Assembly: GCA_027533395.1 (NCBI GenBank)
Contig: JAPZUF010000035.1
Span: 1-38,267 of the forward strand
From: Cyclobacteriaceae bacterium
GTDB lineage: Bacteria > Bacteroidota > Bacteroidia > Cytophagales > Cyclobacteriaceae
Direction of reading: 5' to 3'
DNA length: 38,267 bases
Both the position numbers and the translations under genes were made by a program. This document shows positions 1 through 38,267 of the stretch, piece after piece. How positions within the stretch are numbered: the first letter of the stretch is position 1; each line of letters begins with the position of its first letter. Under the pieces are notes generated by a model, which worked only from the letters and a program-made list of their open reading frames with translations, was not told the origin of the DNA and made no database searches.

Positions 1-129
1 TGAACGTTATTTTTCTATTTACCGAATCTAAAAGTAAAATTTCAGGCTGTTGATCAAGTTATCAACTTAGTTATCCACAAAAGTATTTTGACAGCTAAAT
101 CAAACTTTAGTTTTTCTAATGAGCAGTTG

Positions 130-155
130 TGCAACAGCTACTTTTGTTGGCAGTA
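130..155. repeat. Single arm of an attC-like inverted repeat
   Basis: This short stretch contains GTTGGCAGT and the preceding CAACAGCTACTTT, which resemble the right arms of the two fuller attC-like repeats further along (GTTAGCAGT and TAGCTTTTGTTGTGGG). It sits just beyond the 3' end of the LysE gene, where a cassette boundary would be expected. A matching left arm is not clear within the first 120 bases and may lie outside the window. The assignment rests on similarity to the other arms only. Confidence 0.35.
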
Positions 156-161
156 GTGTTT

Positions 162-797
162 TTAATCTCGGTCAGATAAGGCTACTTTTATTCCAAGTCC
201 AATCATTGTTAGTCCACAAATCTTATTTATCCAAGTTGATACTTTTTTGTTAGTCTTCAATTTACTAAAAATTGCAGATGCAAAAGTTGCCAATATCAAA
301 CACCAAATTGTTCCTGTCGCAATAAAAGTTGTGCCTAATGTAAGAAATGGAAAAATAGTATCCTTTAAAGTCGGGTCTATAAATTGAGGCAGAAATGCGA
401 TATAAAATAAAGCTACTTTGGGATTTAAAACATTTGTGAAAATTCCGTCTAGGTATATTTTCCAATAATCCGCAGAACTACTTGAAATAACATTATCTGT
501 TTTAAGTTGCGACTTGTCAGTAAGCATTTTAAAACCGATATATAATAAATAGGCAGCTCCTGTAAATTTGATAATATTGAAGAGTAATATTGACTTTGCA
601 ATAATAAGAGAAAGTCCAAATGCAGCTAAAAGCGTGTGAACAATGTTACCTGTCCCAATACCTAATGCTGAGATAATTCCAGCCTTTTTTCCTTGCCCAA
701 TACTTTTTGTCAGTATAAAGATTGTATCATTTCCTGGTGTCAAGTTTAATAGTATACCAGTCAGTAAAAATGTTTCATAGTGGACTATTCCTGTCAT
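162..797 (-). CDS. LysE/RhtB-family amino-acid exporter
   Basis: The 211-residue product is a multi-helix inner-membrane protein of the LysE/RhtB translocator family, which exports amino acids or similar small metabolites. The family signature is near the N-terminus: a first helix, then LTPGNDTIFIL at about residues 19-29, followed by the GxxSALGIGTGNIVHT segment. About six hydrophobic segments are visible and the length is typical (about 205-215 aa). The substrate cannot be read from the sequence. It lies alone on the minus strand between two attC-like repeat arms, so it has the layout of a mobile gene cassette rather than an operon member. The ATG at 797 fits the family start. Family assignment is firm; specificity is unknown. 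Confidence 0.85.
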   Translation of the reverse strand: MTGIVHYETFLLTGILLNLTPGNDTIFILTKSIGQGKKAGIISALGIGTGNIVHTLLAAFGLSLIIAKSILLFNIIKFTGAAYLLYIGFKMLTDKSQLKTDNVISSSSADYWKIYLDGIFTNVLNPKVALFYIAFLPQFIDPTLKDTIFPFLTLGTTFIATGTIWCLILATFASAIFSKLKTNKKVSTWINKICGLTMIGLGIKVALSDRD

Positions 798-830
798 AAT
801 AAATCATATTTTCTATTTAGTTTCACAACA

Positions 831-975
831 TTACTGCCAACGGTCAAAGCTATTTGTTGTGGCTTTTGTAGCTTGAAATGCTCGACACGTTCGCAGTTTG
901 TAAAACTAAAATTATCTATTTCTTCTTCAATTGCCAAAACTAAAAGCCATAGCAAATAGCTGTTGTTAGCAGTTG
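831..975. repeat. attC-like imperfect inverted repeat 1
   Basis: The left arm (831-866, beginning TTACTGCCAACG) pairs with the right arm (941-975, ending GTTGTTAGCAGTTG). Both contain AGCTATTTG next to a TGGCTTTT block, giving an imperfect stem of about 33 bp closed by a loop of about 75 nt. The terminal CTGCCAAC/GTTAGCAG ends resemble the RYYYAAC/GTTRRRY simple sites of integron attC recombination sites, though the match is not exact. It separates the LysE gene from the next cassette-like segment. The inverted repeat is seen directly; its role as a recombination site is inference. Confidence 0.5.
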
Positions 976-1532
976 TTTGGCCACGAAATATTTATCCACT
1001 CACTTAAACTTTTAAAATTTCTTTAAAGTAAACCTTAACTAAAAATCTCAACTAAGTCATTTTACTGAACGAAGCACACGCATTGCCAGACTAAAAATTG
1101 AAGTTTAACAATTGCAATGTGTGTGCGGACTTTTTAGCAATTGATTTTTAAAAGAACTTTTCAATAAAAGAATGTATTTCAATGCAATTATAAATTTGAT
1201 TACAAATGACATTGTTTCGCGCAAAACTTTGTAATAAAACAATTTCAAACTAATGTTTTATTAAAGTAGCGCGTTTGGCTCTTGCCATAGCTTTTCACTA
1301 ATCATTCAAATCAAAATTATAAAGCTATGGCAAGTGCCAAATGCTAAAACTAAGGTTACTTATAGTTTTAACGATTTTAACTTTTAAAATGCATTTTGAT
1401 TTGTACAAACTTTGATTCATGTTTTCCACAACTATCAAAACTTGAAATGAACTAATGAAGTGCGGAGTTTTAATTTTTTCTAATTGACAAAATCACTTGA
1501 CCTTACACAAAATTATTTGGCCAAATTACTGC
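969..1532. other. Gene-free segment rich in nested inverted repeats
   Basis: No convincing coding sequence is seen in this stretch of about 560 bp. It is bounded by inverted copies of GCAGTTGTTTGGCCA (969-983 and 1518-1532, 13 of 15 positions matching). Inside are three more inverted repeats: GCACACGCATTGC at 1074-1086 with 1114-1126 (12/13); 1226-1241 with 1254-1267; and a strong 23-bp pair at 1272-1294 and 1321-1343 (21/23). The last pair carries CTTGCCATAGCTTT, similar to the attC-like arms nearby, so it may be a further degenerate site. This could be an empty cassette, a small palindromic mobile element or a structured RNA locus. Confidence 0.5.
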
Positions 1533-1627
1533 TAACGTTTTGCTATAAGGCGTGGGGGCACACCAAAATATAAAAATTAAATGTCAACCGTGCCGCCATG
1601 ACTTATAGCTTTTGTTGTGGGCCGTTT
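1526..1627. repeat. attC-like imperfect inverted repeat 2
   Basis: The left arm from 1526 (TTACTGCTAACGTTTTGC, then TATAAGGCGTGGGGGCAC) pairs with the right arm 1588-1627 (GTGCCGCCATGACTTATAG, then CTTTTGTTGTGGGCC). The shared core GCTATAAG and the GGCAC blocks give an imperfect stem of about 35 bp with a short AT-rich loop. Its TTACTGCTAACG end closely matches that of the repeat at 831. It borders the 3' end of the DUF1493 gene, as attC sites border cassette genes. Confidence 0.5.
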
Positions 1628-1629
1628 TT

Positions 1630-2079
1630 CTATTGATACTTTATTTCTGTGCTCAATTTGAATTGTCCCTCGATGTACCACGTCACCATGTCGCGAAATG
1701 AAAGATCAAGTGGCCGCTTCTCTCTGCCTGGTCGAAAAAGTTTGAGTCCAAAGTCAATTCTATTAAAGCTTAAAAGCTCAATTAGCTTTAGTGGTGCAAG
1801 AAATATCGCAGATAAAATTGTCAGCAGGATTGCGCCTGAATTGAATATTTCTCCTTCCGACTCAAAATGTTTGTCGTATTCAAAGGCCTGTGTGTCCAAA
1901 TTGAATTTGGTAACAAACTTTGTTAGCAAGTCCCAATTGTCGTCACCCCAAAGTCCCAAGTCTTCGGCAATTTTTGTGTCCAAGGATGTAATTGTCTCAC
2001 CCGTTTCTGACTCAACAAAGTCTTTAACAGTCACGTAAGACTGTCTGAGGTTAGCAAATCCAATTCGTTTTATTTCCAT
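1630..2079 (-). CDS. DUF1493-family protein
   Basis: The 149-residue product resembles DUF1493 proteins, small acidic proteins with an acyl-carrier-like helical core whose role is not established. The recognisable part is at about residues 32-72: TSLDTKIAEDLGLWGDDNWD followed by a KFVTKFNLD segment and FEYDKHF. It has a longer C-terminal half than the shortest family members, with a hydrophobic stretch (about 80-100) that may contact membrane. The usual carrier-protein DSL serine motif is replaced by LWGDD, as is normal for this family. The gene is enclosed by a perfect 11-bp inverted repeat (1613-1623 and 2105-2115), consistent with a mobile cassette. Confidence 0.65.
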   Translation of the reverse strand: MEIKRIGFANLRQSYVTVKDFVESETGETITSLDTKIAEDLGLWGDDNWDLLTKFVTKFNLDTQAFEYDKHFESEGEIFNSGAILLTILSAIFLAPLKLIELLSFNRIDFGLKLFRPGREKRPLDLSFRDMVTWYIEGQFKLSTEIKYQ

Positions 2080-2716
2080 ATCGTCAACTTGTCTGTCCGA
2101 AAATGGCCCACAACAATTATGTATCAGTATTGCTGATATATTCCTTTTATCAGAACCGTGTAAACAATTACACGGATACTTAAATTAGATTTAATACATT
2201 CAAAAAATAGCTTCTTGTTCAAAAAATGAAATAGAATGAAATTGTTAATCATAAACTTTCTATTAATTCAATGATTTATAAACCTCCGGCACCTCAGTCA
2301 CAAATCTCCGTATTGCAATCTTTAAAAATACCTGACAGCAACGAGTTAACTTACTGATTAAAAAAGCTAAAATTTCCATTAATATATTATAACTCCATGG
2401 TACATACAAATATTCTAAAAGCAAATTTCATGAAATTCAAATTATGATAAATTCTAAAGAAAAGGAAGGCTTAAGTGTGTTTACTCAAGTATACTCGGCT
2501 TTTTGAAATTCCGAGTGAAATGATTACAATTATTCTTAAGCCTATGGTCACCAAATTTTGCATGTAATATCAACAGTTTCCAAACTAAACTGAGCATTCA
2601 TACTTTGTTTATGAAGCAATTGTACTTTTATAATAAATCTATTCCTCCAAATAACCAATAATGGTCATGGAAGTGCAAAGAAAGATGGTCAAGCCTAATA
2701 ATATTGTCATTACAAG
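2080..2716. other. Intergenic region, no gene seen
   Basis: This stretch between the DUF1493 gene and the XRE regulator shows no convincing gene. It starts with GGCCCACAACA (2105-2115), the mirror of the right arm at 1613-1623 and probably one arm of a third, degenerate attC-like site. A perfect 8-bp stem with a 4-nt loop (CCGTGTAA/TTACACGG, 2156-2175) follows; it has no T-run, so it is not an obvious terminator and could be an operator or recombinase site. The right part is copy A of the long direct repeat described separately. Confidence 0.5.
2536..2700. repeat. Diverged long direct repeat, copy A
   Basis: This copy matches 3307-3471 in the same orientation. Conserved blocks are TAAGCC at the start, TCACCAAATTTTGC (2548), CCTCCAAATAAC (2644) and GATGGTCAAG (2684). 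The spacing between blocks is the same in both copies to within one base (96 versus 97, then 40 versus 40), although the sequence between blocks has diverged strongly. It lies just beyond the 3' end of the XRE gene. Confidence 0.6.
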
Positions 2717-3160
2717 TTAAATGCTTGATAGACTCAATTTTGAATCTTTTAACAACTTCGCTTTTCCTTGATTTACCAGATTATCAATTTTCATCCAGGC
2801 ATCAGTCAATTCGAATATCTGGGTTATCAAAATTTTAAGTGAATTTGGTAGTAAATGGTATCTTTCTAGTAAATCCTTATCGCTAATTACATTTGGCTCA
2901 ATAGAGTCCCCAAGAATGTGATTAAAGTCAACATTTAAAGCCTTAGCTAATGCAAGAATAGCTTTTGCATTAGGGACGATTTTGTTTTGTTCGTAGGCAG
3001 AAATAGTAGATTGAGCAATTCCTGTTTTTTCTCTTAATTCTACCATCGTTAGTCCTGCTTTTTTTCTAATTGTTTTTATTCTGGAACCAATAGTAAAAGT
3101 GTCATTCTTTGGCTTTTTAGCCTTTCTTGTCGCATGATTCATAAGTTTGTTCGGTTTCAA
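2717..3160 (-). CDS. XRE-family helix-turn-helix regulator
   Basis: This 147-residue protein has a Cro/C1-type HTH domain at about residues 24-84 (IGSRIKTIRKKAGLTMVELR, then a recognition helix region AQSTISAYEQNKIVPNAKA). It probably binds DNA as a repressor of the neighbouring recombination genes. The C-terminal 60 residues are helical and may serve for dimerisation. It is divergent from the gene pair at 3470-5349 and has a long basic N-terminal tail (residues 1-20) before the domain, so the true start could be the Met at residue 7. It is flanked by the two copies of the long direct repeat, which could contain its operators. Family assignment is firm; the target is inferred from context. 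Confidence 0.8.
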   Translation of the reverse strand: MKPNKLMNHATRKAKKPKNDTFTIGSRIKTIRKKAGLTMVELREKTGIAQSTISAYEQNKIVPNAKAILALAKALNVDFNHILGDSIEPNVISDKDLLERYHLLPNSLKILITQIFELTDAWMKIDNLVNQGKAKLLKDSKLSLSSI

Positions 3161-3469
3161 ATATGAATCAATATTATAAATTATAATGGATATTTAAAAT
3201 ATTATATCGTAATAAATAATATATTTACCTATATGTTGATTAATTTGGTTTTAAACTACCTAAAAGAAATGAATGGATATTAAGTGAACACTGACCACTT
3301 TATTTCGTAAGCCGTTTATCACCAAATTTTGCTTTTGATGAATATGATTTTTACACTCAAATGACCACTTGCTGCCTTGGTAATGAACTATTTACATTGT
3401 TAAATCAAATCTAAACCTCCAAATAACTTAACATGATAATGTTGGCGCGAAAAGAGATGGTCAAGTCTA
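3161..3469. other. Divergent intergenic region between XRE gene and recombinase pair
   Basis: This gap of about 310 bp separates the start of the XRE regulator from the rightward small gene and recombinase. The left part (3161-3250) is extremely AT-rich and presumably holds the regulator's promoter. The right part is copy B of the long direct repeat. No additional ORF is convincing. Confidence 0.5.
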
Positions 3470-3471
3470 GT
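3307..3471. repeat. Diverged long direct repeat, copy B
   Basis: The blocks GTAAGCC, TCACCAAATTTTGC (3319), CCTCCAAATAAC (3416) and GATGGTCAAG (3456) match copy A at nearly the same spacing. It ends at the GTG start proposed for the 73-aa gene, so it occupies that gene's leader and promoter region. Confidence 0.6.
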
Positions 3472-3691
3472 GAAATCTCAATCTGGTATTAAAAACAATT
3501 TTTATAAGGGCATTTATCTAATTGTATTAAATCAAGCGGTGAAAAAAATAGAATCATTAATTAAGAAATTGTTACTCACAAAATATCCAGAAAAAAGTAA
3601 AGACTCAGCTATTAACCAAGCTAAAGAAATTGCAGATGCTCTTGAAATATTCTCAAAAATTATCTACCGGCAATTCAAAAACAAAAAATAA
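3470..3691 (+). CDS. Small hypothetical protein upstream of recombinase
   Basis: The 73-residue lysine-rich product is predicted to be mostly helical, and I do not recognise its family. The start is a GTG, and later in-frame starts are possible. It ends five bases before the recombinase ATG, so the two genes are probably co-transcribed, and it may be an accessory factor for recombination or transfer. No signal peptide or membrane segment stands out beyond a short hydrophobic run (IYLIVLNQAV). Whether it is translated is moderately uncertain. Confidence 0.5.
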   Translation: MKSQSGIKNNFYKGIYLIVLNQAVKKIESLIKKLLLTKYPEKSKDSAINQAKEIADALEIFSKIIYRQFKNKK

Positions 3692-3696
3692 CTATT

Positions 3697-5349
3697 ATGA
3701 AAAATTTTAAAGAAATCGTTAGTACCTTAATTAAGAAAGTTGAGGAGAATCAAAAGTCAACTTATCCCAATTGTGTAATCTACACACGTGTCTCAAGTAA
3801 AAAACAAGAGACACGATTTAGCCTAACTACTCAATTAGAGTCTTGTCAAAGTTTCTGCGCTTCAAGAAAACTTAATGTTCTTAAAATTTTTGGAGGCACA
3901 TACGAGTCGGCAAAAAATGATGATAGAAAGAACTATAAGATGATGCTTGATTTTGTGAAAAAACCTTCAAACAAAGTATCATTTATAATCGTATCCTCTA
4001 TTGATAGATTCAGTAGATCAGAAGGAGGTGATCCTCAAAGGTACGAATTAAAATCAAAATATAATATTAGTGTCATTGCAGTTAACAACCCACACGATGA
4101 TGGTTATCATGGCGATTTTATCGATACAATAATGCTTGCAACCTCTAAATTAGAAAATGATCTTAGACGTGAAAAGGCCATTATCGGTATGAGAAAAAGG
4201 CTATCTCTAGGATTATTAATTGGACGTGCACCCAAAGGTTATTCTTACATAACGGGAAAAGATGGGAGCAGAAAACTGGAAATTGATAAAAATGGCAAAC
4301 TCATTCAAATTGCATTTGAACTTAAAGCAAATGGAGTAGGTAATCAAGAAATTTGCTTTAGGTTAAAACAACTTGGATTAATAATTAAACCAAATAAACT
4401 ATACCGAATTTTTAATAACTTTTTCTATGTAGGTTATATAAATCATAAGTTATTAGAAGGAGAAATTAAAAAGGGGCAACATGAGGCATTAGTCAGTGAA
4501 GATATCTTTATTAAGGCTAATGGTCTTATAAACAAACGTAACCCTTTAGAATCAAGAAGCTCATTATTTTTTCTAAATGGCTTCATTCACGAAAGCTCAA
4601 CAGGTATAACCTTGACAGGTTACAATCGCCAAAAAAAAACATTATCAGGCACTAAAGTTTATGGATATTATAAAACAAATTATGGGCCACCACCTTTCAA
4701 TATTAGAAGAGAAAAGCTTGAAGATGAATTCCTAAACCTTTTAAGTAAATACAAAGTTGAAGCCGAGATTAAATCAGTGCTTAAAGAACAGCTGATAATC
4801 ACTTTCAAAAAAATGAATCAAATTGTAATTACTCAAACGAGAGAAGCCAAAGAGAATTTAAAGAAAATCGAATTTAAAATTGAAAAACTTCTAGAGGAAA
4901 GATACATAAAGGATACAATTGAAGAGCCTCATTTCAGTCAACTAATGAAGGCATACGAATCAGAAAAGACAAATTGCGAGAGTATTATCTATAGTTATAC
5001 AAATGACTTATCGAACTTAGAAGATTATGTTGATTTAGGATTAAAAATAGCTGAAAATCTGACTGAATTGTACAAAAATGGTGATAACGAGACTAAAAGA
5101 GACCTTCAATTTTTAATCTTTCCAGAGGGTGTTGATTACGATATCAAAAAAAAGGAGTATCGAACTCGAAGAATAAATATGTTTTTCGAACTAAATTCCT
5201 CAGCATCAAATAATTGTGATGAAAAAAGAAAAGGGATAACTCCTTTTGAAATAGAATTATCCCCTTCAGCGGTCCGGACGGGACTCGAACCCGCGACCTC
5301 CTGCGTGACAGGCAGGCATTCTAACCAGCTGAACTACCGGACCATTTAA
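3697..5349 (+). CDS. Large serine recombinase (integrase) with altered C-terminal part
   Basis: This is a 550-residue site-specific recombinase of the large serine family. The resolvase catalytic domain spans about residues 26-170: YTRVSSKKQ holds the catalytic Ser33, and SIDRFSR at about 101-107 holds conserved Asp and Arg residues. A recombinase domain follows (about 175-290, LLIGRAPKGYSY onward), then a coiled-coil-like lysine/glutamate-rich region (about 365-450). The zinc-ribbon position near residue 295-330 reads GFIHESSTGITLTG, lacking the CPxCG pair and the later cysteines usual there. The last 25 or so residues (RTGLEPATSCVTG and onward) are the antisense translation of a tRNA-Asp gene, so the frame end is probably a product of integration or read-through, not a conserved domain. 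It is likely the integrase of a small element with the upstream XRE and 73-aa genes. Confidence 0.8.
   Translation: MKNFKEIVSTLIKKVEENQKSTYPNCVIYTRVSSKKQETRFSLTTQLESCQSFCASRKLNVLKIFGGTYESAKNDDRKNYKMMLDFVKKPSNKVSFIIVSSIDRFSRSEGGDPQRYELKSKYNISVIAVNNPHDDGYHGDFIDTIMLATSKLENDLRREKAIIGMRKRLSLGLLIGRAPKGYSYITGKDGSRKLEIDKNGKLIQIAFELKANGVGNQEICFRLKQLGLIIKPNKLYRIFNNFFYVGYINHKLLEGEIKKGQHEALVSEDIFIKANGLINKRNPLESRSSLFFLNGFIHESSTGITLTGYNRQKKTLSGTKVYGYYKTNYGPPPFNIRREKLEDEFLNLLSKYKVEAEIKSVLKEQLIITFKKMNQIVITQTREAKENLKKIEFKIEKLLEERYIKDTIEEPHFSQLMKAYESEKTNCESIIYSYTNDLSNLEDYVDLGLKIAENLTELYKNGDNETKRDLQFLIFPEGVDYDIKKKEYRTRRINMFFELNSSASNNCDEKRKGITPFEIELSPSAVRTGLEPATSCVTGRHSNQLNYRTI
5233..5263 (-). terminator. Rho-independent terminator of tRNA-Asp
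   Basis: Read on the minus strand, GGGATAA and TTATCCC form a 7-bp stem with a 17-nt loop, followed by TTTTCTTTTTT. It lies seven bases beyond the tRNA-Asp 3' end. On the plus strand it falls inside the recombinase reading frame, which suggests that this frame's 3' part was not selected as coding DNA. Confidence 0.7.
5270..5343 (-). tRNA. tRNA-Asp (GTC)
   Basis: The minus strand folds as a 74-nt tRNA: acceptor stem GGTCCGG/CCGGACC with discriminator G, D-arm around TTCAGCTGGTTAGAA, anticodon stem-loop CCTGC-CTGTCAC-GCAGG giving anticodon GTC, and T-arm with GGGTTCGAGTCCC. CCA is not encoded. The gene is covered in antisense by the 3' end of the serine recombinase frame. The adjacency to an integrase suggests an attachment site in or near its 3' half, but I found no second copy of that segment in the window. 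Confidence 0.95.
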
Positions 5350-5407
5350 AATGGAGTGCAAAGATAGTTCTCTGTTTCGTTTATGCAAATACCTGTCGCC
5401 TTTTTTG

Positions 5408-5845
5408 TTATTGTTCTTTCAATTTTATCCAGTTTTTATCTGCTTCTTTAATGTATCCTTCTTTATCTTTTTGCCAAATTTCCCTAACTGATAAATCGTA
5501 ATTCAGATAAAGTTTATTATTGACAATAGCCCAAGCCTCCGGTTCAATTTTCACCTTATACCCTTTCGATACACCATATGCACAATAGCCTCCAAAAGCT
5601 GGAGCATATTTCTCGGGATTGCTTTTGAATAAATTCAAATGTTCTGTGTTGGCAAATTTCCAAGTTGCTCCTTGCCATTTGTATTGATGGGTCTCACTTC
5701 CTTTTACTGGCTTTTGGTTGGTAAAATAAGCAACCACATCATAACCATCTACTGCACCATTTTTAGTGCTGAAGTACGTATTGGTTTTTTGAGCTTGTGC
5801 CGAAAAGGTTATCAGCAATAGCAGCAAAATCAAATTCTTTTTCAT
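5408..5845 (-). CDS. Exported YHS-domain protein
   Basis: The 145-residue product starts with a clear Sec signal peptide (MKKNLILLLLLITFSAQAQ, cleavage probably after AQA). A YHS domain follows: AVDGYDVVAYFTNQKPVKGS at about residues 31-50, WKFANTEHLNLFKSNPEKYAP (about 67-87) and GGYCAYGV. YHS domains are associated with metal-related or oxidoreductase proteins, but the function of these short periplasmic versions is not established. It appears monocistronic, with the tRNA-Asp gene downstream on the same strand. No missing residues are evident. Confidence 0.8.
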   Translation of the reverse strand: MKKNLILLLLLITFSAQAQKTNTYFSTKNGAVDGYDVVAYFTNQKPVKGSETHQYKWQGATWKFANTEHLNLFKSNPEKYAPAFGGYCAYGVSKGYKVKIEPEAWAIVNNKLYLNYDLSVREIWQKDKEGYIKEADKNWIKLKEQ

Positions 5846-5978
5846 TGTTCTTTTTACACAATCAAACGAAAGTTTTTTAAGCTCGTTCTCATAATCAATT
5901 GCTTTGTATGCCAGCCGACAAAAATGAAAGCATACACCTATATTATCAGTTTATCAAGATTAAGTTTAATTTTACCAT

Positions 5979-6185
5979 GTGATGCAAAGAATCATCCTCA
6001 TATCTTTAATCATAGTAACTTCTTTGGCTGGTGTTGCCTGCCGCCATGATAAAGAAGTAATGGTGAAACCGCGCTATCATCACACGTGGTATAAAAAACA
6101 TACTTATAAAAAGAAGTGGCGCATTGGACGTTTATGGTTCAGACCAGAAAAACAAGGCGTTAAAAAAGTAAGAGTAGTAAAATAG
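5979..6185 (+). CDS. Small basic exported protein
   Basis: The 68-residue product has an N-terminal hydrophobic stretch (IILISLIIVTSLAGVAC) ending at Cys21. This is a weak lipobox (GVAC rather than a canonical L-A/S-G/A-C), so it could be a lipoprotein or a simple signal peptide. The mature part is very rich in Lys, Arg, His, Trp and Tyr (YHHTWYKKHTYKKKWRIGRL), suggesting binding to nucleic acid, anionic lipid or cell-wall polymer. No family is recognised. It converges on the TetR gene with almost no gap. Confidence 0.55.
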   Translation: MMQRIILISLIIVTSLAGVACRHDKEVMVKPRYHHTWYKKHTYKKKWRIGRLWFRPEKQGVKKVRVVK

Positions 6186-6186
6186 G

Positions 6187-6816
6187 CTAACAAATTCCGT
6201 TAAGTGTCCAATCGAGATAGCGCTTAAAAAAGATTTTAGGTGGTGCCAGTTGTGCCGTGTGGCAAATCAAAATACATCCCCATAAATTGGCAGTAATCAA
6301 ATTAGCGATGTCGCGTGTAGCGGTTGTTTTAGTTATTTCTTTTTTGAGTATAGCTTCAAGAATAAATCTTTCTAACAACTGTTCTATAGATTGAATTTCT
6401 ATCGCATTAATATTAGGTTCATCAGGATACAATAATTTCTTTTCTTCCGGTTTAACCGGAAAAGGTTTAATAGAGCGACCCATGTCGGCTAAATAAGCGA
6501 TCAAACTTAATAAGACTCCTGGTCTAGTCTCCATTTCTTCGGCCATCTTCTCGAAGAAATAATAGATGCCTTGTAATCCTTCTTTTGGTTTTTGCTTTAA
6601 CTCTACTGACCGATGTAAACACCAGATGCGAAAATAGTATAATAGCAAATCTTCCTTCTGCGGAAAGTACTTGAAGAAAGTAACTTTAGAAATCTTCACT
6701 TTCTTGCAAAGTTCATCAACATATAACTCAGAAAAGGATTTTACACCTACAGCTTTAAGGGTTTGATCTAAAATGTGTACTTTTAGTTTAGCTGCTTTTT
6801 CTTTTCTAACATTCAT
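6187..6816 (-). CDS. TetR-family transcriptional regulator
   Basis: The 209-residue protein has an N-terminal TetR-type HTH at about residues 12-62 (SELYVDELCKKVKISKVTFF, then KYFPQKEDLLLYYF) and a helical ligand-binding domain of usual length. Family members repress adjacent genes until a small ligand binds. It is divergent from the gamma-glutamyltransferase gene with only 14 bp between start codons, so at least one promoter must lie inside the partner's coding region and mutual regulation is likely. The ligand is unknown. Confidence 0.8.
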   Translation of the reverse strand: MNVRKEKAAKLKVHILDQTLKAVGVKSFSELYVDELCKKVKISKVTFFKYFPQKEDLLLYYFRIWCLHRSVELKQKPKEGLQGIYYFFEKMAEEMETRPGVLLSLIAYLADMGRSIKPFPVKPEEKKLLYPDEPNINAIEIQSIEQLLERFILEAILKKEITKTTATRDIANLITANLWGCILICHTAQLAPPKIFFKRYLDWTLNGIC

Positions 6817-6830
6817 GATACCCGAAGCAA

Positions 6831-8558
6831 ATGAATATGAATTACATCTTTAATTACCACTTAACCAAGTTTTATCGGTTTAATGGACTATTTCTTCTTT
6901 TAATCATCAGTATCGCTTCCTGTACTTCTAAGTCAGAAAGCGTTCAAGGATTAATGGCTGACTCCGCAATGGTTGTTTCCGCGCACCCACTCGCATCTGA
7001 TGTTGGCATTCATATTCTCAAGAAAGGTGGCAATGCCATAGATGCTGCCATTGCAACGCAGTTTGCTTTGGCTGTTGTTTATCCTGTTGCCGGTAATTTA
7101 GGTGGCGGTGGTTTTATGTTAGTTCGTATGCAAGATGGCTCTGCACAAGCATTGGATTACCGCGAGAAAGCTCCAGCTGCTGCTACTACCAATATGTATG
7201 TAGGAGAAACCGGAGAAGTGATAGAAAATTTAAGCCGATACGGTCATTTGGCTGCTGGTGTGCCAGGCACAGTTGCTGGCTTAGTTGCTGCACATGAAAA
7301 ATATGGTTCGTTGCCTTGGGCAGATTTAGTACAACCTTCAATCGATTTAGCATCAAATGGTTTTACTTTAACTAAGAAAGAAGCAGAAGGATTAAATGAG
7401 CTACAAGCAGAATTACAACAATATAATACCATCATGCCTGAAAACATGATAAAGACCAAGTGGAACGAAGGAGATACCATCTATTACAAAGATTTAGCAC
7501 AAACGTTAATCAGAATTAGAGATAATAAAAGAGAAGGTTTTTACAAAGGTGAAACTGCTCAATTAATTACCGAGGAAATGCAACGTGGTAAAGGATTGAT
7601 AACAGCCGAAGACCTATCTAACTATCAAGCTACGTGGCGAAATCCTATCAAAACAACGTACCGTGATCATACTATTATTTCAATGCCTCCTCCCTCAAGT
7701 GGTGGCATTGCTTTGTTTCAGTTATTGCACGCAACTGAAAATTTTTCGGTAAAACAATTGGGTTGGAATACACAAGCAACTGCGCATATCATGATTGAAG
7801 CTGAAAGAAGAGCTTATGCAGATAGAGCCTATTATTTAGGTGATCCAGATTTTGTAAGCGTTCCGGTAGAACAGTTAATTGATAAAAAATACATGACCGA
7901 AAGAATGAAATCTTTTAATCCATCTAAAGCAAGTTTAAGTTCAGCTATACAACACGGCAACTTAACAATGAAGGAAAGTGAGCAAACAACACATTTAAGC
8001 ATAGTAGATGCGCAAGGAAATGCAGTTGCAGTTACTACTACTTTAAACGGTGGTTATGGCTCGGCTGTAGTAGTAGCAGGAGCAGGATTTTTATTGAATA
8101 ATGAAATGGATGATTTCAGTGCAAAGCCGGGCACTCCGAACATGTATGGAGCCGTTGGTGGAGAGGCAAATAAAATTGAACCCAATAAAAGAATGTTAAG
8201 TTCGATGACACCCACTATTGTTGAGAAAGACGGAAAATTAAAATTAGTAGTGGGTACACCTGGTGGAACTACTATCATTACTTCAGTTTATCAAACTATT
8301 TTAAATGTAATCGACCACGAAATGGGTATGCAAGCGGCAGTCAATGCTAAACGTTTTCATTCTCAGTGGGCACCCGATGTTGTGTTTGTTGAAGAAAAAG
8401 CGTTGAAAGAAAAAGATAGCCTTGCCTTAGCAAAAATGGGGCATACTTTTAAAGCAAGAGGTCCAATTGGTCGCGTTGACGCTATTTTAATTTTACCGAA
8501 TGGAAAGTTAGAAGGTGGCGCAGACTTAAGAGGAGATGATGCAGCGAGGGGTTATTGA
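6831..8558 (+). CDS. ggt: Gamma-glutamyltransferase (lipoprotein)
   Basis: This 575-residue enzyme of the N-terminal nucleophile family cleaves glutathione and other gamma-glutamyl compounds in the periplasm. The N-terminus has a signal with lipobox (LLIISIASC, Cys at about 31). The large-subunit motif [20 protein letters not shown] follows. The autoprocessing site and catalytic threonine are at Thr386 (QTTHLSIVD), then the typical [20 protein letters not shown] and MDDFSAKPG, and later SSMTPTIV and GTPGGTTI. Length and motif order are those of a complete enzyme. The start could be the first or second ATG (residue 1 or 3). The tiny gap to the TetR gene suggests that regulator controls it. Confidence 0.92.
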
Positions 8559-8587
8559 GTAGAAATAAATCTTTTATTATCGATAAT

Positions 8588-8608
8588 AGGTTGATTGAGA
8601 TTCAACCT
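8588..8608. terminator. Possible weak terminator hairpin between convergent genes
   Basis: AGGTTGA and TCAACCT form a 7-bp stem with a 7-nt loop in the 64-bp gap between the convergent ggt and symporter genes. A small palindrome (TATTATCGATAATA) precedes it. There is no clear T-run on either side, so termination is only suggested by position. Confidence 0.35.
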
Positions 8609-8622
8609 TACCCAATTACTTT

Positions 8623-10011
8623 TTATAGTTGACGAAGTAATTTGTAGGATGACAAATAATTGCCAAGTATCATTCCTACTAAACTTAGTAACGTAGCATA
8701 AAACATGGAAGGCAAAGAAGTAGGAAATATTTCAAGATAAATCCAAGTACTTAAACCGCTAACCATTGAAAGTAACGCACCAAAAGGAGTTGGTTTCTTC
8801 CAATACAAAGCGGCTACCATAGGTACAAATAATGAAACTAAACTCAAGATGGACGACCCTCCTACTAACTCATAGATGTTTGAATTTAAACATGCCATTA
8901 CACAAGCAATAGCACTAAAAACTAATAGTGATAATCTAGTTGTCAACAATAAAGTTTTATCAGTAAAGCGGTTATTGGTTAATGGTTTGATAATATTCTC
9001 GCTTACCAAAGCCGCGGGTGCTAACATGGAAGAACTAGTTGTACTCATGATAGCAGATAATAAGGAACCAAAAAATAAAATCTGAACCCAAAGTGGTGTG
9101 TGTTGAATCACCATATTTAACAAAACAGTTTGTGTATCGCCATTTATCTCATCGGGATAAAGATGTTTCACACATAAACTGATACATAAAGGCAACATGG
9201 CTATTGTTAAATACAAAATGGCAGCGTAGTAACAAGAGCGCTCAGCTACATTTGCAGAGCCGGAGGACATCGTTCGCTGGAATACATCTTGCGAGGGAAT
9301 TGAACCCAACCCCAATACTGACCACGCACAAACCCAATGAATGATGTGATGAGCGTTTCCTTCGGGAAAAAACCGAAAAGTTCCGGATGGTACTTCATTT
9401 AAAACAACAGATAAGCCTCCTGTTTTAGATAATAATACCACTAACAAAATGATCAGTCCTAAAACGATGATGATACTTTGTATAAAGTCTGTAATTGAAA
9501 TGGCCCACATACCACCAACGTAGGTATATAATGTTACAGCGATAGCACTGATCACTACCCCTTGCCAAACCGGAATTCCCATCACGACATTAGATATTAA
9601 TCCCAAAGCGACAAGCTGACCTGCAGTATAGCCAAAGTAAGCAGGTACCATAAAAAAACTCGCAATGATTTCTATTCTTCGTCCGTACCGTACTTTAAAT
9701 AAATCACCCAGTGTTAATAAATTCATGTTATACAACTTGCGCGCAAAAAAATAGCCAAAAAGAAAAAGACAAAGGGCAGCTCCGAACGGATCTTCTATAA
9801 CAGCGAATAATCCTCCTTCCAAAAAACGAGAAGAAGCACCAAAAACAGTTTCGGAACCAAACCAAGTGGCGAACAAGGCAGCAGTAGATAAAACAATGGG
9901 GAGAGAACGACCAGCAAGTAAAAAATCACCCGAACCTTTTACTTTTCGGGATGCCCAGAAACCAATAGCAATAGTTCCAGCTAAATAAAGAATGATAGAC
10001 GTGAGTAACAA
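8623..10011 (-). CDS. Sodium:solute symporter (SSS family)
   Basis: The 462-residue protein has about 12-13 membrane helices and belongs to the SSS family (PutP/SglT type), which imports a solute with Na+. Recognisable parts are the N-terminal GSGDFLLAGRSLP loop, TWFGSETVFGASSRFLEGG, GYTAGQLVALG and the VGGMWAISITDFIQ segment, matching the conserved TM5-TM6 region with GG and TDxxQ. The substrate cannot be told from the sequence. It converges with ggt and has the candidate small-RNA region upstream, so it is probably transcribed alone. Confidence 0.88.
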   Translation of the reverse strand: MLLTSIILYLAGTIAIGFWASRKVKGSGDFLLAGRSLPIVLSTAALFATWFGSETVFGASSRFLEGGLFAVIEDPFGAALCLFLFGYFFARKLYNMNLLTLGDLFKVRYGRRIEIIASFFMVPAYFGYTAGQLVALGLISNVVMGIPVWQGVVISAIAVTLYTYVGGMWAISITDFIQSIIIVLGLIILLVVLLSKTGGLSVVLNEVPSGTFRFFPEGNAHHIIHWVCAWSVLGLGSIPSQDVFQRTMSSGSANVAERSCYYAAILYLTIAMLPLCISLCVKHLYPDEINGDTQTVLLNMVIQHTPLWVQILFFGSLLSAIMSTTSSSMLAPAALVSENIIKPLTNNRFTDKTLLLTTRLSLLVFSAIACVMACLNSNIYELVGGSSILSLVSLFVPMVAALYWKKPTPFGALLSMVSGLSTWIYLEIFPTSLPSMFYATLLSLVGMILGNYLSSYKLLRQL

Positions 10012-10065
10012 TTCAAATTAAAAGCACAAAAATAGGATTTCGATGAATTGCGGCAAGCATACGCC

Positions 10066-10134
10066 TAAAATAGAAAATCCCCGGAGGTCGTCTACCCCCG
10101 GGGAAAGTCCCTGTCTATAGTTGGCTTTAATCCT
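10066..10134 (-). ncRNA. Candidate small RNA 2 (sibling of the one at 10240)
   Basis: Read on the minus strand, this holds the shared 21-nt block (beginning GATTAAAGCC), a short linker, a GC-rich hairpin (CCCCGG/CCGGGG arms, 10079-10103) and the tail ATTTTCTATTTT. Upstream, TACTTTAG is a one-mismatch fit to the Bacteroidetes -7 element TAnnTTTG, but no good -33 TTG is seen at the usual distance. The repeated block plus separate terminator is the layout of duplicated sRNA genes; transcription is inference. Confidence 0.35.
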
Positions 10135-10239
10135 ACAACTAAAGTATGAACGTTAAATGATATTCTATTATTGCTTTCGCTTAGGTGAAAAAATGTAGGT
10201 CTAAAAGCAGATTATGGGGGATAAATTGAACTTCTAGAA

Positions 10240-10303
10240 AAAACAAATGCCCCCAAGAGTACACGACAGTGGAGGCATTTTGTCTATAGTTGGCTTTAAT
10301 CGA
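10240..10303 (-). ncRNA. Candidate small RNA 1 or 3' leader with terminator
   Basis: On the minus strand the 21-nt block is followed directly by a hairpin with 10 pairs and one mismatch (10245-10280, AAATGCC...GGCATTT) and then GTTTTTTC, a good intrinsic terminator. A promoter-like pair, TTG (10333-10335), a 19-nt spacer and TACATTTA (10306-10313), fits the Bacteroidetes TTG/TAnnTTTG pattern and would start transcription at the shared block. The same terminator could also simply end the glucan operon. Confidence 0.4.
10245..10280 (-). terminator. Intrinsic terminator downstream of the glucan operon
   Basis: The arms AAATGCCTCCA and TGGGGGCATTT (minus strand) pair with one mismatch and are followed by GTTTTTTC. 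It lies about 55 bp past the stop of the 62-aa gene, the last gene of the long minus-strand operon. Confidence 0.7.
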
Positions 10304-10336
10304 TGTAAATGTAGAAAAAAAGCCATTAAATACAAG

Positions 10337-10525
10337 CTAGGGCTTAATTTTTAATGTGTCTGTTTGGACAGAATCCTTATCTAAGAACTTTTCTTTGATT
10401 CTTTCCTGCAACTGAGGTTTAGAACCCGGAAAAGTTGTTCGTTTGCTTACATCGTAACTAAAATAAGCCATGCCTAGCACGAACAAAAAAACTCCGGTTA
10501 AAAAAAGCTTTTTCGATTTACTCAT
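10337..10525 (-). CDS. Small single-span membrane protein in glucan operon
   Basis: The 62-residue product has one hydrophobic segment near the N-terminus (LFLTGVFLFVLGMAYFSYDV, about residues 7-26) after a basic start (MSKSKK), then a charged tail with KERI and DKDSVQTDT. No family is recognised. It begins two bases after the GH57 gene ends, so it is the last member of the operon and probably translationally linked. Its role could be membrane tethering of a glucan enzyme, but nothing in the sequence shows this. Confidence 0.6.
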   Translation of the reverse strand: MSKSKKLFLTGVFLFVLGMAYFSYDVSKRTTFPGSKPQLQERIKEKFLDKDSVQTDTLKIKP

Positions 10526-10527
10526 GT

Positions 10528-12927
10528 CTATCGCGTTAGTTCTACTTTAACACCTAAGTGATCGCCTAATAAATTAAACTGTTTCAACCATTCTTGTACA
10601 TAACCTTCTTCACCTATCAAACTCTTTGAAATTTCGAAGTAAAGATTTTGGCTTCGATTTAAATCTGGCTGTATTTTAAATTTCTTTAATAAAGGAAATA
10701 ATCGATTTAACCTTTCAATTCTTTTAACATTGTGTCTTTCAGAACCGATGAGGTTTAGTTCTTTTAAAATACTGATGCCGGCCAATTGTTCTACTTTTCG
10801 AGGATCTTCAATTTTTAAGTCCCATTTGGCAATCTCTCCGGTTATTCTTTCAAATTCCTTTATGTTAATTTTCTCGCTAAAGCATTTTAGCAAATCAGCA
10901 TTTAATATATACTCGAACGTGGTTCGATAAGCATTTGGAATTGGAATTTCATTATTGGCTAGAGCCGTCACTAAAGGATAATCTCTGTTGTAAATTTTAC
11001 GAAGCGAATCTTCCAAATCGCTCATACTTTGTTGCGTAATCTGACTGAATACTTTTCTCTTTTCATCTTGAAACAATTGCCAGATGGTGTATTTTTCAGG
11101 ACCAAAATATTGCTGCATCAATCCAATTACCTCTCCCAGCCTGCTTTCTTCAAAAGCTTTTACCATACGAACCTGCATACTGGCAAAGCGATCTTCTTCC
11201 ATATCGATAGAAATATTACCGATGATGTTATGCTTACCCATATAAATTACTGCAAAAGCAAATTTCTTTTCCGAGCGGGTTACGATTGATTTTACTTTGG
11301 TAACTCCCAATACTAACTTTTGTTCTCCTGCTTCTTTCTTTACAAAAACTTCGTTCGAAGTATTATAATTGAAAACAGGAAATGCATCAGGATCATCTTC
11401 GAATATACTTGCAACTGCATAATGCATACCTACTCTTTGTAAGTTGGTTTTTGCAGGCAAAACAAATCTCTTATAAACTTGAGTAGCATCACCATAAGCC
11501 TTTATATTACTTTGGGCCAATGATAATCTACTTAAAAATTCTTCCTCTAAATCACGTTCTGCAATCTGGCTAACCAACTGCATGGCTCGGCAAGCATATT
11601 GCATAATTTGAGTTGTCTCTATTCCTGAAACTTCATCGAAGAACCAACCACAACTGGTAAACATCAACATGGCATGTCTTTGCATTTCGAGCAAGCGCAA
11701 AATCTTACTCTGATCTACATCTTGCACACCATATTCTTTTAAAAACTTTTTGATGGTCTCATCATTTCTTTTCAAAATGATTTTGATATAATCATTGCGG
11801 GCTGCCTCCGGGTCTTTGAAATATTCTTTTCCTTTTTGAAAATAAATTTGAGTTAACTCGTTTCGCAACCAATCTAAACTTTCTCGCAAAGGTTTACGCC
11901 ACTCTTGGTTCCAATCTGATCTGCCTCCTGTATTACAACCACAATTGCTGCGCCAACGTTCTACTCCATGTACGCAACTCCATGAACTATTATCATGAAT
12001 TTGTGCGTATTGTGTAGGTTGATGTTTGCTCAGATACTCAGCATAATTGGTTAACTCGCACGATGTACTTCTCTCAATAAAGTCTAAACAGTAAGCCAAC
12101 GCCATCTCACCATGTTTGTGATGATGACCGTATGTTTCGCCATCTGTTGCTATATTAACAATCTGTGGTTCTGCATCAGATAAATCGAAAGATTGAGTTA
12201 AACTGTTTGCAAACTTAAGTCCGTCATTTAGCAGACCGTTAAAAGCAACACCTTGTGCGATATCGCCATCATAAAAAAATACAGCTATTTTTCTTCCAGA
12301 TGGTAATTCAACCCAATAAGCTTTTTTTGTGTTGATACCTGCTTCTAACTTTTTATATTCTGCTTCACCTTCCTTACGAACAGCTTTTGCTTGGCGTGGC
12401 GCAAGAATGGTAAATTTGATTTCATGATCGACAAGTAAATCCAGTGTTTCTAAATCAACTGCTGTTTCTGCCAACCAAATTCCTTCCGGTTTTCTTTTGA
12501 AACGAAATTCGAAATCTCGAATACCCCAGATGATTTGTGTTTCTTTGTCGCGCTTGTTTGCCAAAGGCATGATGATGTGATTATACACTTGCGCAATAGC
12601 AGAACCATGACCTGAAAAATTTTTCTTAGATGCTTCATCTGCTTCTAGTATAGCCTCATACGTTTCAGGATCATAGGTTTCCATCCACGAAAGCAAAGTA
12701 GCACCAAAATTAAAACTGATTTTAGAATAGTTATTGATGATGTTTTTGATAACACCTTTATCATTTAAAATTCTAGACGCTGCATTTGGCGCATAACACT
12801 CTGCCGTTATTCTTTCATTCCAATCGTGAAAGGGATGGGCAGAATCTTGTACTTCAATTACTTCTAACCATGCGTTTTCGCGCGGTGGCTGATAAAAATG
12901 TCCGTGTATGCAAATGTACTTTTCCAA
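10528..12927 (-). CDS. GH57/DUF3536 glycoside hydrolase-like protein
   Basis: This 799-residue cytoplasmic protein has an N-terminal GH57 barrel beginning KYICIHGHFYQPPREN. The catalytic Glu is probably Glu154 in EGIWLAETAVD, and the second carboxylate Asp262 in ATDGETYGHHH; both are present. The rest (about 310-799) corresponds to DUF3536, including a cysteine-containing stretch SWSCVHGVERWRSNCGCNTG. GH57 enzymes include amylases and branching enzymes of alpha-glucans, but the DUF3536 group has no established activity that I know of. It sits 31 bp after glgB and 2 bp before the 62-aa gene, so a role in glucan turnover or remodelling is inferred from context. Confidence 0.85.
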   Translation of the reverse strand: MEKYICIHGHFYQPPRENAWLEVIEVQDSAHPFHDWNERITAECYAPNAASRILNDKGVIKNIINNYSKISFNFGATLLSWMETYDPETYEAILEADEASKKNFSGHGSAIAQVYNHIIMPLANKRDKETQIIWGIRDFEFRFKRKPEGIWLAETAVDLETLDLLVDHEIKFTILAPRQAKAVRKEGEAEYKKLEAGINTKKAYWVELPSGRKIAVFFYDGDIAQGVAFNGLLNDGLKFANSLTQSFDLSDAEPQIVNIATDGETYGHHHKHGEMALAYCLDFIERSTSCELTNYAEYLSKHQPTQYAQIHDNSSWSCVHGVERWRSNCGCNTGGRSDWNQEWRKPLRESLDWLRNELTQIYFQKGKEYFKDPEAARNDYIKIILKRNDETIKKFLKEYGVQDVDQSKILRLLEMQRHAMLMFTSCGWFFDEVSGIETTQIMQYACRAMQLVSQIAERDLEEEFLSRLSLAQSNIKAYGDATQVYKRFVLPAKTNLQRVGMHYAVASIFEDDPDAFPVFNYNTSNEVFVKKEAGEQKLVLGVTKVKSIVTRSEKKFAFAVIYMGKHNIIGNISIDMEEDRFASMQVRMVKAFEESRLGEVIGLMQQYFGPEKYTIWQLFQDEKRKVFSQITQQSMSDLEDSLRKIYNRDYPLVTALANNEIPIPNAYRTTFEYILNADLLKCFSEKINIKEFERITGEIAKWDLKIEDPRKVEQLAGISILKELNLIGSERHNVKRIERLNRLFPLLKKFKIQPDLNRSQNLYFEISKSLIGEEGYVQEWLKQFNLLGDHLGVKVELTR

Positions 12928-12958
12928 AATGCTCTTTCAATTTAATCTCCAAAAACTA

Positions 12959-14914
12959 TCAAGATCCTAGTTCAAACTCTTTTAACTCTCTTTCAAGTTT
13001 GATGATGGAGATGGCTAAAGGTGGCAAAGATAATGAAATTGAATAATCCCTGCCGTGGTATCTTACTGGGCTGGTGGATAAAGATGCTTGGTTAAGAAAA
13101 CCACTACCTCCGTATTTCAAATTATCTGTATTGAAGATTTCTTTCCAAATGCCGCGTGTGTTTACTCCTATTCTATAATTATGTCTTACCTCCGGTGTGA
13201 AGTTACAAATCACCAATAAAGAATCGTCAGGGTTTTCTGCTTTGCGCATATAAATCATGACAGAATTTTCTCTATCACTGTAATCTACCCATTCAAATCC
13301 TCTTTCTTCAAATGCAAATTGATACAAAGCTTTTTCTGTTTTATACAAGTGATTCAAATCTTGCATCAATCTGAATATGCCTTGATGGAAATGATAATCT
13401 AATAAATGCCAATCCAGACTGATATCATGTTTCCATTCAGATGTTTGTCCGAACTCACCACCCATGAACAGCAATTTTGTGCCAGGATGTGTAAACATAT
13501 AACCATATAACAAACGAAGATTGGCAAAACGTTTCCACTCATCTCCTTGCATTCGGCCCATCAGCGGTCCTTTACCATGAACAACTTCATCATGCGATAA
13601 AGGCAACATAAAGTTTTCGGTAAACGCGTACATGATGCTGAACGTAATTTCATTCATGTGGTATTTACGATGCACAGGATCTTCTTTAAAGAAATGCAAT
13701 GTATCGTGCATCCAACCCATCATCCATTTTTGTCCGAAACCTAAGCCACCTAAATAAGTGGGACGAGAAACACCCGGCCAGGCTGTTGATTCTTCTGCTA
13801 TCGTAATTACATCAGGAAACTCTCCATATACGACTTCGTTGAGTTCCTTTAAAAAGGAAATTGCTTCTAAATTTTCTCTTCCTCCATATTGATTGGGTAT
13901 CCACTCGCCTGCTTTGCGAGAGTAATCTAAATACAACATACTGGCTACAGCATCAACACGCAAACCATCAATGTGAAATTGTTCAATCCAAAACACTGCA
14001 TTGCTGATTAGAAAAGATCTTACTTCGTTTCTGCCATAATTGAAAATATAACTTTTCCAATCTGGATGAAAACCTTTACGCGGATCGGCATGTTCATACA
14101 AATGTGTTCCATCGAAATAATACAAGCCGTGAGCATCACCAGGGAAATGAGACGGAACCCAATCGAGTATAACTCCGACTTCTGCCTGATGGAAAGCATC
14201 TACTAGAAATTTAAATTCTTCAGGATTTCCAAAACGAGAAGTTGGCGCAAAGTATCCTGTAACCTGATAACCCCATGATCCAAAGAATGGATGCTCCATT
14301 ACAGGTAAAAATTCTACATGTGTAAATCCGGCATCTTTCACATACTGAACCAAATCAGTTGCTAACTCTTGGTAAGACAAACTTCTGTTGCCTTCTTCCA
14401 CCTTTCTTTTCCACGAACCCATATGAACTTCATAAACAGAATATGGTTTTGGATTTGATTTGCTTTCCATGCGTTTATTCAACCATGGTGTATCTTTCCA
14501 ATTGTATTCTTCATCCCAAATAATAGAAGCTGTTTTTGGGGGAATTTCTGCGTAACGCGCAAATGGATCTGCCTTTTCTAAATGTTCCCCATTATTAGAA
14601 ATAATATGATACTTATATACCTCACCTTTATTAATGTTGGGGAAAAAGTTTTCCCAAATGCCACTGCCATCCCAACGAGGAAAAAGTTTATGCTGTGTTT
14701 TATCCCAATGATTAAAATTACCGATTACTGAAACTTCTCTTGCATTGGGTGCCCAAACAGCAAAATAAACACCAACTTGTCCTTGGTGTGTTACAACATG
14801 CGCACCTAACTTTTCATATAACTTAAAATGCTTTCCATTTTTAAACAGGTGAATATCAAATTCGCTGAGTAATGAAAAACTTTTTTCTTTCGTATCTTCT
14901 TTTTGCTTTGCCAT
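12959..14914 (-). CDS. glgB: 1,4-alpha-glucan branching enzyme
   Basis: The 651-residue GH13 branching enzyme makes alpha-1,6 branches in the linear glucan produced by GlgE. An N-terminal CBM48 domain (about 30-130, [20 protein letters not shown]) precedes the barrel. The nucleophile is Asp321 ([15 protein letters not shown]), the acid/base Glu374 ([13 protein letters not shown]), and [12 protein letters not shown] supplies the third Asp. The sequence [13 protein letters not shown] and the C-terminal beta domain are typical. It lacks the extra N1 domain of longer GlgB proteins, hence the shorter length. It starts three bases after the TreS-maltokinase stop, in the order usual for GlgE-pathway operons. 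All catalytic residues are present. Confidence 0.95.
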
Positions 14915-14917
14915 GGC

Positions 14918-17900
14918 TTAAGCTTTGGATTTTTTTCTTTTTGATTTCTCTTCTTTTTCACCTACATAGCGATTAATCAAATAATCGATTCCGCGAAGTG
15001 GTATGACCGTCCAATCGGGGCGACCATTTAATTCGTAACCCAATTCATATATCGCTTTCTCAATTAAGAAGGTGCGTATCAATGTATCGTATTCTTCTGT
15101 CAACTCTGCCCCCATTCCCATGCGATCCATATAGGCACCAAGATAAAATCTACTTACATAATGTTGCCATTGTTCGGCCCAAGCTTCTAAAAATTCTAAG
15201 TCACGATCGCGGTAATTTTCGTTAAGCAAAATTTTTCCAAACGCTGCATAGTGGAATGAACGCATCATTCCGGCTACATCTTTAAATGGATTTTTTTTCA
15301 ATCTTCTCTCGCTGAATGAAAAACCCGGTTCTCCTTCAAAATCGATGATGACAAAGTCTTTACCTGTAAACAATACTTGGCCTAGATGATAATCTCCATG
15401 AATTCTTGTTTTGATAGCATCGATTTTTATTTCATAAATTTCCTTGAAACAAGTAAGGATGGTGTCTTCCGAATCCAAAACTTTCTTTGCTAACTTTTTA
15501 GTATTGTCATCTAATTTATGTATCGATTGCTCTAACAGGTTAAGTCTGTCGCGAACTAATTTACGAAGCGAAGCATATAGTGACCGTTGGTAATTGGCAT
15601 TAAAAGATTCAGGAGCAAATGCAGGATCTTGGTTATCGGATGCCAACGCTAAATGCATTTCGGCAGTTCGATGACCTAAACGCACTACACGTTCGTAAAA
15701 ACCACGGCCGATAAATTCTTGTATCAACTCAGGTGCTTCTTCAAATTTAATAGCTGCTTTGTTGATTAAGCGAGGAAGTTTTTCATTTTTGGCTTTTGCC
15801 ATCACGCGATCAAAAAATCGTCCTACTGAATCTACAGCCATACCCCATGCTTCTCCTTGGTTTTCAACTTTTACTTGCAAAAGACCAAACACCATCACTT
15901 TTCCAGTATTGTCTTTAAATTCTACGCTACCTGAGTAGCGAGGTGAATTAGAAAAACTTGTGCTTTCGGATAAGAAGCGCAAAATTTCTAGATCCGGATT
16001 GATTTCATTTTCAATTTTTCTATAAAACTTAAAGAAATACTCGTCATTGAAAATAATAGCTGTGTTACTTTGATCAGATTTTAAAATTTTTGAATCTATT
16101 CCGTTCTTAGAACTTAATTTAGCATATACACTGTTGTTAAATTCTAAAACTCCTTCTTCACTCTTTACTTTAAATCCTTTCTCCATACTGGCAAATAGAA
16201 AACTTCTGAATGCTTTGTCGTAGCTTGCATCGATAACAAAGCCTGGTTTTCCTTGTATTTCTACCCTGCACAAAACACTTTGTGGCGTAAAATCAAATTG
16301 TTCAACAACATTATCTGCAGGTGCAAATGAAAGTGGAATAAAATATAATTCAGGTAATCGCTGTGCATAACTAACTTCTACAACAACAAAATAATAAGTT
16401 ACGCCATCGACCTTAACAGGAATAATTCTGTTAACGCTTACTTTTGTTACAACTTTTGCTTTGCCACCAAACCATCTGCATTTGCGCATAAAACCGGGGA
16501 ATACTTTGCGCTCGAAAACTCTCAATTCATTATAGTTGGTCAACAATCTATCCCAACTTATATCTGTTTTGTGAAAATACAAATCAGCTTGTGTCTCTCC
16601 TGTTTTTAATTTTTCTGCGGCATCAACTTGCAACCAGAAATAACCATACGGTCCTATGGTTAAGGCATATTCACCTTCACCTACATTCATAAAACGATTC
16701 TGGCTGAACACTTCTGTTACATCACAGTCTTTGTAATCTGTTAACTTTAAAGTCGTGTATTGAGAGAATTGTGAAAGATTGGCAACTACAATCACTGTTT
16801 GCTTTTCGTGGCTGCGTGCAAAACATAAAACCTTTGCATTAGAAGACTCAATAAATTTCATGCTACCTCTTCCAAAAACATTGAGTCGCTTACGCATAGC
16901 CATTACTTGCTTCATCCACCAAATAAGTGATGAAGTGTTTTCTTCTTGTGTGGCAACGTTAACAGATTCGTATCGATAAACTGGATCAGTGATAACAGGT
17001 AAATGTAACTTTTGCGGATTAGCAGTTGAGAAACCTGCATTTAAATTCATGTTCCACTGCATGGGCGTTCGTACACCGAAGCGATCGCCTAGATAAACAT
17101 TATCACCCATGCCAATCTCATCTCCATAATAAAGAATAGGTGTGCCAGGCAATGAAAAAAGTAAGGTATGCAAGAGTTCGATTTTTCTTCTATCGTTATC
17201 AAGCATAGGTGCTAATCTTCTTCGAATGCCTTTATTAAATTTTGAACTTGCATCCGTTGCGTAAGCTTTGAAGAGATAATCCTTCTCTTCATCTGTTACC
17301 ATGTCTAAACCTAACTCATCGTGGTTGCGCAAAAACAATAACCATTGCGTTGATTCTGGTATAGTAGGTGTTTGTTCCATGATGTCAACAATGGGATAAC
17401 TATCTTCCGTACGCAATCCCAAGAACAAACGAGGCATTAAGGGAAAATAAAAACTAAGGTGACATTCATCTTCACCTTTACCAAAATATGTCGCAGCATC
17501 TTCTGGCCACAAATTGGCTTCTGCCAATAAAACTCTATTCTTATAATGTTTGTCTATGTAAGCACGAAGTCTTCGCAAGAAAGCATGTGTTTGAGGTAAG
17601 TTCTCACAACTTGTATCTTCTTCTTCGTATAAAAATGCAATGGATGATAATCTAAAGCCATCAACACCTAGCTTCAGCCAAAAGTCAACTACTTTAGTTA
17701 ACTCTAACTGAACTTCCGGATTTTCAAAATTTAGTTCAGGCTGATAAGAACGAAAGCGATGCCAGTAGTAAGCTTTAGCTTCATTATCCCAACTCCAATT
17801 CGAATTGGTTTCATCTGCAAAAAGTACACGCGCATCTTTATATTTTTCCGGAGTTTCGCTCCACACATAATAGTCGCGCAGCCTTGTTCCGGCTTTAGAT

Positions 17901-18262
17901 CTTCTTGCTTTCTTAAACCATGGATGTTGATCGCTAGTGTGATTGAGTATTAACTCAGTAATTACTTTTATGCCACGTGCATGTGCTTCTTTTAAAAATT
18001 GTTTGAAGTCCGCCAAAGTACCATAATCCGGATGAATATCATTATGATTGATGACATCATATCCATCATCTTTTAATGGAGAAGGATAAAAGGGCAAAAG
18101 CCAAATAGCAGTTACTCCTAAATCTTCGAGGTAATCTAGTTTTTGAATCAAGCCTTGAAAATCACCTATGCCATCACCATTGCTATCGTAGAAAGAACGA
18201 ATCGATAACTCATAAATGATAGCATCTTTATACCACATTGTATCAGTGTGCCGTATGTTCAT
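14918..18262 (-). CDS. TreS-maltokinase fusion with degenerate TreS active site
   Basis: This 1114-residue two-domain protein has a trehalose-synthase-like GH13 domain (about 1-550) followed by a maltokinase/Pep2 domain (about 575-1100). The kinase half has its cap motif RWFGGKAK (596-603), HGDYHLGQ (from His955) with the catalytic Asp957, and DFEGEP (from Asp974), so it should phosphorylate maltose to maltose-1-phosphate with ATP. In the TreS half the acid/base Glu248 (LLAEANLWPED) and Asp315 (LRNHDELGLD) are kept. However, the nucleophile site reads DGFRLSSIAFLY, with Ser206 where family members have Asp, and SYQPELNFENP and GYDVINHNDIHP also depart from the usual SHQPDLNFDNP and GYDIADY. 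Trehalose isomerisation is therefore probably lost. It lies between glgE and glgB with gaps of 13 and 3 bp. Confidence 0.9.
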   Translation of the reverse strand: MNIRHTDTMWYKDAIIYELSIRSFYDSNGDGIGDFQGLIQKLDYLEDLGVTAIWLLPFYPSPLKDDGYDVINHNDIHPDYGTLADFKQFLKEAHARGIKVITELILNHTSDQHPWFKKARRSKAGTRLRDYYVWSETPEKYKDARVLFADETNSNWSWDNEAKAYYWHRFRSYQPELNFENPEVQLELTKVVDFWLKLGVDGFRLSSIAFLYEEEDTSCENLPQTHAFLRRLRAYIDKHYKNRVLLAEANLWPEDAATYFGKGEDECHLSFYFPLMPRLFLGLRTEDSYPIVDIMEQTPTIPESTQWLLFLRNHDELGLDMVTDEEKDYLFKAYATDASSKFNKGIRRRLAPMLDNDRRKIELLHTLLFSLPGTPILYYGDEIGMGDNVYLGDRFGVRTPMQWNMNLNAGFSTANPQKLHLPVITDPVYRYESVNVATQEENTSSLIWWMKQVMAMRKRLNVFGRGSMKFIESSNAKVLCFARSHEKQTVIVVANLSQFSQYTTLKLTDYKDCDVTEVFSQNRFMNVGEGEYALTIGPYGYFWLQVDAAEKLKTGETQADLYFHKTDISWDRLLTNYNELRVFERKVFPGFMRKCRWFGGKAKVVTKVSVNRIIPVKVDGVTYYFVVVEVSYAQRLPELYFIPLSFAPADNVVEQFDFTPQSVLCRVEIQGKPGFVIDASYDKAFRSFLFASMEKGFKVKSEEGVLEFNNSVYAKLSSKNGIDSKILKSDQSNTAIIFNDEYFFKFYRKIENEINPDLEILRFLSESTSFSNSPRYSGSVEFKDNTGKVMVFGLLQVKVENQGEAWGMAVDSVGRFFDRVMAKAKNEKLPRLINKAAIKFEEAPELIQEFIGRGFYERVVRLGHRTAEMHLALASDNQDPAFAPESFNANYQRSLYASLRKLVRDRLNLLEQSIHKLDDNTKKLAKKVLDSEDTILTCFKEIYEIKIDAIKTRIHGDYHLGQVLFTGKDFVIIDFEGEPGFSFSERRLKKNPFKDVAGMMRSFHYAAFGKILLNENYRDRDLEFLEAWAEQWQHYVSRFYLGAYMDRMGMGAELTEEYDTLIRTFLIEKAIYELGYELNGRPDWTVIPLRGIDYLINRYVGEKEEKSKRKKSKA

Positions 18263-18275
18263 AGGCTTTAAATTT

Positions 18276-20207
18276 TTATAGATTAGATTCGTGTATGCTT
18301 ACTTCAAAAAGATGGAAAGGCATACGATTCGGATCAAGCTCTACGTAATTCCATTCTTGTGTCCAGGTGTAGTTTTCGCCAGTCATCACATCTTTTAACT
18401 TTACATTAATTCCCTTTTGAGTATTCTTCAAATCACTTGATAATTGAAGATAACCTGCTTGTTTATTATGTTGATCCAAATTGATAACAACCAAAACGCG
18501 GTTACTATTATCGTCTGACTTTTTATAGAATGCTAACAAATTAGGATTTTCGATATTTAAAAACTCGATATTCCAAGTGCTTTGCAAAGCTAAATTTGAT
18601 TTCCTTGTTTTATTGAGAATCGTCATGATGTCAGTAATGCGATTGGTTTTCTTCCAATCATAATGCTTTACTTCATACTTTTCAGAATCGTTGAATTCTT
18701 CCTTGCCATTCCATGGCGTATTATCAAGCAATTCGTAAGCCGGACCATATATACCATAGTTAGATGATAGAGTTGCCGCCAAGGCCAAACGAATAATAAA
18801 CATATTCTCTCCTTGATAATGCAAATGATAAGGAAGGATATCGGGTGTTGTTGGCCAGAAATTAGGTCGGAAATAATCTCTTGAGGATGTATGAACCAAC
18901 TCATTCATGTATTGCATCAATTCAGCTTTGGTTACGCGCCAAGTGAAATAAGTATAACCTTGTGTGAAACCAACTTTGGCAAGCGATGCCATAATCTTTG
19001 GCCGAGTAAAAGCTTCGGATAAGAAAATTACATCTTCGTATTTTTTATTGGTTTCTGCAATAACCCACTGCCAGAATGGTATAGGTTTGGTATGAGGATT
19101 ATCTACCCTGAAAACTTTAACTCCACAATCTATCCAAAAGAATACTACTGATTTTAATTCTTCCCAAAGTTCTTGCCAGCTTTCACATTCATAATCGAAA
19201 GGATAAATATCCTGGTATTTTTTGGGTGGGTTTTCAGCGTATTGAATACTTCCATCAGGTCTTTGTTTAAACCATTCCGGATGTTCTTTTACATAAGGAT
19301 GATCAGGCGCACACTGAAAGGCCAAATCTAAAGCAATGTCAATTCCGTGTTCGTTTGCTTTTTTTATTAAATTCTTGTAATCATCTAAAGTTCCCAAGTC
19401 CGGGTGAATGGCTTTATGCCCACCTTCATCACTACCTATAGCCCAAGGTGATCCTGGTTCACCGCTCACAGATCGCACGTTATTGTTCTTTCCTTTTCTA
19501 TTGATTTTACCAATAGGATGCACCGGAGGCATATAGAGCACATCGAAACCCATTGAGGCGATACGAGGTAACAATTTTTCTACATCTCTTAATGTTCCGT
19601 GTTTACCATTTAAAGAAGCTGAACGTGGAAATAGTTCGTACCATGTTGTGAAATTAGCTCTGTGTTCTTCGATTTGTAAGCTGTAAATATTTGACTCAGT
19701 TTGAAATTGCTTATCAGGATGATTAACAACAATTTCTTCAAATTCTTTGCTTTGTATCCAAGCTACGTTTTCAGCAAATTTTGTTTTATCTTCTAGTTGG
19801 TTGGCTAGCTTTACAATCTTTTTATCGGTGCTTAATTTTTTAAGAAAGATTGCTCCTTCTAATAATTCAACTGATACATCTACCTTAGCATTTGCCTTTT
19901 TGATAAAGCCATCGTACCAGGTTTCAAAATGATCTATCCAGGCATGAATTTGAAACTCATACAAACCTTTTTCAGGAATGAAAAGTGAAGTCTCCCACTC
20001 ATCATTTTGTTTATGTGTTAACGATTGCTTTAACCATTTCTTCTCTTGCTTTTTTCTGTACAAAACTTCAGCTCTGATATGGTCGTGACCATCCGTAAAA
20101 ATGTGAGCCTTAAAGGTTACAAGTTCTTTAACAGTTCTCTTTGCTGGATATAGTCCACTCTCTACTTGTGGTTGTACATTTTCAATAATTACTCGGGAAC
20201 GGGTCAT
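18276..20207 (-). CDS. glgE: Alpha-1,4-glucan:maltose-1-phosphate maltosyltransferase
   Basis: The 643-residue GH13 enzyme extends alpha-1,4-glucan by transferring maltosyl units from maltose-1-phosphate. The N-terminal GlgE-specific domain (about 1-120, with RVIIENVQPQVESGLYPAKR) is present. The diagnostic KVFRVDNPHTKPIPFWQW holds the nucleophile Asp369, FLSEAFTRP the acid/base Glu398, and WPTTPDILPY the third acidic residue Asp456. The spacing matches that of characterised GlgE enzymes. HGTLRDVEKLLPRIASMGFD and PVHPIGKINRKGKNN are also typical. It has no signal peptide, so it is cytoplasmic. It follows the second amylase by three bases and feeds GlgB encoded two genes on. Confidence 0.95.
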   Translation of the reverse strand: MTRSRVIIENVQPQVESGLYPAKRTVKELVTFKAHIFTDGHDHIRAEVLYRKKQEKKWLKQSLTHKQNDEWETSLFIPEKGLYEFQIHAWIDHFETWYDGFIKKANAKVDVSVELLEGAIFLKKLSTDKKIVKLANQLEDKTKFAENVAWIQSKEFEEIVVNHPDKQFQTESNIYSLQIEEHRANFTTWYELFPRSASLNGKHGTLRDVEKLLPRIASMGFDVLYMPPVHPIGKINRKGKNNNVRSVSGEPGSPWAIGSDEGGHKAIHPDLGTLDDYKNLIKKANEHGIDIALDLAFQCAPDHPYVKEHPEWFKQRPDGSIQYAENPPKKYQDIYPFDYECESWQELWEELKSVVFFWIDCGVKVFRVDNPHTKPIPFWQWVIAETNKKYEDVIFLSEAFTRPKIMASLAKVGFTQGYTYFTWRVTKAELMQYMNELVHTSSRDYFRPNFWPTTPDILPYHLHYQGENMFIIRLALAATLSSNYGIYGPAYELLDNTPWNGKEEFNDSEKYEVKHYDWKKTNRITDIMTILNKTRKSNLALQSTWNIEFLNIENPNLLAFYKKSDDNSNRVLVVINLDQHNKQAGYLQLSSDLKNTQKGINVKLKDVMTGENYTWTQEWNYVELDPNRMPFHLFEVSIHESNL

Positions 20208-20210
20208 GTT

Positions 20211-21758
20211 TTATTGTAGGATTATAGTACCAAACGCTGGGACAAAAACTTGTTTATCTTTAAGCATGCCACCTCGCGTTTCAAATATTATTTCATTGTA
20301 ATCAGATAATGAAGAAGGAATATCAATAGCAATTTCTACGTCAGCCAAATTGTGAAGAACCCATTGACTTTTATCTTGATATGATCGAGTAAAAGAAATG
20401 ATTTCTTTAATATTCAAATTAGCTTCATCAATTGAGCCAAGACTTAATGCTGTTGATTGGTTTCTGAAAGCTATCCATTTTTTGTAATAATGATAAATGG
20501 AGGTTTGATCCAACACTTGCTGATTAGCTGGTTTAACCGTTAACGCTGTACTATATGTTGAAGGATACCAATTACTTTGTGCAGCATCTTTACCTGGTAA
20601 ATCCCAAACGAATGATTCTCTTTGACCTCTGTCTTGATCTATTTTAGGACCTAACATCCCTATTTCTTCACCTTGGTAGATATAAGGTGTTCCAGGTAAG
20701 CTCATCAAGATAGAAACAGCTAACTTCATTTTGTCTACATCACCATTCAATTCAGTTAATGTTCTACTTTGATCGTGATTGCGGATAAATGTAGCATCAA
20801 TAAAATCAGGTGTGATGCTGTGATAATAGTCAAAAATCTCCTTGTATTTTTTTACCAATCTTAAACTATCATTTCCTTTATTAACCACTTCCGTAATTGC
20901 ATAGCCCATGTCGAAATTAAAAAGAGATGGAAGTCCTTTTAAATAAGGAGCAACAGTTTTAGCATCCGACCATACTTCACCTACTAAATAAGCATTAGGT
21001 TTCATCTTAATGATTTCCCCTCTGAATTCTTCCCAAAAAAGGTGATTGTCGGTAGCACGAACTGTTGGAAAAATATGTTTAGCCGCGTCTAAGCGAAAAC
21101 CATCTACTCCAATATCTACTAACCAAAATTTAGCCGCATCATAAATCTCTTGCCTAACTTTCGGGTTATCAAAATTTAAATCAGGAGTTTGACCATTGAA
21201 ATAACCATAGTATAACTCACCGTTAGCTTCGCCAGGTACTTCATGCCACTTTTGCACATTATCCGTATCAGGTCCTGCTACCTCATCTTGCTCTAACAAA
21301 GCGACTGAATCTTGCGATGCCCATACATAATAATCTCGGTATGGATTATCTTTTCCTTTTTTAGCTTCAATAAACCATGGATGATCATCTCCAGTATGGT
21401 TAATGATAAAGTCTGTAATGATTTTGATATTTCGTTTGTGCGCCTCTCGTAATAGTTCTTTAAAATCTTCAATGGTGCCATACTCCGGATCGATGCCTTT
21501 ATAATCTATCACATGGTATTTGTGGTAAGTATTAGAAGGCATAATCGGCATCAACCATAAACCATTTACACCTAAATCAACAAAGTAATCGAGTTTAGAA
21601 GTTAAGCCTTTGATGTCTCCTTTTCCATCACCATTACTGTCGGCAAAAGCCATAACAAATAATTCATATTTTACACCATATGGAAATTCAACTGACATTT
21701 TTTCATCTTTTACACTACACGACAATAACAAGAAACAAAAGAGTAAACACTTTTTCAT
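20211..21758 (-). CDS. GH13 alpha-amylase-family lipoprotein
   Basis: The 515-residue enzyme has a lipoprotein signal (MKKCLLFCFLLLSC, Cys14), so it probably acts in the periplasm or on the outer membrane. A metal-binding loop ADSNGDGKGD lies at about 39-48. The GH13 residues are complete: Asp224 in DGFRLDAAKHIFP, Glu261 in LVGEVWSD and Asp329 in IRNHDQSR. The QGEEIGMLG motif and C-terminal beta domain follow. It most likely hydrolyses alpha-glucans or maltodextrins to small oligosaccharides such as maltose; exact specificity cannot be read. Its start overlaps the preceding amylase gene by 4 bp and its stop lies three bases before glgE. Confidence 0.88.
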   Translation of the reverse strand: MKKCLLFCFLLLSCSVKDEKMSVEFPYGVKYELFVMAFADSNGDGKGDIKGLTSKLDYFVDLGVNGLWLMPIMPSNTYHKYHVIDYKGIDPEYGTIEDFKELLREAHKRNIKIITDFIINHTGDDHPWFIEAKKGKDNPYRDYYVWASQDSVALLEQDEVAGPDTDNVQKWHEVPGEANGELYYGYFNGQTPDLNFDNPKVRQEIYDAAKFWLVDIGVDGFRLDAAKHIFPTVRATDNHLFWEEFRGEIIKMKPNAYLVGEVWSDAKTVAPYLKGLPSLFNFDMGYAITEVVNKGNDSLRLVKKYKEIFDYYHSITPDFIDATFIRNHDQSRTLTELNGDVDKMKLAVSILMSLPGTPYIYQGEEIGMLGPKIDQDRGQRESFVWDLPGKDAAQSNWYPSTYSTALTVKPANQQVLDQTSIYHYYKKWIAFRNQSTALSLGSIDEANLNIKEIISFTRSYQDKSQWVLHNLADVEIAIDIPSSLSDYNEIIFETRGGMLKDKQVFVPAFGTIILQ

Positions 21759-23551
21759 AGTTGCACTTTAAATATGTAACTCGAATAAGGTTTGAGAGAA
21801 AGTGAAGTTTTAAAATCTTTCACTTCCAATTCATTAGTTTGATTCAATTGATCTTTCCACTTCGAATCTTTTAATTTTGGTAATGTTACTTGCAGATTTT
21901 CAGGAATAACTAATTCAATCTGCATTGGAACGTCATTAAAGGAATTGATGATGAGTAATACTTCATTCTCAGTATATCTTAAAAAAGCATGGACGTCATT
22001 CCCAAAGTTGGCTTTTTCAACATTGTAAGTTGTTATATCGGCATACTTACCTCCTACTATAGCCTCGTTGCTCTGAGCAAAATTTAAAATCGTTTGATAA
22101 TATTGTCGCAAATCTTTTTGCCCTTGCGATAGAAGTGAGTCATTGCAATTTCCGTTGTTGTACCACTTCTGATGTTCTGGTGCAGACCAATAATCAAAAA
22201 TGGTTGTTCTTCCATCTTCTCCTCCAAAACCTTCTGCACCTTTACCGGGCTCTCCCACTTCTTGTCCAAAGTAGATCATCACCGGACCTTGATCAATGGT
22301 AGCACTGATTGTCATCGCAGGAATTGCTCTAAATGGATTACCTGCAAAGAAAGGCGAAGCGATTCGCTGTTCATCATGATTTTCTAAAAAGTGAAGCATG
22401 TGTTGGGTTACACCATTTAACCTTTCTTGAATTTCAGGGATATCACTTGTGTTTCTCTTTTTATCTATCAATAGACGTAGTGTATCATACAACAAAACTT
22501 TTTCATATAGATAATCGAATCCTCCAGTGGAAATATATTTTCTGTAGGCATCTGGATTATAAATTTCTGCTATGAAAAGAATTTCAGGATTTACTTTTTT
22601 GACTTGCGGAATAACCCAATTCCAAAATTCCACAGGAACCATTTCTGCAACATCACATCTAAAGCCATCCACTTTTTTGTTTGCCCAAAAAACCAGAATG
22701 TCGCGCATTTTTTCCCAAGTATTTGGAATGGGCTCAAAATAATTTGTTTTATTGTTGAGTATATCTACACCGTAATTAAGCTTAACAGTTTCAAACCATT
22801 CATTAATTCCTGGTGAAGAGGTGAATTGATCATTTCCTGTAACTTTTGCAGGACTTTCTTGGTAACGGCCATCTTTCTCAGGAAAAAATGTTTTGGTGAT
22901 GGCTGCACTTTCTTCAGGAACTTTAAAAGATTCTCCCGGTAAATAATAAAAGTTATTGTTTGGCAAGAAAGCTTTTGTTTGATCATCTCCTTCTCCTAAA
23001 TCTTTAACACCTGTTGGCTTTTGATCTGATTGGTAAGAACGAGCAACATGGTTAGGAATGAAATCGATGATCACTTTTAAATTTTGTTGATGTGTTCGTT
23101 CGATCAATTGCTCGAACTCATTCATTCTATTTTTAACATCAACAGCTAAATCAGGATCAACATCATAATAATCTTTAATCGCATAAGGCGAACCCGCTCT
23201 TCCTTTGATTACATCTGGGTCATCTTTCTTTATTCCAAACGCTGAGTAGTCAGTCATGATAGCGTGTTCCAAAACGCCTGTATACCATACATGCGTGATA
23301 CCCAATTTTTTCAGTTCAACTAAAACAGTGTCTGTTATATCATTGAATTTACCTACACCATTTTCCTGAATTGTGCCATAAGGCTTATTGGTGGTGTTTT
23401 TATTGCTAAACAAACGCGTAAGCATTTGGTAAACGACTACTTTTTTGCTTGTTGTTGGTATCATCTCGCTTGGTATTTTTTCATCCTTGCTTTGGCAAGC
23501 AAAAAGCAAAAGAAAAATAAGGGTAAAAGAGAGTAAGTTTCGACATGTCAT
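21755..23551 (-). CDS. GH13 alpha-amylase-family lipoprotein (first gene of operon)
   Basis: The 598-residue protein has a lipoprotein signal ending LLLFAC (Cys19). The GH13 barrel retains Asp300 (DGFRCDVAEMVP), Glu329 (FIAEIYN) and Asp393 (FLENHDEQR). Other signs are VVYQMLTRLF at the start of the barrel, VIIDFIPNHVARSY (region I) and YFGQEVGEPG. An insertion of about 90 residues between region I and region II (about 172-260) is longer than in the neighbouring amylase. Its activity is probably alpha-glucan hydrolysis. It heads the seven-gene minus-strand operon and overlaps the next gene by 4 bp. An 85-bp gap to the cytochrome gene upstream may hold the operon promoter. Confidence 0.85.
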   Translation of the reverse strand: MTCRNLLSFTLIFLLLFACQSKDEKIPSEMIPTTSKKVVVYQMLTRLFSNKNTTNKPYGTIQENGVGKFNDITDTVLVELKKLGITHVWYTGVLEHAIMTDYSAFGIKKDDPDVIKGRAGSPYAIKDYYDVDPDLAVDVKNRMNEFEQLIERTHQQNLKVIIDFIPNHVARSYQSDQKPTGVKDLGEGDDQTKAFLPNNNFYYLPGESFKVPEESAAITKTFFPEKDGRYQESPAKVTGNDQFTSSPGINEWFETVKLNYGVDILNNKTNYFEPIPNTWEKMRDILVFWANKKVDGFRCDVAEMVPVEFWNWVIPQVKKVNPEILFIAEIYNPDAYRKYISTGGFDYLYEKVLLYDTLRLLIDKKRNTSDIPEIQERLNGVTQHMLHFLENHDEQRIASPFFAGNPFRAIPAMTISATIDQGPVMIYFGQEVGEPGKGAEGFGGEDGRTTIFDYWSAPEHQKWYNNGNCNDSLLSQGQKDLRQYYQTILNFAQSNEAIVGGKYADITTYNVEKANFGNDVHAFLRYTENEVLLIINSFNDVPMQIELVIPENLQVTLPKLKDSKWKDQLNQTNELEVKDFKTSLSLKPYSSYIFKVQL

Positions 23552-23636
23552 TCTTAAAGATAAAGAGGTGAACGTGCCGAAATGATAAAAAGCGAGTAAA
23601 AAAATCAGAAATCGATTGCAATAAACCCAAAATGGG

Positions 23637-24008
23637 CTAATTCACTTTAAAACTTAATATGTAAGCAGCCATTTCACGTGCATCTTCTTCGCTTATATCA
23701 TTATGTGGTAACATGGCTATATCTCCCCAAACGCCAGAACCTCCTACAATAATTTTACGTGCTAAATAAGTTTGCGCTGTATCAACATTTGCATAACGTA
23801 AAGCTACAGCTTCGTAGGATGGTCCAATTAATCTGTTTTTTGTATGGTGACATGTTTGACAGTCGCTACTTTCAATCAAAACTTGTCCGCGTGGTAAGGT
23901 TTCTTCAGTTGAAATATTTTTCGTTTGTTCCTTTGTGGTTTCTTTTTTAGAACCACACGCCCACAAAAAAATGCTAATGATTAAAGAAAGAAAATGCAAT
24001 TTTTTCAT
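23637..24008 (-). CDS. Cytochrome c lipoprotein
   Basis: The 123-residue protein has a lipoprotein signal (SLIISIFLWAC, Cys18) and a single class I cytochrome c domain. The haem-binding motif is CQTCH at about residues 54-58, and a distal Met ligand is likely in IAMLPHNDIS near residue 103. The C-terminal helix REMAAYILSF is typical. It probably carries electrons in the periplasm, partner unknown. It follows the YdcF-like gene by three bases and is probably in the ABC transporter operon; the glucan operon begins 85 bp downstream. Confidence 0.85.
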   Translation of the reverse strand: MKKLHFLSLIISIFLWACGSKKETTKEQTKNISTEETLPRGQVLIESSDCQTCHHTKNRLIGPSYEAVALRYANVDTAQTYLARKIIVGGSGVWGDIAMLPHNDISEEDAREMAAYILSFKVN

Positions 24009-24011
24009 AAC

Positions 24012-24782
24012 TCAAATATATCCCATTGCTTTGTAGGCAACAAAGCCAACCCATTCTTTTAATACTCTTTGCCAATGGTGAATAGCATCTACGGATGGCA
24101 CTAACCACGCGTCAGGTGTTGCCCTAAAAGTTCTTGCTTTAAAATCGCAGGTGAAATAATCAGGATTGAAATTTTGTTTGCGAAAGCAAGCCAAAGCCCG
24201 TCTCATGTGTAAAGCAGATGTAATGATCACTGTTTCTTCTTGATGGATACTTAACTGATTTAAAATCTTTACAGTTTCAACAGCATTTTCGTACGTATTA
24301 TCAGCAATTGTATCTAGTAAGATATCTTGTTCAGGAACACCTACACGTAGTAAGAATTTTTGTAATTCGAACGCCTCTTTAAACTTTGTGTTAACTAAAC
24401 TACCATCTCCACCAGTTATCAAAATCTTTTCAATCTTTTTCAATTGATACAATTCGTATGCATGTACAATGCGATCGGCTGAATGACTAAAGTAAACTCT
24501 ATCAGTAGGTGCATTAGCATGAGTGCTGGCAATGCCTGTAAGAACGACACCAACTTTGTATTCTTTAATCTCAGCGTAAGGTTTTGTTGGAAGTTCCCAT
24601 TGATTTAATAATAAATTGATGATTAAGGGATTTGAAAAAAACAGAAGCAAAAAAAATGCTGAATAAAAAAATCTTTTTTTCCATCTCTCTTTTTTTATCA
24701 ACAAACCTAAGAAAACTAAAAGAACAACGATAATTATCGGTTGCGTTAGGTATCCTAAAATTTTTGATAAAAAGAAAAACAT
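24012..24782 (-). CDS. YdcF/ElyC/SanA-family membrane protein (DUF218)
   Basis: The 256-residue protein has two N-terminal membrane helices (about 13-29 and 38-56) followed by a DUF218 domain: VGVVLTGIA at about 79-87, DRIVHAYELYQ, ILITGGDGS, DTYENAVET-like DNTYENAVETVKIL, and VIITSALHMRRALACF. ElyC and SanA of this family affect envelope integrity or peptidoglycan precursor use, but the biochemical activity is not settled. Its start overlaps the ABC transporter stop by one base, indicating translational coupling. Confidence 0.82.
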   Translation of the reverse strand: MFFFLSKILGYLTQPIIIVVLLVFLGLLIKKERWKKRFFYSAFFLLLFFSNPLIINLLLNQWELPTKPYAEIKEYKVGVVLTGIASTHANAPTDRVYFSHSADRIVHAYELYQLKKIEKILITGGDGSLVNTKFKEAFELQKFLLRVGVPEQDILLDTIADNTYENAVETVKILNQLSIHQEETVIITSALHMRRALACFRKQNFNPDYFTCDFKARTFRATPDAWLVPSVDAIHHWQRVLKEWVGFVAYKAMGYI

Positions 24783-27700
24783 TATTTGCTATACATAGGG
24801 TTAGTGATGTTACCTAAACCATCAATAATTCTTCTTAACAAATCAAAATACAATGCAATAGCTAGTAAAAGAGTCATTGCCCAGATAACTGATAAATTAA
24901 AATAAAGGGTATCTATATTGGTATTCAGAAAATGTTTCCTTGGCATGTAGAATTGGGCGTTAAAATCTACTAAGTGATCTGGTTCTGGATCTTTATATAC
25001 TGGATAAATTTTTTGAATTAAGCGATGATCTTTTTCAATAATCCGATGTGGCTCCGCAGTATTTTTTACGAATTCTGCAATTGCTTCATTACGGTAAGAT
25101 AATTTGAATTTTTCAAATGCTGCTTCTTCTTCAGATGTCTTAGTCAGAGATTGAATCTTCTTTTCTTTCTCCATATCTGCTTTATTAAAACGCTTGATAT
25201 AAAATTGACGAATGGCGTTAATAAAATCTGTTGTTTCATTAAAAACCTCACCTGAAAATTTATTCTTATAAAGTTTATCAATAAAGGCTTTTCTTTCTAC
25301 ACCTATTATTTCAATTTCATTCAACAACTCATTTCTTAATAAAAGAAAATCATCTTGCACTTTGTTACTGATGTTAGGTTCTGTTGACTGATAATATTGC
25401 ATACAATATTGCAATCGCGTTTCTAATTCCGGGATTAAATAAATTTTCTTAAAATCAGCATTCGACATTACTTTATCATAAGGATAAAATTCCTTTTCAA
25501 ATTTATTGTCTTTAAACTGAGCCACCATAGCTGCCTCAAATGCCCAACGCGATGCCATTAAATCACCTACTAAAGGAACAGTGGACGTATTTCCAATTGC
25601 AGGATTGAGTTTATCAAATCGCACCACTACACCACTTAAAATTAATTGTGGAATAATTAACAAGGGTATCAAAATATAAATTGTAACAGCTGAATTAAAA
25701 GCTGAAGAAATATTCAATCCCAAAATATTAGCAAAGCATGACACTGAAAACAAAATTGCCCAATGTGTTAACAACATTCCTTCTATCCCCAGTATTGCGT
25801 TTCCTACCAAAACGAAAGTAAAGGTTTGAATAGCAGAGAGAATAAAGAGAATTGAAATTTTAGAAAAGATATAACTACTTCTACTTAAATGCAAAAATGC
25901 TTCTCTTTTCAATATTTTTCTATCTCGAATAATTTCTTCTGCACTTACTGTTAAACCCATGAAGAGAGCAACAATTACACTCATGAAAAAGTACGCAGGA
26001 ATATTGAGATTAGTGCCAAATACATAACCTAAATGAATTTTATCATCAACATTATAATAGCGCACGATAAAAGCTAAGATAAAAGCCAGTAAAGGAGCCT
26101 CTAAAAAATTAATAATGAGATATTGTTTGTTGTGCAGTTTTGCCTGTATATCACGCATACTGAATAAATGCGCTTGTTTGATTCTGCCAGGTATTCTTAA
26201 GGTTGATTCAGGTTTTTCAGAAACTGTTTTTACAGGAGATAATTTTTCATTCTTTTTATAGGAACGGTTCCATGTCTCTGCTGAAATTTTTCTTTCTCCA
26301 GTAAAATTCCCAAACTCATCTATTACTTTGGTTTCGATGATATTAAAAATTTGTTCAGGATTAACATTACCACAAGTTGGGCATTCACCTTCGTTACTAT
26401 CTAAAAGATTGATGCTCTTTTTAAAATAAATCACAGCATCAATCGGATTGCCATAATAAATCTGAAATCCGCCAGTATCTAAAATCAATAGTTTATCAAA
26501 CATTTTGAAAATGTCTGATGACGGTTGATGGATAACCGTGAAAACTAATTTCCCTTTGAGCGAAAGTTCTTTTAATAAGTCGATGATATTTTCTGAATCG
26601 CGGGAGGACAAACCACTAGTTGGTTCATCACAAAATAATACAGCCGGTTCGCGCAATAATTCTAAACCAATGTTTAATCTTTTTCGTTGGCCTCCACTGA
26701 TTGTTTTGCGCAAAGGAGAGCCAACTTTTAAATCTTTTGTTTCAGATAATCCTAAATCTTCTAAAACTCTTAAAACAAGTTTATCTATTTCTTCTTCTGA
26801 TTTATTATTGAAGCAAAGTTTAGCTGCATAGTATAAATTTTGATATACAGTTAAATCTTCAATGAGTAGATCATCTTGCGGAACAAAACCAATAACACCT
26901 TCAATTTTTTCAGGCTCTTTATGTATATCTACACCGTTGATAAATACTTGACCTGCAGAAGGCTTCTCTGTTCCATTTAAAACATGCAATAAAGTAGATT
27001 TTCCTGCACCACTTGCGCCCATCAGAGCAATTAACCGACCGGATTCTTCTATTACATTGACATTGCGCAAGCCAAGTTTTCCATTTTTAAATTTGAATGA
27101 AATGTTTTTGGCTTCGAAAGAAATTTTTTGTCCCGCAGCAAAGTTTTTGTATACACTTAACACATCGCCATAATAAACGGGGTCGTAAAGGTCACTCCAA
27201 CGCAATGTGCCACCCACAGGCAAAATTCTTACACCTCCGGATTTTAGAGGCACTCCATTTAGAAAAACATCTGCATGACCTGCGTATTTCAACACATACA
27301 AATTGGCTGATGCAATCCAAACTACAGCTACAAAGCCATGCAAACCATGTCGGTGTAAATGAAAGGCTTTATTAAGCTTTCCTTCACTTTCCAAATCAAT
27401 AACCAAAACATTTTCAACATCTAATGCTGACGGTATTTGTGCTGCGAGAAATGTTTCTAATAATTCAGTCTCTTGGTCGTCTATATTGAAGGCGCGAGAT
27501 ACAACTTTTACCAGCTCATCTTCTCTTTTGCTGATGGTACCATCTGCTGCAATAATGCGAATAAGTTCAAGAACAATTACAACTTTTTGCTTTTGAGTTA
27601 CTTCCAAGCTAACTTCTTTACAAGCTTGAATCAATTGTTGTTCTTCACTGGTAGATGCGTCTGTTTGACTTACTAAACCTTCAAAAATTTTAAGGTAATC

Positions 27701-27832
27701 TATAACTTTAGCCAGACTTACGTGGTCTTCTAAAAAACTTTTTACTTGTTCTTTTTCTCGTTCTGTAACTGAATCGATTTTAGCAACAATTGAAAAGAGT
27801 TTGAGTACCGTTTTTAATACGTCTTCGCTCAT
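24782..27832 (-). CDS. TerB-like/ABCG-type ABC transporter fusion
   Basis: This 1016-residue protein joins an N-terminal TerB-like helical domain (about 1-130, with IAADGTISKREDE) to a small beta region (about 140-225), an ABC ATPase domain (about 235-470) and an ABC-2 type permease (about 560-1016). ATPase motifs are complete: Walker A GASGAGKST, signature SGGQRKR, Walker B VLFCDEPTSGL and switch His in VIHQPSSD. A CPTCG pair follows the ATPase. Hydrophobic helices cluster at about 590-770 with one more near the C-terminus, separated by a long charged insert (about 800-950). Similar single-chain half transporters occur in Bacteroidetes; the substrate is unknown. Confidence 0.85.
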   Translation of the reverse strand: MSEDVLKTVLKLFSIVAKIDSVTEREKEQVKSFLEDHVSLAKVIDYLKIFEGLVSQTDASTSEEQQLIQACKEVSLEVTQKQKVVIVLELIRIIAADGTISKREDELVKVVSRAFNIDDQETELLETFLAAQIPSALDVENVLVIDLESEGKLNKAFHLHRHGLHGFVAVVWIASANLYVLKYAGHADVFLNGVPLKSGGVRILPVGGTLRWSDLYDPVYYGDVLSVYKNFAAGQKISFEAKNISFKFKNGKLGLRNVNVIEESGRLIALMGASGAGKSTLLHVLNGTEKPSAGQVFINGVDIHKEPEKIEGVIGFVPQDDLLIEDLTVYQNLYYAAKLCFNNKSEEEIDKLVLRVLEDLGLSETKDLKVGSPLRKTISGGQRKRLNIGLELLREPAVLFCDEPTSGLSSRDSENIIDLLKELSLKGKLVFTVIHQPSSDIFKMFDKLLILDTGGFQIYYGNPIDAVIYFKKSINLLDSNEGECPTCGNVNPEQIFNIIETKVIDEFGNFTGERKISAETWNRSYKKNEKLSPVKTVSEKPESTLRIPGRIKQAHLFSMRDIQAKLHNKQYLIINFLEAPLLAFILAFIVRYYNVDDKIHLGYVFGTNLNIPAYFFMSVIVALFMGLTVSAEEIIRDRKILKREAFLHLSRSSYIFSKISILFILSAIQTFTFVLVGNAILGIEGMLLTHWAILFSVSCFANILGLNISSAFNSAVTIYILIPLLIIPQLILSGVVVRFDKLNPAIGNTSTVPLVGDLMASRWAFEAAMVAQFKDNKFEKEFYPYDKVMSNADFKKIYLIPELETRLQYCMQYYQSTEPNISNKVQDDFLLLRNELLNEIEIIGVERKAFIDKLYKNKFSGEVFNETTDFINAIRQFYIKRFNKADMEKEKKIQSLTKTSEEEAAFEKFKLSYRNEAIAEFVKNTAEPHRIIEKDHRLIQKIYPVYKDPEPDHLVDFNAQFYMPRKHFLNTNIDTLYFNLSVIWAMTLLLAIALYFDLLRRIIDGLGNITNPMYSK

Positions 27833-27870
27833 GGTTAAGATTTTATTTCTTTAAATATACAACCAAATAA

Positions 27871-27904
27871 AAAACCCTGAGCAGAAAATCTGTTCAGGGT
27901 TTTA
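27871..27904. terminator. Bidirectional-looking terminator
   Basis: AAAACCCTGA-GCAG and CTGTTCAGGGTTTT form a 14-position stem with one mismatch and a 5-nt loop, flanked by A/T runs on both sides. It lies 18 bp past the stop of the unknown lipoprotein gene on the minus strand and about 40 bp before the ABC transporter start. Confidence 0.85.
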
Positions 27905-27921
27905 TTAAAATTTAAGGATGA

Positions 27922-28809
27922 TTATTCTACAATTCCTTTTCTGATTTTTTCAACCACAGCTGTTATGCTTACCAATTTTGCATCGGTTAACACCATATTG
28001 GCTTTGTTATTTTTGATTTGCTCTTCAATGTTTAGTGCTGCGTAATCGGCTTCAAGTGTTTTTAAATCGTTTACTAAACCTGTAACAGGTTCAGACTGAT
28101 CGATTGTTGCTAACATTTTTAATAGTTCTGAAACAGACTTTTTCTGTTCCAGGATTACACGCATTAAATTAGTGAGAACAAGGTTTCTCTGCTCGTCTGT
28201 TAGTCCGTTTTTAGGATACGTTTTTACTATACCGGTTGATATATACAAACCTTCAATAAAGCTTCCTGTTAATACCAAAGCAGCTAATCTGTTACGGCTA
28301 TCGTCTTTCAAGAAAGATTCAGTTTTATTGATGGTCTGGTTTAATAAAAGAGCCAATGAATCTTTATTTGAAATATTCGATTCAAATCTTTTTAATACTT
28401 CAATGTCAAAAGAGCCAATTACACCTAAATTATCTGCTAAAAGTTTGCAAGAATTAAGGTAATCAATGGCTTCTTGAGACTTATCGTATGAACTTAAATA
28501 TCCGATATCTGCTGCATAAACTCCAAGGTTCAAAGCAGCTTTATCGTTTCTGGTAGCATAAGAATTTGCTTTAGCATTTGGATTGATGAGACTTTGGTTG
28601 AACTCGGCTCCGGTAGCTTGCAGTAAATATGGGATTTCTGATGGTGACGGAATGTTGTACACCACTTCTTCTATCTGAGATTTCAAGCTCTCTTCGGCAG
28701 CTTTAAATTCATCAGCATTGTTGTTCTTATCTCCTGAAGAGCCACAAGATTGAAAAAGCGTTGCTGCGACTAAGAGTGTTAAAATGAAAGAGTTTGACTT
28801 TCTATTCAT
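27922..28809 (-). CDS. Uncharacterised lipoprotein
   Basis: The 295-residue product carries a lipoprotein signal (ILTLLVAATLFQSC, Cys22) followed by a flexible GSSGDKNNNAD linker. The remainder is predicted to be almost entirely helical, with segments such as EEVVYNIPSPSEIPYLLQ and NLGVYAADIGYLSSYDKSQE. Proteins of this kind occur in Bacteroidetes, but I know of no assigned function. It is transcribed alone, ending in a strong terminator, and is divergent from a single-domain response regulator, which may hint at a shared regulatory theme. Confidence 0.7.
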   Translation of the reverse strand: MNRKSNSFILTLLVAATLFQSCGSSGDKNNNADEFKAAEESLKSQIEEVVYNIPSPSEIPYLLQATGAEFNQSLINPNAKANSYATRNDKAALNLGVYAADIGYLSSYDKSQEAIDYLNSCKLLADNLGVIGSFDIEVLKRFESNISNKDSLALLLNQTINKTESFLKDDSRNRLAALVLTGSFIEGLYISTGIVKTYPKNGLTDEQRNLVLTNLMRVILEQKKSVSELLKMLATIDQSEPVTGLVNDLKTLEADYAALNIEEQIKNNKANMVLTDAKLVSITAVVEKIRKGIVE

Positions 28810-28929
28810 GGTCAGGTTTTCGTTTAGCTTTCAATTTTAACATATTTTTCCATCGTATGAAATGTTACTTGTTGAATTTTGAGTTTTTTTTAAATAAATG
28901 GGTATTTTTAGCCACTCTTACGATACTTC

Positions 28930-29337
28930 ATGGCAATACTTCCTGTAAAAACTATTTTAATTGATGATAGCGAGATTGATTTATTCATTCAAAAGCGATT
29001 TTTAGAAGTTTTTCAATTTTCTGAATCTTTGGAAACCTATTCATCTGCAAGAGAAGCGCTGAAAATTTTAAAAAGTGAAGCGCAGGAAAATAAACCAACG
29101 CTAATTTTTTTGGATTTAAATATGCCAGATTTAGATGGTTTTGGATTTTTGGATGGCTTAAATTCATTACCTGAAGAGCAACTGACTAACATCCAGATTA
29201 TTATTCTTACCAGTTCAAATAGCCAAACAGATTTTGAAAAAGCTTTTTCTTACGGCCGTGTTATTCACTTTATCACTAAACCTCTAAAACAGGCTGATTT
29301 ACAATTGATTCAAGATAAAATTAAACCTTGGCGTTAA
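28930..29337 (+). CDS. Single-domain response regulator
   Basis: The 135-residue protein is a CheY-like receiver domain with no output domain. The acidic pocket Asp12/Asp13 (LIDDSEID), phospho-acceptor Asp62 (FLDLNMPDLDGF), the Thr/Ser switch in ILTSSNS and the conserved Lys in ITKPL are all present. It would relay phosphate from a histidine kinase not present in this window. Its 3' end overlaps the longest dapA frame, but the more likely dapA start lies 12 bp after its stop. Confidence 0.88.
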   Translation: MAILPVKTILIDDSEIDLFIQKRFLEVFQFSESLETYSSAREALKILKSEAQENKPTLIFLDLNMPDLDGFGFLDGLNSLPEEQLTNIQIIILTSSNSQTDFEKAFSYGRVIHFITKPLKQADLQLIQDKIKPWR

Positions 29338-29351
29338 AATTATTTCAACAA

Positions 29352-30230
29352 ATGAAAAAACTGACCGGAACAGGAGTAGCATTGGTAACTCCTTTTTTAG
29401 CTAACGGACAAATTGATTTTCCTGCTCTCAAAAAGTTATTGAAACACACTGCCAAAGGAGTAGATTACTATGTTGTAATGGGTACAACCGGAGAGGTTGC
29501 CACTTTGAATAAGGAAGAAAGAAAAGACGTATTGCAATTTGTGCTGAACAACAACGAAGCAAATTTGCCTATAGTTTATGGTATTGGAGGCAACAATACG
29601 GCAGAAGTTTTAAAGCAAATAGAAGAAACTGATTTTAAAGGAGTCACTGCTCTTTTATCGGTAAGTCCTTATTATAATAAACCTTCGCAAGCTGGCATTG
29701 TAACACATTTTAAAGCGGTAGCGGATGCTTCTCCTGTTCCTGTTATTCTGTACAATGTTCCTGGAAGAACAGGTAGCAACATGTTAGCTTCCACAACTTT
29801 AACTTTAGCACAACATTCCAATATTATCGGCATCAAAGAAGCATCAGGTAATTTAGAGCAATGCATGAAAATAGCTGCTGAGGCTCCAAAAAATTTTTTA
29901 CTGATTTCCGGAGATGATATGCTTACTGTTCCTTTGTATGCAATTGGTTCTAAAGGTGTAATCTCAGTTCTAGCTAATGCTTATCCACTTTCATTTAAAA
30001 AGATGAAAGATTTCGCTTTTGCAAACGATTATAGAAAAGCATCCAAAGAGTTGTTCACGCTATTGGATATAAACGGACACATGTATGAAGAAGGTAATCC
30101 GGTTGGTGTAAAGCAATTGTTGGCAGAGATGAATGTGGTGAAACCTTTTGTACGTTTGCCTTTGGTTCCTGCCTCTGCTTCCTTAACAAATAAAATTAAA
30201 TCTGTAGCACCCGGCTTAAGGAAGAAATAG
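29352..30230 (+). CDS. dapA: 4-hydroxy-tetrahydrodipicolinate synthase
   Basis: This cytoplasmic aldolase condenses pyruvate with aspartate semialdehyde in lysine and diaminopimelate synthesis. I choose the ATG at 29352 over an in-frame ATG 24 bp upstream because it gives 292 residues, the usual length, begins MKKLTGTGVALVTPF as in the family, and avoids overlap with the response regulator. The Schiff-base lysine is Lys162 (IIGIKEASGN), Tyr134 lies in ILYNVPGRT, and GTTGE (44-48) holds the pyruvate-binding Thr residues. All catalytic residues are in place. Confidence 0.93.
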   Translation: MKKLTGTGVALVTPFLANGQIDFPALKKLLKHTAKGVDYYVVMGTTGEVATLNKEERKDVLQFVLNNNEANLPIVYGIGGNNTAEVLKQIEETDFKGVTALLSVSPYYNKPSQAGIVTHFKAVADASPVPVILYNVPGRTGSNMLASTTLTLAQHSNIIGIKEASGNLEQCMKIAAEAPKNFLLISGDDMLTVPLYAIGSKGVISVLANAYPLSFKKMKDFAFANDYRKASKELFTLLDINGHMYEEGNPVGVKQLLAEMNVVKPFVRLPLVPASASLTNKIKSVAPGLRKK

Positions 30231-30260
30231 CGATCGAATTTACCTGTAGAAAATAAAAAA

Positions 30261-30277
30261 GGGTAGCTAGGCTACCC
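30261..30277. terminator. Bidirectional terminator after dapA
   Basis: GGGTAGC-TAG-GCTACCC is a perfect 7-bp stem with a 3-nt loop, with an A-run on the left and TTTTTCG on the right. It can serve both dapA and the convergent histone-like gene. Confidence 0.9.
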
Positions 30278-30302
30278 TTTTTCGTTTAGGTTTAAATTCA
30301 GA

Positions 30303-30479
30303 TTAGGCTTTATTTTTTAAGTCTTGAACCTCTCCTCTGATAGTTTGAGCTAGGTTTTTTAAATCCTGCATTCCTTTTCTGATGCGAGTACCTGCTGCAC
30401 TATTTCCTTTGTTATAAAACTTGTCGAAATCTCCTTCCAGAGAGGCCAGCAAGTCTTTTAGTTCCTGGAGTTTTTCCAT
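30303..30479 (-). CDS. Hc1/histone H1-like small protein
   Basis: A 58-residue protein is encoded on the minus strand, starting MEKLQELKDLLASLEGDF and ending in QDLKNKA. Its middle, KFYNKGNSAAGTRIRKGMQD, and the LKNLAQTIRGEVQDLKN tail match the short proteins annotated as histone H1-like (Hc1 family) in Bacteroidetes, which are thought to bind DNA and shape the nucleoid. It is helical and charged, with no signal peptide. The reading frame is open from ATG to TAA and lies between a bidirectional terminator and the spt gene. Confidence 0.85.
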   Translation of the reverse strand: MEKLQELKDLLASLEGDFDKFYNKGNSAAGTRIRKGMQDLKNLAQTIRGEVQDLKNKA

Positions 30480-30565
30480 TGTTCTTTAAGTTTAAATCGT
30501 TAAAAATGGTTTCTTTCTGCCAATTTAATCAAAAAGTGCAAAAATCAAGGAATTCAATCGATTTT

Positions 30566-31822
30566 TTACGCAGTTTTCGTTACCGATACTAATGCCTCTT
30601 GCTTATAAAATCCATTATCAAGCTTGGTTTTTAATGCTGAGAAGGCGGTTAACGTCTCTTCCACATCGGCCATGGTATGCACCGCTGTTGGTATAATGCG
30701 GAACATGATAACGTCCTTAGGCACAACTGGATAGATAACCACAGAGCAGAAAATACCGTAGTTTTCGCGCAAATCCATCGACATATTGGCTGCTTCTCCT
30801 ACTCCACCTTTAAACAAAACTGGAGTAACCGGAGAAGTAGTATTGCCTAAAACAAAACCTCTATCGCGTAAGCCTTGTTGAATGGCATTGGTTATCTTCC
30901 AAAGATTGTCTTTTAACTCAGGTTTTGTTTTCAGCAATTCTAATCTTTTCATACCACCAACAACTAACGGCATTGGTAAAGATTTGGCATAAATCTGAGA
31001 TCGAACACTGTAACGTAAGTATTTCAAAATCTTCTTATCACCGGCTACAAATGCACCAATACTAGCCATCGACTTAGCAAAAGTAGAAAAGTATAAATCG
31101 ATTTGGTCTTGCACGCCTTGTTCTTCACCCGTTCCTGCTCCTGTTTTACCCATAGTTCCGAAGCCGTGAGCATCATCTACGAATAATCTGAAATTGTATT
31201 TTTCTTTTAAAGCTACAACACCTTTCAAATCACCTTGCTTACCTGACATGCCGAAAACGCCTTCAGTAATTACAAGAATACCGCCACCTGTTTCATTAGC
31301 TAATTTGGTTGCACGTTGTAGTTGCTTCTCAAGGCTTTCCATGTCGTTGTGCCCATAAACAAAACGCTTACCCATGTGCAAACGAACACCATCAATTATA
31401 CAAGCGTGAGATTCGGCATCATACACAATCACATCTTTTCTATCGACAATTGCATCAATAATAGATACAACACCTTGATAACCGAAATTCAATAGCATCA
31501 CATCTTCTTTCTTCACAAAGTCGGCCAATTGCTTTTCAAATGCTAAGTGATTTACAGAATTACCAGACATCATGCGGGCACCCATAGGCAAACCCATGCC
31601 ATATTGTGCTGCTGCTTCTGCATCTGTTTTTCTCACTTCCGGATGGTTAGCTAAACCTAGGTAGTTGTTCAAACTCCAGTTTAAAACGGTTTTACCATTA
31701 AATTTCATTCTCGGACCAATTTCACCTTCCAGCTTAGGGAAAAAGAAATAATCATCGGGTAAGTGAGAATATTTAGCCAACGGGCCTGCTTCCATGCGAA
31801 GCTTTTCAAAAAGATCAACCAT
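30566..31822 (-). CDS. spt: Serine palmitoyltransferase (alpha-oxoamine synthase)
   Basis: The 418-residue PLP enzyme condenses serine with an acyl-CoA in the first step of sphingolipid synthesis, a trait of Bacteroidetes. The PLP lysine is Lys250 (FSTFAKSMASIG), Asp216 and His219 lie in FVDDAHGFGTMG, and His139 (ESHACIIDG) would stack on the cofactor. The N-terminal LEGEIGPRMKFNGK and NNYLGLANHPEVR, and the C-terminal DLRENYGIFCSVVIYPVVPK, closely resemble Bacteroides-type serine palmitoyltransferase. Related synthases (AKB ligase, KAPA synthase) share the fold, so substrate choice is inferred from these motifs. Confidence 0.85.
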   Translation of the reverse strand: MVDLFEKLRMEAGPLAKYSHLPDDYFFFPKLEGEIGPRMKFNGKTVLNWSLNNYLGLANHPEVRKTDAEAAAQYGMGLPMGARMMSGNSVNHLAFEKQLADFVKKEDVMLLNFGYQGVVSIIDAIVDRKDVIVYDAESHACIIDGVRLHMGKRFVYGHNDMESLEKQLQRATKLANETGGGILVITEGVFGMSGKQGDLKGVVALKEKYNFRLFVDDAHGFGTMGKTGAGTGEEQGVQDQIDLYFSTFAKSMASIGAFVAGDKKILKYLRYSVRSQIYAKSLPMPLVVGGMKRLELLKTKPELKDNLWKITNAIQQGLRDRGFVLGNTTSPVTPVLFKGGVGEAANMSMDLRENYGIFCSVVIYPVVPKDVIMFRIIPTAVHTMADVEETLTAFSALKTKLDNGFYKQEALVSVTKTA

Positions 31823-31844
31823 AATGATGTTTTATAAAGTGCCG

Positions 31845-31852
31845 CAAAAATA
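31845..31852 (-). promoter_or_regulatory. Putative -7 promoter element for spt
   Basis: On the minus strand TATTTTTG is a perfect match to the Bacteroidetes TAnnTTTG element, 22 bp before the spt start codon. No clear TTG is present at the expected -33 position, so support is partial. Confidence 0.4.
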
Positions 31853-31935
31853 ACTAAAATTGATTTAAAACAGTCGTTCGGATTTTCTTTTGCCAAAGGA
31901 ATGATAAATGATTAGCATTGCGTAATTCTTTGCTT

Positions 31936-33438
31936 ATGCCACAGATCAAAAAGATTTTAGTTGCCAACCGGGGCGAAATAGCTTTGCGTGTAATGCGCAG
32001 CGCCCGCGAAATGGGCATTAAAACGGTAGCTGTTTATTCAGAAGCCGACAGACAGGCCTTACACGTTCGTTTTGCTGATGAGGCAGTGTTAATTGGACCT
32101 CCTCCATCTTCAGAATCTTATTTGAAAATGGATAAGATTCTCCTGGCTGCTAAACAAACCGGAGCAGATGCGATTCATCCCGGTTACGGATTTTTATCTG
32201 AGAATGAAGACTTTTCTCAACTCTGCGAAGACAACAACATTGTTTTCATCGGTCCTTCTCCTCAATCTATCGAATTGATGGGTAGTAAATTAGGTGCGAA
32301 GGCAGCTGTCGCAAAATTTAATGTGCCGCTTGTGCCTGGAACAGCCGAACCCATAACCGACATTAACAAAGCAAAAAAATTAGCGATTGAAATCGGATAT
32401 CCAGTTTTAATTAAAGCCAGTGCCGGTGGTGGTGGCAAAGGCATGCGCATTGTAGAAAACGAAAATGAATTTGAAGAACAAATGGAACGAGCAGTAAGCG
32501 AAGCCATTTCTTCTTTTGGCGATGGTGCTGTGTTCATTGAAAAATATGTCACTAAACCTCGCCACATCGAATTCCAAATTTTTGGAGATAAGCACGGAAA
32601 TGTTGTTCACTTCTTCGAACGTGAATGTTCAGTGCAACGCAGACATCAAAAAGTAGTAGAAGAAGCACCGAGTTCAGTGCTAACACCTGAGCTTAGAAAG
32701 GCAATGGGCGAAGCGGCTGTTAACGCAGCAAAAGCTTGCAATTACTATGGAGCAGGAACAATTGAATTCATATTAAATGAAAACCTGGATTTCTATTTCC
32801 TAGAAATGAATACGCGCTTGCAAGTGGAGCATCCAGTTACTGAAGAAATAACAGGATTAGATTTAGTTCAATTACAGATTAAAGTTGCACAAGGCGAACC
32901 ACTTCCTTTTAAGCAAGAAGAAATTACTATGAAAGGACATGCAATTGAAATTCGCGTGTATGCAGAAGATCCTGCCAATAACTTTTTACCAGATATTGGA
33001 ACGTTACAAACTTATGTTCGTCCTCAAGGTCATGGTATCCGTGTGGATGATGGTTTTGAACAAGGCATGAGTATTCCTTTTTACTACGACCCAATGATTG
33101 CTAAACTGATTGCTTATGCTGAAACACGTGAGCAAGCGATTGAGAAAATGATCAGAGCCATTCGCGAGTATAAGATTACCGGATTAGAAACAACCTTAGG
33201 TTTCTGCGAATTTGTGATGCAACACGAAGCCTTCCGAAGTGGTCATTTCGATACCAAGTTTGTTGAAAATTATTTTAAGCCAGAAGTGTTGAAAAAAACA
33301 CCCACTGTTGATGAATCTGAAATTGCAGCTTTGATTGCAACACAATTTTTCAACAAGCAAAAACCGACTGCACAAAATCAAAACAATACGCAGCAGCAAC
33401 CTAGCCATTGGCGAACCAACCGTTTAAAGCATTCTTAA
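31936..33438 (+). CDS. accC: Biotin carboxylase subunit of an acyl-CoA carboxylase
   Basis: This 500-residue ATP-grasp enzyme carboxylates biotin. The ATG at 31936 is preferred over a TTG 18 bp upstream because the family starts close to KKILVANRGEIALRV. The ATP-grasp glycine loop is KASAGGGGKGMRIV, followed by HIEFQIFGD, ERECSVQRRHQK and EMNTRLQVEHPVTEE, all complete. The C-terminal tail (about 465-500) is low-complexity, with many Gln and Asn, and has no biotinyl domain. No biotin carrier or carboxyltransferase gene lies next to it, so the partner subunits are elsewhere and it could serve acetyl- or propionyl-CoA carboxylase. Confidence 0.88.
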   Translation: MPQIKKILVANRGEIALRVMRSAREMGIKTVAVYSEADRQALHVRFADEAVLIGPPPSSESYLKMDKILLAAKQTGADAIHPGYGFLSENEDFSQLCEDNNIVFIGPSPQSIELMGSKLGAKAAVAKFNVPLVPGTAEPITDINKAKKLAIEIGYPVLIKASAGGGGKGMRIVENENEFEEQMERAVSEAISSFGDGAVFIEKYVTKPRHIEFQIFGDKHGNVVHFFERECSVQRRHQKVVEEAPSSVLTPELRKAMGEAAVNAAKACNYYGAGTIEFILNENLDFYFLEMNTRLQVEHPVTEEITGLDLVQLQIKVAQGEPLPFKQEEITMKGHAIEIRVYAEDPANNFLPDIGTLQTYVRPQGHGIRVDDGFEQGMSIPFYYDPMIAKLIAYAETREQAIEKMIRAIREYKITGLETTLGFCEFVMQHEAFRSGHFDTKFVENYFKPEVLKKTPTVDESEIAALIATQFFNKQKPTAQNQNNTQQQPSHWRTNRLKHS

Positions 33439-33444
33439 TAATTT

Positions 33445-34749
33445 GTGGCACTGATTAAACCTTTACGAGCGTGGCGATATAACAATAATTTATCCGCTCA
33501 AATAGAAAATTTAACTTCGCCTTTGTTCGATGTGGTGTCGCAAAAGCAGCGCAATGCATTGTACCAAAATCCATACAACAGCATACATCTCTCTGTTCCA
33601 CAACCACCCAATCCGGCACAACGCTCGGCTACTGTGTTAGAAGAGTGGAAAAAGAATGGGATTATCAAACAAGATGCTTTACCAGGCATCTATGTCTATT
33701 ATCAATATTTCAGAATAGCAGGATCATCTAAAGAATTTTGCCGAAAAGGTTTCATCTGCAACATTTTTACTTACGATTGGGAAGATCATGTCATTCTACG
33801 TCACGAGAACACTATTCCACAAGCTGTAAATGATCGAATTGAAATTTTAGAAGCATCACAATTAAATGTTAGTCCTACACACGGTCTCTACACCGACACT
33901 GACCATATACTAGAAAGTTATATGGATGATGCCATCCACCAGCCCATTTACGAAGCAGAAGATTACCAAGGTGTGCGCGATGTGTTGGGTGTAATTCATG
34001 ATGCAGATATTATTAAAAAGTTTATTACAACCATCAAGGATAAAAAAATAATTTTGGCAGATGGACATCATCGCTACGAAGGATCATTGGTTTATAAACA
34101 AAAATGCATAAGCAACAATCCTAATCATACAGGAAAAGAGGCTTATAATTTTCACATGATGTATCTCACGAATACAGAATCTGATGATCTGCGCATTCTT
34201 CCTACCCATCGATTGATCAATGGCTTACCCCATTTTTCGGAAGATGAAATCATTCAGAAATTAAATCCCTATTTTGAAATCCGCTTAATTGAAGATGCTG
34301 ATACCATCAATGAAATTATAGTTGGCAAGAAGTGGGCGTTCGGTTTAATCTTTGCCAACAACTGTTACAAATTAAGATTGAAAGCTGATGCGTTAGCAAA
34401 AATGACTTGGCAATTTCCGGATACAGTAAAACAGCTAGATTTAACTGTGATGCATTATTTCATCATAGAAAAAGCATTGGGCATTGCAGGCAAAGAACAG
34501 CGAAAATCTTCTCACATACAATTCGACAGAAGTTTTGGCGATTGTTTATCCAAAGTAATTAAAGGCGAAGCGCAAATGGCCATCATTACTAATGAAGTAA
34601 GTATAGAAGAAGTAAAACAAGTTTGCGAAAGTGGAAGCACTATGCCACAAAAATCAACTTACTTTTATCCAAAAGTAATCTGCGGATTTTTATTTGCTAG
34701 CATCAAAGAAGAAGAATTCATGGAGAAACCTTATTCACCTTACGCATGA
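33445..34749 (+). CDS. DUF1015-family protein
   Basis: The 434-residue cytoplasmic protein belongs to DUF1015, a conserved family without an established function. Family features include the N-terminal IKPLRAWRYN, a YYQYFRIAG strand region, and the hallmark ILADGHHRYEGSLVYK at about residues 205-220, then FHMMYLTN and ILPTHRLI. The start is a GTG six bases after the biotin carboxylase stop. Its last codons overlap maf by 4 bp (ATGA), implying translational coupling. It is likely part of the accC-DUF1015-maf transcript. Confidence 0.82.
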   Translation: MALIKPLRAWRYNNNLSAQIENLTSPLFDVVSQKQRNALYQNPYNSIHLSVPQPPNPAQRSATVLEEWKKNGIIKQDALPGIYVYYQYFRIAGSSKEFCRKGFICNIFTYDWEDHVILRHENTIPQAVNDRIEILEASQLNVSPTHGLYTDTDHILESYMDDAIHQPIYEAEDYQGVRDVLGVIHDADIIKKFITTIKDKKIILADGHHRYEGSLVYKQKCISNNPNHTGKEAYNFHMMYLTNTESDDLRILPTHRLINGLPHFSEDEIIQKLNPYFEIRLIEDADTINEIIVGKKWAFGLIFANNCYKLRLKADALAKMTWQFPDTVKQLDLTVMHYFIIEKALGIAGKEQRKSSHIQFDRSFGDCLSKVIKGEAQMAIITNEVSIEEVKQVCESGSTMPQKSTYFYPKVICGFLFASIKEEEFMEKPYSPYA

Positions 34750-35342
34750 GTGTCCCCATCATTCTAGGATCTTCCTCACCAAGAAGGCAATACCTGATGC
34801 AACAAGCAGGATTTGAATTTACCATTCATAAGCCAGATGTTGATGAAAATTTTCCTGACGATATGCCTGTGCATAATGTAGCAAAGTATCTCGCAGAAAA
34901 AAAAGCAAATGCTTTACAACCATTTATCGTTAATCATATTGTTGTAACAGCTGATACAGTGGTGATTGTAGACAAAAACATTTTAAATAAACCTGCTGAT
35001 TTTAATGAAGCGTTCGATATGTTACAAATGCTATCAGGCAGAACGCACCATGTAAGAACCGGTGTTTGTATTACTTTTCAAAAGGTAAAAGTTTTATTCG
35101 ATGATGTAACGGTTGTTACATTCTCGAAGCTAACAAAAAAAGAAATCGAGTATTACATACATCAGCACAAACCATTCGACAAAGCTGGAGCTTATGGCGC
35201 GCAAGATTTTATTGGCATGATAGCCATAGAAAAAATTGAAGGTTCTTATTTTAATGTGATGGGTTTACCAATACATAAAGTTTATCAACAAATAAAGTTA
35301 TTAGATAATAAATTTGAATCCACACGATCTAAATTTGATTAA
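34746..35342 (+). CDS. maf: Maf-family nucleotide pyrophosphatase
   Basis: The 198-residue enzyme hydrolyses non-canonical or pyrimidine nucleoside triphosphates to monophosphates. The signature GSSSPRRQYLMQQAGFEF is at about residues 8-25. Other conserved parts are ADTVVIVDKNILNKP, MLQMLSGRTHHVRTGV and KAGAYGAQDFIGMIAIEKIEGSYFNVMGLP, consistent with the dTTP/UTP-type subgroup. The start overlaps the DUF1015 stop by 4 bp. All signature residues are present and the length is normal. Confidence 0.92.
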   Translation: MSVPIILGSSSPRRQYLMQQAGFEFTIHKPDVDENFPDDMPVHNVAKYLAEKKANALQPFIVNHIVVTADTVVIVDKNILNKPADFNEAFDMLQMLSGRTHHVRTGVCITFQKVKVLFDDVTVVTFSKLTKKEIEYYIHQHKPFDKAGAYGAQDFIGMIAIEKIEGSYFNVMGLPIHKVYQQIKLLDNKFESTRSKFD

Positions 35343-35867
35343 ATGAAAAAAATCCAAAAAAAGAAATTCAAACTTAAATCAGGAATTATTATTGGGCTAA
35401 TTGCCATTTTATTAAACATCATTACGGTGTCTGTTTACATGTACCAAGCCAAAATAATGAAAGAGCAACTTCATGCTTCTTCTTGGCCTTATGTAGAATG
35501 GCAACTTATCTTTAACGAAGATACAGGAATTAGACTTGAGGTTAATAATAACGGAGTTGGACCAGCTCTGATAAAAGGAGTTAATGTTAGATTAAATGAA
35601 AAAAGTATTCAACCAGATTCAATTTTCATTTATCTATTAGGAACAAATTACTTTCCACATGTAACATCAAAATTGGATAATAGAGTATTGTCCTCACAAA
35701 ATGGTATCAAATTATTTCAAATTACCAATCTTAATTGGGCACAGAAAGTCAAAACTAAATTTGATTCTATTAATTTTGAATTAGAGATTTGTTATGAATC
35801 CATTTATGGAGAAAAATGGACTACAGGAGGAATTACAGTAACAAAAGGAAGCCGTTGTGAGAATTAA
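35343..35867 (+). CDS. Membrane-anchored protein of unknown function
   Basis: The 174-residue product has a very basic N-terminus (MKKIQKKKFKLK), one membrane helix (about 14-34, IIIGLIAILLNIITVSVYMY) and an external domain that looks beta-rich. HASSWPYVEWQLIF and LEVNNNGVGPALIKGVNV recall extracellular domains seen in uncharacterised Bacteroidetes proteins. I do not recognise a named family. It starts immediately after the maf stop and is followed 20 bp later by the CPBP gene, so it is probably in the same transcript. Confidence 0.65.
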   Translation: MKKIQKKKFKLKSGIIIGLIAILLNIITVSVYMYQAKIMKEQLHASSWPYVEWQLIFNEDTGIRLEVNNNGVGPALIKGVNVRLNEKSIQPDSIFIYLLGTNYFPHVTSKLDNRVLSSQNGIKLFQITNLNWAQKVKTKFDSINFELEICYESIYGEKWTTGGITVTKGSRCEN

Positions 35868-35887
35868 AATAGTCAGAAACCAACATC

Positions 35888-36820
35888 ATGAAGAAAGTAA
35901 TAAGCTATTTAAAAGAACATTGGTCTTCTAATTTTCATCCAGCCTATTATGTTTTAACTGTGCTCTGGTTAATTGTCTTATTAGTTATCAATTTTAAATT
36001 CGGATTTAGAAGAACCTATCTTCTTCCATTAGAAGGCTTCACCAAAGTATTCGCTTACTTTTCTTTCTACGCAGTTGGTTATTTATTTACTTTACTATTG
36101 CTAAGCTTATGTAAATATAAATTTGCATTCTGGAAAGATAAATTCTTCTGGCTCAAATTTTTGATTGGTGTTTTTGTTTTGTCGTTCGATAGCGCAGTTC
36201 CTTTTTTAAGTCGATTTATTTCTCAGCATTTTGATAACCAAATATATTTATGGCTTTATAAAGTTTCAGTAAATGGAATGAGTTTATTTACCATTTTAAT
36301 TCCATTGTTATTGCTTTACTATTTAGTAGATAACAAAGAGCAAAACAGGTATGGGTTACAAAGCAAAAACATTGACTTAAAAAAGTATTGGCTTTTACTG
36401 GCCATCATGGTTCCATTGGTTATCAGTGCTTCCTTCTTGCCCTCTTTTCAAAAACAATATCCGATGTTTAAAAGTGGCACAGCTCATGAATTTCTTGACA
36501 TTCCCTTTTGGATAACGGTGGTGGTATATGAAATAGCTTATGCTTTCGATTTTGTTACGGTTGAATTTCTCTTTCGTGGTTTTTTTGTGATTGGTTTTGT
36601 AAAAATTTTAGGAAGAGATGCCATTCTACCCATGGCCGTTATTTATTGCCAATTACATTTTGGTAAACCCCTAGGCGAGGCCATCAGTTCTATTTTTGGT
36701 GGTTATATACTTGGTGTTATCTCCTATCAAACCAAAAATATTTGGGGAGGAGTTTTAGTGCATGTAGGCATTGCTTGGTTAATGGAACTTGCTGGTTTTT
36801 TTCAGAAATATATTTTCTAA
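35888..36820 (+). CDS. CPBP-family (Abi/Rce1-like) membrane protein
   Basis: The 310-residue protein has about eight membrane helices and a C-terminal CPBP domain, the family of glutamic-type intramembrane proteases that includes Rce1. Motif 1, normally EExxxR, reads V225-E226-FLF-R230, so the first glutamate is absent. Motif 2 contributes His257 (CQLHFG) and motif 3 His292 (GGVLVHVGIAW). Because the missing glutamate is considered important for catalysis, activity is uncertain. Its last 4 bp overlap the convergent glycosyltransferase gene. Its cellular role is unknown. Confidence 0.75.
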   Translation: MKKVISYLKEHWSSNFHPAYYVLTVLWLIVLLVINFKFGFRRTYLLPLEGFTKVFAYFSFYAVGYLFTLLLLSLCKYKFAFWKDKFFWLKFLIGVFVLSFDSAVPFLSRFISQHFDNQIYLWLYKVSVNGMSLFTILIPLLLLYYLVDNKEQNRYGLQSKNIDLKKYWLLLAIMVPLVISASFLPSFQKQYPMFKSGTAHEFLDIPFWITVVVYEIAYAFDFVTVEFLFRGFFVIGFVKILGRDAILPMAVIYCQLHFGKPLGEAISSIFGGYILGVISYQTKNIWGGVLVHVGIAWLMELAGFFQKYIF

Positions 36821-37689
36821 CTGATTTTGTAATTTTTGTATTCTCCAGGTCTCCATCCAGTAAGTTTCTCAATTAAGCGTTTCAATTTGTCTTTCAGCTT
36901 AAACTTATTCTGAGATAGATCGAAATCAAATTTCCAGTTGATGCGATCGATTCTGGTTTGCATAACAGCAGGATGCGTTCCTGTAAATTTTCTTAAAGCA
37001 TCGATGCCTGAATAATCGAACTCATTTCTTTTGGCTACATTTTTCTCCATCCATTGATCATCGTGCCAGTATTTGTTAAAAGATTCTTGTTTGCCTTGCA
37101 TGGCTTTTGGTTCTTTCACCCAGCCATAATGATACACATAAGCATCAATCAGTTTAACTGTTAATTTATCATTTGGTTTTTTTCTAAATCCTTGCGCATC
37201 TCTGTATGAAAAAATTTCAGGGTTATTTCTAATCACACGTATTTCCCTTCTGTACCATCTGTATGATTCTCCCACATAATCATAGGAACCATAAAAGTGT
37301 TCGTAGTTGAAAAGCAATCCATCTATTTTTTTATTTAATAAATTGGCTTCCATAGCATGGCGAATAACTGGATAGTATTTCTCATGAATAATTTCGTCTC
37401 CTTGAATATAAATTGCCCAATCTGTATCTTTAGATACTGCAGCAAAAGCTTTATCAGTTTCAACCGCTAATACTCTTCCACCTTCGCGTAAGGAATCGTC
37501 CCAAATGGTTTCAATTATTTTTATTTTATTTGATTGTATCCTCTCAATCAAACCGAGTGTATCATCATCAGAATTACCTACAGCTACAATAACTTCATCA
37601 CATAAAGGCAGTATAGATTGAATGGCTTCAACTATCGGATAATCGTATTTAATGGCATTTCTTACAAAAGTGAAACCGCTTACCTTCAT
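36817..37689 (-). CDS. Family 2-like glycosyltransferase
   Basis: The 290-residue protein has a GT-A type start: MKVSGFTFVRNAIKYDYPIV, then LCDEVIVAVGNSDDDTLGLIE, and a metal-binding-type acidic motif YIQGDEIIHEKYYP at about residues 93-106. This fits family 2-like transferases that take a nucleotide sugar and modify a surface polysaccharide or lipid. It has no membrane segment, so it is probably cytoplasmic or peripheral. It lies 14 bp downstream of the next glycosyltransferase and was probably transcribed with it. Donor and acceptor are unknown. Confidence 0.78.
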   Translation of the reverse strand: MKVSGFTFVRNAIKYDYPIVEAIQSILPLCDEVIVAVGNSDDDTLGLIERIQSNKIKIIETIWDDSLREGGRVLAVETDKAFAAVSKDTDWAIYIQGDEIIHEKYYPVIRHAMEANLLNKKIDGLLFNYEHFYGSYDYVGESYRWYRREIRVIRNNPEIFSYRDAQGFRKKPNDKLTVKLIDAYVYHYGWVKEPKAMQGKQESFNKYWHDDQWMEKNVAKRNEFDYSGIDALRKFTGTHPAVMQTRIDRINWKFDFDLSQNKFKLKDKLKRLIEKLTGWRPGEYKNYKIS

Positions 37690-37703
37690 CTTGATTTGGT
37701 TAA

Positions 37704-38267
37704 CTAAACTTGGTGTAATCCATTAGAACAAGTAATCAATTTTTCATTCAAAGCTTTTTCTAGCAAAGCCTGATTTTGCGGTAAAGCTGTACGAGGCTGT
37801 TCGTTGTGATAAAGATGGTATCCAAAGGCTTCAAATTTAACATGCTTCCTTTTTACACCTGCATTTTGCATGCGGATGGCAAATTCAGAATCTTCTCTCC
37901 CCCAACCTACAAAGTCGTTATTGAAACCATTAACTTTTTCTAAATCACTTTTCCAAAATGATAAATTCATGCCCCTGATTCTGTAGATATTATCACTTAC
38001 TTTCGAAAACAAATTGCCGAGTAATTTGGAGTGAATGGTGTTTAACCTGTTTGAAAGTCCGCTTGTAAAAAAGCTAAATTTTAAATGTCGATGACTAATT
38101 GCTTGCTCCGTTAATTTTTGGCCTAACAATACTCTGGAACCTTGTAGATAAAATCCTTTTTTAGCATTTGCTTTATGATCTTGAATAAATCTCGGATGCA
38201 AGATAATATCTCCATCAATCATGATTATGTATTCTCCTATTGCTTTCCTAAAAGCCAAGTTACGAGA
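37704..38267 (-). CDS. Family 2 glycosyltransferase, N-terminus cut by window edge
   Basis: The frame is open to the last base of the window and continues beyond it. The visible 187 residues are the middle and C-terminal parts of a GT-A glycosyltransferase. The start of the visible part, SRNLAFRKAIGEYIIMIDGD, contains the Asp-x-Asp metal motif preceded by the RNxA segment usual just upstream. NLSFWKSDLEKVNGFNNDF and GWGREDSEFAIRM supply the galactosyltransferase-type C-terminal motif with the catalytic Glu-Asp. Its product probably joins surface glycan synthesis with the next gene. Confidence 0.8.
   Translation of the reverse strand, partial: SRNLAFRKAIGEYIIMIDGDIILHPRFIQDHKANAKKGFYLQGSRVLLGQKLTEQAISHRHLKFSFFTSGLSNRLNTIHSKLLGNLFSKVSDNIYRIRGMNLSFWKSDLEKVNGFNNDFVGWGREDSEFAIRMQNAGVKRKHVKFEAFGYHLYHNEQPRTALPQNQALLEKALNEKLITCSNGLHQV

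Follow-up and report, generated by a model that had tools for sequence, protein, structure and literature searches.

The window, a contig of 38,267 nucleotides from a Cyclobacteriaceae bacterium (JAPZUF010000035.1, assembly GCA_027533395.1), carries a run of genes in which a TreS-maltokinase fusion lies between those for the GlgE maltosyltransferase and the GlgB branching enzyme (Table 1). The initial annotation had described a complete GlgE operon around the fusion gene, and this is confirmed. GlgE and GlgB adjoin the maltokinase here, and among the 62 nonredundant loci of the clade described below, GlgE is beside the fusion gene in 58 (three of the four misses being contig ends just upstream) and GlgB in 60; these neighbor counts leave out the window genes 24012-24782 and 24782-27832. 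For a DUF3536 GH57 protein of Pontibacter, a 4-alpha-glucanotransferase-type activity has been suggested.

Table 1. Features of the GlgE operon and of the region upstream of it
Feature	Position	Strand	Basis
GH57/DUF3536 protein, possible 4-alpha-glucanotransferase	10528..12927	-	PF12055, PF03065
GlgB branching enzyme	12959..14914	-	NF003811, 979 bits
TreS-maltokinase fusion, 1114 aa, TreS half without nucleophile	14918..18262	-	ORF, profile scores, alignment
Maltokinase half, residues 577-1095, catalytic motifs intact	14978..16534	-	TIGR02457, motif counts, PDB maltokinases
DFE Mg-binding motif of kinase, residues 974-976	15335..15343	-	D974 62/62 in clade; codons read
HGD catalytic loop of kinase, residues 955-957	15392..15400	-	D957 62/62 in clade; codons read
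TreS-like GH13 half, residues 10-546	16625..18235	-	TIGR02456 match, 828 bits; PDB TreS chains
Codon 206 (TCA), Ser replacing TreS nucleophile Asp	17645..17647	-	Asp in 41 canonical rows and in aligned TreS structures
GlgE maltosyltransferase	18276..20207	-	PF11896, PF21702
GH13 alpha-amylase-like; N terminus resembles lipoprotein signal (by eye)	20211..21758	-	PF00128, PF23915
Second GH13 amylase-like; lipoprotein-like N terminus (by eye); first gene of run; conserved neighbor	21755..23551	-	PF00128
LacI-type operator-like site GCAATCGATTTC	23608..23619	-	Sole match within 1 mismatch in window

The fusion protein scores 825 bits against the TreS profile TIGR02456 (curated cut-off, 678) and 440 bits against the maltokinase profile TIGR02457 (cut-off, 375). 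As judged by these matches, it is a full-length TreS-maltokinase.

Position 206 of the TreS half

The catalytic segment at position 206 reads DGFRLSSIAFLY, and Ser206 aligns with the DGxRLD Asp of solved TreS chains, i.e., with the TreS nucleophile (D238 in the Mycobacterium tuberculosis enzyme, according to PMC11019547). The nucleophile Asp characteristic of the TreS family is therefore missing. The first reading of the locus had proposed a Ser in place of the catalytic Asp, and the solved chains, the 41 canonical rows described below, and the codon TCA bear this out. The other segments noted at that time, GYDVINHN and SYQPELNFENP, are present together with Glu248 and Asp315, and His314 and Arg204 are kept as well.

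Homologs aligned over more than 1000 of the 1114 residues were counted as full length, which gave 117 rows, window gene included, after removal of 31 short-flank copies (L001 and L112 to L141). Position 206 is occupied by Pro, Ala, Ser, or Gly in 76/76 rows of the window gene's group, the other 75 of which are 62 to 91% identical to the window protein, and by Asp in the remaining 41/41 rows, which are 43 to 53% identical to it. As the two sets were split by residue 206 itself, their separateness rests on these identities and on trees of 43 non-Asp and 38 Asp representatives (81 of the 117 rows). Some relatives have TreS-like proteins that stand alone and do not reach the cut-off; three of these were used as the outgroup. 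On the 81-row tree, which was built without the position 206 column, there is a single change between Asp and non-Asp, the SH-aLRT support of the two clades being only 86 and 90. By alignment and tree, the nucleophile loss is thus a single, clade-wide, and old event, and the TreS annotation, although it passes the NCBI equivalog-domain cut-off, is probably wrong across the whole clade. At least 19 further changes among the small residues Pro, Ala, Ser, and Gly occurred at this position within the 43 non-Asp rows, and Pro is found in 25 of the 62 nonredundant clade members.

Isolates and metagenome-assembled genomes alike (Chryseotalea, Chryseolinea, Ohtaekwangia, Dawidia, Chryseosolibacter, and others) carry one of these four residues at position 206. 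A sequencing error is therefore rejected, the non-Asp residue being shared by all 76 rows from many assemblies; a decaying pseudogene is equally refuted by these rows, by reading frames of >1000 residues, and by strong purifying selection (see below). We found no point in favor of either, and their probability is practically nil.

Another acid might have taken over the role of the nucleophile. The clade alignment has no conserved acid adjoining position 206. Within the clade, acids appeared at eight positions elsewhere in the TreS half (75, 79, 161, 183, 440, 441, 472, and 514), none of them within the four catalytic segments; by sequence, three of these acids lie in loops close to pocket motifs, those at 75 and 79 following GYD and that at 183 following QPELN, which is a point against the reading of a loss.

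Preservation of the two halves

The kinase half possesses the P-loop Lys, the His, the HGD, DFE, and DVA motifs, and the Lys/Tyr/Tyr maltose residues expected of a maltokinase (motif roles after PMC4306142). Residues K745, H870, H955, D957, and D974 are invariant (62/62) in the clade, in agreement with the earlier view that this half retains its catalytic motifs, and it would be expected to phosphorylate maltose with ATP.

The TreS half is preserved as well. Among the 43 non-Asp rows, the five sugar-contact residues D65, H108, R204, H314, and D315 underwent no change on the tree, E248 changed twice, and Y68 changed seven times. All five, including the third catalytic Asp, D315, are kept in 62/62 nonredundant members, and the acid/base E248 is kept in 60/62, with Asp in the other two. 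Across the TreS half, 193 of 539 columns are without any change. Median dN/dS values of 0.017 (TreS half) and 0.022 (kinase half) were obtained, figures that are approximate in that only 18 of 156 close clade pairs were usable and the median dS of these was 1.72; canonical pairs (n = 4) gave 0.033 and 0.089. Within the window gene's own genus, a value was obtained for one of ten pairs for the TreS half and for none for the kinase half, which is uninformative because synonymous sites are saturated. Such ratios indicate strong purifying selection on the TreS half. An AlphaFold model built with 30 closely related rows was of low confidence (mean pLDDT, 62; pTM, 0.37), too low for the state of the pocket to be read from it.

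The pocket residues may be retained for folding alone, in which case the TreS half would be an inert platform for oligomerization or kinase docking with an empty pocket. Precedents are found in mycobacteria: a review describes a Mycobacterium smegmatis TreS tetramer as a platform recruiting maltokinase dimers, and the M. tuberculosis TreS raised Pep2 activity (PMC6509496), although there the M. smegmatis TreS gave no stimulation of its own Pep2. The relatives provide a mirror image, in which the kinase catalytic Asp is lost in 7 of 10 fusions from genomes without GlgE. The dead kinase half is still full length in these proteins, as a platform would predict. However, in the dead-kinase rows (n = 8), the maltose-contact residues drifted (K1069 is kept in 2/8, Y1072 in 1/8, and Y1076 in 1/8), in contrast to the five pocket residues of the dead-TreS clade. 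Moreover, the GlgE operon of eight relatives includes a maltokinase that has no TreS half; a GlgE operon therefore exists without TreS elsewhere in the family. We consider an inert platform unlikely, if far from negligible.

Engineered nucleophile-less glycosidases use Ala, Gly, or Ser. The occurrence of the same residues at position 206, with the acid/base Glu in 60/62 members, would be compatible with a new catalysis without Asp206, such as transfer from a preactivated donor. A new activity was among the suggestions of the initial annotation, but with Pro so common at the nucleophile site, new chemistry along the usual retaining route is unlikely; the repeated switching among four residues is unlike a tuned catalytic site, and no catalytic segment has gained an acid. 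We regard a new activity as very improbable.

Trehalose genes and maltose supply

Gene content was compared in 65 genomes (64 with a maltokinase match, minus the partial match G076, plus G040 and G053); MalQ, GH65, TreZ, GT5, and trehalase were searched for in 46 of them (groups A to C) and TreS in 47 (groups A, B, D, and E). All tallies concern related genomes and not independent cases. The non-Asp fusion occurs in 28 genomes, 16 of which have only this form and 12 of which also have a canonical TreS-Mak. In the latter, TreY, TreZ, and OtsA are present too; uncoupling from trehalose is therefore at most partial there.

All 16 genomes with only the non-Asp form have GlgE, and none has TreY, TreZ, or a second TreS above the cut-off, these and OtsA being the trehalose-making genes searched for. 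OtsA is found in 2/16 and is missing in 14/16, and a full-length GH37 trehalase match is found in 7/16. By comparison, the 18 genomes with a canonical TreS-Mak in the GlgE operon have TreY, TreZ, and OtsA in 18/18 cases each. In the window's own genome, searches for TreY, TreZ, OtsA, GH37 trehalase, and a second TreS above the cut-off gave no match. A trehalose feed through an active TreS, otherwise part of a GlgE pathway operon, is thus not expected here, which supports the earlier proposal of a GlgE pathway uncoupled from trehalose as far as the genes searched for can indicate. Of the separate trehalose genes named in that proposal, treS, otsA, and treY/treZ were those searched for, and none is present. 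Trehalose might come from import or from a TreT, OtsB, or GT4-type (including GlgM) route.

These absences also bear on whether the TreS half could be a weak trehalose synthase or hydrolase using water or another residue, e.g., a gained loop acid. The TIGR02456 score well over the cut-off, the retention of other parts of the catalytic segments, and the location of acids 75, 79, and 183 near pocket motifs would be consistent with such an activity. Against it, TreY and TreZ are missing in 16/16 and OtsA in 14/16 of the genomes with only the non-Asp form, and PMC11019547 describes the M. tuberculosis nucleophile mutant as inactive. We find a residual activity very improbable, and the TreS half is predicted not to interconvert trehalose and maltose.

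A maltose source other than trehalose, as had been anticipated, is suggested by the genes for starch use. A GH65 gene is present in 16/16 genomes with only the non-Asp form, and a GH77 MalQ in 0/16. The best PDB match of the GH65 protein of the window genome is the maltose phosphorylase 1h54 (805 bits), and its gene is in a Sus-type starch-uptake cluster with SusC-, SusD-, and SusE/F-like, GH31, GH13, MFS, and LacI genes. In a separate search, matches to GT5 glycogen synthase were obtained in 46/46 genomes, mostly to a protein of ~270 to 340 amino acids, and are silent on the feed.

A 40-kb stretch of the starch cluster has two operator-like sites within one mismatch of the pattern. In 16/49 other operons (row L080, with an impossible position, not being counted), such a site precedes the first amylase gene, compared with 5/2450 control stretches, the pattern having been picked after sites were seen in some of the same upstream regions. 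Among canonical GlgE upstream regions, it is found in 1/18, and 25 of the 49 regions have a site with at least three mismatches. LacI coregulation of the operon and the starch cluster can be inferred from these sites.

Proposed pathway and comparison with known systems

It is probable that the fusion is a maltokinase with a TreS pseudoenzyme domain, fed with maltose and keeping this domain to bind a ligand or tune the kinase. With ATP, the fusion would convert maltose to maltose 1-phosphate, from which the GlgE of the same operon would add a maltosyl unit to glycogen, and GlgB would introduce branches. No interconversion of trehalose and maltose would take place, because the TreS half has no nucleophile. 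Maltose would derive from starch or maltodextrin imported via the SusCD-type cluster or, alternatively, from intracellular recycling, for which the operon's DUF3536/GH57 enzyme is a candidate; the cytosolic maltose pool would be common to the kinase and the maltose phosphorylase. The TreS half would be a folded domain with a largely built sugar pocket, most likely binding maltose or a glucan end and holding or tuning the kinase. Since a key catalytic residue is lost and the half is nevertheless preserved, the glycogen pathway probably runs on starch maltose and not on trehalose. Maltose that is imported or recycled is the most likely feed of the kinase, and the dead half is a maintained domain whose role is probably ligand binding, structural, or regulatory.

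More tentatively, the dead TreS half might be a sugar sensor that binds maltose, trehalose, or a glucan end without turnover and switches the fused kinase on or off, limiting production of the toxic maltose 1-phosphate to times of abundant maltose. The two-headed enzyme would then shed the head whose pathway partner is missing, TreS in the case of trehalose synthesis and the kinase in the case of GlgE.

What is newly seen in these alignments and gene counts is the clade-wide, old loss of the nucleophile, the canonical copy in 12/28 carriers, and the mirror-image loss in the kinase. Descriptions of the GlgE pathway have it lead from trehalose to alpha-glucan; the clade suggests that it can be a maltose-storage route. 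The clade is also a natural test of a noncatalytic service of the TreS domain to the kinase, on which the results for TreS stimulation of Pep2 differ between two mycobacteria. Service to a partner protein has a parallel in the rBAT/4F2hc amino acid transporter heavy chains, whose GH13 fold does not serve catalysis; rBAT chains are among the PDB matches of the TreS half, although these are eukaryotic membrane proteins of an unrelated pathway.

The PUL18 locus of Pontibacter sp. SGAir0037, as described, contains genes for GlgE, TreS, a branching enzyme, DUF3536/GH57, and amylases, as the window does, and also includes TreY, TreZ, and GH77, unlike the window type of genome. TreS is likewise fused to a GlgE-serving maltokinase in the TreS-Mak (TreS-Pep2) proteins of Estrella lausannensis and Pseudomonas aeruginosa PAO1, with which the window fusion has the GlgE-GlgB context and kinase motifs in common. 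In those fusions, maltose 1-phosphate is formed from trehalose, whereas the window clade has no TreS nucleophile and, in the genomes with only the non-Asp form, no TreY or TreZ and mostly no OtsA. P. aeruginosa also has a MalQ bypass, in which TreS-independent maltose is phosphorylated by the kinase half, according to a review; this species additionally uses TreS and TreY/TreZ, while GH77 MalQ is absent from the genomes with only the non-Asp form (0/16), where a DUF3536/GH57 enzyme may be in its place. A parallel to the dead half itself is the M. tuberculosis TreS D238A variant (PDB 8UQV), which, as described in PMC11019547, is inactive, keeps its fold, and binds a trehalose analogue. It has a small residue at the same catalytic position as the window protein; it is a laboratory mutant without a fused kinase, whereas the change in the window clade is natural and fixed.

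Loss of the TreS nucleophile and its spread

Ser206 was proposed in the initial annotation to replace the catalytic Asp of the TreS half, and alignment with solved TreS chains bears this out: a TCA-encoded Ser occupies the nucleophile position. Its counterpart in Mycobacterium tuberculosis TreS is D238, and the D238A variant is described as catalytically inactive, with its fold retained and a trehalose analogue in the pocket (PMC11019547). Alignment with fusion homologues, which the annotation had suggested as a check, extends the observation to relatives. Among 117 full-length rows (aligned over >1000 of 1114 residues) obtained from a related-loci search, from relatives, and from a family-wide maltokinase search, position 206 is P, A, S, or G in 76 and D in 41. 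The non-Asp fusions (the dead-TreS clade, 62 nonredundant members) are 62 to 91% identical to the window protein, the window gene itself excluded, and the Asp-containing (canonical) fusions are 43 to 53% identical.

The two sets stand apart (SH-aLRT 86 and 90, not starred) in a TreS-half tree of 43 non-Asp and 38 Asp representatives, for which three distant stand-alone TreS-like proteins with Asp served as the outgroup. A single Asp/non-Asp change maps onto an 81-row tree built with column 206 left out. Position 206 then changed at least 19 more times among the 43 non-Asp rows, a frequency reached by 19 of 539 TreS-half columns, 206 among them; motif positions 199 to 205 show 0 to 2 changes each, 207 shows 5, and 198 likewise shows 19. 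We found no report of a natural TreS without its nucleophile in the open-access literature, as covered by titles and abstract openings, with subscription papers mostly outside the search.

The window protein passes the NCBI cut-offs for TreS (825 bits versus 678) and maltokinase (440 bits versus 375). On the upstream side of its gene are codirectional genes for GlgE and for two GH13 amylase-like proteins, the latter with lipoprotein-signal-like N termini (judged by eye); GlgB and a GH57/DUF3536 gene follow downstream. GlgE accompanies the dead-TreS gene in 58 of 62 clade loci and GlgB in 60; three of the four loci without GlgE are on contigs ending just upstream, and the fourth is L091. A sodium:solute symporter gene (PF00474) after the GH57 gene is also present with the operon in 4 of the 61 other nonredundant clade loci (L039, L040, L084, and L095), many loci ending earlier. 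Just upstream of the operon is a gene for a lipoprotein-like, c-type cytochrome-like protein with a CQTCH haem motif.

Coordinates of the features discussed (L228, 40-kb starch-cluster stretch of the window's own genome)
Feature	Location	Strand	Remark
TreS-maltokinase fusion ORF, 1114 aa	window 14918-18262	minus	
Sodium:solute symporter gene	window 8623-10011	minus	after GH57 gene
123-aa gene	window 23637-24008	minus	just upstream of operon
LacI-type operator-like site	window 23608-23619		upstream of GlgE operon
LacI-type operator-like sites	L228 11989-12000, 19351-19362		starch cluster of same genome
GlgE-maltokinase-GlgB operons, kinase without TreS half	L166-L173		genomes without TreS above cut-off

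Pathway genes and probable maltose supply

Sixty-five genomes were divided into five groups according to their fusion genes.

Genomes with each pathway gene (TreY, TreZ, and GH77 MalQ above cut-off)
Group	Fusion type	n	GlgE	TreY	OtsA	TreZ	MalQ	GH65
A	dead-TreS only	16	16	0	2	0	0	16
B	dead-TreS and canonical	12	12	12	12	12	11	12
C	canonical, inside GlgE operon	18	18	18	18	18	18	10
D	canonical, outside GlgE operon	11	1	2	11			
E	maltokinase without TreS half	8	8	0	4			

One group C MalQ count (G123) is in broken pieces. TreS above the cut-off, searched in groups A, B, D, and E, occurs exactly once per group A genome and is absent from all 8 group E genomes; full-length GH37 trehalase is present in 7 of 16 group A genomes. 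The sole GlgE gene adjoins the dead-TreS gene, not the canonical one, in all 12 group B genomes, as judged from coordinates and neighborhoods, and the canonical gene adjoins TreZ and TreY in two of them (G151 and G099). Most simply read, a two-headed enzyme drops whichever head its pathway has ceased to use: with trehalose synthesis gone, or left to another copy, the GlgE-linked fusion would have a dead TreS head and a kinase supplied with maltose.

On contig C18 of the window's own genome is a GH65 gene, and among PDB entries its product matches maltose phosphorylase 1h54 best (805 bits); this likeness covers that genome, and GH65 proteins of other genomes are counted as GH65 only. Judged by eye, the C18 GH65 protein starts without a clear signal peptide, so its maltose should be cytosolic. 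C18 also encodes SusE/F-, SusC-, and SusD-like proteins, a LacI-type regulator, a GH31 alpha-glucosidase, GH13 enzymes, and an MFS transporter. An identical 22-nt string, which includes a LacI-type palindrome, occurs in two places: upstream of the window operon's first amylase gene, and 91 bp before the frame that continues into GH31. Allowing one mismatch, GCAAWCGWTTGC matches once in the 38-kb window and twice in the 40-kb starch cluster. Of the 49 clade regions preceding the first amylase gene, 16 contain such a match and 25 have at least three mismatches; matches also occur in 5 of 2450 random 110-bp stretches from the same loci and in 1 of 18 regions (330 bp) upstream of canonical GlgE genes. 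The DUF3536/GH57 enzyme is a possible second source of maltose; a Pontibacter relative has been suggested to be a 4-alpha-glucanotransferase (PMC11206854), and in Pseudomonas aeruginosa the 4-alpha-glucanotransferase MalQ is described as able to supply the kinase half with maltose (PMC11046441).

Residues kept by live and dead halves

In the dead TreS half, D65, H108, R204, H314, and D315 are invariant in all 62 nonredundant clade members; position 248 carries E in 60 members and D in the other 2, and position 68 is divided between Y (32 members) and F (30 members). By dextran glucosidase, we take D65 and Y68 to be contacts of the -1 sugar. The Asp in place of the acid/base Glu248 occurs in L089 and L091, two of the more divergent members. 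The clade keeps 163 and loses 102 of the 265 canonical TreS-half positions that are ≥97% invariant; the TreS half has thus diverged beyond the loss of its nucleophile. A conserved acid was gained at eight TreS-half positions (75, 79, 161, 183, 440, 441, 472, and 514), none of them in the four catalytic segments. The maltokinase half was said to retain its catalytic motifs, and this holds across the clade, with K745, H870, H955, D957, and D974 intact in 62 of 62 members and the K/Y/Y maltose residues in 60 to 61 of the 61 rows reaching them; the residues compared are those named in PMC4306142. Over the 18 close pairs that were usable, of 156 in all, dN/dS has a median of 0.017 in the TreS half and 0.022 in the kinase half.

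Group D presents the mirror image. The TreS nucleophile is Asp in all 11 of its fusions, while the kinase catalytic Asp is lost in 8 (HGD to HGN, HGH, or HSN) and the DFE Asp in 6; neither loss was seen among the 18 group C and 12 group B canonical genes. Ten group D genomes have no GlgE, and seven of these lack the HGD Asp (G007, G091, and G157 retain it); the exception with GlgE, G111, carries a second, GlgE-linked copy. The eight loci without the HGD Asp (L165, L175, L177, L178, L179, L180, L212, and L213) belong to seven genomes without GlgE and to G111. The maltose residues of these dead kinases have drifted (2 of 8 keep the K, and 1 of 8 keeps each Tyr), whereas the pocket residues of the dead TreS half are retained. 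Group E is a third outcome beside the dead-TreS and dead-kinase fusions: GlgE, a lone kinase, and GlgB occur together in 8 of 8 loci, the HGD, D(F/Y)E, and K/Y/Y residues of the kinases being intact. GlgE is split over two frames in L172.

Because the pocket is conserved while the nucleophile position has been set free, we favor a dead TreS head kept for ligand binding, as a sensor or for capture, which would be the reason for its retention. The main rival is a purely structural role. In the Mycobacterium smegmatis complex of TreS with the maltokinase Pep2, a TreS tetramer is described as the platform (PMC11046441), and TreS is reported to raise Pep2 activity in M. tuberculosis, not in M. smegmatis (PMC6509496).
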